Source of the DNA: Rosistilla carotiformis
GTDB taxonomy: Bacteria; Planctomycetota; Planctomycetia; Pirellulales; Pirellulaceae
DNA: 64,000 nucleotides
Direction: 5' to 3'
Assembly: GCF_007753095.1 (NCBI RefSeq)
Contig: NZ_CP036348.1
Span: 4,875,411 to 4,939,410 of the forward strand
Shown here one piece after another: positions 1 to 64,000 of the stretch (position 1 is the stretch's first letter; each line of letters starts with the position of its first letter). The notes beneath the pieces are model-generated. The model was not told the origin of the DNA and did not search any database. It was given only the letters and a program-made list of their open reading frames with translations. The translations under genes and the position numbers were made by a program.

Positions 1-1
1 A

Positions 2-349
2 GACTGGTTCACCGGTAAAACGCGAATCGACCCGTTGTTCGATGCCCATGAACCGGCACGAACTTCCGGTGCGAGCGTCACTTTCGAACCTGCCGCCCGC
101 ACGGCGTGGCATACGCATCCCCTCGGCCAGACTTTGATCGTGGTGTCGGGCCTCGGCCGTGTGCAGGTCTGGGGAGGCCCGGTCGAGGAGATTCGTCCAG
201 GCGACGTGGTGTGGTTCCCGCCAGGAGTGAAACACTGGCACGGCGCGTCGCCCGCGACCGCGATGTCCCACATCGCGATTATGGAATCCCTCGACGGCAA
301 AGTTGTCGATTGGATGGAGCATGTCACCGAAGAGCAGTATGGAGCGTAG
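2..349 (+). CDS. Cupin-domain protein (5' end outside window)
   Basis: The frame is open from base 2, so the start lies to the left of the window; about 115 codons remain. The protein is a single small beta-barrel cupin of the COG1917 / YhhW-like type, often seen beside short-chain dehydrogenases. Cupin motif 1 is visible as [10 protein letters not shown], with His-His and Gln where many cupins have Glu. Motif 2 is [15 protein letters not shown], whose His completes a metal site. The C-terminal phrase [16 protein letters not shown] is typical of this subgroup. Substrate is unknown; relatives include mandelonitrile lyase-like and carboxymuconolactone-associated cupins. It lies 54 bp upstream of an SDR gene on the same strand and probably belongs to the same cluster. 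Confidence 0.85.
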
Positions 350-403
350 TCGCGTTCTGATTGTCAACTAAGTGAGTATCAACAATACGAAAGGTATAAC
401 GTC

Positions 404-1153
404 ATGATGAGTGAGAATATCAAAGGGAAAGTCGTCGTCATTACTGGAGCCAGTAGCGGTCTCGGTGAAGCAACCGCACGGCTGCTTTCCGCTGAGGGAG
501 CAACGGTGGTGCTGGCCGCAAGACGGGCCGATCGCATCAAGGGACTGGCGGACGAACTTGAGGCACGAGGCGGAAAAGCGCTGGCTGTGGTCACAGATGT
601 CACCGACCGCCAGCAAATGAAGGCACTCGTTGACAAGGCGGTAGCAACCTACGGCCAGATTGACGTGCTCATCAACAATGCCGGGGTCATGCCACTTTCG
701 CCTCTCGAGCGGCTGAAGGTCGACGAATGGGATCAGATGATTGACGTCAACGTCAAAGGCGTTCTGTACGGCATTGCCGCCGCGCTTCCCTACATGAAGG
801 AGCAGAAGTCCGGTCACATCATCAATGTCTCGTCTGTCGCGGGCCATAAGCTCTTCGGAGGCTCTGCCGTTTATTCCGCGACCAAGTTTGCAGTGCGGGC
901 TTTGTCTGAAGGGTTGCGGCAGGAGATGACGCCCTACAACGTACGCACCACGATCATCTCGCCGGGCGCGGTCAAAACGGAACTGCTGGAACACATCAGC
1001 GAGCAGGACGTTCAGAAAACGACTCAGGACCATGTAGCCCAGGTCGGAGTGCCCGCCGAAACCTTCGCCCGCATGGTGGCCTTCGCTGTCAACGAGCCCG
1101 AAGAGGTCGGCGTCAACGAGATCCTGTTCAGGCCAACGGCCCAGGAACTCTGA
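404..1153 (+). CDS. SDR family NAD(P)-dependent oxidoreductase
   Basis: This is a 249-residue classical short-chain dehydrogenase, the usual length for the family. The Rossmann motif TGASSGLG is at residues 14-21, NNAG at 91-94, the catalytic Ser near 143, and YSATK gives Tyr157 and Lys161. It should catalyse NAD(P)-linked oxidation or reduction of an alcohol or ketone in the cytoplasm; the substrate cannot be read from sequence. Two adjacent ATG codons open the gene at 404; either could serve. The final 20 residues ([14 protein letters not shown]) are followed, in the same frame after the stop, by a diverged second copy of the same tail. This suggests the 3' end of the gene was exchanged by recombination with a relative. 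Confidence 0.92.
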
Positions 1154-1162
1154 TCGAAACAG

Positions 1163-1228
1163 ATCGATGAACCTAAGAACGTCGATGTCAATGAAATCAT
1201 GTTCCGGCCCGATGCGCAGCCGATTTAG
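1163..1228 (+). pseudogene. Remnant 3' end of a second SDR gene
   Basis: Immediately after the SDR stop codon, the same reading frame continues as IDEPKNVDVNEIMFRP followed by DAQPI and a TAG stop at 1226-1228. This mirrors the real SDR tail, which reads [15 protein letters not shown] then TAQEL. The two copies are about 75 bp apart and clearly diverged at DNA level, so this is not a fresh tandem duplication. The simplest reading is that one SDR gene replaced another by recombination and left the old tail behind. It is too short to make a protein by itself. Confidence 0.75.
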
Positions 1229-1286
1229 CGGCGTACGCGATGCGGGCAATACCCATTCAAATCTTTGCTTACAGGAGAATACAAAT

Positions 1287-2336
1287 ATGAAGTCTAACTG
1301 GATCAAGATCACGCCCCACAAATTAGTAGTGCTAACGATCCTCGGCGCGATGCTGTCCCTACTTGACGCCGTATTCGCAGAGGACAAGTCCGCATGGGAC
1401 AAAACCTTCCCACAGAGTGACAAGGTGACTCATCAGAAGGTCACTTACAAAAATCGCTACGGTATCACTTTGGCCGCCGACCTGTATCAACCGAAATACC
1501 ACGGTGACAAACGCTTGGCTGCGATTGCCGTCAGCGGCCCGTTTGGCGCGGTGAAGGAGCAGTCGTCGGGCCTGTATGCGCAAACGATGGCTGAGCGCGG
1601 GTTTGTCACCCTGGCTTTCGATCCGTCCTACACCGGCGAGAGTGGCGGCGACCCGCGCCATGTCGCCTCGCCCGATATCAATACCGAGGATTTCAGTGCC
1701 GCCGTGGATTTTCTCGGTCTGCTACCTTCCGTGGACCGCGAACGAATCGGCATCATAGGCATATGCGGATTCGGCGGTATGGCGTTGAACGCCGCCGCCG
1801 TGGACAAGCGGATCAAAGCGGTCGCGACCAGCACCATGTATGACATGTCACGGGTAATGGCCAAAGGCTACAACGACAGACAAACCAAAGAAGAACGCAC
1901 GAAAACGCTAGAGAAACTGAGTCAGCAGCGCTGGACCGATGCCGAAAAGGGCGCGCCGCAGCTTGGCCCCGTTTCTCTTGAGCTAAAGGGCGGCGAGCCG
2001 CAATTTGTGGTTGATTACGCCGACTACTACAAGAAGCCACGCGGCTTCCACCCGAGATCAATCAACTCAAATGGTTCATGGACAGTCGCCAATCCGTTGT
2101 CCTTTATGAACATGCCGCTTCTCACCTACATTGATGAAATCTCACCGCGTCCAGTCCTCTTGATTCACGGCGAGAATGCTCACTCACGTTATCTCAGCGA
2201 AAGAGCCTACAAGGCTGCTGCGGAGCCGAAGGAACTGCTCATCATCAAGGGTGCCAACCATGTTGATCTTTATGATCGCGTAGATGTGATCCCGTTCGAG
2301 GAGCTGGTGTCCTTTTTCACAAACAATCTGAAGTAG
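1287..2336 (+). CDS. Secreted alpha/beta hydrolase, dienelactone-hydrolase-like
   Basis: The start is placed at ATG 1287 because an AGGAGA ribosome site lies 8 bases upstream and the product then begins with a clean signal peptide (hydrophobic LVVLTILGAMLSLLDAV, cut near AFA-ED). An upstream in-frame ATG at 1167 would run through the SDR remnant. The 349-residue product has an alpha/beta-hydrolase fold. The nucleophile elbow reads GICGFGG with Cys160 in the usual Ser position, as in dienelactone hydrolases, and the catalytic His is probably His325 in GANHVDLYD. It probably cleaves a small ester or lactone in the periplasm. Its neighbours are oxidoreductases on the same strand. Confidence 0.8.
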   Translation: MKSNWIKITPHKLVVLTILGAMLSLLDAVFAEDKSAWDKTFPQSDKVTHQKVTYKNRYGITLAADLYQPKYHGDKRLAAIAVSGPFGAVKEQSSGLYAQTMAERGFVTLAFDPSYTGESGGDPRHVASPDINTEDFSAAVDFLGLLPSVDRERIGIIGICGFGGMALNAAAVDKRIKAVATSTMYDMSRVMAKGYNDRQTKEERTKTLEKLSQQRWTDAEKGAPQLGPVSLELKGGEPQFVVDYADYYKKPRGFHPRSINSNGSWTVANPLSFMNMPLLTYIDEISPRPVLLIHGENAHSRYLSERAYKAAAEPKELLIIKGANHVDLYDRVDVIPFEELVSFFTNNLK

Positions 2337-2361
2337 CGTCATGGAGACAATTGCAATCACC

Positions 2362-2853
2362 ATGAATAAGTCTCGCTCAATTCTTTATGCGACGATGGGC
2401 CTACTTCTCGGCATGACGTCTTGCAACAGTAGTAACCCGGCTCAGAAGGCTGATGCTTCCGGCTCGGCGAGCAACAGAACCCAAGTCACAAGCGATGCCG
2501 CGGAGGGCACAGTGAAAATCACAATCGGTTCGAAGACATTCAAAGCCACGCTCGAAAACAATGCGACCGTGGCCAAACTCAATTCGCTGCTGCCGCTGAC
2601 GCTTGATATGACCGAGCTGAATGGCAACGAGAAATACTACCACCTCGCGACGCGCCTGCCGACGGACGAAATCAATCCCGGCAGCATTCAGAACGGCGAC
2701 ATCATGCTGTACGGAGACAACAGTCTCGTTCTATTTTACAAGGCATTCAAAACAACCTACCGATACACTCGGCTTGGGCGAATCGACAACCCGTCCGATC
2801 TTGCCGAAGCGGTCGGTCACGGCGACGTCACCATGACCTTCGAGTTGGAATGA
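2362..2853 (+). CDS. Cyclophilin-like-fold lipoprotein
   Basis: A protein of about 163 residues with a lipoprotein signal: MNKSRSILYATMGLLLGMTSC, the Cys being the likely lipidation site. ATG 2362 is preferred because it gives a normal lipoprotein leader; an in-frame ATG at 2341 would add seven residues and sits 4 bases after the previous stop. The mature part (TVKITIGSKTFKATLENNATVAKL and DIMLYGDNSLVLFYKAF) matches the cyclophilin-like family found beside small oxidoreductases, in which prolyl isomerase activity is not established. It is very probably co-transcribed with the hydrolase before it and the SDR after it. Confidence 0.75.
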   Translation: MNKSRSILYATMGLLLGMTSCNSSNPAQKADASGSASNRTQVTSDAAEGTVKITIGSKTFKATLENNATVAKLNSLLPLTLDMTELNGNEKYYHLATRLPTDEINPGSIQNGDIMLYGDNSLVLFYKAFKTTYRYTRLGRIDNPSDLAEAVGHGDVTMTFELE

Positions 2854-2895
2854 CAACCAGAACTGCCAAAGCCCCAACATACAGGAGAAGAAACG

Positions 2896-3663
2896 ATGAA
2901 CAATCCACTCGACTACAACGGTAAAGTAGCGCTCGTGACCGGGGCCGCATCCGGCATGGGGTTGGCAACGGCACAGGCGTTTGCCGACGCAGGGGCTGCG
3001 GTCGTGTTGGCCGATTTCCGCGAAGACATCGTCGACATGGAGGCGAAAAAGCTGATTGCCGCTGGCAGCAAAGCTCTCGCCATTGGGTGCGATGTTAGCG
3101 ATGACGCCCAGATTAAGGCGATGGTGGATCGAACGGTTGCTGAGTTCGGTCGGCTTGACGCCGCTTTCAACAATGCTGGCGTGATGGCCAAGTCAGCGCC
3201 AATTGCCGAAAGCTCGCGCGATGATTGGGATCGTGTCATCGGGATCAACTTGCGGGGAGTGTGGAATTGCATGCAGCACGAACTGCGGCAGATGGAGATG
3301 CAGGGGAGTGGGGCGATCGTCAACAATGCGTCAGTTGGTGCGTTGACGGGAAACCCTGGAATTGCGTCCTACATCGCGTCGAAGCACGGTGTGGTCGGGC
3401 TAACCCGGACTGCGGCCCTTGAATACGTCAAGAAGGGCATTCGCGTGAACGCAGTCAATCCTGGCCTGATTGACACACAAATCGCTCGCGATGTGGTGAG
3501 TGGAGATGAGCAAGCCTACGCAAATATCGCGGACAATGTTCCCATCGGACGAGCTGGCCGTCCTGATGAAATCGCTTCGGCAGTGCTTTGGCTATGCAGT
3601 CCCGGCGCAAGCTACGTTGTCGGCCAGGCGTTGACGGTCGATGGCGGAATGACGGTCGGTTGA
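2896..3663 (+). CDS. SDR family oxidoreductase
   Basis: A 255-residue classical short-chain dehydrogenase preceded by a good ribosome site (AGGAGAAG, 8-13 bases upstream of ATG 2896). TGAASGMG lies at residues 15-22, Asp40 near the end of beta-2 suggests NAD preference, NNAG is at 92-95, Ser146, Tyr159 and Lys163 form the catalytic set, and the C-terminus ends GQALTVDGGMTVG as in the FabG-like branch. It is only about 30% like the SDR at 404 by eye, so the two are not recent duplicates. Substrate unknown. It is the fifth gene of the left-hand cluster. Confidence 0.92.
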   Translation: MNNPLDYNGKVALVTGAASGMGLATAQAFADAGAAVVLADFREDIVDMEAKKLIAAGSKALAIGCDVSDDAQIKAMVDRTVAEFGRLDAAFNNAGVMAKSAPIAESSRDDWDRVIGINLRGVWNCMQHELRQMEMQGSGAIVNNASVGALTGNPGIASYIASKHGVVGLTRTAALEYVKKGIRVNAVNPGLIDTQIARDVVSGDEQAYANIADNVPIGRAGRPDEIASAVLWLCSPGASYVVGQALTVDGGMTVG

Positions 3664-3708
3664 TTTTTACTTCGTATATCTATCGCAACACGGCAAAGGA
3701 AAAAGCAA

Positions 3709-3846
3709 ATGAAGAACCGCAAACTTGGAAACGGTCGTCTGGAAGTCTCGGCACTCGGCCTCGGCTGTATGGGAATGAGCTTTGGCTTCGGACAGGCGAG
3801 CGTAGAAGGAAAAGACATTGCGCTGATTCGATCCGCCGTCGATAGG
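3709..3846 (+). pseudogene. Aldo/keto reductase, 5' fragment only
   Basis: The gene opens normally (ATG 3709, product MKNRKLGNGRLEVSALGLG and on to CMGMSFGFG) and gives 46 residues of a clear aldo/keto reductase N-terminus ending at SAVDR. In a complete gene this would continue into the catalytic Asp/Tyr segment. Instead the frame runs into unrelated sequence and stops. No other aldo/keto reductase segment is seen downstream. The break lies about 50 bp before a partial tRNA copy, so the gene was probably cut by the same insertion or deletion events that shaped the tRNA-Pro locus. Confidence 0.8.
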
Positions 3847-3898
3847 TGTGTAAACGGCTTCCGTTCACACCGGAAGATCCTTCGCCCTAACGTCGAAA

Positions 3899-3917
3899 GG
3901 GGCGACGGGATTTGAAC
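3899..3917 (-). repeat. Partial copy of tRNA-Pro 3' end (att-like)
   Basis: Nineteen bases here match 4087-4105 inside the tRNA-Pro gene with one mismatch. They cover the acceptor 3' half and the T-arm, the part normally duplicated when an integrase inserts an element into a tRNA gene. The copies are 188 bp apart in the same orientation. This is best read as an attachment-site scar from one or more lost integrative elements. Confidence 0.55.
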
Positions 3918-4084
3918 TCGCAATTCAACAGAATCGCCGCGTTTCGTCGATGTAGCCCGCGATCACCCTTTTCAAAATCGGGGATCCGGACCGAGTGCTG
4001 GCTTCCAAAAACTACGGAAATTGATGCAGCAACATAGATTACGAAAAAACGCCTCGCTTTGGAAAGCGGTGCGCATTATTTCAG

Positions 4085-4158
4085 TCGGGGCGACTGGATT
4101 TGAACCAGCGACCTCTGCGTCCCGAACGCAGCGCTCTACCAAACTGAGCCACGCCCCG
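4085..4158 (-). tRNA. tRNA-Pro (anticodon CGG)
   Basis: Read on the minus strand the 74 bases fold as a complete tRNA. The seven-base acceptor stem CGGGGCG pairs with CGCCCCG, the D-arm holds GTGGCTCAG then TTTGGTAGAGC, and the anticodon stem CTGCG/CGCAG encloses loop TTCGGGA, giving anticodon CGG. The T-loop is TTCAAAT. The discriminator base is A, and CCA is not encoded. It serves proline codon CCG. Its 3' end faces left, towards the acquired cluster and the 19-base partial copy at 3899-3917. Confidence 0.95.
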
Positions 4159-4289
4159 GTTCTGTTGGATGAAACGACCGGCATTCAGCAGCAGTGTTCC
4201 CTTCAAAACGAAGTTTACGCGTCCCGTTTTGCTCGTCAATATTGGACGACCTTTTGTGGATGTCCCCTTTCCACCCATCCCCTTTCCAC

Positions 4290-4440
4290 CCACAGAACAT
4301 AACCCAACACCTGGCAATGATTTACGAAGAGGGTGAACTGACCGAATCGGCAACTTGTAAGGAATACTTACAAGTTCGATCCGAGGGCAAACGCCAGGTC
4401 CAACGGTCGCTCAAACACTGCAATCTCGACGCCAGCATCA
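4290..4440 (+). pseudogene. RhuM-family protein fragment
   Basis: One frame reads NITQHLAMIYEEGELTES, then ATCKEYLQVRSEGKRQVQR, then SLKHCNLDA. This is the conserved middle of the RhuM family (named from a Salmonella pathogenicity-island gene and common in mobile islands and defence regions). Neither the start nor the usual following GYRV-type segment is present, so about 50 codons survive from a gene of some 300 or more. It lies just downstream of tRNA-Pro, in the same run of broken defence-associated genes. Confidence 0.7.
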
Positions 4441-4626
4441 CCTTCGTTATCAATCGAATTTGTTGCATATACAACTTGGGCGTCTACGGCTCCGCCCTGC
4501 AACCGATGTTGACAGACGCCACAACGTAGCACCCTGACACGGCACCGCCCCCCAGGGGAGTGGTTTTCTGGCAGCAATTCGGTATGGTATGTCCGTGACT
4601 GTATTTCCTAACGAGGTTTGTTTTCA

Positions 4627-4790
4627 ATGCAGCATGGACCGCAAAAAGCGCTTTGCGTTCAGCAGCCTTGGGCGGAGCAGATCCTCAGGGGCGAAAAGTG
4701 CGTGGAATATCGATTGCAGGTCTCCAAACTCCGTGGCACCATCGACCTTTATGCTGCCCAGGGGCGGCCCGATGCCTCCAATTCGGCAGT
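4627..4790 (+). pseudogene. ASCH-domain fragment
   Basis: From ATG 4627 (GAGG ten bases upstream) the product begins MQHGPQKALCVQQPWAEQIL, then RGEKCVEYRLQVSKLRGTIDLYA. This is the first half of an ASCH domain, a small RNA-binding fold related to PUA. After about residue 50 the frame continues open to 5130 but resembles no ASCH second half; instead it enters the remnant of a restriction gene. The gene is therefore most likely truncated and fused by deletion to foreign sequence. Confidence 0.6.
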
Positions 4791-4842
4791 AAAAAACCTC
4801 GTCGGCTGCGGCTGGGCAAACTTCACAAGGTGCAAAGCAGCG

Positions 4843-5068
4843 ATGACCGCACTCCATTTCGACTTCGTTCCATTCCATAGCGAAGTGGAACACTACGTGG
4901 CAGAGAAGCTCGATTCATCCGAAGCTGGTTCGTTTTTTCTGCAAGCTGCCCGGCTGGTTCAAGATTCCAACGCCGCTTGGCGACTACAACCCCGACTGGG
5001 GCGTCGTCCTGGAACGCGACGCCAAGCTGTATCTCGTCCGAGAAACCAAAGCTACTCAAGAAATCTAG
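4843..5068 (+). pseudogene. Type III restriction subunit (Res), C-terminal remnant with frameshift
   Basis: One frame reads HFDFVPFHSEVEHYVAEKLDSSEA. About base 4925 the match jumps to another frame reading VRFFCKLPGWFKIPTPLG, then DYNPDWGVVLERDAKLY, then LVRETKAT, and stops at 5068. The KLPxWFKIxTPLGxYNPDW phrase is characteristic of the nuclease end of type III restriction enzymes, where the Asp of NPDW and the ETK motif are catalytic. So the nuclease tip of a Res gene survives with a frameshift, while the helicase part and the Mod partner are gone. Confidence 0.75.
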
Positions 5069-5113
5069 GATCAAGTGATGAGGCCACTCGTGAAATCCCC
5101 AGCTACAAGAAGA

Positions 5114-7732
5114 ATGACAATTCACGATGACATCCTCGCATGGTCGCTCGACCAACCGCATTGGCAACGCGATGCGTTACGTCGAATTATCGAAAAAGGC
5201 AGCTTTGATGTCTCGGATACCGATGAGCTGACCGCGGCCTGTCGTGAGGCTTACGGGCTGAGCGAAGATTCCGCACCCGAATTAACACTGCTAGCGACCG
5301 AACATATCCCTTCTCGGCAACGGTCCGATCGAAAGATTACGCTGTGCTCGATCTCGGAAGCGGCGAACGTCAACGCATTAGATTCAAATCAATTACTATC
5401 GTTTGCTGCAACCGGCCTGACAGTGGTATTTGGTTACAACGGTTCGGGGAAGAGTGGATACGGGCGAATCCTGCGCCGTGCCTGCCGTGCCCGCAGCAAA
5501 GGCGCCCCAATTCTGCCTAATGTCATGGGTGATGCAGCGACTGCCCCAGCCAGTGCCGTCATCACGACCGCTGTTGATGATGCCGAGCAGCCGCCAGCAC
5601 AATGGATCGACGGGCAACAATCACCCGATGGGCTTGGAGCCATCAGTTTCTTCGATTCGGATTGTGCATCGGTGCATGTCCGAGATAAGAACGAGGTTGC
5701 TTTCACGCCATTCGGGCTAGAGATCTTGCCGACACTGGGCGACCTGTGCAAATCAGTTCAGGCAAAGCTCAACGCAGAGAAGAGGATACTCGAAGGCGAA
5801 ACACCTCCATTCCTGCGAAACAGCTACGCGACCGGCAACACAAAGGTCGGCACGACGCTGAGCGAGCTCAAGGGTTCAACGAAACCGGAAGACTTGGATA
5901 CGCTGGCGTCTTTGAATGATGCCGAATTGGAGCGACTGAAAGAGATACCCGTTCAATTGGCCTTCGACCCGCAGAAGGCGGCGAAAGATCTGCGGGTTCA
6001 GGCAGGTCGAATCACCACGCTCGGGCGTTCGCTCGCTGCGGCCGAGAAGGCGTTGTCTGACGAAGTACTTGCAGCAATCAAAGCACTCGCCAGTGACGCC
6101 GCCGCGAAAACGAAGGCCGCTCAAGTTGCTGCGGCGATGAACTTCAATGATGATCCTCTGGACGGCATTGGGGAACCGGTATGGCGTGCGCTTTGGGAAG
6201 CGGCTCGTCGATACTCAACGGACGCAATTCCAGACACGGGATTTCCTGCTACAGACACTGAAAATGCCGTTTGTGTTTTATGTCAACAACCGCTTGCTGA
6301 AGATGCAAAGGATCGACTAGAGCGATTCGAAAAGTTCGTGCGTGACGATAGTGCCCAACAAGCAACCAAGGCAACTACGGCTTTGACAACTGCTGTTACA
6401 GCTTTAGATCGGCTTGACCTTCAAGGCGAAGGTACGAGGGAACAAATGAAAGACGTCGAAGCAATCGACGCTAAAGTCTTTCAGTCAGTTCGGGACCAGC
6501 TTGCAACGCTGTTGCGACGATTGCGTGCGGTTAAGCTGGCTTACGAATCAAGCAACTGGTCTTTCGAGACTCCGGGAACGCTCAACGACGTTACCGACCA
6601 CTTGGTAGCTCTCATTAAGACCCTGGGCCTGCGTGCCGCAGAGATTGACAAATCAGCAGATGCGACAGAGCGAAAAAGGCTGACGGACGAACTTGCAGAG
6701 CTAAAAGCTCGCGAGTGGCTAACAACCGTACTCGGCGACGTGAAGGAGCACGTGTCTCGGCTGGCCGACATCAGCAAGTTGAAAAAGGCAATCGCCGAAA
6801 CCAAAACGAATGCAATTACGACCAAAAGCAAAGAACTGGCCAAACTCTACGTGACCGATCAGCTTCGCAATGCGTTTGCAGATGAAATCAACAAGATGCA
6901 ACAAGGCGTGCGTCGACTAAACGTGGAACTTGCCGCAGCAGAAGGAAAGCACGGACGCACCTTCTATCGCGTCCAGCTGGTTGGAGCCAGCAACGCTCAG
7001 GTGGGTACAATTGTTTCTGAAGGCGAGCATCGCTGCATTGCGTTGGCAGGGTTCTTATCAGAACTTGCGACTGAGCCGACCAAGTCAACTGTCGTGTTCG
7101 ATGACCCAGTCACATCGCTCGACCACCACTGGCGTGGCTGCTTCGCTCAGCGTCTCGTTGAAGAATCCGCAAATAGGCAAGTGGTTGTCTTTACCCATGA
7201 CATCGTATTCCTTCATGACTTACTCGATGGTGCAAGCCGAAGTGGCTTACCAGTTCAGATCCAACAGTTGGCGGCAAGGCAAGCAACGGCCGGCATCGTT
7301 GAGAGTGGTTTGCCCTGGGATGCAAGAAGCGTAGCGGCTCGAATCGACACCCTAGAGAAAGATACACGTGCAGCCCAAACACTTTACGACAACCACGAAG
7401 ACGAGGCCTATAAGGCGAAGGTTGAGGGCATTTACGGACGTTTACGGGCGACAATTGAGAAAGTCGTTGAAGACCAGATTTTCTGTCGAGTCGTTGTACG
7501 TCACCGTGACTATATCAATCTGAAGGATCTGCCGAAAACCGTTGCGGTTACGGCTCAGCATTGCGAACGGGTCAAGAACCTATTCAGCAAATGTTGCGAT
7601 ATTACTGACGCACACCACCGATCTCCATCTCGTGGATTCAGTGTTCCATCTCCGGCTGATGTTCTGCACGACATTGCAGAGTTAAGTGGGGTCGTCGATG
7701 ATGTGAAAACCGATCAACGAAGCATTGTATAG
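5114..7732 (+). CDS. RloC/PrrC-like AAA (ABC-type) ATPase
   Basis: An 872-residue protein if started at ATG 5114, where family members begin (MTIHDDILAWSLDQPHWQ); an upstream GTG-ATG at 5075 would add 13 unlikely residues. Walker A is GYNGSGKS at about 107-114. A CxxC zinc-hook-like motif (CVLC) is at 387-390, flanked by helical arms. An SxGE-type signature (SEGEHRCIALAGFL) is near 635, Walker B VVFDDPVTSLDH near 660, and the H-loop His is in VVVFTHD. This layout is that of the AAA_13 group, which contains the phage-defence anticodon nucleases PrrC and RloC. The C-terminal region past residue 710 could be the effector, but anticodon-nuclease catalytic residues could not be confirmed. It is the only intact gene among defence-gene fragments. 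Confidence 0.8.
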   Translation: MTIHDDILAWSLDQPHWQRDALRRIIEKGSFDVSDTDELTAACREAYGLSEDSAPELTLLATEHIPSRQRSDRKITLCSISEAANVNALDSNQLLSFAATGLTVVFGYNGSGKSGYGRILRRACRARSKGAPILPNVMGDAATAPASAVITTAVDDAEQPPAQWIDGQQSPDGLGAISFFDSDCASVHVRDKNEVAFTPFGLEILPTLGDLCKSVQAKLNAEKRILEGETPPFLRNSYATGNTKVGTTLSELKGSTKPEDLDTLASLNDAELERLKEIPVQLAFDPQKAAKDLRVQAGRITTLGRSLAAAEKALSDEVLAAIKALASDAAAKTKAAQVAAAMNFNDDPLDGIGEPVWRALWEAARRYSTDAIPDTGFPATDTENAVCVLCQQPLAEDAKDRLERFEKFVRDDSAQQATKATTALTTAVTALDRLDLQGEGTREQMKDVEAIDAKVFQSVRDQLATLLRRLRAVKLAYESSNWSFETPGTLNDVTDHLVALIKTLGLRAAEIDKSADATERKRLTDELAELKAREWLTTVLGDVKEHVSRLADISKLKKAIAETKTNAITTKSKELAKLYVTDQLRNAFADEINKMQQGVRRLNVELAAAEGKHGRTFYRVQLVGASNAQVGTIVSEGEHRCIALAGFLSELATEPTKSTVVFDDPVTSLDHHWRGCFAQRLVEESANRQVVVFTHDIVFLHDLLDGASRSGLPVQIQQLAARQATAGIVESGLPWDARSVAARIDTLEKDTRAAQTLYDNHEDEAYKAKVEGIYGRLRATIEKVVEDQIFCRVVVRHRDYINLKDLPKTVAVTAQHCERVKNLFSKCCDITDAHHRSPSRGFSVPSPADVLHDIAELSGVVDDVKTDQRSIV

Positions 7733-8081
7733 AAACAAAGAGCAATTCTGGCGTAGGCTCTCGTTGGTCGGCCTGTGAATGCCTATCCCGATGAAGCAAA
7801 TCCTCAAACGATCTTGGGGACAGCCAAACTTTGAGGTGACGCAGGCATTACCTTTTTTGGTGGGGCACCGATTTGGGGACAGGAAAATTTGGGCTCCGCG
7901 TGCTGGCGATGCGACTGGCGCAATCGCGGTAGCGGCATACCCTCCAGGGTGCTGCGACCCTTGCGGGGTCGGGAAATCGCCTGACGCACCCTACCGGTGG
8001 CATCGCTTCCGCTCAACCACCGGCTAATCGCTGCCACGCCTTTGGCGTGGTAATAACCGGCGCAGGCCCCTCCATCTTTCG
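7733..8081 (+). other. Intergenic stretch with short hairpins
   Basis: No gene is seen. The stretch carries inverted repeats: CGACCC/GGGTCG at 7955-7971, CCGGTGG/CCACCGG at 7994-8023 and CCACGCC/GGCGTGG at 8034-8050. The word GGGGACAG occurs twice (7815-7822 and 7874-7881). The CCGGTGG/CCACCGG hairpin reappears in the 224-bp array at 48 kb, so the two blocks share building pieces. Confidence 0.5.
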
Positions 8082-9050
8082 ATTGCACTGCGGTGCGCTT
8101 AGATGTCCTGAACTGTCTTCCAATGGGTGATTGCAATATCCAATTTGCAATGTTCATTTTGCAATTTGCAATCGCCCCATTCGGCACCGAATTTGGGAAA
8201 GCCAAAAGCCAAACGGTAATCACTTCGAGCGCATCAGGGCTGTAGGCTCGACCGTTTGCCCAGCCCAGGCCATCGGCCTGGGAAGCGACGACGGCCTCAC
8301 ATCACATCTCCTCAATCTCTCAGGGCCGCAGGCCCGACGGTTTGTAGCGACTAACAAATTGCCGGGCCTGCGGCCCTGCTGCGCGATCGGCGGCTGGCTG
8401 GGTCCCAGGCCGATGGCCTGGGCTGGGCAAATTACCGTGCCTGCGGCCCTGATGCGCGAGGACTTCCGGTGGCGGCAACCTTTAATGGGTGTCCCCTTTC
8501 GGTATTCTCCATTTTTCCATTTTTCCATTGCACTGCGGTGCGTTGAGATCTCTCCAACTGCCTTCTGATGGGTGATTGCAATAGCCAAGTTGCCATGTTC
8601 ATTTTGCAATTTGCAATCGCCCCATTCGGCACCGATTTTGGGAAAAGCCAAGTGCCAAACGGTAATCACTTCGAGCGCATCCGGGCTGTAAGCTCGACCG
8701 TTTGCCTAGCCCAGGCTGCAGGCCTGGGAAGCGACGACGGCCTCCCATCTCCTCAATCGCGTCAGGGCCGCAGGCCCGACGGTTTGTAGCGACCAACAAA
8801 TTGCCGGGCCTGCGGCCCTGACGCGATCGGCGGCTGGCTGGGTCCCAGGCCGATGGCCTGGGCTGGGCAAATTACCGTGCCTGCGGCCCTGATACGCGAA
8901 GGCTTCCGGCAGCGGTAACGTTTAATGGGTGTCCCCTTTCGGTATTCAGGACGATGGCCTGGGCTGGGCAAATTACCGTGCCTGCGGCCCTGATGCGCGA
9001 GGACTTCCGGTGGCGGTAACTTTATAGTGGGTGTCCCCTTTCGGTATTCA
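8082..9050 (+). repeat. Tandem intergenic repeat, ~445-bp unit
   Basis: Two long copies lie head to tail. The landmark ATGGGTGATTGCAAT occurs at 8123 and 8568, and the landmark GGGTGTCCCCTTTCGGTATTC closes each unit (near 8487-8507 and 8925-8945). A third, partial copy of about 95 bp (8951-9050) repeats only the last part. Each unit holds GC-rich palindromes such as CCCAGGCCGATGGCCTGGG and short AT-rich words like TTGCAATTTGCAAT. The copies differ by scattered substitutions and small indels. No gene is present; minus- and plus-strand open frames here are repeat artefacts. The function is unknown; hairpin-rich blocks of this kind can be related to REP elements. Confidence 0.8.
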
Positions 9051-9202
9051 CGCGTGCCGGATTGTTTGCCTCGGCACACGCAGAGATCACCCCTGAACTT
9101 CGGCCGCAACGCGCCGATCTTCCGATTCGAAGTGTGATATCATCGTCGCCGCTGCGAATCCCCCCCAAATTTCGAAACATTTGACGATCACCGGAAACCA
9201 CC

Positions 9203-9829
9203 ATGAACCGACTCAATAGCCGCATTGAAGATCTAGCGAATAGGTCCACCAGCGCGCGAACCATCTGCCAATCATTGTTTGGGCTGTGGGTCGTGCTGGG
9301 CACACTGAATGCCACACCGCTGTTTGCCCAAACGGATCCGCACAACGCCACCACGACTTTTCTTGTCGTTCGGCACGCCGAGCGAGATGGCAATTTGGAC
9401 AAGCTTACGAAGACTGGCCAGCAACGTTCACAAATTCTTGCTTCGCTCGGTAGGGCTCTGAATGTGCAAGCGATTTATTCGACCGATACCCAACGGACGA
9501 AAGGTACAGTGCAACCGCTGGCAACGGCTGCCGGTACCGAGATCCGAATCTATGAGACACCGAGCAAAGATTGGATCGCTTCGCTTGCGCACAAACATGC
9601 TGGGGAAGTCGTTTTGATCGTTGGCCACTCCAACACGGCTGGCGCGATCGCGGGCATGCTTGCGAAGCGAAAACACCTTGAGCTCGCCCACGACGAATAC
9701 GACGCCCTGTTTATCATTCGACAATCCGCTTCCGAAACGCAATCCTTACGGCTGCGATACGGAGCTTCGTCTGCCGGGGCTTCATCAGCCGATCCAGACA
9801 AGATGGGAACGCTCGTACCAACTCGCTGA
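9203..9829 (+). CDS. Histidine phosphatase family protein, exported
   Basis: A 208-residue protein with an N-terminal hydrophobic stretch ending in LFAQ, consistent with a signal peptide after a long charged leader. The phosphatase signature is VVRHAER (Arg57, His58, with RHAE in place of RHG), and the second catalytic His is His142 in VGHSNT. It is a single-domain member like SixA or small phosphoglycerate-mutase relatives and lacks the longer insertions of glycolytic mutases. The substrate is unknown. It stands alone between a repeat block and the convergent giant gene that ends at 9837. Confidence 0.82.
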   Translation: MNRLNSRIEDLANRSTSARTICQSLFGLWVVLGTLNATPLFAQTDPHNATTTFLVVRHAERDGNLDKLTKTGQQRSQILASLGRALNVQAIYSTDTQRTKGTVQPLATAAGTEIRIYETPSKDWIASLAHKHAGEVVLIVGHSNTAGAIAGMLAKRKHLELAHDEYDALFIIRQSASETQSLRLRYGASSAGASSADPDKMGTLVPTR

Positions 9830-9836
9830 ACGGCGA

Positions 9837-12800
9837 CTAAGAGCGCAACAACGACAGGTCGGTTGTTGTCGTCGTTTGTAGCTTTGCCTCGACCTCGGCT
9901 TTTGCGCTCCGCTGCGTCGCCGGCTTTTTTACCTCTAAGTTGTATTTCCCCGGCGGGACGCTGAATGTGTAGCTGCCATCGGTGGCGGTCTCGATCTTCG
10001 ATACCGGTTTTCCCTTGGCGTCGGTCAACGAGACAGTCAAGCCGGGCTGGGCGATCGATCCTTCCAATACTCGCCCCGCGATACGCCCGATCGGCTCGAT
10101 CACCTGCACCGGCAATGCCACCACGTTGGAACCCGTCTTCCCTGCGTTTGTCGTGATCGTCAATTCGATCTGTTCGGGAACTGGCAAAGCCTTGGGCCAC
10201 GCCAACTGCCAAGTTTCATCCCCATCCCCCAATCGATCCGCCTTTATCGGTTTGACTTTGGTATCCGTCGTCGCCACCACGGGCAGCACACTCACGCTCG
10301 CCACACCGCTTGGGTTTCGCCGCAGATGAATCAACACCGTCATTTGGTCAGATATCGATTCGCCACGAGCATGGATCTCGTCGGGCAACGCGTCGTCCAA
10401 CAGGAAGCGATGCGTGCCCGTCACCTTTTGATTTCCGATTGGATCGGTGGTTGTTACCCGCAAGCGATGTACCCCCGTTCCAAAATGCGTTGGGATTGGC
10501 AACTGCCAATCACTCCGTTTGGCAACCACTTGCAACGTCGCTTGCGTTCCCCCACCGGCAAACTTCGCGTCGATGGAACGCGATGTTGGAACGTCGGTCC
10601 GCCACAGAACTTCCTGACCACCATCGCTTGAAAGCACTTCAATCGTCAACCCGTCGGCATCGGCAAGCTGGCGTGCCTTGAGGGTTGCCAGGATCGGTTG
10701 GCCGGGAACGATCGCATCGACTGCGCTCACGTCGATCGTAGGCGTTCGTTGCGCTTGCAACCGCACGCGACTCGACTGTCTCGGAAACCGCCCCGATAGT
10801 GCAAAGTAGCCGGGGTCGCCATTGATCGAGACGGGAAGCGAGACTTCCGGTTCACGGCCTTCGTCAAACCTCAGGTTGTGCGCAAACAATTGACAGCGTG
10901 ATTGCTCCGCCGCCAGTTGTGATTGCAATCGGCTGTCTCCAAAATCGATCAACGGAGCGATCGCTGTCGAATCGAGTTCCAACCGGAAAGTGGGTTCGGG
11001 TAGCGAAGGATCGCTCCCCTCCAAACGCATCTGATTGCGTAGGACATCGACCGACAGTTCGTTGTCGCCGTGAGGGCGGACTCGATATTCGGCCGGTCCC
11101 AATTTGAAGGCCTCACGCGGGTCGAGGACTTCGGTCGCGATCCGCCATCGCCCCAACACCGCGCCACTTTTGGGTTCCGTCGCTGTCAGCAACAAGCTTG
11201 GGTCACGCGAGGTTTGCGAACCTGCCGGACTCTTTTTCGTCGTTGGCTCCGCCGGCAAAAAACGAATCGGCGTGGCGACATCTCGCTGGCACGGAATCGG
11301 AGCCGTCGTCAACGTACCCAGCGAAGGAGAACTCACTGAAACGACGATCGACGCGATCGAAGGATCATGGCAAATCAGCTGCCAGGCTAGGGCCTGCGGC
11401 TGGTTGTCGGGCCACAATGCCAAACGAACGTCGCGGCCGCGTGAACTTGCTGCCGGTCCAAAGTCGATCTCGACCGGGGGCCGGATCGGTTGTTTGGGCA
11501 TCTTCAGCGGAATCAATTCGGTTTGCGTCCCCCGCGTCAATTGCAACCAGATCCCTCCCACAAAGGGATCCACTTGGGCGACGTCCGACGGCGTAAGATC
11601 GAACTGAATTTGGTCGATCTGGTCGGCTTTTAAGGTCCCACGCGGTGGAACGACGGCGATGCAGTTGCCTGCCGAAGCAAAAAATTCATAGGTCACCGGA
11701 ACCGCGTCCATCACGTCGACTTGATAGTGCAGCGCGATCTGGGCCGTTGGCGTATCCCACGTTAAATCGCCCAGTCCGCCCCGGATTGCGACAGGAATCA
11801 TCGCATCGCTGCGGGCGATCGAACGTTGTTGCGCAATCGATCGATAGATCGGGATCGCGTCGATCGTGGCCGTTTGTGCGACGTAATCGTTCAACCAGCT
11901 GAGGTATCGCGAGGCGGAGGCCTTCGCGATCGCTTCGGCCTGCTGGGACAACGTTTGAAGGCAGATCTGCGGTTGGTCGGACATTGCGTCGACCGACGAC
12001 ATCGCCGACGCCAGCGTGGCCGACTGATTTGCAGCCCGGTACTCGGGACCAAACGAATATTCAATCGGTTGGTTTAGAATCTGAGATCGGACCGAGGCCG
12101 GAATGGTTGTCGAGATCAGTCCCGAAGTGCTCGCTTCGCTGTTGGTGATTTGATCACTGTGGCTTTGAGTCATCTGCTTCAACTGACGGTCCAAGGCTTC
12201 GGAAGCCTGCCGCAACACCGCCAATTCACCCGTCAAGATCCCCGCTCCCTGAATCGTCCCGCGGCGCAACTTGCCGATCGCACCGATCAGATCCGCGGCG
12301 CGCCGCTGGGCCAGCAGATAGTCTCGATCGTGGTCCCAATGAACCCCTACGGCCGCGTCGGTTGCGATCGTCTGGCTTGCGACCTTCAATCGGCGAATCG
12401 CCAAACCGACCGATTCTTCCGCGGCCAAGGCGGTCCCCGACATGACCAAGGCGGAATCCAATTGTCGCGTGACTTCAGAGTCCAAGGTCATCCCTGAATT
12501 CCAAGCCAGGCGTTGAGCGACCACAAATGCATTGGTCACGTCGTTGATCCGTGGACTCAAGATCGCAATCGCCGCCGGATCGGATCCTAATCGTCCATGG
12601 ATCCGGAACATTCGCAGCGCGGTAGCGATTTGTTGATCGTTTGCTTGGCTCATCCGCAGTCGATCGATCGCTTGGGTGATCGGAAAGGTCGGTGGCGTTT
12701 TCCAGGCGTTCCGCACGGCGGCGAGCAGTTCCAAAGAATCCCGATCGATGCGAACGCTGCGATCAAATTGAGCGACGACCGCTTCCAGCGCGACCGCGGC

Positions 12801-14339
12801 CTGATCGGATGCGAAAGCCGCCGTATACTTGGCGACCGCTTTGCCAATCGCAGCGGCCTGTTCGGCAGCGGGAATCGTCGCAGTGATCTTTTGATGTTCG
12901 GTCATCAGAGTTTTCGCGCGGGCCTCGATCTCCGTCGCTTCGCGATCCGAAAGCATTCGCGCCGCAGCCAACCGCAGCGAATCGGGACGCGTTTGAGCGC
13001 GGGTCGCCAACGCGTTGTCGATCTCCGCCAAACATTCGACTTGAATGCGTGCGACCGCCGATGCGACGTTGTTTTCGTTTTCACCACGACGCCAGCCCGA
13101 TTCGATCTGGCTGAGCGATTGTGCCCAACGCCGCCCCGTCTCGGGCAACCAGGGTAGTTCGGTATTGGCCAAGTACATCTCACGCAATCGCCAACCCGCA
13201 GTCAGCGCCGCGGGATATTCCCGATGCGCCGAATCGATCGTTGCCGTGATTGGCGAGAAACAGACATTGGATTCTCCAGGAATCCATTCGATACGTTGTT
13301 CGGGCCCCGCTTGCAAGGAAGCCGATGCAATCAATGGTGCCGCCCAATCCACCGCTTCTTTCAACGACACGCGTCCGTCGTGATCGCAGTCCGCCGCCGC
13401 ATCACACAACGACTGGGTCAAGCAATAACTCATCAAACTTTGCGGTGCGGCACGCAATCCACGCGCCGGACCTTGGTCCGATGCCGACAACAAGACGTGC
13501 GTGTCACCGATTTCATGAAGCGATAATTGTTCCTTGATGGCTCGATTTAGCAACTGCAACCGCTGCTGCGAATCTCCTTCATCCGACACGATCGGCCAAT
13601 GAACCTCCAGGATCAGCAGCTTCTTTTCAGCAGGCGATTTCTCGAGCTGTGCAAGGACATCGACCAGCGATATCGCCACGTTTTGCTCGGTTTTCGGATC
13701 GACTCCGTAGAAATAGACCTGTCCCTGGTCGATCCGCGCCAGCGTGCTCACATGCAGCACGACCTGCTGCCGCGAATCGGTTTGAACCAACGCGTCACGC
13801 CATGATTTCCCAGGTTTCGATGCGTTCCGTTTTTTGGGAGGGGCATTTTCCGAAGCTGCTTGGCCAGCGCTAGCATCAGCCGATTTGGCGGCCTCGGCCT
13901 TGGCATCGGTCCCGCCGCTTTTGGCATCGGGGTCCTTTGCATTTTTGGTGGCGGTAGGCGTTCCAGATGCGTCCGCATCCGGCTTCGCAGTCTCCTCATC
14001 GCCCTCGGACTCCACGACGTTGGCGACACCTTGAAGCGGCGCGTTCGCGGGAACAAGCCCTAAAAATAGTTCGTCGGTAGGCGGGTGTGGCGCGTCGACA
14101 CCCAAGGCTTCATCGTCCGGCTGCAGGTACAACGACACGAGCACCGTGCGATGATTCGGCGATGGGAGCGATGCAAACGCCAAGATCGTGCCCATCAGCG
14201 TTGCCAACAAACAGCTGCCGATCGCTAGTTGACGATATCGCGAGGGCCCGTGGAGTATCGGTCCACTACGCCATCGCGGCGGGTTCGCGGCGGCAGTCTC
14301 CGGCGCGGTTGCGTTGACTTCCGATGCTGATTCGCTCAT
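9837..14339 (-). CDS. Giant single-pass protein with degenerate caspase-like domain
   Basis: A 1500-residue protein. One membrane helix (LAIGSCLLATLMGTILAFA) lies near residues 38-58, followed by a linker rich in Ala, Lys and Asp. At roughly 180-370 there is a caspase-like region parallel to the upstream giant: QGQVYFYGVD, then KKLLILEVHWP in place of the LLLDxC strand, then an EF-hand-like loop DHDGRVSLKEAV, which commonly follows planctomycete caspase domains. The catalytic His and Cys are both missing. The middle is alpha-helical and repeat-poor, then beta-rich segments follow. The last 90 residues (GRIAGRVLEGSIAQPGLTVS) form a carboxypeptidase-regulatory-like domain. The start overlaps the preceding gene's stop by 4 bases, so the two are translationally coupled. 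Confidence 0.7.
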   Translation of the reverse strand: MSESASEVNATAPETAAANPPRWRSGPILHGPSRYRQLAIGSCLLATLMGTILAFASLPSPNHRTVLVSLYLQPDDEALGVDAPHPPTDELFLGLVPANAPLQGVANVVESEGDEETAKPDADASGTPTATKNAKDPDAKSGGTDAKAEAAKSADASAGQAASENAPPKKRNASKPGKSWRDALVQTDSRQQVVLHVSTLARIDQGQVYFYGVDPKTEQNVAISLVDVLAQLEKSPAEKKLLILEVHWPIVSDEGDSQQRLQLLNRAIKEQLSLHEIGDTHVLLSASDQGPARGLRAAPQSLMSYCLTQSLCDAAADCDHDGRVSLKEAVDWAAPLIASASLQAGPEQRIEWIPGESNVCFSPITATIDSAHREYPAALTAGWRLREMYLANTELPWLPETGRRWAQSLSQIESGWRRGENENNVASAVARIQVECLAEIDNALATRAQTRPDSLRLAAARMLSDREATEIEARAKTLMTEHQKITATIPAAEQAAAIGKAVAKYTAAFASDQAAVALEAVVAQFDRSVRIDRDSLELLAAVRNAWKTPPTFPITQAIDRLRMSQANDQQIATALRMFRIHGRLGSDPAAIAILSPRINDVTNAFVVAQRLAWNSGMTLDSEVTRQLDSALVMSGTALAAEESVGLAIRRLKVASQTIATDAAVGVHWDHDRDYLLAQRRAADLIGAIGKLRRGTIQGAGILTGELAVLRQASEALDRQLKQMTQSHSDQITNSEASTSGLISTTIPASVRSQILNQPIEYSFGPEYRAANQSATLASAMSSVDAMSDQPQICLQTLSQQAEAIAKASASRYLSWLNDYVAQTATIDAIPIYRSIAQQRSIARSDAMIPVAIRGGLGDLTWDTPTAQIALHYQVDVMDAVPVTYEFFASAGNCIAVVPPRGTLKADQIDQIQFDLTPSDVAQVDPFVGGIWLQLTRGTQTELIPLKMPKQPIRPPVEIDFGPAASSRGRDVRLALWPDNQPQALAWQLICHDPSIASIVVSVSSPSLGTLTTAPIPCQRDVATPIRFLPAEPTTKKSPAGSQTSRDPSLLLTATEPKSGAVLGRWRIATEVLDPREAFKLGPAEYRVRPHGDNELSVDVLRNQMRLEGSDPSLPEPTFRLELDSTAIAPLIDFGDSRLQSQLAAEQSRCQLFAHNLRFDEGREPEVSLPVSINGDPGYFALSGRFPRQSSRVRLQAQRTPTIDVSAVDAIVPGQPILATLKARQLADADGLTIEVLSSDGGQEVLWRTDVPTSRSIDAKFAGGGTQATLQVVAKRSDWQLPIPTHFGTGVHRLRVTTTDPIGNQKVTGTHRFLLDDALPDEIHARGESISDQMTVLIHLRRNPSGVASVSVLPVVATTDTKVKPIKADRLGDGDETWQLAWPKALPVPEQIELTITTNAGKTGSNVVALPVQVIEPIGRIAGRVLEGSIAQPGLTVSLTDAKGKPVSKIETATDGSYTFSVPPGKYNLEVKKPATQRSAKAEVEAKLQTTTTTDLSLLRS

Positions 14340-17300
14340 CGCTCGACTCCCGAATACGCGAGGCTTCCGCCGTCGGAAAGACTTCGCCGGGTGACGCTGG
14401 GGCGACGCGGCGGTTCGGCAAAGATCACCTTACCACCGGCACGCTCGGTGTCGCTCTTCACTTGATCGACAAGAATCAATTCGACCGATTGCAGTGAACG
14501 TTGGACATCATCGCCGGTAACCGGCCACTGCCGCAGCGTGAATTCGCCCAACGTGGTGAAACATTGTTCGTCTTGCCCTTCAAAGGCGAGCCCGCGGGTT
14601 CGCAACCGCAACGCCATCGAACGCGGCCCGCTGCCACGCAGCACCAAGCAAGACTGAGGCGTCAGCGTGCCGCTGCGGTCGGCAACCGTGTGCGTTTCAA
14701 TCGCGGCTGATTTCAGCCGTACTTCCCCCTCGCTCAACTGCCAACTGGCGGGCGCCAGATCCTGCAATTGCCTGAAGTCTTGATTGCGTACCAACGCCCC
14801 CACGGAATTTGCCTTTCGATCGCTAATCCAAACGCTGAATTGCGGCTGGCCGACGACTTCGCCTTGCACAGACAAATCGTAGCCGTCGCATGAGGGTTCC
14901 GAATTGTTCTGCCAACGAATCGGCATCGCTTTGTCGCCGTCGCGGGCTTCGACCCAAAGTTCGCTCGGACGTTGAATCGCCAGATTCCCACGTGTCGCAT
15001 CGGCCCACAACACCAACCGACGGGCGGAGATTCCCGGCACGGAGATCGGTTGCGGCGCCAACGCCAACGTCCAGCGACCACTTTGTCGTTGCGGACACCA
15101 ACGGAATTGTTTGTCGATCGCGGGCCACAGGCTGTACGTCCCGACCGTCGATCGATCCAAGATCAATTGCTCGCCATCGGACAACTGGATCGTGGTAGGC
15201 GCTGTCGCGCCGTCGGTCGCTACCGAGTACAGTCCCGCGTCCAACATCGGTGTCCAAGACGCCGCGGCATCGCCGGGACTGATAGGTACCGTCGCCACAG
15301 GATGAGTTTTGTCGGCCGATGTCGATGTCGCCTTGCGAATCGCGATCGGGGTCTCCACCGTTAACATCTCCGCGAGGGCGGAGGCCAATTCCGACGTTTT
15401 GTCGGCGGTCACGAAGCGCCCCGGAGGCAGTAGTTGCCGCACGGTGGCCAGTTGTTTTTGAGTCGCGGTTTTGTCCCCCGCATCAACGCGAAATCCGATC
15501 ACGTTGACCGTGATGCCGGTCCCGTTGAACTGTCTACGGAGCCATTGTTCGGGTGTCAGTCCCAACGGGTTGGCCACGCCATCGGTTGCGATTCGGTTGT
15601 CGGCACCGTCGGTGATCACGACCAAGCTGCGGACGCCATCGGCATCCCGAAGATCATTCGAAGCAGCCAGCATCGCAGCCAACAGAGGCGATTCGTTCCA
15701 TGGTTCGACGTTGGGATAACTGATCGCGTCGATTAAGTTCTGGCGCAGCGATCGGTCGCGAGGATCCCATACGATCGGAGCTTGAATACGGCGAATCGAA
15801 CGTTCCGCCGGCTGCACGGTCTTGGTTTCGCCTACGGCTTGGCCAAACGTCCAAACGCTCAACTTGACCCCGCTGGGAAGATCTTTCAACAGCGATTCGA
15901 TCGCGGTTACGGCGTGGGCATATTTTGTATCGGGCCCGAAGACCTGCCCCCGATCCGCCCCCATGCTGCCCGAACAATCCAACACCAGCGTGATCGCGCC
16001 GTCGGTCGCGTGGTGGTTCGGCGCGTCGGATCGAATGGCGATCTGGCCGCCAAGCGACTTGGGGTTTTGAACGATGTGAACGTCGGGAGTTTGTGCGATC
16101 GTGACCGGCAGCGGCGCCGTGATGCGTCGTCCGCGAAAGTAGCCATGCACCTGAACGTTTGCAGACGCCGGCGTGGTCCCTTCGCGACGCTCCAGATGCA
16201 CGATCAGGCCGTCCGCCTCCGTCGCCTGAGCTGCGTTTTTCATTTTCGAAAGATCGCACAACGGCCGGCAGACGCGTTGTCCCGCAGTGGGCTGCGTCAC
16301 TTGCAAGTCACCCGTCGCGTCGACCCAGATCGTCGCAAAGCCTTCGGCTCCATGATCCATCGTACGGACGCTCACATTGATTTGGTCAGTCCGCTGCGTC
16401 GTCCAAACCAATCCGTTGGGCAACGTGATCGTGACGGCAGACGACGGATCGGACAACAGTGGGTTGTTCGGAGAACGGGTCCGCGAATGCAGCGAAGCAA
16501 TATCGCCGGACAAGAGTTCGGCGACCCGCGCATAATACGCAGGCCCCGATGCCGAGAGCGACCAATAGGTGTCGGCGACAAAACGTTCGGTTTGCCAGGC
16601 GAGGAAGCGTGCGAACCCGTGGGTCCAGACCGCGGTCACGAACTGCTGACTTTCAAAAGGGGGCGTCGAAGCCATCCGGTGAATGCATTCAAGTCGGTTG
16701 CGCAATTGATCGTCTTCGTCGGCCGATTGCGGCGAGATCGGCGTGGTCGTCAATTGCCGTGCCGCCTTCTCACGTAGACCGATTTGGTAGCCGGCCGTTG
16801 CCAAGGCTTTCCACCACTGGGAATCGGTGGCAAAGATCTTCAGGCGATGTTCGACTTCGGCCCGAGTTTCCGATTCTCCGGCGACCATCGCATCGAACTC
16901 TTTCGCCGGCCAGACGCACAGCGACAACTGACCTCGGAGCGCCGCGGACGCTTGAATCGTGTTCAACGAAATCGGATGTTCGACGACCGCTTCGGAATTC
17001 GATCCCGCATCGGCACTCGCTGCCAACCGGCACAAACTTTCCCAGGCCGCGTGCCGCGTGGTCGCATCACTTCCCAACGTATGCAAGGCCGCGTAGACAT
17101 CCGGAAGGCAGCCTGCCTGTTGCGATAAAACATCGGATTGCCAAGCGTCGACACGTTTGCGAACCGCTGCGATTTGAGCGGTAACTTGTTGCGTCAGGTC
17201 TTTTAGATGCAGCAGTTCCGCGTTCCGTTGCGATTCTTTTGTTGCCACGTCGCCATTGACGATCGCTTCGATCTGCTGCAATGTTCCGTAGAGCGAGGGG

Positions 17301-19261
17301 ATCGCTTGACGATTTTGCGGCGCGTCACGGGTACTGGCGGCAGCCAGTTCGCGAAGCCGCGACAATTGATTGCTGCCGCACTGGACGATCGTTTGGGCAT
17401 CGATCAGGACGCTGCAAATCTGGTCGATTTGGGCGTATCCGGTTTCGGCGGCATCGAGGCAGACGTCCGCGCGTTGACGGGCTTCGGCCTCGCCGATCAA
17501 CAGGTCTCCGGCAAAGCGGCGCTGGCGATCGGTAGAATCGATCATCGGTGACACCCAACGATACAGTTGAGGCGACCACCACAGACCGTCGTTGGCGATG
17601 CGATCACAGCGCGCACTGAGCGATAAGAAGCGAGCGATCCGTGTCGCATCGACCGATCCCAGCGGTTCCGAAGGCAGATCGCGGGCCAGGAATTGCAGGA
17701 CGCGGCCCAGTTGTGGGATTGGTTGCAATGGATCGGTGATCGTGGTCACCATGGACGCCGCTTTATCGAGTCGTTGGCGATCAACGGTTACTTGGGTGCG
17801 AAACGCCGTTGCCAGTGCATCGGCATGCGATTCAATGATCGATCGACGCAAGAATGCCACCTGTGCCTCGCTCGGCTGCGCCGCGATCACATTCAACCAA
17901 TGATCGGCTGCCTCATCGGTCGGCATCTCCGACAGCAGCGCCGCCAGTTTTTTTGCCTTCCCTCGCAGGTCGTCCGTCACCTCAAATCCCACCATCTCGG
18001 GCGCCAAAACGCCCGCACGACAGGCGACCGATTCGATTCGTGTTGGTTTGTCGAGAATCTGAACGAGATCTTCCAGATGATTGCTCAAGACGTCCGCAGC
18101 ACTTTCGCATCCGGCGCGTTCAAAAGCCTCATAACGCAACAAGGTGCGTTCAAAGCGCGGCCAGATGGCTGGCGATTTGATCGCCGGATGCAGCGATTGC
18201 GCCGCCAGTTGATCGTGCCGCGAGAACCATCGCGCGATGCGATCGTTGTTCGAAGGTGACACTAACGCGGGAATCTCGATCGTTGGGTTCTGGCTGGGGA
18301 ACAGACCGAGGTTGCGGCAGCGGTTCGCCCCCTCTTCTCCCGAGGGCAGCATCCACGGATGTTGCGGACGCTGAGCGACTTTGGCGGCCCAAACGGTCGT
18401 CTGTTCGGCAGCGCAGTCATGCACTTCCAAGAGGTCGATCCAACCATCGCGATCCCGATCTTCCGCCAAACCGTTGACTGCGGAAATGAACGCGTTGGCC
18501 CAATTCGTGGTGCCGACGGCAGGATTGATCCAGCTTTGCTCATGCGTTTCGCTGGAAATCAGAACTACCAAATTGGGAATCGCCCGAATCGTATCTTCCA
18601 GGTCGCGGATCTGGCGGGCGAAGTCATTCAACAGGATTCCCAGCGACGGTTGTGATTGGAAATGCACACAGTCCAACAGCAGCACTTTATTCTGTTTCTC
18701 TGGAAACCGAGCGATCTGCGCCAACAGATCTTTGACGGGGTAGGCGTCGTCGATCGATTGGGCATCGGCGGCCAACAGCGCCGGACCTTGCGGCGTGTGG
18801 ATTCCGTGGACCGAAAGGAATGTGAGTGAAATCGCAGCGTTGGGATCGGTGCTGATGCGTTCAAAATCACTGCGATTTGCTAGTTCCAATGGAGGCCTGG
18901 CCAATCGAATGTTCCGTCGGGCGTTGATCTCCCCGTGGGTGACCCAAGCGGAAAGTCGCCCGATTGCGCGGTCGCCCATTGCGTTGGGCGGCAGGTCGAG
19001 GTTGGCGTGATAATCCGTGCTGGCCAACATCACGCAAACGCGTGGCGCACGGCCGATGCTTGTCGTCGCCCAGGTCAACACCGCGGTCAACGCGGTCGCC
19101 GCAAAGACTCCGCCGATCAACAAATTCCAGCGACTGGACCACCGCCAAACGGGTCGATTCCCTCGATTGGAATTCCAGGACGCGATCGAATCGATGGGGG
19201 CGGCACGTCGAGTGGGTGGCAACAACGGCGCAGCCGATGATCCTTCGGCGCTAGATGACAT
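14336..19261 (-). CDS. Giant membrane protein: caspase-like fold plus VWA domain
   Basis: The start is set at ATG 19261 (MSSSAEGSS), giving 1641 residues with a membrane helix (LIGGVFAATALTAVLTWA) near 60-80. Frames upstream are open but lack signal-like or family-like sequence. At about 95-340 there is a caspase-type domain: FLSVHGIHTPQGPALLAADA resembles the SGHG segment, VLLLDCVHF resembles DxCHSG, and DRDRDGWIDLLE is the EF-hand-like loop that follows. The position of the usual catalytic Cys appears to be Val, so activity is doubtful. A VWA domain starts near 1090 with MIDAS residues DCSGS and ITDGAD. It is divergent from vgrG and coupled to the second giant gene. Confidence 0.75.
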   Translation of the reverse strand: MSSSAEGSSAAPLLPPTRRAAPIDSIASWNSNRGNRPVWRWSSRWNLLIGGVFAATALTAVLTWATTSIGRAPRVCVMLASTDYHANLDLPPNAMGDRAIGRLSAWVTHGEINARRNIRLARPPLELANRSDFERISTDPNAAISLTFLSVHGIHTPQGPALLAADAQSIDDAYPVKDLLAQIARFPEKQNKVLLLDCVHFQSQPSLGILLNDFARQIRDLEDTIRAIPNLVVLISSETHEQSWINPAVGTTNWANAFISAVNGLAEDRDRDGWIDLLEVHDCAAEQTTVWAAKVAQRPQHPWMLPSGEEGANRCRNLGLFPSQNPTIEIPALVSPSNNDRIARWFSRHDQLAAQSLHPAIKSPAIWPRFERTLLRYEAFERAGCESAADVLSNHLEDLVQILDKPTRIESVACRAGVLAPEMVGFEVTDDLRGKAKKLAALLSEMPTDEAADHWLNVIAAQPSEAQVAFLRRSIIESHADALATAFRTQVTVDRQRLDKAASMVTTITDPLQPIPQLGRVLQFLARDLPSEPLGSVDATRIARFLSLSARCDRIANDGLWWSPQLYRWVSPMIDSTDRQRRFAGDLLIGEAEARQRADVCLDAAETGYAQIDQICSVLIDAQTIVQCGSNQLSRLRELAAASTRDAPQNRQAIPSLYGTLQQIEAIVNGDVATKESQRNAELLHLKDLTQQVTAQIAAVRKRVDAWQSDVLSQQAGCLPDVYAALHTLGSDATTRHAAWESLCRLAASADAGSNSEAVVEHPISLNTIQASAALRGQLSLCVWPAKEFDAMVAGESETRAEVEHRLKIFATDSQWWKALATAGYQIGLREKAARQLTTTPISPQSADEDDQLRNRLECIHRMASTPPFESQQFVTAVWTHGFARFLAWQTERFVADTYWSLSASGPAYYARVAELLSGDIASLHSRTRSPNNPLLSDPSSAVTITLPNGLVWTTQRTDQINVSVRTMDHGAEGFATIWVDATGDLQVTQPTAGQRVCRPLCDLSKMKNAAQATEADGLIVHLERREGTTPASANVQVHGYFRGRRITAPLPVTIAQTPDVHIVQNPKSLGGQIAIRSDAPNHHATDGAITLVLDCSGSMGADRGQVFGPDTKYAHAVTAIESLLKDLPSGVKLSVWTFGQAVGETKTVQPAERSIRRIQAPIVWDPRDRSLRQNLIDAISYPNVEPWNESPLLAAMLAASNDLRDADGVRSLVVITDGADNRIATDGVANPLGLTPEQWLRRQFNGTGITVNVIGFRVDAGDKTATQKQLATVRQLLPPGRFVTADKTSELASALAEMLTVETPIAIRKATSTSADKTHPVATVPISPGDAAASWTPMLDAGLYSVATDGATAPTTIQLSDGEQLILDRSTVGTYSLWPAIDKQFRWCPQRQSGRWTLALAPQPISVPGISARRLVLWADATRGNLAIQRPSELWVEARDGDKAMPIRWQNNSEPSCDGYDLSVQGEVVGQPQFSVWISDRKANSVGALVRNQDFRQLQDLAPASWQLSEGEVRLKSAAIETHTVADRSGTLTPQSCLVLRGSGPRSMALRLRTRGLAFEGQDEQCFTTLGEFTLRQWPVTGDDVQRSLQSVELILVDQVKSDTERAGGKVIFAEPPRRPSVTRRSLSDGGSLAYSGVER

Positions 19262-19690
19262 ACGTGGCCCCAAGAGTGTTCGAGTTGGAAAGGTAGGCGA
19301 GACGCAAGGCAGGATCGGAACGGTCGTGCAACACGATTCCATTGCAACACTTGTTCGCGCATCGTCAAGCCTCACTTCGTTGCCCGCTGGCCAGACGATG
19401 CCGCACAAACATAACCTCGAAAACCGTGTCAGAAAAAATTCGTGCCTGATTCGGATGCTTTTCCCAACCACTGTCGACCGTACAACCGGCAAGCTTCGCG
19501 CAGCAGGAACAGTCGAGTCCAAAACCGCACACAACGAGAAGATTGCAGTGACCTCGGCAAGCCACCGTGGCCGATGCCGTTCAGCAGGGCATTGTGTCGA
19601 CACTGCCTGCATCGACCTAAGGATAGGGCGATACGTCATGGCAGGGACCGCCGATCGAGAACCATCCTTCGATCTGTAGGTAACGATTCC
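19262..19690. promoter_or_regulatory. 430-bp divergent intergenic region
   Basis: This gap separates the leftward giant caspase-like gene from the rightward vgrG gene, so it must hold the promoters of both arms. Open frames extend through it on both strands, but they are extensions of the flanking genes without recognisable protein features. No confident promoter hexamers or operators were identified. A weak AGGT ribosome site precedes vgrG. Confidence 0.4.
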
Positions 19691-22516
19691 ATGTCCGTCG
19701 ACTCCCTGATCGATCCGGTGCAGACACGCATCCATCTGCACTCAAGCCTTGGAGTGGATCGGTTTCGCCTAACCGAAATTCGTGGTCGTGAACGGATCAG
19801 TGGACTGTATCGGTTCCGACTGAAGTTGCGTTCGAATCGGCACGACCCGGTAACGTTAGACCAATTCACCGGCCTGGCAGTAATGGCAAGTTTTCAATTA
19901 CCGAACCCGGAATGGTTGTCGGTCGTTGCCGCCGATCACGCCCCCGCGACACGCGACTTCTGCGGGATCCTGTCCCACGTCTCCTACGACCACAGCGACG
20001 ACCGCGACCGCTATTTCACAGCGATCCTTCGTCCGCGACTGTGGCAACTGGGACTCAATCGACGTTTCCGGATGTTCAGCCAGAAGACGACCCGCGAGAT
20101 CGTGACCACCGTTCTGGGCAGCATGAACGTCGATTGGCGATTGGCGAACGAAACCAAACCACACAATTACTGCGTCCAATACGGCGAGAGCGACTTTGCC
20201 TTTGTCAGCCGCTTGCTCGAAGCAGATGGCCTTTTCTACTTCTTCGAACATCAATACGAAGGGCAAGCTGTCGATCCGCAAGATCGCACCGAACGCTTGG
20301 TAATCACCGACAGCATCGACGCGGCGAATTCGCCACCGCCATCATCGTCTGGCGCTTCCGCAAGCGAAACATCCTCGGACTCTTCGGCAGCAACCATTCC
20401 CACCTACCGATTCGATGACGTCGGCGGAGGTGTTCGCGATTCGATGCGGGTCCGCCGCTGGATCGCCACGCGCCAATTGGTGCCCGAAACGAGCCGCTCG
20501 TTGGACCGACACTTTCAACGCCCCAAGTCGTTAGCCGACAGCTCTCATACGACGATCTGCGGCTCGACGGCGAACGCCGCGACCACGTGGATGTGTTACC
20601 CATCGGAGGTCGCAGATCGGGTCGATGACATCACCCCTGCGGGCGCGGATCGCAAGCAATTAGTAGATCTGGATTCATTGGCTGAATCGGATGCCAAGGT
20701 TCGCGCGGCGCGATTGCAGTACCAGGTCGCGCGGTTCCGTGGCGAGGGCGACGTGGCGGTGATGAGTCCAGGGAATAAGTTCCAACTGGTGCGCGATCGC
20801 ATTCCCGATCCGACAGCCTACTATTTGACGCAAGTCGAACATCTTGTCCGCTTGGCGACGGGGCAACACAGCGGGCACCGCGATGTCAAATTGACGTATA
20901 AGAATCGCTTTCGTTGCAGCTCGGTCACGGTTCCCTATCGTCCCGCACGAAAGACGGCCAAACCAAGGATCGACGGCGTGGTTCCGGCCACGGTTGTCGG
21001 CGACGCTTCCCAGAAAGACGATCATGTTTGCGTCGACAAGTACGGTCGCGTCAAGGTTGTCTTTCCGTGGCAAACCGGGACCACTGATACCAGTTGTTGG
21101 GTGCGTGTTGGCCAATTTTGGGCTGGACCGCGCTGGGGCGCATTTTTCTGGCCGCGGGTGGATCATGAAGTGATCGTCGCTTTTGAACACGGCGATCCCG
21201 ATCGGCCGATCATCGTGGGGAGCGTCTACAATGCCACCAACATGCCACCGCTGACGCTCCCCTCGCTGAAGCTCTCCTGCGGCATTCACTCCTGCTCGCA
21301 CAAAGGGAATCCGGTCAACAACACCAGCACCGTCGTGTTCCATGACAAAGAGGGAGCCGAATACTTGGAGCTGCATTCGGAGACCTACCACAGCATCAGC
21401 AGCGAAACCACGGAAGTGAAATGGTCGGCGGGTAAAGAGATCCAATTCAAAGGACACCATTGGTTGTTCGACGCGATCGGCGGAAGCGGCGGCGGCGGCA
21501 ACAACATGAGTGGCGACGATGGTGGAACCGATGCCCAGTTCAAAGAGCCAGGGGAAGAGGCGGAGTCGGGGTTCAGCGTTACCGAGATGCTCAAGAGTTT
21601 GTTCTTGGCCGACGATAAGGGTGAGATCGACTTCACCGTAGGCGATTCGTTTTCAAAAACCTTCGGCGGATCGTACGCAAGCAAATATGGTTGCAACATT
21701 TCGATGGTCTGCGACCCGATGGATTTCTTCGAGTTCCTGGCCGACAAGATTGGCGAGTCTGCTCCCACCGCAGGCATGCTCCTCAACCCTCTGCTTCCCC
21801 TGCTTTTCGGCGCTGGGGGACAGGGTCTGACGACGTTTGGAGGCAAAAGCAATCTGCACTATGGAAAGGCGATCGAATGCCATCGCGGCTACAAAATCAC
21901 CAAGGTGTTACCTGTTCCCAAGGAGCCGGCCACACGGTTTTCGAAGGGAAATGAAACGCCGGTCGATGCCCCCGCAACGACCGCCTGTGAAATCGCCGTG
22001 GCGCTGCTGTTGATCATCGACCTTGCGGTGATGTTGTTAACCAAAGCAGCGGTCTCCCACAAAGGGGAACACTGGCAGGGGTTCGTCAAATTCGCCGAGG
22101 TCTGGACGTTTAACATCCTTCCACGTTTGCAGGGTCTACTGGTCTTCATGGAATCGACCGTTGCGAAGGTCGACGATGCAACGGCTTCGGTGGAGGATAC
22201 GGTCGACGATAGCGAAGTGGCTGTGCAACGATCCGCACGCGTTCTCGAAACGACCGATTCGGCTGCGCCCGATAGCACCCAGGCCGCAACCGTTGAAGTC
22301 GAAAACGCGCTCTCTTCCGCTGCCACCAGTGAACGTAAATTGGAGCAGATCGTTGAAGACGACGAGGATGACGACGGGGATGAGGGCGGTGCCGGTGGAG
22401 CAGTTGCGGGCGGCGCAGAGGCTGGGGGCGCAGAAGCGGGCGGCGCAGAAGCGGGCGGGGCAGAGGCTGGCGGAGCAGCATCCGCAGCACCGTCGGAAGC
22501 CCCTGCAGCGACCTAG
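19691..22516 (+). CDS. vgrG: VgrG-type spike protein with long C-terminal extension
   Basis: ATG 19691 gives 941 residues beginning near the conserved gp27-like start (LHSSLGVDRFRLTEIRGRE). The order is a gp27-like hub domain (1-370), interrupted near 215-240 by a Ser-rich insert, then a gp5-like OB domain (DKYGRVKVVFPW, SCWVRVGQFWAG, GDPDRPIIVGSVYN) near 450-515, then a beta-rich stalk. The last 170 residues are unusual. They contain a hydrophobic run (ALLLIIDLAVMLL, about 770-782), an acidic DDEDDDGDE patch and four to five GGAEA repeats. VgrG trimers tip the tubes of type VI secretion and related injection systems. It heads a + strand set with a beta-helix protein and PAAR. Confidence 0.9.
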   Translation: MSVDSLIDPVQTRIHLHSSLGVDRFRLTEIRGRERISGLYRFRLKLRSNRHDPVTLDQFTGLAVMASFQLPNPEWLSVVAADHAPATRDFCGILSHVSYDHSDDRDRYFTAILRPRLWQLGLNRRFRMFSQKTTREIVTTVLGSMNVDWRLANETKPHNYCVQYGESDFAFVSRLLEADGLFYFFEHQYEGQAVDPQDRTERLVITDSIDAANSPPPSSSGASASETSSDSSAATIPTYRFDDVGGGVRDSMRVRRWIATRQLVPETSRSLDRHFQRPKSLADSSHTTICGSTANAATTWMCYPSEVADRVDDITPAGADRKQLVDLDSLAESDAKVRAARLQYQVARFRGEGDVAVMSPGNKFQLVRDRIPDPTAYYLTQVEHLVRLATGQHSGHRDVKLTYKNRFRCSSVTVPYRPARKTAKPRIDGVVPATVVGDASQKDDHVCVDKYGRVKVVFPWQTGTTDTSCWVRVGQFWAGPRWGAFFWPRVDHEVIVAFEHGDPDRPIIVGSVYNATNMPPLTLPSLKLSCGIHSCSHKGNPVNNTSTVVFHDKEGAEYLELHSETYHSISSETTEVKWSAGKEIQFKGHHWLFDAIGGSGGGGNNMSGDDGGTDAQFKEPGEEAESGFSVTEMLKSLFLADDKGEIDFTVGDSFSKTFGGSYASKYGCNISMVCDPMDFFEFLADKIGESAPTAGMLLNPLLPLLFGAGGQGLTTFGGKSNLHYGKAIECHRGYKITKVLPVPKEPATRFSKGNETPVDAPATTACEIAVALLLIIDLAVMLLTKAAVSHKGEHWQGFVKFAEVWTFNILPRLQGLLVFMESTVAKVDDATASVEDTVDDSEVAVQRSARVLETTDSAAPDSTQAATVEVENALSSAATSERKLEQIVEDDEDDDGDEGGAGGAVAGGAEAGGAEAGGAEAGGAEAGGAASAAPSEAPAAT

Positions 22517-22587
22517 GACCATTCAACGGATAGCGAGTCTTTAGAAGATTCGGATTCAAAACATGCGGCAAAACATAGGGGTTAACG

Positions 22588-23238
22588 TTGGATAACGCAA
22601 TTCATCTGATGGGCGAACACGCCACCACATGCGCCGATTTTTCGGTACGAGCCCAGGTCAAAAGTACGCCGACCGACCCCACGGATCCCTTGATGGGACG
22701 GGTCAGTCTGACTGCCGAAGGGCCCAACGACGACGGCAACGTTTGCCTTCAGGCCAACGGGCGAGTGACTTCGCAAGTCGATCAGTGTCGGATCGATGTC
22801 CTTGCCGACGGCATCGTCGTCGACTCGGGGAACACAGGAAACATCGGCTTACGGGCAGGCGTTGCCCCCTGCATGCAGCAGGTCGACCTCGAAGGCAACG
22901 GCGGCAGCATCGTGCTTGAAAACGGTCAGATCGAAGGGTCCCCCAAGATCGAGATCGGCGTCGATTCGATCACACTTTCGGTCGGCACGAACAAAATAAC
23001 GATCAGCGCTACCGGAATCACGATCGAAGGTATCGAAGTCACCGTGGAAGGGACCGCATCGGCGGAAATGAAAGCGCCAAGTGTTTCGGTCTCCGCCAGC
23101 GCCGACGCCACGATCAAGGGGACGGCATCGACCGAAGTCAGTTCCTCAGGAACGATGACGGTCAAGGGAACCGCGTCGACCGAAGTTAGCGCATCGGGAA
23201 CGATGACCCTTAAAGGTGCGATGGTGATGATCAACTAA
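22588..23238 (+). CDS. Beta-helix repeat protein beside VgrG
   Basis: 216 residues from TTG 22588, chosen because AGGGG lies 6-7 bases upstream; ATG 22609 is an alternative. The C-terminal half is a regular repeat of short valine/threonine/serine beta rungs. The clearest part is GTASTEVSSSGTMTVK followed at once by GTASTEVSASGTMTLK, an exact 16-residue period. Such rungs build triple-stranded beta-helices like the T4 gp5 needle or VgrG tail. The protein could extend or cap the VgrG spike as a separate subunit, a role inferred only from fold-like repeats and position. The N-terminal 90 residues resemble nothing I recognise. Confidence 0.65.
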   Translation: MDNAIHLMGEHATTCADFSVRAQVKSTPTDPTDPLMGRVSLTAEGPNDDGNVCLQANGRVTSQVDQCRIDVLADGIVVDSGNTGNIGLRAGVAPCMQQVDLEGNGGSIVLENGQIEGSPKIEIGVDSITLSVGTNKITISATGITIEGIEVTVEGTASAEMKAPSVSVSASADATIKGTASTEVSSSGTMTVKGTASTEVSASGTMTLKGAMVMIN

Positions 23239-23290
23239 GATCGCCACGGTAACACGTTGGATTCCAACCTCAAAAAACGAAAGCTGAACG

Positions 23291-23581
23291 ATGCCCTGTG
23301 CCGCACGAGTTGCCGACCTCCACACCTGTCCAATGGTCACCGCTTTGGTGCCTCATGTCGGAGGTCCGATCTCCGGCCCTGGAGCCCCAACCGTCCTGAT
23401 TGGCGGCCTGCCCGCATCGGTCGTCGGCGACCTGTGTGTTTGTGTCGGACCGCCCGATTCGATTGTGATGGGAAGCGGCACCGTGATGGTCGGCGGCAAA
23501 CCGGCAGCGCGGATGGGCGATATGACCGCGCATGGCGGGTCGATCACCTTGGGCTGCCCGACCGTCATGATCGGCGGTTGA
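23291..23581 (+). CDS. PAAR-domain spike tip protein
   Basis: A 96-residue protein that is all PAAR repeat: ADLHTCPMV, GGPISGPGAPTVLIGG, PASVVGDLCVCVGPPD, GSGTVMVGGKPAARMGD and TLGCPTVMIGG. PAAR proteins form the sharp zinc-binding cone that caps VgrG trimers and often carries or recruits effectors. This one has no fused effector, so cargo must bind in another way. It sits 52 bp after the beta-helix gene and 59 bp before the next gene, consistent with one operon. Confidence 0.92.
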   Translation: MPCAARVADLHTCPMVTALVPHVGGPISGPGAPTVLIGGLPASVVGDLCVCVGPPDSIVMGSGTVMVGGKPAARMGDMTAHGGSITLGCPTVMIGG

Positions 23582-23640
23582 AGGCATTTGTAACCGCCGA
23601 CGCGATCTGCGAACCGTTTTCTATCCAAAAGCAATAACTC

Positions 23641-24153
23641 ATGAACCTCGATCAGTTAGACAAAATATTGGTGGCCCAAATCGAAGCGCGGACGCCCAAC
23701 AATGGGATCGATGCGATGTGCCAGCACGCTCCCACAAATCGCTTGATCTGGTGGGGCTGCCTGTCGGCCTGGTCGATCTGGCGTCCCACGCCTCCGCCCG
23801 TCGAAGACGCCGCGCTGGCGATCGCTGCGCGTTGGGTCTTCCAACCAAGCGACGACCTGCGCCGCGCTGCGGCGTTGCAAGCCAAGTCCGATACCGTTGG
23901 AATGTGCAAGTGGCTGTTGCAAGCGGTGCAATTCAGCGGCGGCCAGTTGAAGACCGACGAAGCGGGAATCGCCGTGCCAACGCCCAACGTATCGGGCCCC
24001 TACACCAAAGGCTTCATCCACAATCTGCTGGCCACCAGCCCTCCGGTCGAACGAGCGACCGCATCTCAAAATCTCTTGCAATTGGCACGTCAGGCGATCA
24101 CTCGCCCCATGCCGACGGCCGAGCCAACGCAACCGAAACCGCAACTTGTTTAA
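23641..24153 (+). CDS. Unknown protein in vgrG/PAAR operon
   Basis: 170 residues, not recognised. It is soluble and mostly helical by composition, with tryptophan-rich IWWGCLSAWSIWRP near 35-48 followed by EDAALAIAARWVFQPSDDLRRAA. The C-terminus is a Pro/Thr tail. Its place between PAAR and the C39-like peptidase suggests an adaptor or chaperone that loads cargo onto the spike, but no sequence feature proves this. Confidence 0.6.
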   Translation: MNLDQLDKILVAQIEARTPNNGIDAMCQHAPTNRLIWWGCLSAWSIWRPTPPPVEDAALAIAARWVFQPSDDLRRAAALQAKSDTVGMCKWLLQAVQFSGGQLKTDEAGIAVPTPNVSGPYTKGFIHNLLATSPPVERATASQNLLQLARQAITRPMPTAEPTQPKPQLV

Positions 24154-24165
24154 CGGAACCCAACG

Positions 24166-24606
24166 ATGAAAACGCCAGACAATGTTGAAGGACTGTGGGA
24201 CGATCTGGACAACATTCAGAGCCAGATGCGCATCGGAATCGAAACCTTGCCGCCGTCGCAAGTCAAAAAAGTGCTGAACCGTTTGATGGAGGTCGCCCAG
24301 CCGCTGGTTGGCAAAATGCGAACCGCCTATCCCGAAGCGATCGATGCGTTTGAAAAGCAGATCGCCCACATGGATACGCAAATGGAACAAGCCCGCCAGA
24401 ACATCGCAAAGGCCAAAGAGAACCTCGCGAACGTACCGCCGGCCGCTGAGATTCGCAAGAACTTGGTCCCGTTGGCCGCCGCACTGCCAAGCGGACTGTC
24501 GCTGCAATTCGCCGATGAAATGCGAGACCGCTACGTCCCCGCCATCCCCGATCCAACGATCGACGACGGTCCCGGAGCGGCTTGGCAAGATTGGTCGATC
24601 TCCTAA
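24166..24606 (+). CDS. Unknown helical protein in vgrG/PAAR operon
   Basis: 146 residues, no family recognised. Residues 60-100 (AFEKQIAHMDTQMEQARQNI and on) have heptad-like spacing expected of a coiled coil. The C-terminus (PDPTIDDGPGAAWQDWSIS) is acidic. It starts 12 bp after the previous gene and ends 2 bases before the next start, so it is tightly co-transcribed. A structural or adaptor role is possible. Confidence 0.6.
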   Translation: MKTPDNVEGLWDDLDNIQSQMRIGIETLPPSQVKKVLNRLMEVAQPLVGKMRTAYPEAIDAFEKQIAHMDTQMEQARQNIAKAKENLANVPPAAEIRKNLVPLAAALPSGLSLQFADEMRDRYVPAIPDPTIDDGPGAAWQDWSIS

Positions 24607-24608
24607 TC

Positions 24609-25307
24609 ATGGCGACCGTCAACCCATCAACCACGTCAACCGTTGCCATCTCTCCGGCATCGCCCTTTAACCGAGCTGGAGTGTGCAAGGAGAACGCTCA
24701 ACCGCGATCATGCGGCCCGATTTCGCTGGTCGCTGCACTCCGCCGGTTTGGCATCGATCGATCGGTCGATGCGATCTGGCACGCCGTCACGCGTGACGAT
24801 CCGTTTGGCACTCGCGCCGCGCGATCGTACCTGATAGCCGCCCTGGCCCGCACGTGTCAGCTGGATGCCGCCGTTTTGCAGTGCCAGCCCGAACGCGCGT
24901 GGCAGGCGATTCAAACCTGCCTTGACGCCGGCATCACGGTCGTTCTGAACCATCGCGCTTACCGTGCCGCGGATGAAGGACATTTCACTTTATTGGCAAC
25001 GATCGACGATGCAACGATCACGCTGGATGATCCCTTCCTGGGGAAAAACCAAAGGTTCGACCGGCAGCGTTTCCTACAACTCTGGAAGCCCAATCGCGAG
25101 ACCTCGGGACATGTCTTGATCGCCATCGACAAACCCGCTCTCAGCGAAACGCAAAGCACTGCGGAATCTCTACCAACATGTCCACGCTGCGCCGCGCCGA
25201 TCACTCTGGCGCCCAACCGCCTGTTTGATCCGAGCGACTGGAATTCCAGCGGACTCTGGCAGCGGTTCTTTTGCCTGGGCTGCGATGCCTCGTTTTCGCC
25301 GCGTTAG
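24609..25307 (+). CDS. C39-like cysteine peptidase with C-terminal zinc ribbon
   Basis: 232 residues from ATG 24609, 2 bases after the previous stop. Residues 25-160 fit the C39/papain-like peptidase pattern. Gln31 and Cys35 lie in ENAQPRSCGPISL, the probable His is His125 in EGHFTLLATI, and Asp141 in LDDPFLG completes the set. Residues 191-225 form a zinc ribbon (CPRC, then CLGC). C39 domains usually mature or export peptides by cutting after double-glycine leaders. Within a VgrG/PAAR operon this protein could be a cargo effector or a processing protease. There is no signal peptide or membrane helix, and no immunity gene is evident downstream. Confidence 0.72.
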   Translation: MATVNPSTTSTVAISPASPFNRAGVCKENAQPRSCGPISLVAALRRFGIDRSVDAIWHAVTRDDPFGTRAARSYLIAALARTCQLDAAVLQCQPERAWQAIQTCLDAGITVVLNHRAYRAADEGHFTLLATIDDATITLDDPFLGKNQRFDRQRFLQLWKPNRETSGHVLIAIDKPALSETQSTAESLPTCPRCAAPITLAPNRLFDPSDWNSSGLWQRFFCLGCDASFSPR

Positions 25308-25353
25308 AAGATTGCGGATTCAGCGTATTGGGCGCAACTTGCGATCGACGCGG

Positions 25354-26157
25354 CTACGACGCCTGAGCCAAAGGTTTCAATCGCTCCAACGGAACATAAA
25401 ACCGTTTGTAGCGTTGCCCGTCGTCGAACATCTGCCCTTTTCCATCGGGGACCAAGACCGTCGCGCGACGCGTGATGCGATTCACTTTGCCGCGCAACAT
25501 CTTCCCTTCGTATTGGAATTCGACCGGGCTGCCGACACTGACCTGAAAGCGTTTCGCGGCGCGTTCGTCTTGCGTGATCAATTGGTGTTGATAATCGGTG
25601 TGCCCAAAGAACCGCCGAGTGATCCCGTGGAATTGCCGCTTGGCACAATTGCTGTCGTTGAAGCAGAGCATCTCGACCAAATGAACAAGCTCGTGTTCGC
25701 AGACGCGTTGAGCGGCTTGCAAGCGGTTGTTGCAAACACATCCGCTGACGATCACTTGCCGGTCGAGATCGTGAAAGGTTTGGAACAACAACGTCGTCGA
25801 AAGGATCACTTCAAACGTACGCTTCCTACCGCCGGGCACTTGCGGATCGCGGACTTTCGAATCGTAGGTGGTGACGGTTTTGCCAGCCGCCCGCGTCATC
25901 CGGCTGGAGAGATTAAAATCGATCCCCTCGCGGCGAGCCAACCACAACAAACGACCTTCAAAAAAGTGGTCGTCGTAGAGCATGCACATCCGTCGCAGAT
26001 CGGCCGCCGCCATCCGCGTAAAGTTCACACCATCAAGCGTCGACGACAAAGCAAGCGTCGTCCGCAAGATTTCTTGTTGCTTGGTTGCGATTTGTTGAGG
26101 CGTCCAGCGTCGCTCTAACGCATACCGCCCCATTCGTTGGAAGTCCGTCTCTTTCAT
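25354..26157 (-). CDS. SprT-like zinc metalloprotein
   Basis: ATG 26157 (MKETDFQRMGRYAL) gives 267 residues; the longer frame upstream overlaps the neighbouring gene and lacks family-like sequence. MYDDHFFEGRL near 60 and the zincin motif HELVH in CEHELVHLVEML, followed by a downstream His in RRFFGHTDYQH, match the SprT-like fold. The C-terminal 60 residues (VGSPVEFQYEGKMLRGKVN) look like a small beta-barrel. SprT relatives include the DNA-protein crosslink protease SPRTN, but bacterial members are mostly uncharacterised. It converges on the vgrG operon with a 46-bp gap. Confidence 0.75.
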   Translation of the reverse strand: MKETDFQRMGRYALERRWTPQQIATKQQEILRTTLALSSTLDGVNFTRMAAADLRRMCMLYDDHFFEGRLLWLARREGIDFNLSSRMTRAAGKTVTTYDSKVRDPQVPGGRKRTFEVILSTTLLFQTFHDLDRQVIVSGCVCNNRLQAAQRVCEHELVHLVEMLCFNDSNCAKRQFHGITRRFFGHTDYQHQLITQDERAAKRFQVSVGSPVEFQYEGKMLRGKVNRITRRATVLVPDGKGQMFDDGQRYKRFYVPLERLKPLAQAS

Positions 26158-26269
26158 GGACGATATTGTGACGACTTCGCGCAACCGCTGCCAGAGCGGA
26201 AACGCAAGCAATCCGTTTGCTAGCACTCGTCTAAAAACAGGGCGACGTTTGGCTGCGCCTCCACCGAGA

Positions 26270-27253
26270 CTAACGTGAAGCCATCCGCTGCTCGCTAGCA
26301 AAGTACAGCTTCGGGTCATCGACAATCACGCCGGTGCTCCATGTGCGTCCATCGTCGCGGCTCATCGTGTTGTAGAAGAAACTTCGCAACCGCTCCGTCT
26401 TGTAGCTGTAAGGATACAGCGACGTGACATAGTCCTCTTGCGTCAAGTCATCGACCCCTTCGGAGATGTAGTAATGCACCATTCCGTCGGTTGTGCAGGA
26501 GAGCCCCAATGTCCACCAACCCGTCGTGGTGATGGGGGGGCCTTGGAAATCGCGCCCTTTGGAATCGCAACGGATTCGCCAATAGGCGTAATCGTAGTTC
26601 TGCCGCGTATTCTCTTTACGTTGCAACTCCACAAACATCCCTGGCCAATAGACCTCGTTTTCCGGGCCTTTGCTTTTGAACATCAAGAAGCCCTTTTCCG
26701 ACTCTTTGATCGCCGTGGTTTCCAGGGCCAATCGGAAGCCAAAGTGGGGACCGCTTCGATCCTCCCAATCCTTCACCTTAGGCAGCCAGACGCGCGTCAC
26801 CACATTCGGTTGGCTCTCCACCGGCACGCGACCGTTCAGACGGTACTGAACGTTGCAGATGAAGTCGTCTTGGTTGTGCGACTCGTTGCTCGCTTGGCCG
26901 GGAATTCCCGTGAACATCGACTTCAGTAACAACGATCCTTCGCTACCAGGCAACCCGCCCGGCGGCGTCGGAACGCGGCGCACGATGTCGGGATGGCCAC
27001 GTTTGATTCCTTCGTACCAGCGGCCGTTGACCGATTTCCCGGTCGGACCGCGCTGGTTTTCGTCGATATCCTCGGTGCTCTTGGGATTTCGAGGGACGTA
27101 TCGCCAGTTCGGATCTTCGAAGTCGTCACCCACTGCCGTGACCAGCTTTCCGGTGCCGGGTACGATCGGTCGTGGCCGCTGAGCCGAGGCTGTCGATACA
27201 ACCAAAATGCCAGCAAATGCCATGACGTGGGCAAGCCGGATGCGCACGTTCAT
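26270..27253 (-). CDS. Secreted protein of unknown function
   Basis: ATG 27253 is chosen: AAGGAT lies 7-12 bases upstream and the product opens with a clean signal peptide (MNVRIRLAHVMAFAGILVV, cut at ASA-QR). The mature part of about 300 residues is rich in Trp, Tyr and Asp, with NVQYRLNGRVPVES, HFGFRLALET and WWTLGLSCTTDGMVHYYISE. The beta-sandwich flavour recalls planctomycete extracellular proteins with a jelly-roll, but no family or active site is recognised. It is transcribed alone, 113 bp upstream of the SprT-like gene. Confidence 0.7.
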   Translation of the reverse strand: MNVRIRLAHVMAFAGILVVSTASAQRPRPIVPGTGKLVTAVGDDFEDPNWRYVPRNPKSTEDIDENQRGPTGKSVNGRWYEGIKRGHPDIVRRVPTPPGGLPGSEGSLLLKSMFTGIPGQASNESHNQDDFICNVQYRLNGRVPVESQPNVVTRVWLPKVKDWEDRSGPHFGFRLALETTAIKESEKGFLMFKSKGPENEVYWPGMFVELQRKENTRQNYDYAYWRIRCDSKGRDFQGPPITTTGWWTLGLSCTTDGMVHYYISEGVDDLTQEDYVTSLYPYSYKTERLRSFFYNTMSRDDGRTWSTGVIVDDPKLYFASEQRMASR

Positions 27254-27525
27254 AAGATTATCCTTCCTACTACCATAAACCCCTGGGACTTGAATTCGCA
27301 TCATCGATGCGAACCGCCACATTCCGAATTATCGGCACATCTTCGCAGCGACTTTGCCCTATCAGCCCGACGCCGTTTCTTTTTGCTGATCGTCAACGAA
27401 CCGCTTGCCCGCGGGCAATTTGCTAGCCAAGGCTGATCTAGACAGCGATTCGCCGCAGCGGCTATGGTGGCAGGGCTGATTCAGGCACTTCGAGGATTTC
27501 AACCGATCCGAGGGCAGGGAGCCCC

Positions 27526-28689
27526 ATGAACCACCATTCCTCCGAACACAACCGCGTCGTCATCACCGGCGTTGGCGTCTTCAGTTCCTTAGGAGCCGGG
27601 TTCGCATCGCTGAGTTCAGCCACAGTCGAATCGCGAGCCATGGCGTCGGCCGCTACTTCAGTTCCCGTCTTTGGACCGATCGCAAGCTATTCCGGCGCGA
27701 TCGACGATTTTGGCAACCTGCCCGCCGTTCGAAAACGCAGTTTGCGGAAGTCGATGAAGTTGATGAATCGCGAAACCCAACTTGGCGTTGCCGCGGCCTA
27801 CCAAGCGATCCAAGCTGCCGACCTGGACACGGCGGGCTACGATTCCCAACGGGTCGGCGTTTGCTTCGGCGCAGGCAACGTCGAAGTCCGACCAGAAGAT
27901 TTCATCGCCGGCGTGCAAGCCTGTTCCGAATCGCCCGACCAGCCGATCCCGAACGCCTGGGGTTCGCAAGGCCTTCCCCACGTCGATCCTTTGTGGGTTC
28001 TGCGCGTGTTACCCAACATGCCCGCCTGCCACATCGCCATCGGCTGCGATTACCAGGGTCCCAACAATACGATCACGCAAGCGGAAGCTTCGGCGAACCT
28101 TGCCATCCAGGAAGCCAAACACCATTTGTTAGACGACGAAGCCGACGCGATGATCGCCGGCAGCACCGGCACTTCCATCCGTTGTGACCGATCGACTAAC
28201 GAAGGCGACGCAGTGGCAGGCGAAGCTTCCGAAGGAGCCGCCGCGTTTGTGATCGAACGACTCGACGCCGCCCGCAATCGCAATGCGACGATCTATGCCG
28301 AGGTGCTGGGGATTGGCAGCAGTTGCGTGATCGACAACACGATGGTCCCCAAACCTGATGACGCGATTCGCAACGCCATCGGCGCATCGGTGGCTCAGTC
28401 GCATCTCGCCGATCGCGATGCGATTCAATGCGTCATCTACAACGGCCCACATAGCGACTCCGCGATCCAACAATCGTTGGGATCCCCGTTGTCCGAATCG
28501 ATGAACCTCAGCGAATGGATCGGTCAGGTCGACGCGGGCAGCGGCGCGATCGGATTGGCGATGGCGCTGATGCGTTTGGCCGCAACCGCTCCAGATGCGG
28601 AACACGCTGCCCTTAATCTTGGCATCACCAACAATGGACTCGCCAGCTGCCTGGTCGTCCGCAACCTTCAAACGTCGCGAGCCGCATGA
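27526..28689 (+). CDS. Ketosynthase-fold protein lacking catalytic residues (KS-beta-like)
   Basis: 387 residues starting at ATG 27526 with a GGAG-type site upstream. The thiolase/KAS fold is evident (VVITGVGVFSSLG, VGVCFGAGN). At the nucleophile position, where KAS enzymes have TACAS, this protein has QAEAS: Cys is replaced by Glu187. The HGTG and GHxxG histidine motifs are also lost (NGPHS and QVDAGSGA instead). It overlaps by 4 bases the next gene, which has all three catalytic residues. This is the arrangement of KS-alpha/KS-beta (chain-length factor) heterodimers of type II polyketide and some aryl-polyene systems, where KS-beta has Gln for Cys. No acyl carrier protein or ketoreductase is near. 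Confidence 0.75.
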   Translation: MNHHSSEHNRVVITGVGVFSSLGAGFASLSSATVESRAMASAATSVPVFGPIASYSGAIDDFGNLPAVRKRSLRKSMKLMNRETQLGVAAAYQAIQAADLDTAGYDSQRVGVCFGAGNVEVRPEDFIAGVQACSESPDQPIPNAWGSQGLPHVDPLWVLRVLPNMPACHIAIGCDYQGPNNTITQAEASANLAIQEAKHHLLDDEADAMIAGSTGTSIRCDRSTNEGDAVAGEASEGAAAFVIERLDAARNRNATIYAEVLGIGSSCVIDNTMVPKPDDAIRNAIGASVAQSHLADRDAIQCVIYNGPHSDSAIQQSLGSPLSESMNLSEWIGQVDAGSGAIGLAMALMRLAATAPDAEHAALNLGITNNGLASCLVVRNLQTSRAA

Positions 28690-30005
28690 TGCATCGTCGT
28701 GTTGTGATCACAGGAATGGGAATCGTCACACCGCTGGGCCACCGGTTGGATGGGTTCTGGGATAATCTCACCGCTGGGCGTTCGGGCGTTGGGCCGATCT
28801 CAACCTTTGACGCGTCGGAGTATCCCGTCCGCATCGCTGCGGAAGTTCCCAAGTCGTGGTCGATGGAAAGTGTTGGCGAAAACTCGCGTCAGTGGGCCAC
28901 GGCGCCCCGTCAGACACGCTTTGCACTCGCCGCAGGCATCATGGCCGTTCGCGATTCGGGAATCGATCTAGAGCGTTTCGATCCGCGACTTTCGGGCGTC
29001 TATCTCGGCTGTGGCGAACCGTTCACCCCCTTCAGCCCGCTGGTGGATTCGATCTCTCAATCGTTGAACGATCACAGCTTTCAACCCGCCGCCTACACCG
29101 ACACCGCGTTGCGTTTATTCGATCCCGAATCGCAGCGTCAGTTTGATCCCAAGATGCCCGCGATCGCATTGGCAGGTCGTTTCAATCTGCAAGGGCCCAG
29201 TGTGAATTGCATCGCAGCATGCGTTTCGTCGTCGCAAGCGATCGGCCAAGCGGTGCGAATGATCCGACGCGGTGAAGTCAACACGATGTTATGCGGCGGG
29301 GCCCACAGCTGTATCCATGAACTGGGCGTCACGGGCTTCAGCCGGCTATCAGCGCTCAGCCAACAGAATGCCAACCCTAAGCAAGCCGCACGCCCGTTTG
29401 ACCGCAGCCGCGACGGGTTTGTCATCGGCGAAGGAGGCGCCCTGTTTGTTGCGGAAGAATTCGAACAAGCGCGGCGACGTGGGGCCCCTATCTACGCGGA
29501 GATCAGTGGCTACGGGTCGGCGCAGGATGCGTTCCGAATCACCGACACCCATCCCGAAGGACGTGGATGTGTCCAAGCGATTCGACGCGCATTAAAGGAT
29601 GCGGGAATCGATGGAGAAGACCTTGATTACATCAACGCCCACGGAACCGGAACGGTCTTGAACGACAAGGTCGAAACGCGGTCGATTAAATCCGCCCTGG
29701 GATCGGTCGCCTACGACATCCCCGTTTCCAGCACCAAAAGTATGCTGGGGCATGCCACGACCGCCTGCGGCGCGATCGAATTGGCAGTCTCCTTGATGGC
29801 GATGCAGACCAATACGTTGCCCCCAACGATCAACTACGACGACCCCGATCCGGAATGCGATTTGGACTACATTCCCAACGTCGCCCGAGATGCCAAGTGC
29901 CGGCATATCCTAAGCAACAACATCGGCTTCGGTGGCCAGAACGCCGCGTTGATCCTATCGCGGGTCAGCGAACCGCGTTCGTATTGGCAATCGGCGGCTG
30001 CTTGA
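28686..30005 (+). CDS. Beta-ketoacyl synthase (KAS II / KS-alpha type)
   Basis: 439 residues. The catalytic triad is intact: Cys179 in GPSVNCIAACVSSS, His319 in NAHGTGT, and His356 in KSMLGHATTACG. It should condense malonyl-ACP with an acyl primer, using decarboxylation to drive the reaction. The start codons ATGATG at 28686 overlap the stop of the KS-beta-like gene (ATGA overlap), so equal-ratio translation and a heterodimer are likely. Fatty-acid FabF is also possible by sequence, but FabF is normally encoded in the fab cluster beside acpP, which is not seen here. Confidence 0.85.
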   Translation: MMHRRVVITGMGIVTPLGHRLDGFWDNLTAGRSGVGPISTFDASEYPVRIAAEVPKSWSMESVGENSRQWATAPRQTRFALAAGIMAVRDSGIDLERFDPRLSGVYLGCGEPFTPFSPLVDSISQSLNDHSFQPAAYTDTALRLFDPESQRQFDPKMPAIALAGRFNLQGPSVNCIAACVSSSQAIGQAVRMIRRGEVNTMLCGGAHSCIHELGVTGFSRLSALSQQNANPKQAARPFDRSRDGFVIGEGGALFVAEEFEQARRRGAPIYAEISGYGSAQDAFRITDTHPEGRGCVQAIRRALKDAGIDGEDLDYINAHGTGTVLNDKVETRSIKSALGSVAYDIPVSSTKSMLGHATTACGAIELAVSLMAMQTNTLPPTINYDDPDPECDLDYIPNVARDAKCRHILSNNIGFGGQNAALILSRVSEPRSYWQSAAA

Positions 30006-30027
30006 AGGCATCCGTCGTAGCAGACAC

Positions 30028-30957
30028 CTACAGAGCTTCCACTACCGCAGCATCGTCGTGCCACTGCTGCCACGCCTGTTCGATTGCGCCGGAGAACTTT
30101 TTGCTGGACGCCGAGAACAACTTCTTCCCCAGTTTCTTCGCCTGCTTCTGCAGGACGCTGCGGCGCGCGTCGATCGCCCCACTCAATCGTTTGAACCCTT
30201 TCGCTTGTCGCAATTTCTTGAAGTCGGGATGTTCGATAAGCAGATGGTGCAAGACCACGAGATCGTGATCGTTCCCCAACAAATCGGTAAGTCGTTTCAA
30301 CCGCTTCCCACGCTTGGAGAGTTCGCGTTCACTCGCGTCGCGCAGAATCCGCACTTGGTACATTTGGTACTTAGCGTGCTTCCGCCATTCGTGAAGCCGC
30401 TCGTCGGATGGCTCTTTGAGCGCATCGCGCATCGCCCGCTTGCCGCGTCGATACGTCTTTTCAAGACCGGGCTTTAACGCGTCAAATCCATCCTCGTCGC
30501 AATTCCATTCGGGCACACGATCGAGAGCGGCCTGCATGTCTTGGGTCGCTTCAACGAAGAAGGGCTCCCAATCGAGCGTGCCCGAGCTGGCAACTTGGCT
30601 GCGGTTATCTAACACCGCGTCCAACCGGTCCCACAGTTTCCCCGGAACCTCCTTCGCACCATACTCTCGCAGCCGCTCGAGCGCTTCGAGCGTGGCATCG
30701 GCATCGCGCAGCCCGGATAGTTTTCGAGAGGCATCGCGAAACCAAGTGTTTTCGCGCTCGTACACCTCGCCGATCGTTGGCCTCACCAACCGCAACATGC
30801 CACGGATCATTTTGCATCGCTTGCGGACATCATGCACGACCTCGCTGCGGTCGAGTTCGTGATTCGAGAGGTCGTCAATCGATTGCTGAATTTGCGTCGC
30901 CGCAATCCGCTGAATGCCCTGCTGCACCGATTCGCCGCCACTAAACCGGATCTTCAT
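30028..30957 (-). CDS. CHAD-domain protein
   Basis: 309 residues, a single all-helical CHAD domain with the expected conserved histidines and basic residues: EVVHDVRKRCKMIRGMLRLV near 40-60 and LHEWRKHAKYQMYQVRIL near 200. CHAD domains bind inorganic polyphosphate and often accompany CYTH phosphatases or polyphosphate kinase; none of those is nearby. The C-terminal 60 residues are Lys/Arg rich. The gene is convergent with the ketosynthase pair, 22 bp apart. Confidence 0.88.
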   Translation of the reverse strand: MKIRFSGGESVQQGIQRIAATQIQQSIDDLSNHELDRSEVVHDVRKRCKMIRGMLRLVRPTIGEVYERENTWFRDASRKLSGLRDADATLEALERLREYGAKEVPGKLWDRLDAVLDNRSQVASSGTLDWEPFFVEATQDMQAALDRVPEWNCDEDGFDALKPGLEKTYRRGKRAMRDALKEPSDERLHEWRKHAKYQMYQVRILRDASERELSKRGKRLKRLTDLLGNDHDLVVLHHLLIEHPDFKKLRQAKGFKRLSGAIDARRSVLQKQAKKLGKKLFSASSKKFSGAIEQAWQQWHDDAAVVEAL

Positions 30958-31324
30958 GTATCAATTCCCAAGGTGCAAATGTTCGTAAAGGAAGCGATTA
31001 TCTACGCCACGCATCTCATCGTAGCACGTAGCACGATGTTTCGTCTCCACCTCCCCCTTCTTATGATGGCCAAATCGCAATGCTTTCAAATTCGGTTAGG
31101 TGAAAATCAGACGGCGTGTTCCGTATTTTTTTGGCATGCCCCCTTTACCTAGCTCAAATGAATGTACAATTGTCCCCACCTCGAGGGCAGGCGGTCGCGA
31201 TGCGACGCTTCGAGATGCGGGCAAACACAAATGGACTTGGGTTCGGATCACAGTTGATGAAGGATTCAACAGGCACCGCGGAATCAAAGCTTCCAATCAT
31301 CCAGAACTCAAAGGCATCGTTCGC
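30958..31324. other. Intergenic region, no gene seen
   Basis: This 367-bp gap separates the CHAD gene start from a small zinc-ribbon gene. Plus-strand frames through it lack protein-like features. The only notable item is a short imperfect palindrome around 31015-31035 built from the repeated word GTAGCAC. It presumably holds the CHAD gene promoter. Confidence 0.4.
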
Positions 31325-31597
31325 ATGGACCAGTTCTATTTCCACCAGAATTGTCAGGTTTGTGGGCGTCCCATGATCGTATCGATCCAGTGGAGCAACG
31401 TTGCGATCCAATGCGGTCATTGCGGCGCTATCTGCGATCCCGCACACTTGGGTTCACCGAAGTGGCACCCCCGATGGCGTCCCGTATCCAACTCCGACCG
31501 CGGGAAGACAAACGTTCGCATATCGCGGGAACAACTGGGGCGAATCGCGATGTTGCTGCGATCGATCGAGCCCTCGAAATCACACGCCGCCCCTTGA
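31325..31597 (+). CDS. Small zinc-ribbon protein
   Basis: ATG 31325 gives 90 residues: MDQFYFHQNCQVCGRPMIVS followed by a second pair in IQCGHCGAIC. The two CxxC pairs, 19 residues apart, form a treble-clef or ribbon zinc site. The lead-in FHQNCxVCGRP recurs, from memory, in small planctomycete proteins of unknown function. The 3' half (PKWHPRWRPVSNSDRGK) is basic. Upstream frame is open to 31100 but unlike a protein. No clear ribosome site is visible, so the start is tentative. Confidence 0.55.
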   Translation: MDQFYFHQNCQVCGRPMIVSIQWSNVAIQCGHCGAICDPAHLGSPKWHPRWRPVSNSDRGKTNVRISREQLGRIAMLLRSIEPSKSHAAP

Positions 31598-32005
31598 TTC
31601 CAGAACGGTTGACCAACGCCACCACCGGTATCCGATTCCCCCATTGAAGACGCTTCTCATCGACGTGCTCCCTCCCGTCTCGAGGGACTTCTCTTTTCCC
31701 TTCGTTTAACCGTTGGGAAGCCGCAATTGGAACGCTGACCAAAGGGGCTGAACGCAACTTCAAATCGGCTTTGGAAAGCGTTAAGAGTCCGGTTCTGCGG
31801 ATTAAACCGGCGCCGTCCATTCGAAAGGTTCCAACACCACAATAAAGGTGGCTGCAAGAGGAACGTGCCTCGGAGAACGCTGGCGGGAAATCGGCGTCGA
31901 TGTATAATGGGTTCTGCCCACCTGAGACCCGAAGAGCGTTGCATTTTTCGCCTTCAGAAGGTTCCATGGCAATTTACGCCCCCGCCACTCGCTCAGCCCG
32001 CATTT
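31598..32005. other. Intergenic region with candidate promoter
   Basis: About 400 bp without a supported gene. A good -10 hexamer TATAAT is at 31903-31908, about 100 bp upstream of the PSCyt1 gene start, without a convincing -35. Plus-strand frames continuous with the next gene are open here but lack signal-peptide or domain features. Confidence 0.4.
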
Positions 32006-34636
32006 ATGCTTACACGCCCAATATTTCAACTGCAGCTTATCCTGCTGGCCGCCTTACTCGCGGGCAACACCGCGCGCTGCGAAGATTCTGCGGCTGCCGA
32101 GACCTTCTTCGAAACCAAGGTCCGCCCGCTGTTGATCGAACGCTGCTATGAGTGCCATTCGCGCGAGTTCGATGAGGCGCAGGGCGGCTTGCGAGTCGAT
32201 TCCGCTGCGGCGTTGGCCAAGGGCGGTTCGCGAGGGGCCGCGATCGTTGCCGGCGATTCGGCGAAAAGCCTGCTGGTCAAAGCCGTTCTGTACGACGATG
32301 GGTCGATGCAGATGCCTCCCGAAGGCAAGTTGAAGGACGAAGAAATCGAGATCCTTCGTAAATGGGTCGCCAACGGAGCTTACGATCCACGCGTCGACGA
32401 CACGCCCGACGCAGAAGAACCTCAGATCGATTGGCGTCAGCACTGGGCGTTCCAACCACCGCAACAAGCTGCCGCGGTCGACAAGATCGATCCTCGCAGC
32501 GACGATCCGATCGATGCGGTCGCCCTGGAAAGGATGGCTCGCGAAGGAATCGAATCGAGCGGCCCCACCGATCGCGAAACCTGGCTACGACGCGTCTATT
32601 TCGACTTGATCGGTCTGCCACCGAGCCGCGACGAGATCGACAGCTTTCTTGCCTCGGAACGTCCCGACGCCGCGCGCCGCGTCGTCGATAACCTGTTGGC
32701 CCGCCCCGAATATGGCGAGCGATGGGGGCGGCACTGGATGGACGTCGCCCGTTATGCCGACACCGTTGGCTACGCGCCGGCGAAGCGGGAACCGCGGTTG
32801 TTGGAGAGCGAAAACTATCGCGACTGGCTGATCCGCGTTTACAACGACGATATGCCTTTCGATCGCCAGGTCACGTTGCAACTGGCCGCCGATACGATCG
32901 ATCCCAAAAACGAACAGGGCGATCTCGACGCGATGGGCTTCCTGACAATCGGTCGCCGCTTTTTGAGCAACGAAGACATCGTCGACGACCGCATCGATGT
33001 CGTCACCCGCGGCCTACTGGGCCTGACGGTTCAGTGCGCTCGTTGCCACGATCATAAATTCGATCCGATTCCAACGATGGACTACTATTCGTTGGTGGGC
33101 GTGATGAAAAGCAGCGAATATCGCGACGACCTGCCATCGAAACTGGCGTTGTTCGACAAAGAGAAGACGACCGATCATCCGGTCTGGGTTCGCGGCCAGC
33201 GTGGAAATCGCGGCCCGATCGCACCGCGGCGTTTCTTGACCGCGCTGCACGGCGACGAACCTCCCAAGTTTACCCACGGCAGCGGCCGCTTGGATCTCGC
33301 CCAAGCGATCGTCGACCACAACAACCCGCTCACCCGACGCGTCCTCGTCAATCGTGTCTGGATGCATCTGATGGGCAAGCCGATCGTCGGCACGCCCAGC
33401 GACTACGGCGTCCGAACCGAACTGCCAGTGCAGGCGGCGGTCTTGGACGATCTGGCCGTCGATTTTGCTGAGCAGGGCGACAGCATCAAACACTTGGTCC
33501 GGCGGATTGCGAACTCGTATCTGTACCGACAATCGAGCCAAGTTGCTCCCGAGGTCGTCCAACGCGATCCCGACAACTGGTACTTTGCTCGCGGTATCGC
33601 ACGCCGCCGCGATTTCGAATCGCTCCGCGACACAATCCTCGCCTCCGCCGGTCAACTCGATCTACAAAAGGGGGGCGCGCCGGTCGTGGTCAGCGACGGT
33701 TCACCTCAATCGCGACGAACAGTTTATGCCTTCATCGATCGACAGAAATTGCCCGCCTTGTTCCGGGTCTTCGATGTCGCCAGCCCCGATGCGCACGAAC
33801 CACAGCGGTACTACACCACGGTTCCTCAACAATCGCTGTATCTGATGAACAGCCCGTTCATTCTGGATGCCAGCATCAAAGTCGCCAACGTGGCGACGCG
33901 GGGACTGCCGACCGAATCGCTCGACCAAAAAATCAACGCCTTGTTCCTGCGTGTGCTGAAACGCCAACCGACGGCTGAAGAGCTGCGGTATGCGATCGAG
34001 TTCTGCCAATCTCCGATCGATCCAGCCACCGTCCCCGTCTCGCCTGCCTCGGCGTGGGACTACGGATACGGCAACTTCGACGAAGCCCGAACGCACGTCC
34101 CCGACTTCAAACGCCTGCCCCACTTCCAAAAGGGACGTTGGGCCGGCGGACCGAAGATTCCCGACGAGCACCTGCAATACACTTCGTTGACGCCAACCGG
34201 AGGCCATCCCGGCGACGTGATCGCTTCGGTCCGGCGGTGGACCGCGCCGCAAACCGGCGAGGTCACAATTTCATGTGAGATGAAACATCCCAGCGACAAA
34301 GGGGATGGCGTGCGGATGTCGATCGCCTCGGAAGGCAAGGTGCTTTTCAAAGAGCTGTTGATGAATTCCGAACAATCGGTGCGGGAGCTTGCCGTCCAGG
34401 TAAAGGAAGGTCAAGTGATCGACTTCGTCGCCGAAGACAACATCTCGACGGCGTTTGATTCGTATCAATGGACCATTCAAATCCGCTTCCAAAGCGATCG
34501 CGGCGTGATCGCGGATTTCGATTCGAAAACCGACTTCAGCGGCAATCCCGATGGCAAGCAGCCGCGTCTGCTGACTCGCTTCGAACAACTCGCCCACGCC
34601 TTGCTGATTAGCAACGAACTAACTTTTATTGACTGA
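32006..34636 (+). CDS. PSCyt1-PSCyt2-PSD1 planctomycete cytochrome-like protein
   Basis: Start at ATG 32006 gives a signal peptide (LQLILLAALLAGNTARC) and an 876-residue exported protein. Domain order is that of the planctomycete-specific family: PSCyt1 with heme-type motif CYECH (Cys47-His51), PSCyt2 (DUF1549; WLRRVYFDLIGLPPSRDEID and ARPEYGERWGRHWMDVARYAD), a second CARCH motif near Cys344, then PSD1 (DUF1553; PLTRRVLVNRVWMHLMG and RVFDVASPDAHEPQR). The last 150 residues are a beta-rich extension. Function is unproven; such genes are almost always paired with a DUF1501 gene, as here, and have been linked to breakdown of sulfated polysaccharides. Confidence 0.93.
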   Translation: MLTRPIFQLQLILLAALLAGNTARCEDSAAAETFFETKVRPLLIERCYECHSREFDEAQGGLRVDSAAALAKGGSRGAAIVAGDSAKSLLVKAVLYDDGSMQMPPEGKLKDEEIEILRKWVANGAYDPRVDDTPDAEEPQIDWRQHWAFQPPQQAAAVDKIDPRSDDPIDAVALERMAREGIESSGPTDRETWLRRVYFDLIGLPPSRDEIDSFLASERPDAARRVVDNLLARPEYGERWGRHWMDVARYADTVGYAPAKREPRLLESENYRDWLIRVYNDDMPFDRQVTLQLAADTIDPKNEQGDLDAMGFLTIGRRFLSNEDIVDDRIDVVTRGLLGLTVQCARCHDHKFDPIPTMDYYSLVGVMKSSEYRDDLPSKLALFDKEKTTDHPVWVRGQRGNRGPIAPRRFLTALHGDEPPKFTHGSGRLDLAQAIVDHNNPLTRRVLVNRVWMHLMGKPIVGTPSDYGVRTELPVQAAVLDDLAVDFAEQGDSIKHLVRRIANSYLYRQSSQVAPEVVQRDPDNWYFARGIARRRDFESLRDTILASAGQLDLQKGGAPVVVSDGSPQSRRTVYAFIDRQKLPALFRVFDVASPDAHEPQRYYTTVPQQSLYLMNSPFILDASIKVANVATRGLPTESLDQKINALFLRVLKRQPTAEELRYAIEFCQSPIDPATVPVSPASAWDYGYGNFDEARTHVPDFKRLPHFQKGRWAGGPKIPDEHLQYTSLTPTGGHPGDVIASVRRWTAPQTGEVTISCEMKHPSDKGDGVRMSIASEGKVLFKELLMNSEQSVRELAVQVKEGQVIDFVAEDNISTAFDSYQWTIQIRFQSDRGVIADFDSKTDFSGNPDGKQPRLLTRFEQLAHALLISNELTFID

Positions 34637-34648
34637 GTGATCGCAACG

Positions 34649-36073
34649 ATGAATGCATACAACAACTGTGGACTCTCGCGTCGCGAACTGCTTTGCCGCA
34701 GCGGAATGGGCTTTGCATCGTTGGCTCTAGCCGACCTGATGCATGGCGAAGCGGTCGCCGATTCGGTTGCCAATCCGCTGCTCCCCAAGCCGCCTCAGTT
34801 TCCGGCGAAGGCGAAACGGGTGATCCATCTGTTCATGAACGGTGGGCCCAGCCATGTCGATACGTTCGACCCGAAACCCGAGCTGCAAAAACGCTCCGGC
34901 CAACCGTTGGACGGCGGCAACCTAAAGACCGAACGTCCGACCGGTGCCCTGATGGGATCACCCTTCAAATTCCAGCGGTATGGCGAGAGCGGGATCGAGG
35001 TCAGCGAGCTATTCAAGGAGACCGCGAAATCGATCGACGACATCGCCGTCATCCGCTCGATGCACGCCAACGTCCCGAACCATGAACCGTCGTTGATGCT
35101 GATGAACACAGGCGAATCGCGTTTGATTCGCCCCAGCGTCGGATCGTGGATGACCTACGGATTGGGCACGGAAAACCAGAACCTGCCAGCCTTTGTTTCG
35201 ATGTGCCCCGGCGGCTATCCGATCAAAGGGGCCCAGAACTGGCAGTCGGGTTTCCTCCCCGGCATTTATCAAGGCACCTACGTCGATTCGAACAATACTC
35301 GGATCGAAAAACTGATCGAAAACATCAACAACTTCCGCGTCTCCCGAGACGACCAACGGCAACAACTCGATCTACTGAACCAACTCAACGGTATCCATCG
35401 GTCGACTCGAACCAGCGAACCGAAATTGGAAAGCCGAATCCAATCGTTCGAACTCGCCTATCGAATGCAGTCCGACGCGGCCGAGGCGTTCGACATCAAT
35501 CGCGAACCGCAGCACATCCTGGACATGTACGGTAAAGGCGTCCACGCGCGGCAGACACTGATCGCCCGGCGGCTTGTCGAACGAGGCGTTCGCTACGTTC
35601 AACTGTGGCACGGGGCGGGTCAACCGTGGGACAACCACGACGACTTGGAAGCACGCCACCGCGACCTGGCCGGCCAATGCGATCAAGCCATCGGCGCACT
35701 GTTACGCGATCTGAAACAGCGTGACATGCTCAAGGACACTCTCGTCATTTGGGGCGGTGAATTCGGACGGACTCCCGTTGTGGAGATGCCCAAAGAAGGA
35801 ACGAACCAAGGCAAGATGAACGGTCGCGACCACAACCACCACGGGTTTACCGTCTGGATGGCTGGCGGCGGCGTCAAAGGGGGCTACGTCCACGGCAGCA
35901 CCGATGAATTTGGCTTCAAAGCCGTCGAAAACCGCGTTCACGTCCACGACCTGCACGCCACCATGTTGCACTTGTTAGGTTTCGATCACAAAAAACTGAC
36001 CTATCGCTACGCTGGCCGCGATTTCCGCCTGACCGACGTCCACGGCCGCGTCGTCGACGAACTGATCGCATAA
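34649..36073 (+). CDS. DUF1501 protein with Tat-type leader
   Basis: 474 residues from ATG 34649; a GTG at 34637 directly after the previous stop is an alternative. The leader LSRRELLCRSGMGFASLALA has the twin-arginine pattern. The DUF1501 core, an alkaline-phosphatase/sulfatase-like fold, shows VIHLFMNGGPSHVDTFDPKP near 55-75, GGEFGRTP near 370 and DHNHHGFTVWMAGGGVKGG near 395, likely metal-binding regions. It follows the PSCyt1 gene by 12 bases and is its standard partner; the two are probably secreted to act together. Confidence 0.92.
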   Translation: MNAYNNCGLSRRELLCRSGMGFASLALADLMHGEAVADSVANPLLPKPPQFPAKAKRVIHLFMNGGPSHVDTFDPKPELQKRSGQPLDGGNLKTERPTGALMGSPFKFQRYGESGIEVSELFKETAKSIDDIAVIRSMHANVPNHEPSLMLMNTGESRLIRPSVGSWMTYGLGTENQNLPAFVSMCPGGYPIKGAQNWQSGFLPGIYQGTYVDSNNTRIEKLIENINNFRVSRDDQRQQLDLLNQLNGIHRSTRTSEPKLESRIQSFELAYRMQSDAAEAFDINREPQHILDMYGKGVHARQTLIARRLVERGVRYVQLWHGAGQPWDNHDDLEARHRDLAGQCDQAIGALLRDLKQRDMLKDTLVIWGGEFGRTPVVEMPKEGTNQGKMNGRDHNHHGFTVWMAGGGVKGGYVHGSTDEFGFKAVENRVHVHDLHATMLHLLGFDHKKLTYRYAGRDFRLTDVHGRVVDELIA

Positions 36074-36241
36074 CGATGGGTCTTGACGCCACATTCTCTA
36101 TCCAAGCGAAGATGGTTTGAAGCAACCTTTGATCGTATAATGTAGGCTCGGCCGGAACCACGCCGAAGTTGGCCCCGAAGGGACTTCGCGTAAAAACCAT
36201 GTTGTCGTTCGTGAACCATCACCGAGAAAGCGAGAGTTGCG

Positions 36242-36484
36242 ATGTCCAGCATCCCGGTTGAATTGCCAGAGCATTTAATGTCGTTTGTCTCCCGAGGAGC
36301 GGAGCAAGCCGGTTATTCAACAGCTGGTGAATACATCGCGGCGTTAGTTGCCGCAGCAAGTGAGAAGCAAGGCGAAACCGAACAAGCACTGATGGCAGGA
36401 ATTTCGAGCGGCGATGCCAAACCCTGGACCGACGCCGAGTGGAAGGCAATCAAAGAACGAGTGATCGCCAAAAGCGTCAAATAA
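36242..36484 (+). CDS. ParD-like antitoxin
   Basis: 80 residues with an N-terminal ribbon-helix-helix DNA-binding pattern (SIPVELPEHLMSFVSRGAEQ, GYSTAGEYIAALV), as in CopG/ParD antitoxins, and a charged C-terminal tail that would wrap the toxin. It ends exactly where the toxin gene begins. The pair probably represses its own promoter; a TATAAT sits at 36136-36141. Confidence 0.85.
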   Translation: MSSIPVELPEHLMSFVSRGAEQAGYSTAGEYIAALVAAASEKQGETEQALMAGISSGDAKPWTDAEWKAIKERVIAKSVK

Positions 36485-36808
36485 GTGGCGAAGTTGAAAC
36501 CTATCATCCGGCGGCCCAAAGCCAGCGAGGATGTCGAATCGCACGCGATGTATATTGCCGATGGCAGCATGGATGCTGCGTTGCGATTTCTAGAGAGAGC
36601 TGAGCAGACCATTAAAGGCTTGGCGTTGTTTCCTCAAAGCGGATCACCGTTCGTAAACAGCGTTCCCGATCTGGCAGGGATGAGAACGAAGCTGGTAAAG
36701 GATTTCCCCAACCACGTTGTGTTCTACGTGGAGCGAGAAGATTCCATCGAGATAGTTAGGGTTCTGCGAGGCGGGCAGGACATGAATACAGAAGCAACCA
36801 AAATCTAG
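36485..36808 (+). CDS. ParE/RelE-superfamily toxin
   Basis: 107 residues from GTG 36485, immediately after the antitoxin stop (no gap). The fold is recognisable from SEDVESHAMYIADGSMDAALRFLERAE, then FPQSGSPF, MRTKLVKDFPNHVVFYVERED and IEIVRVLRGGQDM. ParE members poison DNA gyrase and RelE members cut mRNA; the sequence favours ParE because of the ParD-type partner. The gene appears intact. Confidence 0.85.
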   Translation: MAKLKPIIRRPKASEDVESHAMYIADGSMDAALRFLERAEQTIKGLALFPQSGSPFVNSVPDLAGMRTKLVKDFPNHVVFYVEREDSIEIVRVLRGGQDMNTEATKI

Positions 36809-36850
36809 CGACCGACAAGACGACAGACCACGACAGCGTACGGAGACTCG

Positions 36851-37453
36851 ATGAACGATCCACTCCCTTGGCCGCAGCCCGTGACGCTTCGCGGGCCCCT
36901 AGCGACGTTGGAACCGCTGTCGCGCGAGCACCATGATTCACTGGCCGCCGCTGTCAGCGATGGCCAGCTCTGGAAGCTGTGGTACACCAACGTTCCCGCT
37001 CCCGAAGGGATGATGGCCGAGATCGAGCGACGACTGAATCTGCAGGCCTCCGGTTCGATGTTGCCCTTCGTCGTCCGCGATGCCAACGACACGATCGTCG
37101 GCATGACGACCTACATGCACATCGACGCCACGCACAAACGGCTCGAGATCGGTTCGACCTGGTACGCCCAGCGCGTGCAGCGGACGGGCCTGAACACGCA
37201 GTGCAAACTGTTGCTGATGAGCCATGCGTTTGAGACGCTGCAATGCATCGCGGTCGAGTACCGCACCTCCAGTCTGAATCTCGCCAGCCGTCGAGCGATC
37301 GAGCGACTGGGAGCCAAGCTCGATGGCGTTCTTCGCAGCCAGCAACGTCACCGCGACGGCACGCTCCGCGACACCTGCGTCTATTCGATCCTGCAGCACG
37401 AATGGCCTGCGGTGAAAAGTCATTTGGAATTCAAGCTGCAATCGCGAGATTAA
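36851..37453 (+). CDS. GNAT N-acetyltransferase (RimJ/RimL type)
   Basis: 200 residues covering a complete GNAT fold: VTLRGPLATLEPLSREHHDS at the start, FVVRDANDTIVGMTTYM (beta-4), RLEIGSTWYAQRVQRTGLNT as the acetyl-CoA loop, and EYRTSSLNLASRRAIERLGA typical of the RimJ/RimL group. It should transfer acetyl from acetyl-CoA to an amino group; substrate unknown. It lies 42 bp after the toxin gene. Confidence 0.87.
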   Translation: MNDPLPWPQPVTLRGPLATLEPLSREHHDSLAAAVSDGQLWKLWYTNVPAPEGMMAEIERRLNLQASGSMLPFVVRDANDTIVGMTTYMHIDATHKRLEIGSTWYAQRVQRTGLNTQCKLLLMSHAFETLQCIAVEYRTSSLNLASRRAIERLGAKLDGVLRSQQRHRDGTLRDTCVYSILQHEWPAVKSHLEFKLQSRD

Positions 37454-37528
37454 CCTGCCGCCCCGAACCACTCTATAATCTCCCCACTGCGATCGCTTGT
37501 TTTGCTCCCCGCGCTCGGATGGATTCCC

Positions 37529-38368
37529 ATGAAAACTCACCTCTTCATCTTCTTGATGCTTGGCTCTCTTATCGCCTGTGATCTGGCGGGGCAGGAATCG
37601 CAAGAACCGAAACATTGGGACAAGGTCGTTGCGATTCAGACCAAACAGAAAACATCGAACAAGCACGCGACCGCCTTCTTCATTCAAAAGGGCGACGCGT
37701 TATTCATGGTCACTGCGAACCATGCAGCGGATGAAACCAAAAGCGATACGCGGATCCTATACACCCGCGACAGTGGCGAATCGCGTTGGATGCAGCTGCG
37801 TGGAATCGTCCCCTCCGACACCAACCCTTGGACTCAGTACAAGAACAACGATTTGGCGGTCGCACGGCTTCAGCTTACGCGGGCGTCGAAGTCCGACATC
37901 GCCGATTTCAACTACCTCAGCCTTCCCTATGAAGCGTTGCTGACCTCAACGCCGCCGCGAGCCAGCGAAATCGAGTTCGTTGGCTTTCCGTTGGCCTACG
38001 GAACCACACCGCCGATCAGTTCGCTAGTCGTTCGCGGACACATCGCTTCGCGCGAATTGAAATCGAAAGGAGACTGGGGCGTGGTTCCGATTATCTACGC
38101 CACGCCGACCGTCGCTTCGGGAACCAGCGGCAGCCCGGTCTTTCGCGCGATGCAGTCCCCCGACGCGATCGCGATCGTCGGAATGTACATCGCCGTTGCC
38201 GTCGACGAGACCGGAGCCAAGTTGGCGAAGCTTGTGCCGGCGAGATTGATCCGCGAAGCAATCGATGCAGCGTCGGGAGATCCGGTCGCGAGCGAAGCTG
38301 AAAAAGAGACCGAGGATGAACCGACCGATGCATCCGAACCCCAGGAAGCCGGACGACAGGCCGACTAA
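37529..38368 (+). CDS. Trypsin-like serine protease, predicted lipoprotein
   Basis: Start ATG 37529 gives a leader MKTHLFIFLMLGSLIACDL whose LIAC at 14-17 is a lipobox, so the 279-residue product should be membrane-anchored outside the cytoplasm. The catalytic triad is visible as His65 (TANHAA), Asp108 (NNDLAVARL) and Ser200 (ASGTSGSPVF). It resembles the trypsin_2 family (HtrA-like core) without a PDZ domain. The tail is acidic (EKETEDEPTDASEPQE). A TATAAT box lies at 37474-37479, 50 bp upstream. Confidence 0.82.
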   Translation: MKTHLFIFLMLGSLIACDLAGQESQEPKHWDKVVAIQTKQKTSNKHATAFFIQKGDALFMVTANHAADETKSDTRILYTRDSGESRWMQLRGIVPSDTNPWTQYKNNDLAVARLQLTRASKSDIADFNYLSLPYEALLTSTPPRASEIEFVGFPLAYGTTPPISSLVVRGHIASRELKSKGDWGVVPIIYATPTVASGTSGSPVFRAMQSPDAIAIVGMYIAVAVDETGAKLAKLVPARLIREAIDAASGDPVASEAEKETEDEPTDASEPQEAGRQAD

Positions 38369-38371
38369 CCG

Positions 38372-39226
38372 CTAACCAACCGCGTGCCCGACAACCTGAC
38401 CGTCGGCGGAACGTGTCAATCGAACCGCCGGTGTGACTGGGTCGTGGGAAAACAACAGCACCCGATCGTGCTGGATTACGTTGTCGAACAAACTGGCCTT
38501 TAATCGACGTACGGTCAGCGGAAACTGATCGTACGAAAGCGTCCAGAAGGTCGGCAGATGCGCCGCCGTCGGACAGATATCTCCCGCAAAGATCGCCGAC
38601 GCGTTGCCCGATTGCAGCGCGATCGATTGATGACCGCGCGTATGCCCTCCGGTTAACGTCACTGTCACGCCGGGGACGATCTCGGTCGTGCCGTCGACCT
38701 GTTCGACCAACCCCGCATCGGATAAAGGCACAATATCGTCGGCGAAATACGAACCGACTAATTCGGGAATCTTTCCCGTCGCGTCGGCCCACTCGGTCTG
38801 CTGGATGATATGCCGAGCGCGGCGGAAGACCGGTTCCAACCGCCCACTGGCATCGCGGGCGACACAGCCACCGACGTGATCGAAGTGCAGATGCGATAGG
38901 ATCACCCAATCGATTTGGTCGGGAACGATCCCATGCTGGGCGAGATTTCGTACCAGCGGCATCCCATCCTCCATGCTCATCCTCTGACGAATCTTCGGCC
39001 CCGCTTTGCCGCCATATCCGCTGTCGATGATCCCCAGCGAAGTCGGAGTCCGCACGACGAAGCAGTTCGTTTCGACGAGCACCCGGTGCTGCGAATCGGG
39101 TTCGGCGAACCGTTGCCACATCATCCGTGGCACCATGCCAAACATGCTTCCACCGTCGATCCACAATTGCCCGCCGCTGACCGGCAACAATTGCAGCTCT
39201 CCAACGGGAATCCACGAACGTTTCAT
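38372..39226 (-). CDS. MBL-fold metallo-hydrolase
   Basis: 284 residues with the metallo-beta-lactamase motif HLHFDH at 112-117, further ligands in GGHTRGHQSI and AGDICPT, and SHD near 250. It is a single-domain hydrolase of the AHL-lactonase / glyoxalase II-like branch with likely two zinc or iron ions. Substrate is unknown. It is convergent with the protease (3 bp gap) and lies downstream of the thiolase gene on the same strand, so it may be co-transcribed with thiolase. Confidence 0.85.
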   Translation of the reverse strand: MKRSWIPVGELQLLPVSGGQLWIDGGSMFGMVPRMMWQRFAEPDSQHRVLVETNCFVVRTPTSLGIIDSGYGGKAGPKIRQRMSMEDGMPLVRNLAQHGIVPDQIDWVILSHLHFDHVGGCVARDASGRLEPVFRRARHIIQQTEWADATGKIPELVGSYFADDIVPLSDAGLVEQVDGTTEIVPGVTVTLTGGHTRGHQSIALQSGNASAIFAGDICPTAAHLPTFWTLSYDQFPLTVRRLKASLFDNVIQHDRVLLFSHDPVTPAVRLTRSADGQVVGHAVG

Positions 39227-39290
39227 TCAGATCACCTTGCCGACGAACCATCCAGCGGTTCGCTCGAAATCATTAAGTAGTTGCTTCAAT

Positions 39291-40466
39291 TCAAATCTCT
39301 CGGTCGACGAGCATCGCCACCGCGTTGCCTCCTCCCAAACAGAGCGCCGCAATCCCGAGACGCTTCTCGTGACGCTGCATCGCATTCAGCAATGTCACCA
39401 GAACCCGAGCGCCGCTTGTGCCGATCGGATGCCCCAACGCGATCGCTCCGCCGTGAATGTTGACACGGCTGTGAGGAATGTCAAGCTGATCGATGCAGGC
39501 GACCATCTGCACGGCAAAAGCTTCATTGATCTCGAACAGATCGATCTCCTGTAGCGAATACTCCGCCTTGCGGATAACTTCGCGAATCGCAGCCACCGGG
39601 GCGGTAAACAGATCTTGGGGAGCACCTCCGGAAGTCGCCGTCGCCACAATCCGGCACAGCGGGTGAACAACGCTGCGCTCCGCGACCGACGCATCGGCCA
39701 CAACAACCGCCGCCGCGCCGTCGCTGATCATCGAAGCGTTCCCGGCGGTCACGCTTCCCTCCTTGCCAAACACCGGCCTCAGTTCCGCCAGCTGCTCCAA
39801 AGTCGTCTCCCGCCGCGGGCCAGAGTCGCTGGAAATTTCAATCGCTCCGTTTTTGGTGTTCACCGCAACGGGAACGATCTCCTCAGCGAAGGCCCCTGCA
39901 TCGATCGCCTCGATCGCCCGACGATGGCTCTCCAAAGCAAAGCGGTCTTGCGTCGGGCGGGAGATCTTCGCGCGAGCGGCCAACTGGTCGGCGATCGCTC
40001 CCATCGAATCCCCCGTCATCGCGCACGTCAGACCGTCGTGCAACATCCAATCGGTCAACTGTTGATCCCCCAACGCCCGCTGCCCACGTTGCAACAGCCA
40101 ACCGCAGCGACTCATGCTCTCCATCCCTCCAGCGACAACAAGCTTCGCGTCGCCCGACCGAATCGCTTGATCGGCCAGTATCACCGCCTTCAGTCCCGAA
40201 CCACAGACCTTATTCACGCTGCAAGCCGCAACCGTCTCGGGCAGCCCGGCTCGCAGCGCCGCCTGACGCGCCGGTGCTTGACCAACACCCGCCGACAAGA
40301 CGTGGCCGAGTATCACTTCGTCGACTTCGGCGTCCAACAATCCCGTCCGCCGGATCGCTTCACGAATTGCGACAGCCGCCAGATCGGAAGCCGCCACGGA
40401 GGCGAAATCGCCTTGGAAACGACCAATTGGCGTGCGACACGCCGACAAAATATAAGCTGTCGACAT
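39291..40466 (-). CDS. Thiolase (acetyl-CoA acetyltransferase type)
   Basis: 391 residues, the normal length. The nucleophilic Cys88 is in VNKVCGSGLKAV, the His is in GHPIGTSGARV, and the second Cys is in CLGGGNAVA close to the C-terminus. It catalyses reversible thiolytic cleavage of a 3-ketoacyl-CoA to acetyl-CoA and a shorter acyl-CoA. It is divergent from an acyl-CoA synthetase gene across a 149-bp gap, which fits a fatty or branched acid degradation role. Confidence 0.93.
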   Translation of the reverse strand: MSTAYILSACRTPIGRFQGDFASVAASDLAAVAIREAIRRTGLLDAEVDEVILGHVLSAGVGQAPARQAALRAGLPETVAACSVNKVCGSGLKAVILADQAIRSGDAKLVVAGGMESMSRCGWLLQRGQRALGDQQLTDWMLHDGLTCAMTGDSMGAIADQLAARAKISRPTQDRFALESHRRAIEAIDAGAFAEEIVPVAVNTKNGAIEISSDSGPRRETTLEQLAELRPVFGKEGSVTAGNASMISDGAAAVVVADASVAERSVVHPLCRIVATATSGGAPQDLFTAPVAAIREVIRKAEYSLQEIDLFEINEAFAVQMVACIDQLDIPHSRVNIHGGAIALGHPIGTSGARVLVTLLNAMQRHEKRLGIAALCLGGGNAVAMLVDREI

Positions 40467-40615
40467 CGAATGACCTTTCGCAAGAACAGCCTTCGTTTCC
40501 TTGTATTTTAGGAAATTCTGCGTTCTACCCGATCACTAATTCTCGAAGATTTTGATCGCCTGCTCCCCACTGCATTCCCTAAAATGAAGGAGTACACGCG
40601 GACGGGAGTTCACAA

Positions 40616-42316
<1,701 letters not shown>

Positions 42317-42536
42317 TTGCAGAGCCTCCCATCAACGGGGCTTAAAAAAACTAGCCGCGTTCAGATCCGGCAAGTCTTCAGTTGACCTAGCCCAATTTGT
42401 TGCTCAGATTGCTGGAAGCTATACACGTAACATTTGATCCCATCGAGCGTGGCATCGTGTCCCCATGGAGCCTCAGCTTCTTCTCATACGCAACCGATTA
42501 GCTATCTGGTAGACTAGTGGAACCGGAGGACAGTCC

Positions 42537-42752
42537 ATGACCGTAGAACAAGTGATCAACGACCTAGCAGCTTTGCCGCCAAGCGACCAACTTCGAGTCG
42601 TGCAGGCGATTTGGGACCAATTGCCCCGCGATGTGGGGACGGAATTATCCGAAGCCCAACAAGCGGAGCTAAATCGTCGCTGGTCGGAATACCAAGCAGA
42701 TCCTTCGTCCGCTTTGACAGAAGACGAATTTCGCGTGGCACTCGGGCGATAG
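42537..42752 (+). CDS. Orphan addiction-module antitoxin (TIGR02574-like)
   Basis: 71 residues starting after a strong GGAGGA site. The sequence MTVEQVINDLAALPPSDQLR with LSEAQQAELNRRWSEYQADP is the pattern of the small addiction-module component family, normally followed on the same strand by a RelE/ParE toxin. Here the next gene is a ParE toxin on the opposite strand, 8 bp away and already paired with its own ParD. The antitoxin is therefore without a cognate toxin in cis. Confidence 0.8.
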   Translation: MTVEQVINDLAALPPSDQLRVVQAIWDQLPRDVGTELSEAQQAELNRRWSEYQADPSSALTEDEFRVALGR

Positions 42753-42760
42753 CGGGCGAC

Positions 42761-43048
42761 CTAGAGATTCGTCATGTCGCGGCTTCCGTGAATCACCCGC
42801 GAGACCTCGATGCCATCCTCCCTCGCACGGAAGAACACAACATACTGCCCAACGCTATAAGACCGGCACCCCGTAACACCAAGACCTTTGCGATCTTCCC
42901 CTACCCCCGGTTGGTTCGCAAGCATTTCACACGTCTTAAGAATTTCCCAAAGCCATTGGCGGGCGGCCATCGGCTTGTCCCGTGCAATGTAGTCAACGAT
43001 TGCTTCGAGATCGTCATCTGCTTCCGGTGAGAAGATGACGTGGGCCAT
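42761..43048 (-). CDS. ParE-type toxin
   Basis: 95 residues: MAHVIFSPEADDDLEAIVDY, then MAARQWLWEILKTCEMLANQPGVG, RSYSVGQYVVFF and IEVSRVIHGSRDM, the complete ParE/RelE fold. The start ATG overlaps the last base of the upstream antitoxin, so translation is coupled. It probably inhibits gyrase; intact by length and motifs. Confidence 0.87.
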   Translation of the reverse strand: MAHVIFSPEADDDLEAIVDYIARDKPMAARQWLWEILKTCEMLANQPGVGEDRKGLGVTGCRSYSVGQYVVFFRAREDGIEVSRVIHGSRDMTNL

Positions 43049-43290
43049 TATCGGTTTCCGCGTTCAATTTCCGCGATTCGTTGTTCAGCCCTTGCAAACA
43101 CTTGATCCGCTGGAACCTCTTGGCCTGCATCGAGGCTCGCAAACCCTTTGGCAACTTCATCACGAAGGGTCTCGCGAGCCTGAAGCAAACGCAATCCTTC
43201 GGTAACCACATCTTGTTCACTCAAAAACCTACGCCCAACGACCATTCGCTGAACGAATGACTCCATGTCTTCTGGAATGCCTGTACTCAT
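43048..43290 (-). CDS. ParD-type antitoxin
   Basis: 80 residues with ribbon-helix-helix start (MSTGIPEDMESFVQRMVVGR, SEQDVVTEGLRLLQARE) and an acidic C-terminal tail. It is first in the pair, as usual, and is expected to bind DNA at its own promoter in the 150-bp gap before the acyl-CoA dehydrogenase end. This pair differs clearly from the one at 36242-36808, so the two are not duplicates. Confidence 0.87.
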   Translation of the reverse strand: MSTGIPEDMESFVQRMVVGRRFLSEQDVVTEGLRLLQARETLRDEVAKGFASLDAGQEVPADQVFARAEQRIAEIERGNR

Positions 43291-43441
43291 CTCGTTGTTC
43301 CTGCTCGATTCCGGATTGCCGTCGGTCGCTCAACATGGTTTTGCCGCTAGGCCGCAGGTTTCACAATGGAAACTCTACCCCAATATACTTTGCTTGCTTC
43401 CCCGGCGTCCACTGACAACTTTATCTCGTGGACGCCCAAGA

Positions 43442-45202
43442 CTAATTCGCTGCACGCTTCAGCAGGTCGTCGTCATTACAACGCATCGCTCGCTGCAATC
43501 CTTCGATGCGGCGATGTGAATCAGCGAAACACCATCGTGCGACGGCATCGTGCGTGCGATCGTTGTTCGCCAGATCGCTGTCCAATCGGCTCAGCGTCGA
43601 CGCCGCGGCGAACAACTCCATCGCCATCCATGCGATTCGTTCCAACACCAACTGGCGTTCGAGCACCTCTTCGCGATGCGTGACCAATGTCTTTTGCACC
43701 GTCGCCCCAAAGCGGCGGATCTGTTTTCCCAGCTGCTTTCCGTACCGTCGCAGTTCCGGCGTTCGCAGCGGGACCGCGGGAGAACAACACCGCAAGCGAA
43801 GCCCATCGGTCGCAAACCGGCACACCAACCCGGCGTCCCGCAGCGGATGTTTCCACGCCGACGCGACCGCTTGCATCTGTAAGCCCGGACCTCGCATCCC
43901 CGTCAACGCGATGAACGACATCAGCACTTCGTTGGCCCCTTCGCCGATTTGATTGATGCGATGGTCGCGGAGCATCCGTTCAAGAGGCAGGTCGGTGAAG
44001 TAGGCAGCGCCGCCGTGAATCTGAAACGCGTCGTTGACGATCGTCCACAACCGCTCGGTGCTCCAGACCTTCAACATCGCGGTCTCCAACATGTAGTCTT
44101 CCAAACCGCGATCGATCAGCCCCGCCGTGACCGTTGTCATCGCTTCCATCGCGTAGGTCCAAGCCGACATCCGCACCAGCTTCTGTTGCACCAGTTCGAA
44201 CTCCGCCAACGAGCGGCCAAACTGCCGTCGACGATGCGCGTGTTCGGTCGCCAGTTGCAGACAAGTCTTCGCCGCTCCGGTACAACAGGCTCCGAACGTG
44301 GTGCGGCCAAAATCGAGCACCGTCAGGGCGACCTTCAATCCCTTGCCGATCGGCCCCAAGATATTTTCACGCGGTACGCGCATGTTGTCGAAGGCCAACC
44401 GAGACGTCGCGGTCCCGCGGATCCCCAGCTTTTCCATCCGCGGTTCGGTCACCTGGAATCCCGGCATATCGGGCGTAACGAGAAACGCGGTGATCGCCGT
44501 CTTGTCGCTCTCGGCGACCGGCGTTCGCGCCATCACCGTCAAGACATCCGCGATCGCTCCATTGGTGATGTATCGTTTCTGCCCATTAAGCACAAAGTGT
44601 TGACCGTCGGCCGTCGGAACCGCCATCGTTTGCACGTTTGCCGCATCGGAGCCGGCGTCGGGTTCGGTCAACGCAAACGCCGCCAGCTTCTTTCCGCTGA
44701 CCAAATCGGGCAACCAACGCCGTCGCTGCGCATCGCTCCCGAACAGCAACAGCCCTCGCATCCCAATCGAATGATGCGCGTTGACGAAGATCGCCGTCGC
44801 ACTACATCGGCTGCCGATCACTTCCAACAATCGGCAATAGGCCATTTGGGAATACCCGCGGCCGCCAAACTCCTCGGGCGCCGTCATCCCCAACAAACCA
44901 AACTGCCCCAATCCATCGATCAATTCACGTGGAATATCCGCTTCGCGATCGATCCGCACCGGATCGAGATTCCGATCGCAGAACGCTTCCAATTCGGCAA
45001 CCGCCGCATCGGTGTCGGCTTTCTGATTGATCGACAGTTGCGGATAAGGAAAGACCCAATCAGCTATCAACCGGCCGGCAAACAATCCCTTGGCCAATCC
45101 GATCGTTTGCGGCAGCGAGCCCAGCAGTTCTTCGGCTTGGCGGATCTGTTCGGCTCGCTGCTGCAGACGCTCCGCCGACGGTTCGGTTACGTGGCTTCCC
45201 AT
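43442..45202 (-). CDS. Acyl-CoA dehydrogenase, long form
   Basis: 586 residues. The ACAD core is complete: FGLLGMTAPEEFGGRGYSQM, FALTEPDAGSDAANVQT (FAD contact), ITNGAIADVLTVMART, and the catalytic Glu in IGEGANEVL. After residue 430 there is a 150-residue helical extension like that of very-long-chain ACADs and ACAD9. It oxidises acyl-CoA to 2-enoyl-CoA with electrons passing to ETF; substrate length is not readable. It overlaps the upstream enoyl-CoA hydratase gene by 16 bases and is the last gene of the minus-strand operon. Confidence 0.9.
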   Translation of the reverse strand: MGSHVTEPSAERLQQRAEQIRQAEELLGSLPQTIGLAKGLFAGRLIADWVFPYPQLSINQKADTDAAVAELEAFCDRNLDPVRIDREADIPRELIDGLGQFGLLGMTAPEEFGGRGYSQMAYCRLLEVIGSRCSATAIFVNAHHSIGMRGLLLFGSDAQRRRWLPDLVSGKKLAAFALTEPDAGSDAANVQTMAVPTADGQHFVLNGQKRYITNGAIADVLTVMARTPVAESDKTAITAFLVTPDMPGFQVTEPRMEKLGIRGTATSRLAFDNMRVPRENILGPIGKGLKVALTVLDFGRTTFGACCTGAAKTCLQLATEHAHRRRQFGRSLAEFELVQQKLVRMSAWTYAMEAMTTVTAGLIDRGLEDYMLETAMLKVWSTERLWTIVNDAFQIHGGAAYFTDLPLERMLRDHRINQIGEGANEVLMSFIALTGMRGPGLQMQAVASAWKHPLRDAGLVCRFATDGLRLRCCSPAVPLRTPELRRYGKQLGKQIRRFGATVQKTLVTHREEVLERQLVLERIAWMAMELFAAASTLSRLDSDLANNDRTHDAVARWCFADSHRRIEGLQRAMRCNDDDLLKRAAN

Positions 45203-45957
45203 CTTGGATCTCGCTTTTCAATAAACGCAGCCAGCCCTTCATGCGCCTCGGTGCTGTGACGAGCGGCCAGATGTTTTTTGATACTGTCTCCCGCATCTTT
45301 TGTTTTAGGAACGGCAAAGGTCTCGTTGATCAACCGCTTCGTCTGGCGAATCGTCTGGGGACCGCCAGCGATCACGGCCTCAGCTGCTGCAACCGCAGCG
45401 GCTTGCAACTCAGCTGCCGCAACAATCCGCTGCACCAGCCCAACCTGCTGCGCTCGCGCGGCGTCGACTGTGTCGCCCAACAGAAACAGTTCCCGCAGAT
45501 CCCCTTCGCGTACTTTGTAACGCAGCACATCGCAGATCAATGCGGGCAACAGACCACGCCGGGCTTCGGGGAATCCAAACTTGGCATCCTCTGCTGCGAT
45601 CACTAGATCACAAGCTGCCATCAGTCCCGCTCCGCCGGCAAACGCGCCGCCTTGAACCGCCGCGATCACGATCAACGATGTCTCCCGCAACTGTCGCAGC
45701 GCCCGCTCGACCGCCGCCGCGGATCGTTCAACCAACGCGAAATCGGCAGCTTCACGCAGATCGAGCCCCGCGGAGAAGACCGGCCCGGCGGCTCGCAAAA
45801 TCACCACGCGATTACCGCGATCCGATTCAATCCGTTGCAACGCGGCAGACAATTGATCCAACAGTTCGATGCTCAGCGCATTGCGGCGACCGGGACGGTT
45901 CAGCACGATCGACTCAATTCCCGGCTGGATCGATTCGACGAGGATCCATTCTTCCAT
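45187..45957 (-). CDS. Enoyl-CoA hydratase/isomerase
   Basis: ATG 45957 (MEEWILVESIQ) is preferred because AAGGTGAG lies seven bases upstream; GTG 45969 would add four residues. 256 residues of the crotonase family: IVLNRPGRRNALS, GPVFSAGLDLREA (first oxyanion NH), VQGGAFAGGAGLMAACDLVIAAE and PEARRGLLPALI. The usual hydratase Glu is kept at the PEARRG position, whereas the first Glu is less clear. By context (AtuA-like protein, carboxylase) a methylglutaconyl-type hydratase is possible, but a general enoyl-CoA hydratase cannot be excluded. Confidence 0.85.
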   Translation of the reverse strand: MEEWILVESIQPGIESIVLNRPGRRNALSIELLDQLSAALQRIESDRGNRVVILRAAGPVFSAGLDLREAADFALVERSAAAVERALRQLRETSLIVIAAVQGGAFAGGAGLMAACDLVIAAEDAKFGFPEARRGLLPALICDVLRYKVREGDLRELFLLGDTVDAARAQQVGLVQRIVAAAELQAAAVAAAEAVIAGGPQTIRQTKRLINETFAVPKTKDAGDSIKKHLAARHSTEAHEGLAAFIEKRDPRWEAT

Positions 45958-45965
45958 CACAGCAC

Positions 45966-47816
45966 TCACCTTTCGTCAGCTTCTATTGTACGCCCACGTT
46001 CGGCAGGCAAGGGCATTTCCAACAGCAACTGCCCCAGTGTTTTACCTTGTGCGTCGCTGCGCAACCGGTTCTGCAAGATACCACGGATGACAAAATTCAG
46101 TGCGCCGAGATTCTTCAGTTCATAGCGCTCGACCGATTGGACACCTAGCGGCTGCAAGAACGCTGCCACGCGATCCGCCGTCAACCAAGCTTCCAGAAAT
46201 CCCCAATCGTCATCGGATCGCAACAAGACTCCGATATTGGCCGATGTCCCTTTATCGCCGCTGCGTGCAAACGCGATCGATCCCAAACGCGAAGCGATTG
46301 TTGCGGGTGCGTCTATGCCGGTTGTCATTTCCGATTCCGATTCACCTTCGCAATACTGACTGGCGATTCCACCTTGCACCAAAAGCGTCTTCTCCTGAGT
46401 TTCGGAAGCACTCGGCGACGGGTCGTCCGTCGAGGTGTCATCGGTTTGGATCGCGTCGACACGTGGCGTGACGCGATCTCGATCGATCAAACAGGGCCAA
46501 TACCGGATCACCGGTCGCACGCGTGGACGTCCCTCGGCGTAGCCGGTGGTCCCTTGTGGCCCGGCGGTAATCAAGGGCATCAATTCGCGAGCGAACCGCT
46601 CAGCCGCGGCTTGCGTTTCCGATTCGATTGCGATCCGCAGAACGACTTCACCAAAGACATCCGGATCGCCATCGCTGTCTTGGCATAAAACGCTTCCAGC
46701 ACAAGCACCGCTCCCCAGACATTCGATCACGCTGTCGCGAATTTCGAATCCCGCTTCGCTCACGCGTTGCAAAACCATCTCGCCGCATCGCTTCGCTTTG
46801 CGGACCGCATCGCGCCCCACGATAACCAGTGTCCCCGCCGCGCGAAAGCCATCGCGTAGAGTTGCACTGACCTTATATTGTTCGGGTCGCGGATGACCAA
46901 CCGCACCGGAGACTCGCACCCGATTGGATCCCAAATCTTCGACCCGCAGTCCATCGAAGCGGACACAAACACCGGGACTTCGGTAGTCGCGGGGATCGCC
47001 GATTTCGTAGACCAATTGCTCGCGAACCGTCGTCGCCGTCACGCGTCCTCCCGTGCCGTGCGGTTTGCTGACGATACAGTTTCCCGAGTCGGCGACCTCG
47101 ACGATCGGGAATCCGATGTTGGCGGGGTCGGGAACATTTAGCCAATCGGTGCTGATCCCACCGGTCACTTGAGTTCCGCATTCGATCAGATGGCCCGCCA
47201 CCGTCGCGCCGGCCAAGCGATCCAGTTCGCTCTCTTGCCAGCCGAAATGATGCAGACAAGCCGCCACGACCAGCGATGGGTCAGCGACGCGGCCCGTGAT
47301 CACGATCTGGGCTCCATCGGCCAGCGCTTGGGCGATCGGACCGGCTCCCAGATACGCGTTGGCCGTCACGATCCGATCGACGTTGTCAGCTAGTGATTCG
47401 CCGTCGTCCAAGTTTTTGAACTCCTCCGCGGCAGCGGACGACCGGAGTTCGTCCAAGACGTCGTCGCCGCTGACGATCCCGATCCTTAGCGACGGACATC
47501 CCTCCTGTTCCAGCGCCCTACGACACGCATCGGCACAGGCAGCTGGATTTAGTCCGCCCGCATTGGCGAGCACTCGGCAGCGGCCTCCCGCCGCCCAATA
47601 AGGAGCCAACGATCGGATGACATCGACAAAATCGCGAGCGTAGCCCAGTTCTGGATTCAGTTGTCGCTGCATCGCCAGGATCGACATTGAGACCTCGGCC
47701 AGATAGTCCAGCGTCAGGTAATCCAGCTCGGGTTCCAGATTCAACATCTCCGCCGCCGCTGCGCTGCGATCACCCCAGAACGCTTGTGCATTTCCGATTC
47801 GAATCGAACGCGACAT
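45966..47816 (-). CDS. AtuA-like protein (DUF1446)
   Basis: 616 residues. The N-terminal 450 residues match the AtuA/DUF1446 family (SIRIGNAQAFWGDRSAA, VLANAGGLNPAACADACR, GADIVITGRVADPSLV-like segment, GGISTDWLNVPDP). The last 110 residues form the AtuA-associated C-terminal domain (IAFARSGDKGTSANIGVL). AtuA is required for acyclic terpene (citronellol/geraniol) utilisation in Pseudomonas, although its reaction is unknown; relatives sit in leucine and branched-acid loci. Here it precedes hydratase and dehydrogenase genes in one operon, its stop lying within a few bases of the next start. Confidence 0.87.
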   Translation of the reverse strand: MSRSIRIGNAQAFWGDRSAAAAEMLNLEPELDYLTLDYLAEVSMSILAMQRQLNPELGYARDFVDVIRSLAPYWAAGGRCRVLANAGGLNPAACADACRRALEQEGCPSLRIGIVSGDDVLDELRSSAAAEEFKNLDDGESLADNVDRIVTANAYLGAGPIAQALADGAQIVITGRVADPSLVVAACLHHFGWQESELDRLAGATVAGHLIECGTQVTGGISTDWLNVPDPANIGFPIVEVADSGNCIVSKPHGTGGRVTATTVREQLVYEIGDPRDYRSPGVCVRFDGLRVEDLGSNRVRVSGAVGHPRPEQYKVSATLRDGFRAAGTLVIVGRDAVRKAKRCGEMVLQRVSEAGFEIRDSVIECLGSGACAGSVLCQDSDGDPDVFGEVVLRIAIESETQAAAERFARELMPLITAGPQGTTGYAEGRPRVRPVIRYWPCLIDRDRVTPRVDAIQTDDTSTDDPSPSASETQEKTLLVQGGIASQYCEGESESEMTTGIDAPATIASRLGSIAFARSGDKGTSANIGVLLRSDDDWGFLEAWLTADRVAAFLQPLGVQSVERYELKNLGALNFVIRGILQNRLRSDAQGKTLGQLLLEMPLPAERGRTIEADER

Positions 47817-47847
47817 GATTGGTTATGGCCTCGTGGTTGTCTTCCGG

Positions 47848-48925
47848 TTTGCCTCTCGTCCCGGGGCCTGACAGCCCCGGCAGATCTTGTGTCGGCCTAT
47901 CGGCCTGGTTCTTAAACAACCTCCTTCGCATCTCTCTTCAGCCCGGTAGGGCGGCAAATCTATTGCCGGTGGTGTAAGCCACCGGGAAATGGCAGTGCCC
48001 TATGCGGAAAAGCCCGGAGGGCGGCATAGGGATTGAACCTTATGTCGGCCTATCGGTCTTGTCGATCTGTTGTTCTTTCTTTCCGGGGCCTCACGGCCCC
48101 GGCAGTTGTTGTGTCGGCCTACCGTCCTGGTGTGCATTTGACTGATTTCCCCACTCTCACCTGAGCCCGATAGGGCGGCACATCCAATGCCGGTGGTGTA
48201 AGCCACCGGGAACTGGCAGTGCCCTATGGCCCAAAGCCCGGAGGGCGGCATAGGGATCGAACCTTGTGTCGGCTTATCGGCCTTGTCGATCTGTTGTTCT
48301 TTCTTTCCGGGGCCTCACGGCCTCGGCAGTTGTTGTGTCGGCCTACCGGCCTGGTGTGCAGTTGACTGATTTCTCCACTCTCACCTGAGCCCGTCAGGGC
48401 GACACATCTAATGCCGGTGGTGTAAGCCACCGGGAACTGGCAGTGCCCTATGCGGCAAAGCCCGGAGGGCGGCATAGGGATCGAACCATGTGTCGGCCTA
48501 TCGGCCTTGTCGATCTGTTGTTCTTTCTTTCCGGGGCCTTACGACCCCGGCAGTTGTTGTGTCGGCCTATCGGCCTGGCGTGCAGTTGACTGATTTCCCC
48601 ACTCTCACCTGAGCCCGATAGGGCGGCACATCCAATGCCGGTGGTGTAAGCCACCGGGAACTGGCAGTGCCCTATGCGGCAAAGCCCGGAGGGCGGCATA
48701 GGGATCGAACCATGTGTCGGCCTATCGGCCTTGTCGATCTGTTGCTCTTTCTTTCCGGGGCCTCACGGCCCCGGCAGGTCTTGTGTCGGCCTATCGGCCT
48801 GGTTTGCAAACAACCTCCTTTGCACCTCTCCTCAGCCCGATAGGGCGGCAAATCTAATGCCGGTGGTGTAAGCCACCGGGAACCGGCACAGCCATAAACG
48901 ATTAAGCCCGGAGGGCGACACACTT
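47848..48925 (-). repeat. 224-bp tandem repeat array (about five units)
   Basis: The landmark AGCCCGGAGGGCGGCATAGGG begins units at 48011, 48235, 48459 and 48683, exactly 224 bp apart, with a degenerate unit to the left (from about 47848) and a truncated one after 48905. Each unit has three palindromes: CCGGTGG/CCACCGG with a 6-base loop (for example 48190-48209), CCGGGGCC/GGCCCCGG, and a CGGCCTATCGGCC-type box. The four equal-sized 83-codon minus-strand frames found here are artefacts of the repeat. The array separates the AtuA-like operon from the carboxyltransferase gene. Confidence 0.9.
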
Positions 48926-48953
48926 CTCGATGAGTCCAACAACATTCCCCCCC

Positions 48954-50549
48954 CTAAACCTGCAACACTCCCGTTCTGAAATTTTGTTGATCCGTTGTCG
49001 GCAACAGATCGAGCGCCGTCTGCAACCAGAGTCGCGTTTCGTGCGGCGGGATGATCGCGTCGACCCAACCGCGCGCTGCACCGAAGCGGATGTCGGTCTG
49101 TTCTTGATATCGCTGGCGGATCGAATCTCGCAGCGCGTCGACTTCCTCGTCGGCCAGTGAGCGACCGTTGCGTTGGGCTTCGCGCAACTGCAATTGCAGC
49201 AACGTATCGGCCGCTTGATTGCCTCCCATCACGGCGTACTTTGCCGAGGGCCAGGCGAGGATCAGCGCGGGGTCGTACGCTTTTCCGCACATCGCATAGT
49301 GCCCCGCACCAAACGATCCGCCGATGATCACTGTCAACTTCGGAACGATCGAATTACTGATCACATTGACCAACTTGGCTCCGGCGCGGATGATCCCCGC
49401 TTGCTCGGCCTGTTTGCCAACCATAAAGCCCTGCACGTCCTGAACGAAGACGATCGGAACTCGCATCTGATTGCAGTCCATCACAAACCGAGCGGCTTTG
49501 TCGGCGGCGTCGGGATAGATCACGCCGCCGACTTGAAGCTCACCGTCGGCCGCCCGGCATCGCCGTTTTTGGTTGGCGACGATTCCGATTGGATGCCCGC
49601 CGATCCGAGCGAACACCGCCACAATCGTCTGCCCAAATTCCGCTTTGTATTCTTGCAACGAATCACCATCGACGATGCATCGCAACACGTCGCGGACGTC
49701 GTACTCCTGCCGCCCGTCCGCCGAAACGATGTCGTAAACCGAATCGCAATCTCGCTCGGTCCCCACGTCACAAATGTCGCTCGCTCGCGACCGATCGATC
49801 GGCAACAGATCGACCAGCGACCGCAAGCGGTTCAAGCAAGCGGGATCGTCCGGTTCGTGAAAGTCGACGGTGCCGCTGATCGCTGCGTGCATCGACGCCC
49901 CGCCAAGCTGTTCGGGATCGGCGGTTTGGCCGATCGCCGCTTTCACAAGCGCCGGTCCCGCCAGACACATCTGGCTGCCATCGGTCATCAGCAGCTTGTC
50001 GCACAAAACTGGAAGGTATGCTCCGCCGGCGACACAGTTTCCCATCACCGCCGCGTATTGGATCACTCCCGCGGCCGAGAGGACTGCGTTGTTGCGGAAG
50101 ATCCGTCCGAAGTCGTCTTCGTCGGGAAAGATCTCGTCCTGCAGTGGCAAAAAGACGCCGGCTGAATCGACCAGATAGATCACCGGAATACGAAACTGAT
50201 AGGCGATCTTCTGTGCTCGCAACAGCTTCTTGACCGATTGTGGAAACATCGCTCCCGCTTTGACCGTTGCGTCATTGGCGGCGATCAGACAACCGCGACC
50301 TTGAACAAAACCAATCCCCGTGACGATTCCCGCTGCCGGAACGCCGCCCCATTCTTGGTACATCCCATTCGCCGCCCAGAGCCCCAGTTCCAAGAAGGGT
50401 CGCCCGGGATCCAACAACAATTCCAACCGCTGACGCACCGGCAATCGGCCGTGCCGCAACTGTCGCTGCTGCCCCTCGGCACCGCCTCCTTCACGGAGCG
50501 TCAACTCTTGGCAAGTGATTCGTTCGGTGAGCTCTCTCAAGCTGGTCAT
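48954..50549 (-). CDS. Acyl-CoA carboxylase carboxyltransferase (beta) subunit
   Basis: ATG 50549 (MTSLRELTERITCQE) gives 531 residues, the normal length; an open frame upstream runs into the neighbouring gene. The crotonase-type CT halves are complete: GIVTGIGFVQGRGCLIAAND and YLVDSAGVFLPLQDEIFPDE in the first, IIGGSFGAGHYAMCGKAYDP and WPSAKYAVMGGNQAADTLL in the second. These are closest to methylcrotonyl- and geranyl-CoA carboxylases (MccB, AtuC). The biotin carboxylase/carrier alpha subunit is not in this window, so it must be supplied from elsewhere. It follows the MeaB-PrpD fusion by 10 bases. Confidence 0.88.
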   Translation of the reverse strand: MTSLRELTERITCQELTLREGGGAEGQQRQLRHGRLPVRQRLELLLDPGRPFLELGLWAANGMYQEWGGVPAAGIVTGIGFVQGRGCLIAANDATVKAGAMFPQSVKKLLRAQKIAYQFRIPVIYLVDSAGVFLPLQDEIFPDEDDFGRIFRNNAVLSAAGVIQYAAVMGNCVAGGAYLPVLCDKLLMTDGSQMCLAGPALVKAAIGQTADPEQLGGASMHAAISGTVDFHEPDDPACLNRLRSLVDLLPIDRSRASDICDVGTERDCDSVYDIVSADGRQEYDVRDVLRCIVDGDSLQEYKAEFGQTIVAVFARIGGHPIGIVANQKRRCRAADGELQVGGVIYPDAADKAARFVMDCNQMRVPIVFVQDVQGFMVGKQAEQAGIIRAGAKLVNVISNSIVPKLTVIIGGSFGAGHYAMCGKAYDPALILAWPSAKYAVMGGNQAADTLLQLQLREAQRNGRSLADEEVDALRDSIRQRYQEQTDIRFGAARGWVDAIIPPHETRLWLQTALDLLPTTDQQNFRTGVLQV

Positions 50550-50559
50550 CCGAGGTCTC

Positions 50560-52794
50560 TCATGAGGTTTCCACAAGATGATCGATGAATCGATCGATCG
50601 ACATTGCGTCCAATCCGTCATCGTCAAAACAGCGCTGCAATAACTCAACTCGCTGGGGACTGAAGCGCGTTGCCACGTTGCTGATGAACTTTTCCCGCAG
50701 CAGTGGTTTCGCTTCGTCGCGTCGACGTCGATGCCCCAACGGATATTCGACAACAACGCGCTGGCTTGCCGAACCATCGTCATAAAACAACTGGACCGCA
50801 TTGGCGATCGAACGTTTGTCGGGATCCAGATAGTCGCGTGAGTACCGCCGGTCTTCGACGACTTCCATCAGCGATCGCAGCCGATCGATCCGCGGATCGG
50901 AGGCGGCATCGGCTTCATAATCCTCCGCCGCAAGACGTCCTTTCAGCAGCGCAACCGCCACGATGTACTGCAAACAATGATCGCGATCGGCCGGATTGTG
51001 CAGCGTTCCCGTCTTGTCGATGATCCGGATCGCCGATTCCTGCGTCTCGATCCGAATCCGTTGGATGGAATCCAGTCGCGATCCGGCTTGTGGCGACAAT
51101 GCGATGGCCGCTTCGGCAGCCGTCTGCGCATGGAACTCGGCAGGAAACGCGACTTTAAACAACACGTTCTCGATCACGTAACATCCCAGCGGTCGCGGCA
51201 ACGCGATCGGTTGGCCGGCGAACAACACGTCTTCAAATCCCCACTGCGGAGTCGACAATGCGGTGGCATAGCCTCGCTCGCCAGCGACGCTCCAAAGCGC
51301 TAACTGCACGCCACGCCGCGTCGCATCCCCCGCGGCCCAACTCTTTCGCGAACCGGTGTTGGGGGCGTGGCGGTAGCATCGCAGGGCGCCGCCGTCGACC
51401 CAAGCGTTGCTGACCGCATCGATCACCTGCTGCCGCGTGCCTCCCAACAGTTGAGTCGCCACGGCGGAGGTCGCGATCCGGACCAACAGCACATGATCCA
51501 AGCCGACTCGATTGAAAGAGTTTTCCAGCGCCAAGATCCCCTGGATTTCATACGCCTTGATCGCAGCGGACAAGACGTCGCGGACCGTCAGCGGATTACC
51601 TTGCCGAGCTTGATAGTCCGCTACCGCCAAGATGCCGCCAAAATTGTCGGACGGATGGCCCCATTCGGCTGCCAGCCAGGTGTCGTTGAAATCGAGCCAG
51701 CGGATCATGCATCCGACGTTCCAAGCCGCCGCGACCGGATCCAAACGATAAGCCGTGCCCGGCACTCGCGCTCCGTTTTCCAATGTTGCTCCGGGAACGA
51801 CGGGCCCCAACAACCGGGTGCACTGCGGATGGTTGAGTGCTAACAATCCGCAACCGAGGCTATCGAACAGGCACAGCCTGGCGGTGGCCCAGGCTTCTTC
51901 GCTAAAGTTCGCCGGGGCGCAGACATAATCGGCGATTTGTTCCAACAACGGATCGGTCTGCGTTGTATCGCCCGCAGCGATCGCACGCGGTTTCGCAGCG
52001 TGTGCGTTCATTGAGCGAACGTCGCGGCGCGATCGCAACGCGGTGTCGATCGCTGCGGCAAGCGTTTCGATCCCTGTCCGATCCGCAACCGACGTCTGCA
52101 CGATCGCTACCGATGGTGAATCGGAACTCGTCAATTGTTGTCGCAGATCGGCGACTGTCGCATCGGCTCCAGGCAGGTCCGATTTATTGACGACCACCAC
52201 GTCAGCGACTTCCAAGAGGCCGGCTTTCTCCCATTGCAAATCGTCGCCGGTCTGCGGTTGCAGCGTCAGGACGACGACGTCGACCAGATCGCGGATTGCA
52301 ACATCCCCTTGCCCGACGCCAACGGTCTCCACGAAGATCCGATCGAATCCGAAGGCTTTCATGATTCGCAGTGATAGCGCTACCGACGAGGCCACGCCTT
52401 GCTGCCCCGACATCGTGGAAAGACTGCGAACGAACAACCGCTTGGTCGCCGATCCGGTCGCGATCCGGCAACGGTCTCCCAACACCGCCCCGCCGCTGAT
52501 CGGACTCTCCGGATCGCAAGCCAACACGCCGACCGTGGCTCCACGATCGACATAATCGTTGACCAACAATCCCAGCAGACTGCTCTTGCCCACACCGCCG
52601 CTGCCGGTCAACGCGATCACCTCCGCATCGCGCGGCGACGCGCTCGCATCCTGCCCGCGTATCGCCGCCGCAATGGTCGATCGATGCTCCTGTTTACAGG
52701 CCAAAGACAACAACCTCGCCAGTGCCACTCGATCGCCGCGGCCCAATCGTTGGGCAAGCGATGGAATCTGGTTGCGAGAGCTATCGTGCGGCAT
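50560..52794 (-). CDS. Fusion: MeaB/ArgK GTPase + PrpD 2-methylcitrate dehydratase
   Basis: A single 744-codon frame encodes two enzymes. Residues 1-265 are a MeaB/ArgK G3E GTPase: Walker A GSGGVGKS at 64-71, [14 protein letters not shown] near 156-170, and NKSD at 203-206. Residues 283-744 are a MmgE/PrpD domain: DFNDT at 368-372, HPSDN at 380-384, [20 protein letters not shown] near 430 and [14 protein letters not shown] near 490. MeaB guards B12 acyl-CoA mutases from inactivation; PrpD dehydrates 2-methylcitrate. The join, near residues 265-283, has no stop or frameshift. Flanking genes encode the mutase, PrpB and PrpC, so both halves have their partners here. I know of no described example of this fusion. 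Confidence 0.88.
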
Positions 52795-52803
52795 GGGAGA
52801 ATC

Positions 52804-53196
52804 TCAGCTGTTGCAAAACTCGACGATCGAAGGAAGGGGCGTCCCGGGGCCGAAACAGCCGCGAACTCCGAGTTCGATCAGTTTCGCCTGGTCGGCTGGC
52901 GGAATGATACCGCCGACAATCACGCCGATATGGGAGAGTTCTCGTTGGCGGAGCGCTTCCAAAAGCGCGGGAACCAGAGACATATGAGCACCATTGAGAA
53001 TGCTGACGCCCAGCCAGTCGACGTCTTCGTCAGCCGCGGCTTGGACGACGGCATCGATCGATTGCCACAGACCGCTGTAGATTACGTGGAACCCCGCGTC
53101 GCGCAAGCCTCGGGCGACGACCTTGATCCCGCGGTCGTGACCGTCGAGTCCAACTTTGGCTAACAAAATTCGTTGAGCAAGTGGAGGTCGGTTCAT
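52804..53196 (-). CDS. B12-binding small subunit of acyl-CoA mutase
   Basis: ATG 53196 (MNRPPLAQRILLAKVG) lies 1 base after the large-subunit stop and gives 130 residues, the size of stand-alone IcmB/HcmB-type subunits. The cobalamin motif DGHDRG (His20) supplies the lower axial ligand, and SILNGAHMSLVP and GGIIPPADQAKL complete the Rossmann-like B12 domain. It acts with the large subunit in adenosylcobalamin-dependent rearrangement of acyl-CoAs. A longer upstream frame would overlap the large subunit and is rejected. Confidence 0.92.
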   Translation of the reverse strand: MNRPPLAQRILLAKVGLDGHDRGIKVVARGLRDAGFHVIYSGLWQSIDAVVQAAADEDVDWLGVSILNGAHMSLVPALLEALRQRELSHIGVIVGGIIPPADQAKLIELGVRGCFGPGTPLPSIVEFCNS

Positions 53197-53197
53197 A

Positions 53198-54805
53198 TCA
53201 CCATGCCGCCGAAGGTCGGAAGCGGCCATAGACATCGGCCAAGGCGTCGACACATTCCTGCACCGTCGCCCGGTCGTCGGCCGCTTGCAGCAGACTGGAC
53301 ATCACGTTGTCACGATGTTCGGCAGCGTGCCGCAGCGCGTCGAGCGAACGCGTCACATCGGCACCGCTGCGGTTTTGTTTGACGGCGAGTAGGGCATCGA
53401 TTTGATCGGGTTCGGTCGCCGGGTCGATCTCCATCACCGCGATCGGATTGCGATCGGGCTGTTGAAACGCATTGACGCCAACGACCAGCTTCTCGCTGCG
53501 ATCGACAGCGGTTTGATATACGAAAGCGGCATCGGCGATCTGGCGACGGAAGTAGCCATTCTCCACGGCGGCGATCATGCCGCCCTGATCGGCGATCGCC
53601 CGAAAGCAAGCGTCTGCGTCCTGCTTCATCTTGTGCGTGAAAGACTCCACAAAATAGCTGCCGCCCAACGGATCGACAGTATTGGTAACGCCGGTCTCGT
53701 GCGCCAGCACCTGCTGAGTTCGCAGTGCCAACGTGACCGCTTGTTCGCTGGGCAAGGCAAACGTTTCGTCCATCGAATTGGTATGCAACGACTGACAGCC
53801 GCCAAGCACTGCGGCCATCGCTTGATAGGCGACTCGCACAACATTCACTTCCGGCTGCGCCGCTTGCAGCGAACAACCGGCCGTCTGCGCATGGAACCGC
53901 AGCTTCCACGAAGCTTCCGATTTCGCACCATAATCATCGCGGATCATCTCTGCCCACAACGCTCGCGCCGCCCGATACTTGGCGACCTCTTCAAACAAAT
54001 CGTTGTGCGCGTTGAAGAAGAAGCTGAGCCGCGGCGCGAACGCATCGATACTGAGCCCCCGTTCGAGACACTTCTGTACATAATGCTGCCCATCGGCCAG
54101 CGTAAACGCCAGCTCCTGCTGCGCCGTCGAACCGGCTTCGCGGATGTGGTATCCGCTGATCGATACCGGATTCCACTGAGGAACATAGCGGGTGCAAAAC
54201 GCGATCAAATCGACCACCAGCCGAACCGAAGGCTCCGGCGGAAAGACAAATTCGTTCTGCGCATGGAACTCTTTTAAGATGTCGTTCTGAATCGTGCCTC
54301 TCAGCTGACGCCAATCGCAGCCGCGCTGCCGAGCCGCTGCCAGATAGAAGGCCATCACTACGATCGCCGGAGCGTTGATCGTCATCGAGACGGAAACCTT
54401 CTGCAGATCGACGCCATCGAAAAGTGCCAAGATATCGTCGATAGTGTCGACGGCGACGCCCAAGCGGCCGACTTCGCCAACCGATCGCGGGTCGTCGCTG
54501 TCCAACCCCATCAGCGTTGGCAGATCAAAGGCGGTGCTGAGGCCTGTCTGCCCCTGATCCAAGAGAAAGCGGAAGCGGCGATTTGTATCGCGAGGTCGCC
54601 CAAAGCCGGCGAACTGACGGATCGTCCACAACCGCCCGCAATACATCGATTCGTGGATGCCGCGGGTGTAGGGGAACTGTCCAGGCCGACCAATCTCCCC
54701 CTGCGCCGAAAAGTCCGCCAGGTCGGCGGGACTGTACAACGGCTTTATCGGAACGCCGCTGAGCGATGTTCGGAAAGCGGGTGATTCGGCGGCAACGAAA
54801 TTCAT
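53198..54805 (-). CDS. Acyl-CoA mutase large subunit, isobutyryl-CoA-mutase type
   Basis: ATG 54805 has GAGGGAG upstream and gives 535 residues (family: about 540-560 when the B12 domain is separate). The TIM-barrel substrate region reads SMYCGRLWTIRQFAGFG and TIQNDILKEFHAQNEF. In methylmalonyl-CoA mutase the residues here are Tyr89 and Arg207; in this protein they are Phe65 and Gln183, with the same 118-residue spacing. That is the Phe/Gln pair of isobutyryl-CoA mutases. Predicted reaction: n-butyryl-CoA/isobutyryl-CoA interconversion, or a near relative such as isovaleryl/pivalyl-CoA, using AdoCbl. It is first of the operon containing the small subunit, MeaB-PrpD and a carboxyltransferase. 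Confidence 0.88.
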   Translation of the reverse strand: MNFVAAESPAFRTSLSGVPIKPLYSPADLADFSAQGEIGRPGQFPYTRGIHESMYCGRLWTIRQFAGFGRPRDTNRRFRFLLDQGQTGLSTAFDLPTLMGLDSDDPRSVGEVGRLGVAVDTIDDILALFDGVDLQKVSVSMTINAPAIVVMAFYLAAARQRGCDWRQLRGTIQNDILKEFHAQNEFVFPPEPSVRLVVDLIAFCTRYVPQWNPVSISGYHIREAGSTAQQELAFTLADGQHYVQKCLERGLSIDAFAPRLSFFFNAHNDLFEEVAKYRAARALWAEMIRDDYGAKSEASWKLRFHAQTAGCSLQAAQPEVNVVRVAYQAMAAVLGGCQSLHTNSMDETFALPSEQAVTLALRTQQVLAHETGVTNTVDPLGGSYFVESFTHKMKQDADACFRAIADQGGMIAAVENGYFRRQIADAAFVYQTAVDRSEKLVVGVNAFQQPDRNPIAVMEIDPATEPDQIDALLAVKQNRSGADVTRSLDALRHAAEHRDNVMSSLLQAADDRATVQECVDALADVYGRFRPSAAW

Positions 54806-55032
54806 CGCGACACTCCCTCGAGATGGGTACAATGCATTATATGCACCAACGCCCGCAACAAATCAAAAGCGCAATCGCCTCGCTCCGCACCTGCCGTGCG
54901 GTTTCGCCACCAATGGCGGCAGAGTTTAGGTAATTTCGGCAACTCCCAACGGAATGCTAATCCGGGGCCAGTCGAATCGGACACTCTGTTGCGAATCGAT
55001 CGTTGGGCATTTTTCGTTTCTCAGAAACAACC
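54806..55032. promoter_or_regulatory. Divergent control region, mutase operon / prpBC
   Basis: The 227-bp gap holds both promoters. For the minus strand, TATAAT (complement of 54835-54840) with a TTGTTG-like -35 15 bases further up stands 30 bases before the mutase ATG. It overlaps a small palindrome TGCAT-TAT-ATGCA at 54833-54845 that could be an operator. No clear promoter for prpB was picked out. No regulator gene is beside it. Confidence 0.4.
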
Positions 55033-55896
55033 ATGTCGTCTTCGCAAACTGTCACCGCCGGGGAACGTTTGTGGTCCGCCGTCGACCGCGAGCGACCGTT
55101 GCAGATCGCGGGAGCTGTCAACGCGATGTCGGCCCTGATCGCCGAACAGGCCGGGTTTCGAGCTCTCTATCTGTCGGGCTCCGGTGTCGCCAGCGCGTCG
55201 CACGGGTTGCCCGATTTAGGCGTGACGACGATGCACGATGTATTAGAGGATGCGCGACGCATCACTTCGGCGACCGAATTGCCGCTGTTGGTCGATGCCG
55301 ATACGGGTTGGGGCGATTCACGGATGATCGGCCGCGCGACACGTGAACTGATCCGCTCTGGTGCAGCCGGGCTGCACTTGGAAGATCAGATCGCGGAGAA
55401 ACGCTGCGGCCATCGCCCCGGTAAACGACTGGTTCCGGCAATCGAGATGCAAGATCGATTGAAAGCCGCATTGGACAGCCGAACCGATGACAGGTTCGCG
55501 ATCATGGCTCGAACGGATGCTGTCGACGTCGAAGGGGTCGATGCGGCGATCGATCGAGCGGCGCGATACGTCGAGACCGGGGCGGAGATGATTTTTGCGG
55601 AAGCTGTTGCGTCGCTGGACGATTACAAACGCTTCACCGCCGCGTTCGGAGTGCCCGTGTTGGCGAACATCACCGAATTCGGAAAGACGCCGCTGTTCAC
55701 GGTCGAGCAATTGAGATCTGCCGGAGTGCGGTTGATATTGTATCCGTTGACAGCGTTTCGCGCGATGAATGCTGCCGCGCGGAACGCTTACGAAACTTTA
55801 CGCCGCGACGGAACGCAGGCGGAATTGATCGCCGCGATGCAAACTCGCGAGGAATTGTACGACGTGTTGGATTATCACGCCCAAGAACCGGATTAA
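55033..55896 (+). CDS. prpB: 2-Methylisocitrate lyase (PrpB)
   Basis: ATG 55033 (MSSSQTVTAGERLWSAVD) gives 287 residues, normal for PrpB. The signature KRCGHR at 123-128 holds the catalytic Cys125, and VDADTGWGD carries the metal-binding Asp residues. It splits 2-methylisocitrate into pyruvate and succinate, the last step of the methylcitrate cycle. An in-frame start at 55003 is possible but less like the family. It is 36 bp before the prpC-type gene and divergent from the mutase operon. Confidence 0.92.
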   Translation: MSSSQTVTAGERLWSAVDRERPLQIAGAVNAMSALIAEQAGFRALYLSGSGVASASHGLPDLGVTTMHDVLEDARRITSATELPLLVDADTGWGDSRMIGRATRELIRSGAAGLHLEDQIAEKRCGHRPGKRLVPAIEMQDRLKAALDSRTDDRFAIMARTDAVDVEGVDAAIDRAARYVETGAEMIFAEAVASLDDYKRFTAAFGVPVLANITEFGKTPLFTVEQLRSAGVRLILYPLTAFRAMNAAARNAYETLRRDGTQAELIAAMQTREELYDVLDYHAQEPD

Positions 55897-55932
55897 GGAT
55901 AACGCAACGCAAATCAACCGTAGAGGACTGTC

Positions 55933-57054
55933 ATGATTCTCACGAATTCAACGGGCTTGGCAGGCGTGGTCGCTGGCGAGACGGCGATCAGCACCGTGGG
56001 CAAGCAAGGCGTCGGTCTAACCTACCGCGGTTACACCATCGAAGACTTGGCGGAGCATTCGACGTTTGAAGAGGTGGCGTGCCTGCTGATACACGGCGAA
56101 CTGCCAACTCCCGCCGAGCGCGATCAATTCCTCGCCAAACGGATCGCCCAGCAACGGCTATCGGACGAGATGATGTCGTTTTTGGAACAGTTGCCCGACA
56201 CCTCGCATCCAATGGACGTGTTGCGATCGGGGACGTCGCTGCTAGGTTGTTGGGAACCAGAACATTCGATCGATCAACAACAACGCATCGCCGCGCGGTT
56301 GCTGGCTGTCTTCCCATCGATGATCTGTTATTGGTACCGGTTCGTAAACGATCGGTTCCGGATCGAAATTGAATCGGAACAAACAACCGTGGCAGGGCAC
56401 TTTCTGCAGCTATTGCACAGCGGTGCGCCATCGGAAGTCGATCGCCGGGCGTTGGATGTGGCGTTGATCCTGTACGCCGAACATGAATTCAACGCGTCGA
56501 CCTTCGCCGCTCGCGTGACAGCTTCGACCGGATCGGACCTCTATTCGGCAATCTGCACCGGAATCGGCACGCTGCGTGGTCCGCTGCACGGGGGTGCCAA
56601 CGAAGCGTCGATGAAGTTGATCTCTAACTTTACCGATCCCGAACAAGCGGAGCAGGGAGTTCTACGCAAGCTCGCCCGGCGCGAGAAGATCATGGGATTT
56701 GGACACCGCGTTTACAAGTCGACCGATCCGAGGTCGGAGATCATGAAACGCTGGGCACTGACGTTGTGCAAACAGACACGTCAGTTGAAAACCTATGCGG
56801 TTGCTGAACGGATCGAAACGGTGATGCAACGCGAGAAGGGATTGTTCCCCAACCTCGACTTCTACAGCGCGGTGGCATTCCATTGTTTGGGAATCCCCAC
56901 CGCGCTGTTCACTCCGCTATTCGTGATGGCTCGAACCGCGGGCTGGTCTGCTCATGTCTTTGAACAACGATCCAACAACCGCTTGATTCGCCCGACCGCA
57001 AACTACATCGGCCCCAGCCAACGCCCGCTTGTGCGGCCACATCAACGTACGTGA
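55933..57054 (+). CDS. prpC: 2-Methylcitrate synthase / citrate synthase family (PrpC)
   Basis: 373 residues, typical of short type methylcitrate synthases. Catalytic residues are His219 (GPLHGGANE), His258 (GFGHRVYK) and Asp309 (NLDFYSA). It should condense propionyl-CoA with oxaloacetate; some members also accept acetyl-CoA, so citrate synthase activity is possible. Together with PrpB upstream and the PrpD half of the fusion gene, all three core enzymes of the methylcitrate cycle lie within 7 kb. Confidence 0.9.
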   Translation: MILTNSTGLAGVVAGETAISTVGKQGVGLTYRGYTIEDLAEHSTFEEVACLLIHGELPTPAERDQFLAKRIAQQRLSDEMMSFLEQLPDTSHPMDVLRSGTSLLGCWEPEHSIDQQQRIAARLLAVFPSMICYWYRFVNDRFRIEIESEQTTVAGHFLQLLHSGAPSEVDRRALDVALILYAEHEFNASTFAARVTASTGSDLYSAICTGIGTLRGPLHGGANEASMKLISNFTDPEQAEQGVLRKLARREKIMGFGHRVYKSTDPRSEIMKRWALTLCKQTRQLKTYAVAERIETVMQREKGLFPNLDFYSAVAFHCLGIPTALFTPLFVMARTAGWSAHVFEQRSNNRLIRPTANYIGPSQRPLVRPHQRT

Positions 57055-57111
57055 GCCCTTCGCGGAAACATCATCCCGGTGGTTTGTCAAACTTTGATTT
57101 TAGTACTGATG

Positions 57112-57177
57112 GTAGTGGACGAGGTCACGAGTCCGCATAATCTCTGGCGCGAAAGGACTCGTGACCTCGCCCACTAC
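57112..57177. repeat. 23-bp inverted repeat with 20-bp loop
   Basis: The left arm 57112-57134 (begins GTAGTGGACGAGGTC) and the right arm 57155-57177 are complementary over 23 bases with one mismatch. It stands 58 bp after prpC and 26 bp before the convergent gene's stop. It could act as a bidirectional terminator or be a small mobile palindrome; there is no T-tract, so a classical Rho-independent terminator is less likely. Confidence 0.75.
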
Positions 57178-57202
57178 CCTAAAGTTTATTGTTGACGCTG
57201 CA

Positions 57203-58177
57203 CTAGAAGCAGAACTCGATCGATCCGTTGAAGACATAGGCGCTGTCGGTCGTCAGCGTCGTGGGCCCACCAAGAAACTCGAGCGGGTGGTTGATCTGGG
57301 CCATGTCGTCGAAGTACTTCACTCCAATCATGGGTCGAACCAACCAGCCGCCGATGCAGATATCGGTTCGCATCGCCAGTTCGGCCGTCGTCGTCGTCTG
57401 TTTCAGCCCCGTGCTCAGGTCCCCTTGCGCGGCCAACCCACCACCGTTGAAATGGAGCGTGCTGGTACCGAAGTACTCGGCGTCCATCTCATAGATACCG
57501 TAGCGGGCGTCGAAGTAGCAGATCTGGCCAAAGATCGACTGTCGCAGCGTGCCGCGAAACTCACCGCCGAGGTAGTTGGTGTCGAGATCTTCGATGGATT
57601 GTCCGCGGCGGCCGTCGCCAAACCGTGCATCGGTCTGGAAATCTTGATCGAACAACATCCAACTGAAACCACAACCGATTGTGATGTCGCCCAGGCCGAT
57701 CCAATCGAGACTGAAGCGGTCGCGCAAACCTACGTATTTGTGCAGATGAAAGACATCGCTGTCCACATCCATCGTCAACGATTCGCCGCCGACTGTCGCC
57801 ATTCGCCCTCTCCCGTCGAGAGTCACGAATCCGTAGCTGGCAGTCGGATCGTTGTCGGTGAACGTTCCGCTCGACCCCATCGATCCGATTCCGGCAATCT
57901 GCAGGTCGGATTCAAACAGCGTTCGCGTGGGGGCAAAGTGGTAGAATCCACCAAGGGTCAATTGGGCTCCGACATCGGTCTGATCGTCGGAGAACAGATC
58001 GGTACTCGATCCGCCGTCCGAAATCGTACCGGCTTTATATTCGGGTAAAACAGGCACCCAAGCACCTGCCGAAAGGAACAAATCTGCCTGCGCACTAGCT
58101 TCTCGATCGATCGCAGCGGTTGCCAAAGCGATCGCCAATGAGAATGCCAAACGCGCGGAGGAGTGCTTTTTATGCAC
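57203..58177 (-). CDS. Predicted outer-membrane beta-barrel protein, unknown
   Basis: 324 residues with a signal peptide (LAFSLAIALATAAI, cleavage near ASA-QA). The mature part alternates short amphipathic strands with Gly/Asp turns (LTLGGFYHFAPTRTLFESDL, GGEFRGTLRQSIFGQICYFDAR, TTAELAMRTDICIGGWLVRP) and ends in a C-terminal Phe (NGSIEFCF), the usual beta-barrel end signal. Family not recognised. The opposite strand has a 295-codon open frame, which is its shadow. Confidence 0.7.
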   Translation of the reverse strand: MHKKHSSARLAFSLAIALATAAIDREASAQADLFLSAGAWVPVLPEYKAGTISDGGSSTDLFSDDQTDVGAQLTLGGFYHFAPTRTLFESDLQIAGIGSMGSSGTFTDNDPTASYGFVTLDGRGRMATVGGESLTMDVDSDVFHLHKYVGLRDRFSLDWIGLGDITIGCGFSWMLFDQDFQTDARFGDGRRGQSIEDLDTNYLGGEFRGTLRQSIFGQICYFDARYGIYEMDAEYFGTSTLHFNGGGLAAQGDLSTGLKQTTTTAELAMRTDICIGGWLVRPMIGVKYFDDMAQINHPLEFLGGPTTLTTDSAYVFNGSIEFCF

Positions 58178-58483
58178 GGGGAGGACCTCCTAGTTTAGGA
58201 AATAGAGTCGTGTAAGAAGTTCTTTCGACCCCGGCTTCAACGCGACGCTAGCATTTCCAAACGGAGGCCGTGGAGATTCTCGAACCGCGGGCCGCTTGAA
58301 CGCTCCAGCCAAACCTAAGCGGCTTGGCAAAGCAGACACGTTGGATTGATTCTGCCAGCGGCAATGTCTAGGCTGAGCGGCCGATGCGACTGGAATCTCA
58401 ATGATCTTGGTTCTAGGCTTAACCTATGTAATTTGTTCCCAATCCGTTCGCGCCCCGGTCGCGGACTTTGCTGGAGATATCCG
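58178..58483. promoter_or_regulatory. 306-bp divergent gap before M3 oligopeptidase gene
   Basis: This gap lies between the start of the beta-barrel gene and that of the oligopeptidase, so it holds the promoters of both. A GGAG ribosome site sits 8-11 bases before ATG 58484. No other feature was identified. Confidence 0.4.
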
Positions 58484-60625
58484 ATGCGTGGTTTTCATAA
58501 ATTTCAACGCCCGCTCTTGATCGCCGCCGCTTGCGTCGCCGCGATCCAGAGCGTCAATGCAGTAGACAACGGAGTCGAACAACCGATGAGTGCAATGCTG
58601 GAACCATGGACTGGCCCCTTTGGCGGCGTCCCCCCTTGGAACTTGGTCCGCCAAGAAGAGTTTGTCGCCGCCTTCGATCAAGCGATCGCTCAGGCGCAAC
58701 AAGAGATCGATACAATCGCTAACAATCCCGAACCGCCAACCTTCGAGAACACAATCGTAGCGCTCGAAAAAGCCGGTCGCACGTTGGAACGGCTCGATAC
58801 GCTCTTCAGCGTTCACTCGTCGAATCTGAATCTCGGTCCGGTCCCCGATATCGAACGGGCGGTCTCGCCCAAGCTGGCCGAACATGCGGACAAGATCACG
58901 CAAAACGAAAAGTTGTTCGCGAGGATCGAAGCCGTTTTCCAAAGCGATGAGAAATCGAATCTGACGCTCGCCCAACAACGTCTGCTGGACGACCGCTACC
59001 GAAACTTTGTTCGCAAAGGGGCCAAGCTGGAACCCGAAGCGAAGAAGAAGCTGTCGCAGATCAACATGCGGCTGGCCAGCCTGTTCACCGACTTCAGCCA
59101 AAACGTTTTGCACGATGAACAGAGCTACGTCACCTGGATCGACGACGAAGCTCGCTTGACGGGTCTTCCCGATTCGGTCGTCGCCGCGATGGCGTCGGCC
59201 GCTGAAGAACGTGGCAAGCCGGGGCAATGGGCCGTCACCAACACGCGCTCCTCGATGGATCCGGTTTTGACCTACGCCGACGACCGTCCGCTGCGCGAAG
59301 AGGTGTGGCGCACCTATTACAACCGCGGCGACAACGGCGACGCTCACGACAACAACACGCTGATCGCCGAGATCCTGAAGTTGCGTCGGACGCGAGCGAA
59401 CATGCTGGGCTATCCAACGCACGCTCACTGGCGGTTGGAAGGAACGATGGCCAAGACTCCCGAAGCGACGATGGATCTGATGATGCAGGTCTGGCCCAAG
59501 GCGGTCGCTCGGGTTCAAGAAGAAGTTGCCGACATGCAGCAGATCGCTGACCAATCGGGAGCGAAGATCAAGATCCAGCCGTGGGACTATCGCTATTACG
59601 CCGAGAAGGTGCGGAAGGCGAAATACGATCTCGATTTCAACGAAGTCAAACCGTACCTGCAGTTGGAAAAGCTGCGTGAAGGAATGATGTGGGCCGCGGG
59701 CGAGCTGTTTGGTCTGCAGTTCAAAGAGACGACCGATCTGCCCGTCTTCCATCCCGACGTCCGCGTCTGGGAAGTGAACGATGCCGATGGCAACCATGTC
59801 GGTCTTTGGTACTTCGACCCGTACGCTCGCGAAGGCAAGCGGAGCGGAGCGTGGATGAGTGCCTATCGGGCTCAGGAAAACATCGACAAGCCGATCACGA
59901 CGATCGTTTCGAACAACTCCAATTTTGTCAAAGGTGCCGCCGGCGAACCGGTTCTGATTTCCTGGGATGATGCGGTCACGCTGTTCCACGAATTTGGACA
60001 CGCCCTGCACGGCTTGTGCAGCAAAGTCCAATACCCATCGCAATCGGGAACCTCCGTCGCCCGCGATTATGTCGAATTCCCCAGCCAATTGTTGGAACAC
60101 TGGCTCGACACGCCTGAGGTGCTCAGCCGCTACTGCGTCCATTGTCAGACCGGCCAACCGATGCCTCAGGAACTGCCCGACAAGATCGCCAACGCGGCGA
60201 CCTTCAATCAAGGCTTTGGAACCGTTGAATACCTTGCCAGCGCGTTCATCGATATGAAGCTGCACACGTCGGATCGCGACGAGATCGATCCCGATGCGTT
60301 CGAGCGCGAAACGCTGAAGGCGATCGGGATGCCGGAGGAGTTGCCGATGCGACACCGCACGCCCCACTTCCAGCACATCTTCGCCAGCGACAGCTATTCG
60401 GCCGGCTACTACAGCTATCTGTGGAGCGACGCGTTGACTGCGGATGCGGCGGAGGTGTTCGACGAAGCGGGCAGCTACTACGACCCTGCGACAGCGAAAC
60501 GGTTGCACGATTCGGTGATGAGCGTCGGCGACACGATCGATCCGGCCGACGGATTCCGGGCGTTCCGCGGACGCGATGTCGACACCAGCGCCCTGCTCCG
60601 CAAACGTGGCTTCCCGACGAAGTAG
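58484..60625 (+). CDS. M3 family metallo-oligopeptidase (Dcp-like), exported
   Basis: ATG 58484 has GGAGA upstream and gives a signal peptide (RPLLIAAACVAAIQSVNA) on a 713-residue protein. The zinc motif HEFGH at 502-506 is followed by the downstream Glu (ARDYVEFPSQLLEHW). The overall length and the C-terminal DSYSAGYYSYLWSDALTADA match peptidyl-dipeptidase Dcp / oligopeptidase A. It trims short peptides; the leader places it in the periplasm. A 742-codon frame on the opposite strand is a shadow of this gene. Confidence 0.93.
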   Translation: MRGFHKFQRPLLIAAACVAAIQSVNAVDNGVEQPMSAMLEPWTGPFGGVPPWNLVRQEEFVAAFDQAIAQAQQEIDTIANNPEPPTFENTIVALEKAGRTLERLDTLFSVHSSNLNLGPVPDIERAVSPKLAEHADKITQNEKLFARIEAVFQSDEKSNLTLAQQRLLDDRYRNFVRKGAKLEPEAKKKLSQINMRLASLFTDFSQNVLHDEQSYVTWIDDEARLTGLPDSVVAAMASAAEERGKPGQWAVTNTRSSMDPVLTYADDRPLREEVWRTYYNRGDNGDAHDNNTLIAEILKLRRTRANMLGYPTHAHWRLEGTMAKTPEATMDLMMQVWPKAVARVQEEVADMQQIADQSGAKIKIQPWDYRYYAEKVRKAKYDLDFNEVKPYLQLEKLREGMMWAAGELFGLQFKETTDLPVFHPDVRVWEVNDADGNHVGLWYFDPYAREGKRSGAWMSAYRAQENIDKPITTIVSNNSNFVKGAAGEPVLISWDDAVTLFHEFGHALHGLCSKVQYPSQSGTSVARDYVEFPSQLLEHWLDTPEVLSRYCVHCQTGQPMPQELPDKIANAATFNQGFGTVEYLASAFIDMKLHTSDRDEIDPDAFERETLKAIGMPEELPMRHRTPHFQHIFASDSYSAGYYSYLWSDALTADAAEVFDEAGSYYDPATAKRLHDSVMSVGDTIDPADGFRAFRGRDVDTSALLRKRGFPTK

Positions 60626-60904
60626 TCGCGTTTCTCGACGCTGCATCGTCAAACCGCGCGGGAAGCGTCCCGCGCGGCCGCAGCGATCCGCTCCGAGGCT
60701 CGGTCACATTCCGAGATTGGACCGGGTCTGCGGCAATTTGAGTTCTCCGAGGTGTTCCCAGCGGAATTCTCCTCACCGAACCTCTCCTGTCAGGCAACAA
60801 AAGCCCTGAAAAGAGTGGCGGCAATTTTGCTTTCGCAAGGGGATATCCTACGTTTGAATCGCACAGGACCTCCCCTTCGATTCGAATTTAGGCAACCAAC
60901 AACG

Positions 60905-61792
60905 ATGACAACTGCGACCGCAACGACCAAGTTAAGCGAAGTTTTAACCGCCGCTCAACTGCCGGCGTTGCCGCAAAGTGCGATCACCTTGTTGCAACTC
61001 TCGCAAGATCCCAACAACGGTCCCGCGGAATTCGCTCGCCCGATCGAAGCGGATCCAGGTCTTCTGGGACAGGTGCTCAAGTTCGTCAACTCCGCTTATT
61101 TCGGCTTTTCCCGCGAGATCGCCAGCGTCCAACAAGCCCTGACGCTTGTCGGCGTCCGAGCGATCACCAACTTTGCACTTTGGAGTGCTGTCTTCAGCCT
61201 GGTACCGAATCCAAAGTTTGGTGCTTTCGATCTGAAGGGACTTTGGCAGGATTCGCTGCGTCGCGGGCTGTTCGCACGCCTGTTGGGCCGCCAGTTAAAA
61301 CTGCGTGAAGCGGAAGATCTGTTTGCCGGAGCGTTGCTGCAAGACATGGCGATCCCGTTGCTGTTGAAAGAATTGCCCGAACAATACGCGCCGCTGCTGG
61401 CTCGCCGCGTAAGCGAAAACGCTCGGCTCAGTAGCCTCGAAAAAGAGTTCTTCGGGTGGGATCATGCCGAAGCCGCCGGCGTGTTGGCTCGCAAGTGGAA
61501 CCTGCCCGAAGAGTTTGCTGGACTGATGGAAAACCACACGCAATTGGATCATCTGCTCGCTGGCGGCGATTCGCTTCGCGGCCGCGCCTGCGTCGCCTTG
61601 GCGTCGTTGTTGCCCAGCTGCAACGATCCGAACTGGAACGAAAAGGACTTGTTCGTCGCCGGCTACCGACAGCTCGTCGGATCGACCGACGACCTCAAAT
61701 CGCTGCTGCAAGACGTCGATGAGAGCGCCGAAAAATTCGCTCCGCTGCTGAAGCTGCCCGTGCCGCAGGTCAAACTGACCAATCTGGTCTAG
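60905..61792 (+). CDS. HDOD-domain protein
   Basis: ATG 60905 gives 295 residues that are one HDOD domain: LPALPQSAITLLQLSQDPNN, IEADPGLLGQVLKFVNSAYF, IASVQQALTLVGVRAITNFA, LFAGALLQDMAIPLL and a WDHAEAAGVLARKWNLPEEF segment. HDOD resembles HD phosphohydrolases without catalytic residues and is found in signalling proteins. The upstream frame from 60752 lacks protein-like sequence. No kinase or response regulator is fused or adjacent. Confidence 0.88.
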   Translation: MTTATATTKLSEVLTAAQLPALPQSAITLLQLSQDPNNGPAEFARPIEADPGLLGQVLKFVNSAYFGFSREIASVQQALTLVGVRAITNFALWSAVFSLVPNPKFGAFDLKGLWQDSLRRGLFARLLGRQLKLREAEDLFAGALLQDMAIPLLLKELPEQYAPLLARRVSENARLSSLEKEFFGWDHAEAAGVLARKWNLPEEFAGLMENHTQLDHLLAGGDSLRGRACVALASLLPSCNDPNWNEKDLFVAGYRQLVGSTDDLKSLLQDVDESAEKFAPLLKLPVPQVKLTNLV

Positions 61793-61820
61793 TTCGGCCC
61801 AACCGGACCGCCGCGATAGA

Positions 61821-63755
61821 TCAAGCACCTAGAAAATAGAGACTCGCTTGATAGGTGATCAGCGCGCCGACGTAAGCGACAAGCGTCATATAGACCAACT
61901 GGAACGCGGGCCACTTCCAACCCTTCAACTCGCGTTTCACGACGACCAACGTCGGGAAGCACTGCATCGCGAAGATGTAGAAGATCAACAAGCTCAGGCA
62001 GGTCGGCGTCGTAAAGACCAGACTGCCACTGGCGTCGCGAGCCTGGCGCAGCGAACCGAGCAAGCCCTCCTCCTCGTCTCCCGCACCGTACAAAACGGCC
62101 AAGGTCGAGACCATTACCTCGCGAGCGGCAAACGAATTGATCACTCCCACGCTCAATCGCCAATCGTAGCCCAGCGGTGCAAAGGCGGGTTGGATGAACT
62201 TACCCATCCGGCCAGCGATCGAATATTCGCTCTGCGCCTGAGCCAACATCGTGTCGTAGGCGTCGGCGTCGCCGGTCGCCTCGACTTGACTCAGCTGATC
62301 CTGCCAGCTGGTCGGCAGCATCTCAGGAGTCGCTTTGGGATAGGTGGCCAACACCCAGAGGACCAACGAGAAGACTAAGATCGTCGTTCCCGCCTTGCGA
62401 ACAAACAGACGCGATTGATCCAGGCTGGTCGTCAACGCATTGCGCAGCGACGGCAGGCGATAGGGTGGCAGTTCGATCACCAACGGTTTCGTTTTGCCCG
62501 GCAAAATGGTGCGTCGGAAAACGAAACTGATCGCCAAAGCGCCGATGATGGCGATTGCATATGCCGCGGCAAACGTCAGCCCCGCCAAGACGGCGTTGTC
62601 AGGGAACATCAACGCCACGACCATCGCAAAGACGGGCAGGCGAGCCGAACAGGTCATCAAAGGAATGATCAGGATCGTGTTCAATCGGTCGCGGCGATCA
62701 TCGATCACGCGGCTGGACATGATCGCGGGAATCGCACACGCGTGCGCGGCCAGGAAGGGAACAAACGCTTTGCCCGGCAGACCAACACGATACATCAAGC
62801 GGTCCATCACAAAAGCGGCTCGCGCAAGATATCCCGAATCTTCCAACAGCGTGATCATAAAGAAGAGGATGAAGATCTGCGGCAGGAAGACCAACATGCC
62901 TCCCACGCCACCGATCAATCCTTCGGTGATCAGATCGCGGAAATCGCCTTCGGGCAGAAAGCCGCCGACCAGTTCCGACGTGGAGGCGAACATGCCGTCC
63001 AACCAATCCATCGGGAACGAGGCTAACCAGAAGATCAACATGAACACGACCGCCATCAACGTGGCAAAGCAGGCGAGCCCCACCCAGCGATGCGTGACGA
63101 TCCGGTCGATTTTTTCATTGGTATAGGTCCGCGCGGTCTGTTCCCCTTGCACGCTGCGACGGGTCAGGTCGGTTGCCCAGCGGAAGCGACTGGAATATTG
63201 GCATCCGCTGCATCCAGCGCACGCGGCCGCACTGCCGCACGTGCCGGCAACCGGTTGTTTCACCAACGCGTTCAACTTGTTCAACAATTCGTCCAGGTTG
63301 CGACCGTGCCGGGCCGCAATCGGGACGACTTCGCATCCCAGTTCTTCGCTCAACTGCTCGACACTGATCTCCAGCCCATTGGCTTCGGCTTCGTCGATCA
63401 TATTGAGTGCGACGATCGTCGGTCGGCCAAGTTCCAGGATCTGGCTGCCGAAGACGAGGTTGCGGGTCAACTGCGTCGCATCCAAAACCAACACGATCAC
63501 ATCGGGGATTGCTTTGTCCCCCAATTTTCCCATCAACGCATCGCGCGTCACTTCTTCCTCGGGACTGATCCCTTCGAGACTGTAAGCTCCCGGCAGATCG
63601 ACCAATTGATGGACTTCGCCCTCCAACACGATCGTCGCTTGGCGATGATCGACCGTCGTGCCTGGGAAGTTTGCCGTTTTGGCGCGCAATCCCGTCAACG
63701 AATTAAAGAGCGTTGTCTTCCCGGCGTTGGGGTTTCCGACCAAAGCGATCGACAT
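61821..63755 (-). CDS. feoB: Ferrous iron transporter FeoB
   Basis: Start at ATG 63755 (MSIALVGNPNAGKTT), the family's usual beginning, giving 644 residues; TTG at 63863 would add 36 residues. G motifs are GNPNAGKT (7-14), the G2-like FPGTTVDH, DLPGAYSLEG and NMIDEAE. After the helical domain the membrane part has Gate motifs (PFLAAHACAIPAIMSSR, TCSARLPVFAMVVALM) and about eight to ten helices. Between the G domain and membrane part lies a cysteine cluster C-x5-C-x2-C-x2-C, near residues 172-184, unusual in position. It takes up Fe(II). The feoA end lies upstream on the same strand. Confidence 0.93.
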   Translation of the reverse strand: MSIALVGNPNAGKTTLFNSLTGLRAKTANFPGTTVDHRQATIVLEGEVHQLVDLPGAYSLEGISPEEEVTRDALMGKLGDKAIPDVIVLVLDATQLTRNLVFGSQILELGRPTIVALNMIDEAEANGLEISVEQLSEELGCEVVPIAARHGRNLDELLNKLNALVKQPVAGTCGSAAACAGCSGCQYSSRFRWATDLTRRSVQGEQTARTYTNEKIDRIVTHRWVGLACFATLMAVVFMLIFWLASFPMDWLDGMFASTSELVGGFLPEGDFRDLITEGLIGGVGGMLVFLPQIFILFFMITLLEDSGYLARAAFVMDRLMYRVGLPGKAFVPFLAAHACAIPAIMSSRVIDDRRDRLNTILIIPLMTCSARLPVFAMVVALMFPDNAVLAGLTFAAAYAIAIIGALAISFVFRRTILPGKTKPLVIELPPYRLPSLRNALTTSLDQSRLFVRKAGTTILVFSLVLWVLATYPKATPEMLPTSWQDQLSQVEATGDADAYDTMLAQAQSEYSIAGRMGKFIQPAFAPLGYDWRLSVGVINSFAAREVMVSTLAVLYGAGDEEEGLLGSLRQARDASGSLVFTTPTCLSLLIFYIFAMQCFPTLVVVKRELKGWKWPAFQLVYMTLVAYVGALITYQASLYFLGA

Positions 63756-63878
63756 GGACGCTTGGGATGTCTGCCCCAGGACGGGCAACGGAATCGAAGT
63801 CGCTTCAGACACGTGGCAGTCCAAATCGAAGGGTTTTGATGGTGGGGGCAAATACTGGAGCAAGCATCGCGATGGTCG

Positions 63879-64000
63879 CTACAACGCGGCGCCGGCGGCG
63901 ACCGGTTCGTCTTCGATCATCACATGCGCAGCGATCCGTCGCGAGATACCGATCCGCGTTCCGGCGGACGCCAAAATCAGCGGGTCGCCATTTTGGACGA
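63879..64000 (-). CDS. feoA: FeoA-domain protein (5' end outside window)
   Basis: The last 39 residues of a minus-strand gene enter from the right edge and stop at TAG 63879-63881. They read NGDPLILASAGTRIGISRRI, then AAHVMIEDEPVAAGAAL, the closing SH3-like segment of FeoA (DPL...GTRIGIRR...A). FeoA is the small partner of FeoB; the gap to the FeoB ATG is 123 bp. The gene continues beyond base 64000. Confidence 0.8.
   Translation of the reverse strand, partial: VQNGDPLILASAGTRIGISRRIAAHVMIEDEPVAAGAAL

Follow-up and report, generated by a model that had tools for sequence, protein, structure and literature searches.

In-frame fusion of a MeaB-type GTPase domain to 2-methylcitrate dehydratase in two genera of budding planctomycetes

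In Rosistilla carotiformis a single gene encodes a MeaB-type GTPase domain joined in frame to a PrpD domain, the 2-methylcitrate dehydratase of the methylcitrate cycle. It lies on a 64,000-nucleotide stretch of contig NZ_CP036348.1, which was analysed as a whole and is referred to here as the window. Comparison of sequences makes it probable that the gene is a genuine fusion, formed from neighbouring genes of an operon, whose product is a single bifunctional protein of predicted function. The arrangement is a new domain architecture built from known families; in the genomes searched it is limited to a small group of budding bacteria, where the join is genuine and has been conserved. The use of two G domains by AdoCbl chaperones is a topic of current interest, and an arm-less G domain carried on another, dimeric enzyme constitutes a natural experiment on the two-G-domain requirement. 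The genera concerned include cultured strains (PMC7716947).

Results

The minus strand of the window, translated from 52794 to 50560, gives one frame of 744 amino acids with no internal stop, in which Pfam recognises MeaB (residues 48-254; 1.2e-51), MmgE_PrpD_N (285-530; 4.4e-85) and MmgE_PrpD_C (550-722; 4.1e-55). The initial annotation of this DNA had reported a single uninterrupted GTPase-PrpD frame at these coordinates; the coordinates are correct, the frame is both uninterrupted and conserved, and the strand is added here. Three parts can be distinguished along the minus strand: a MeaB/IcmF-type G domain (52033..52794, residues 1-254), a linker (51958..52032, residues 255-279) and the PrpD domain (50560..51957, residues 280-744 and the stop codon). 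The G half has an intact P-loop (Walker A, G64-S71), switch II region (156-162), switch III (D184, Q187 and K190) and NKxD motif (N203-K204-S205-D206), with Walker A and NKSD standing where they had first been placed, at 64-71 and 203-206. It aligns with the MeaB chains 8dpb and 2qm7 over residues 8-207 and scores 175.7 bits with Pfam MeaB (cut-off 23.1); the fusion scores below the cut-offs of the NCBIfam MeaB equivalogs (for TIGR00750, 181.7 against 240.75 bits). The PrpD half passes the cut-offs of two NCBIfam PrpD equivalogs (765.2 against 575 bits and 731.2 against 458 bits) and aligns over almost the whole length of PrpD chains of known structure (residues 4-464 of 469), in agreement with its earlier description as complete. 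The whole genome holds one match for either half of the fusion, the C-terminal half of which is the only PrpD found. Since the best-scoring equivalog is that of 2-methylcitrate dehydratase, automatic naming would probably hide the genome's only MeaB-type match.

The whole frame is present in three of three genomes examined from the window's genus, at 92-94% identity. In a second genus the join occurs in three of three genomes and is carried by a whole frame in two of them (G014 and G179, 64-66% identity), so that the intact frame is found in five genomes of two genera, the other four being 64-94% identical to that of the window. In the remaining genome of the second genus, that of Rhodopirellula maiorica SM1 (G180), the gene is divided between two contigs, the break lying within the G domain; on the second of them the frame runs without a stop from the G-domain end across the linker and into PrpD. 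The TGA noted in G014 is where its 750-aa ORF stops and coincides with the final codon of the match. A frameshift or stop near residue 270 had been named as the finding that would undo the fusion; the relatives have no break at the join in any of the six genomes, and a frameshift or assembly artefact is thereby ruled out. Since the whole frame recurs in five genomes of two genera, the fusion is not a product of sequencing.

In the first genus both halves are under purifying selection, with dN/dS values of 0.13-0.24 (G domain) and 0.11-0.16 (PrpD); the value for the 25-codon linker is 0.94-1.36, or about 1. In comparisons between the two genera, substitution at synonymous sites has reached or almost reached saturation, and the linker varies in length without any loss of frame. 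Such an unconstrained linker is what would be expected if the two operon neighbours had simply run together once in an ancestor and the join had been tolerated with no advantage, an account that also fits the restriction to two genera and the commonness of unfused relatives. The retention of the frame in 6/6 genomes despite the state of the synonymous sites speaks against it, and we regard a neutral join as a serious possibility towards which we do not lean. The linker might alternatively be the point at which one frame yields two proteins, by internal initiation or by cleavage. It does contain ATG codons, at codon 262 in G000 and G001, at codons 257 and 274 in G179 and at codon 281 in G014; however, no internal start is conserved among the fused genomes, G002 having no ATG at 262, and the Shine-Dalgarno-like matches before these codons reach at most 3/6 at the scored spacings, except for 5/6 before codon 274 of G179 (at codon 257 of the same genome an AGGAG abuts the ATG, outside the scored spacings). 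Two separate products are accordingly held to be quite improbable.

Matches running through both halves in one frame were found in 4 of 60 relatives, in 5 of 241 genomes of the family together with the split R. maiorica gene, and in 4 of 396, 3 of 397 and 1 of 392 genomes sampled from the order, the class and the phylum. These sets overlap, and because few of the best candidates were scored per genome (at most two for the order, class and phylum, at most four for the family), a very divergent fusion could be missed. Across the genomes searched, all such matches are confined to the two genera; a widespread, known fusion was considered and is not seen. The homologue search proposed in the initial annotation has thus been run, and it returns the same domain order in six genomes, the split R. 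maiorica gene among them. None of the best 80 of 91 G-domain relatives in the named genomes has PrpD following in the frame of the G domain, the R. maiorica locus (L097) being cut by the contig end. On plasmids, 171 records matched and none had one place covering 80% of the query; viral contigs held no relative of PrpD. Titles and opening lines of abstracts among the matches listed in an open-access literature search, with subscription papers mostly outside its scope, describe no MeaB-type GTPase joined to PrpD, and a term search of one gene-fusion survey gave no mention of methylcitrate or MeaB. As far as these sources extend, the earlier remark that no description was known still stands.

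The fusion gene is embedded in a tightly packed minus-strand cluster. Upstream of it lie the large, substrate-binding subunit of an acyl-CoA mutase (53198..54832; 544 aa as called) and, 1 nt further on, the small B12-binding subunit (52804..53196, with the ATG at 53196 chosen as its inferred start), whose stop is 9 nt before the ATG of the fusion. Downstream, the inferred ATG of a carboxyltransferase gene (48954..50549, start at 50549) follows the fusion stop by 10 nt, and farther along the same strand are genes for an AtuA-family protein (45966..47816), an enoyl-CoA hydratase family protein (45187..45969, assigned to family only) and an acyl-CoA dehydrogenase family protein (43442..45202), the NCBIfam matches of the last two all being below cut-off. 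The fused GTPase gene therefore adjoins AdoCbl-dependent acyl-CoA mutase genes, the setting by which MeaB/ArgK proteins are recognised; the chain is not an IcmF, in which mutase, B12 domain and G domain form one chain, since the mutase and the B12 domain are here separate genes. On the plus strand, divergent from the mutase genes, are PrpB, methylisocitrate lyase (55003..55896), and PrpC, 2-methylcitrate synthase / citrate synthase II (55933..57054). A divergent PrpB is clustered with the fusion and the mutase genes in 6/6 fused genomes, and PrpC stands beside PrpB in four of the six (the window, L021, L022 and L057); the parts of G014 and R. maiorica that were read show no PrpC. Positions 40000-60000 of the window gave no cobalamin riboswitch match in Rfam at gathering scores.

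Several other features of the window were recorded. Between the AtuA and carboxyltransferase genes, at 47861-48917, there is a tandem array of 4.7 copies of a 224-base unit, and a hairpin repeat inside this unit has 24 exact copies in the genome, mostly clustered. At 27526-30005 are two overlapping ketosynthase-type genes, one with a weak and one with a strong match to FabF-type families, which resemble a ketosynthase / chain-length-factor pair. Two adjacent, very long frames on the minus strand (1500 and 1801 aa) occupy 9837-19741.

The residues of the mutase bear on the client of the G domain. At the positions of Tyr89 and Arg207 of methylmalonyl-CoA mutase (MCM), the large subunit has Phe74 and Gln192. 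In PDB alignments the methylmalonyl-CoA mutases 6oxc, 8gju and 2xij are Tyr/Arg, and 2-hydroxyisobutyryl-CoA mutase 4r3u, the nearest solved chain by score (505 bits), is Ile/Gln. The split is not clean, for chain 5req, named methylmalonyl-CoA mutase, reads Phe/Arg; we take this chain to be an engineered Tyr89Phe variant. Among 58 mutase rows readable at both positions, counted with duplicates left in and eight partial rows dropped, 43 are Phe/Gln, 13 Tyr/Arg and 2 other, and an IcmF-like frame of G024 (L067) is also Phe/Gln. The Phe/Gln pair is presumably the mark of isobutyryl-CoA mutase, and by its residues we infer the co-encoded mutase to be of the isobutyryl-CoA type and not a methylmalonyl-CoA mutase. 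The genome contains one acyl-CoA mutase that could be found and one PF01923-type adenosyltransferase; no methylmalonyl-CoA epimerase in it scored over the cut-off (23 against 114.95 bits), which 8 of 14 control genomes pass.

G-domain pairing and the missing extension

Neither MeaB nor IcmF reaches its active state unless two G domains pair, switch III then acting in trans on the nucleotide of the partner, and the C-terminal extension of MeaB takes part in dimerisation (PMC9974510, PMC10481361). MeaB is a dimer at all times, and IcmF attains its active state by oligomerising through the G domains (PMC10481361). Seven residues of MeaB work across the G-protein dimer or, in trans, on the nucleotide: D92, R108, E154, Q160, D182, Q185 and K188 (PMC9974510). 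They align at a constant offset of 2 to D94, R110, E156, Q162, D184, Q187 and K190 of the fusion, and switch I D105 aligns in the same way to D107. All eight are invariant in nine proteins, five fused and four unfused. The extension itself is absent, its space being filled by the linker and PrpD in the five complete fusions. What had been called a complete G3E GTPase is therefore complete as a G domain and lacks the C-terminal extension of MeaB.

These observations raise the hypothesis that the PrpD dimer serves as a scaffold which, by keeping two G domains close to each other, replaces the missing extension and lets switch III reach the nucleotide of the partner. The requirement for two G domains in trans favours it, as does the loss of the extension with the trans-acting residues kept. 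Of 74 unfused GTPases, 60 have 45 or more residues after the G domain, as against none of nine B12-domain::GTPase fusions, a contrast that also points this way, yet these counts ignore kinship, the limit of 45 was chosen after the lengths had been seen, and L095, which belongs to the nine, has 40. Moreover, the unfused sister L071 has 3 residues after its G domain and is likewise without the extension, so that such a protein is viable unfused; the loss would then, most simply, predate the fusion. Because the linker is unconserved, no fixed geometry appears to be maintained. Taken together, the scaffold seems unlikely. An AlphaFold2 model built from 12 sequences (mean pLDDT 55.7, pTM 0.42) is confident for the G domain, most ten-residue blocks between 11 and 260 being above 65, and poor for the linker and the PrpD half, residues 262-553 being almost all below 50; the latter half was poorly modelled because the alignment held one other PrpD, and the arrangement of the two halves is not placed.

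Origin of the fusion

The gene orders of unfused relatives indicate how the two genes could have met. In L071 the order is mutase, B12 subunit, GTPase, carboxyltransferase and AtuA, with no PrpD. In 12 of 38 unfused PrpD loci, PrpD is followed directly by a carboxyltransferase gene, with PrpB divergent in five, collinear in two and not visible in five; the count leaves out the cut R. maiorica contig (13 of 39 with it), and at two loci there is too little room to decide. A GTPase and a PrpD each adjoining a carboxyltransferase gene could therefore become neighbours before fusing. In the midpoint-rooted G-domain tree (65 rows) the six fused rows form one group (98/89) with the unfused L071 as sister (100/100), and in the midpoint-rooted PrpD tree (43 rows) they are grouped with weak support (88/62), near G356 and genus g10. 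The trees are compatible with one origin of the fusion, weakly so in the case of PrpD, and the simplest account is the fusion of genes that were already operon neighbours. The co-linear GTPase and PrpD genes of L084 were considered as one operon and rejected, because three opposite-strand ORFs lie between them.

Discussion

The most likely reading is that both domains work independently and are loosely tethered. The N-terminal G domain would load and repair AdoCbl in the mutase encoded just upstream, and the C-terminal half would be a working 2-methylcitrate dehydratase of the methylcitrate cycle. Since the linker behaves as a loose tether, each half probably works alone, the 1:1 ratio and the co-localisation being by-products. 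PrpD-family enzymes are dimers, and a PrpD dimer would bring two G domains onto one particle, possibly assisting the pairing of G domains on which the chaperone family depends.

The substrates of the two halves have also to be considered. It had been proposed that the fusion couples upkeep of the mutase to methylcitrate flux and so balances two fates of short acyl-CoAs, taken here as those of propionyl-CoA. The clustering of the fusion and the mutase genes with PrpB, and in most of the genomes with PrpC, is in keeping with the proposal; on the other side, the mutase is Phe/Gln rather than Tyr/Arg, it is the only mutase found, and no epimerase is over the cut-off, so that two balanced routes for propionyl-CoA are unsupported and the model has very little to recommend it. 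The substrates of IcmF are isobutyryl- and n-butyryl-CoA and pivalyl- and isovaleryl-CoA (PMC10481361). Given the Phe/Gln mutase and the missing epimerase match, it appears more likely that the substrates served by the two halves of the fusion differ, being isobutyryl- (or isovaleryl-) CoA for the first and propionyl-CoA for the second, and propionyl-CoA disposal in this genome may rest on the methylcitrate cycle alone. Valine is degraded through isobutyryl-CoA to propionyl-CoA, and it is possible that both halves share a role in the breakdown of branched-chain acyl-CoAs. A bolder conjecture, which we put forward as improbable, is that the PrpD dimer is a recruited oligomerisation platform of a B12 metallochaperone, standing in for its dimerisation arm, and that it may assemble isobutyryl-CoA mutase, chaperone and methylcitrate cycle for that breakdown.

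Comparison with known systems

The fusion resembles MeaB and MMAA, the standalone chaperones of methylmalonyl-CoA mutase, in its G domain, in the residues that signal across the dimer and in the position of its gene beside an AdoCbl mutase. It differs from them in having no C-terminal dimerisation extension, in being joined to PrpD, in scoring below the NCBIfam MeaB cut-offs, and in its client, which by sequence would not be methylmalonyl-CoA mutase. With IcmF (B12 domain, G domain, mutase) it shares a G domain in frame with another enzyme and a client that is apparently of the same Phe/Gln class, yet its partner is an enzyme of another pathway and not the client mutase, and the mutase and B12 domain are separate proteins. 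A B12-binding domain in frame with a MeaB-type G domain, which reproduces one half of the IcmF arrangement, also occurs in several planctomycetes (L062, L061/L086, L013/L090, L088, L089, L091, L095, L115 and L160). These fusions (for example L062, L061/L086, L088, L089 and L115) have the same G-domain family, a mutase gene nearby in most cases and a missing or shortened extension, whereas their partner is the B12-binding subunit, attached at the opposite side, and they contain no PrpD. Finally, the C-terminal half is a whole enzyme like other PrpD proteins (TIGR02330; 5mux and 1szq), about 55-71% identical to unfused planctomycete PrpD proteins of full length, to which the fusion adds an N-terminal GTPase.
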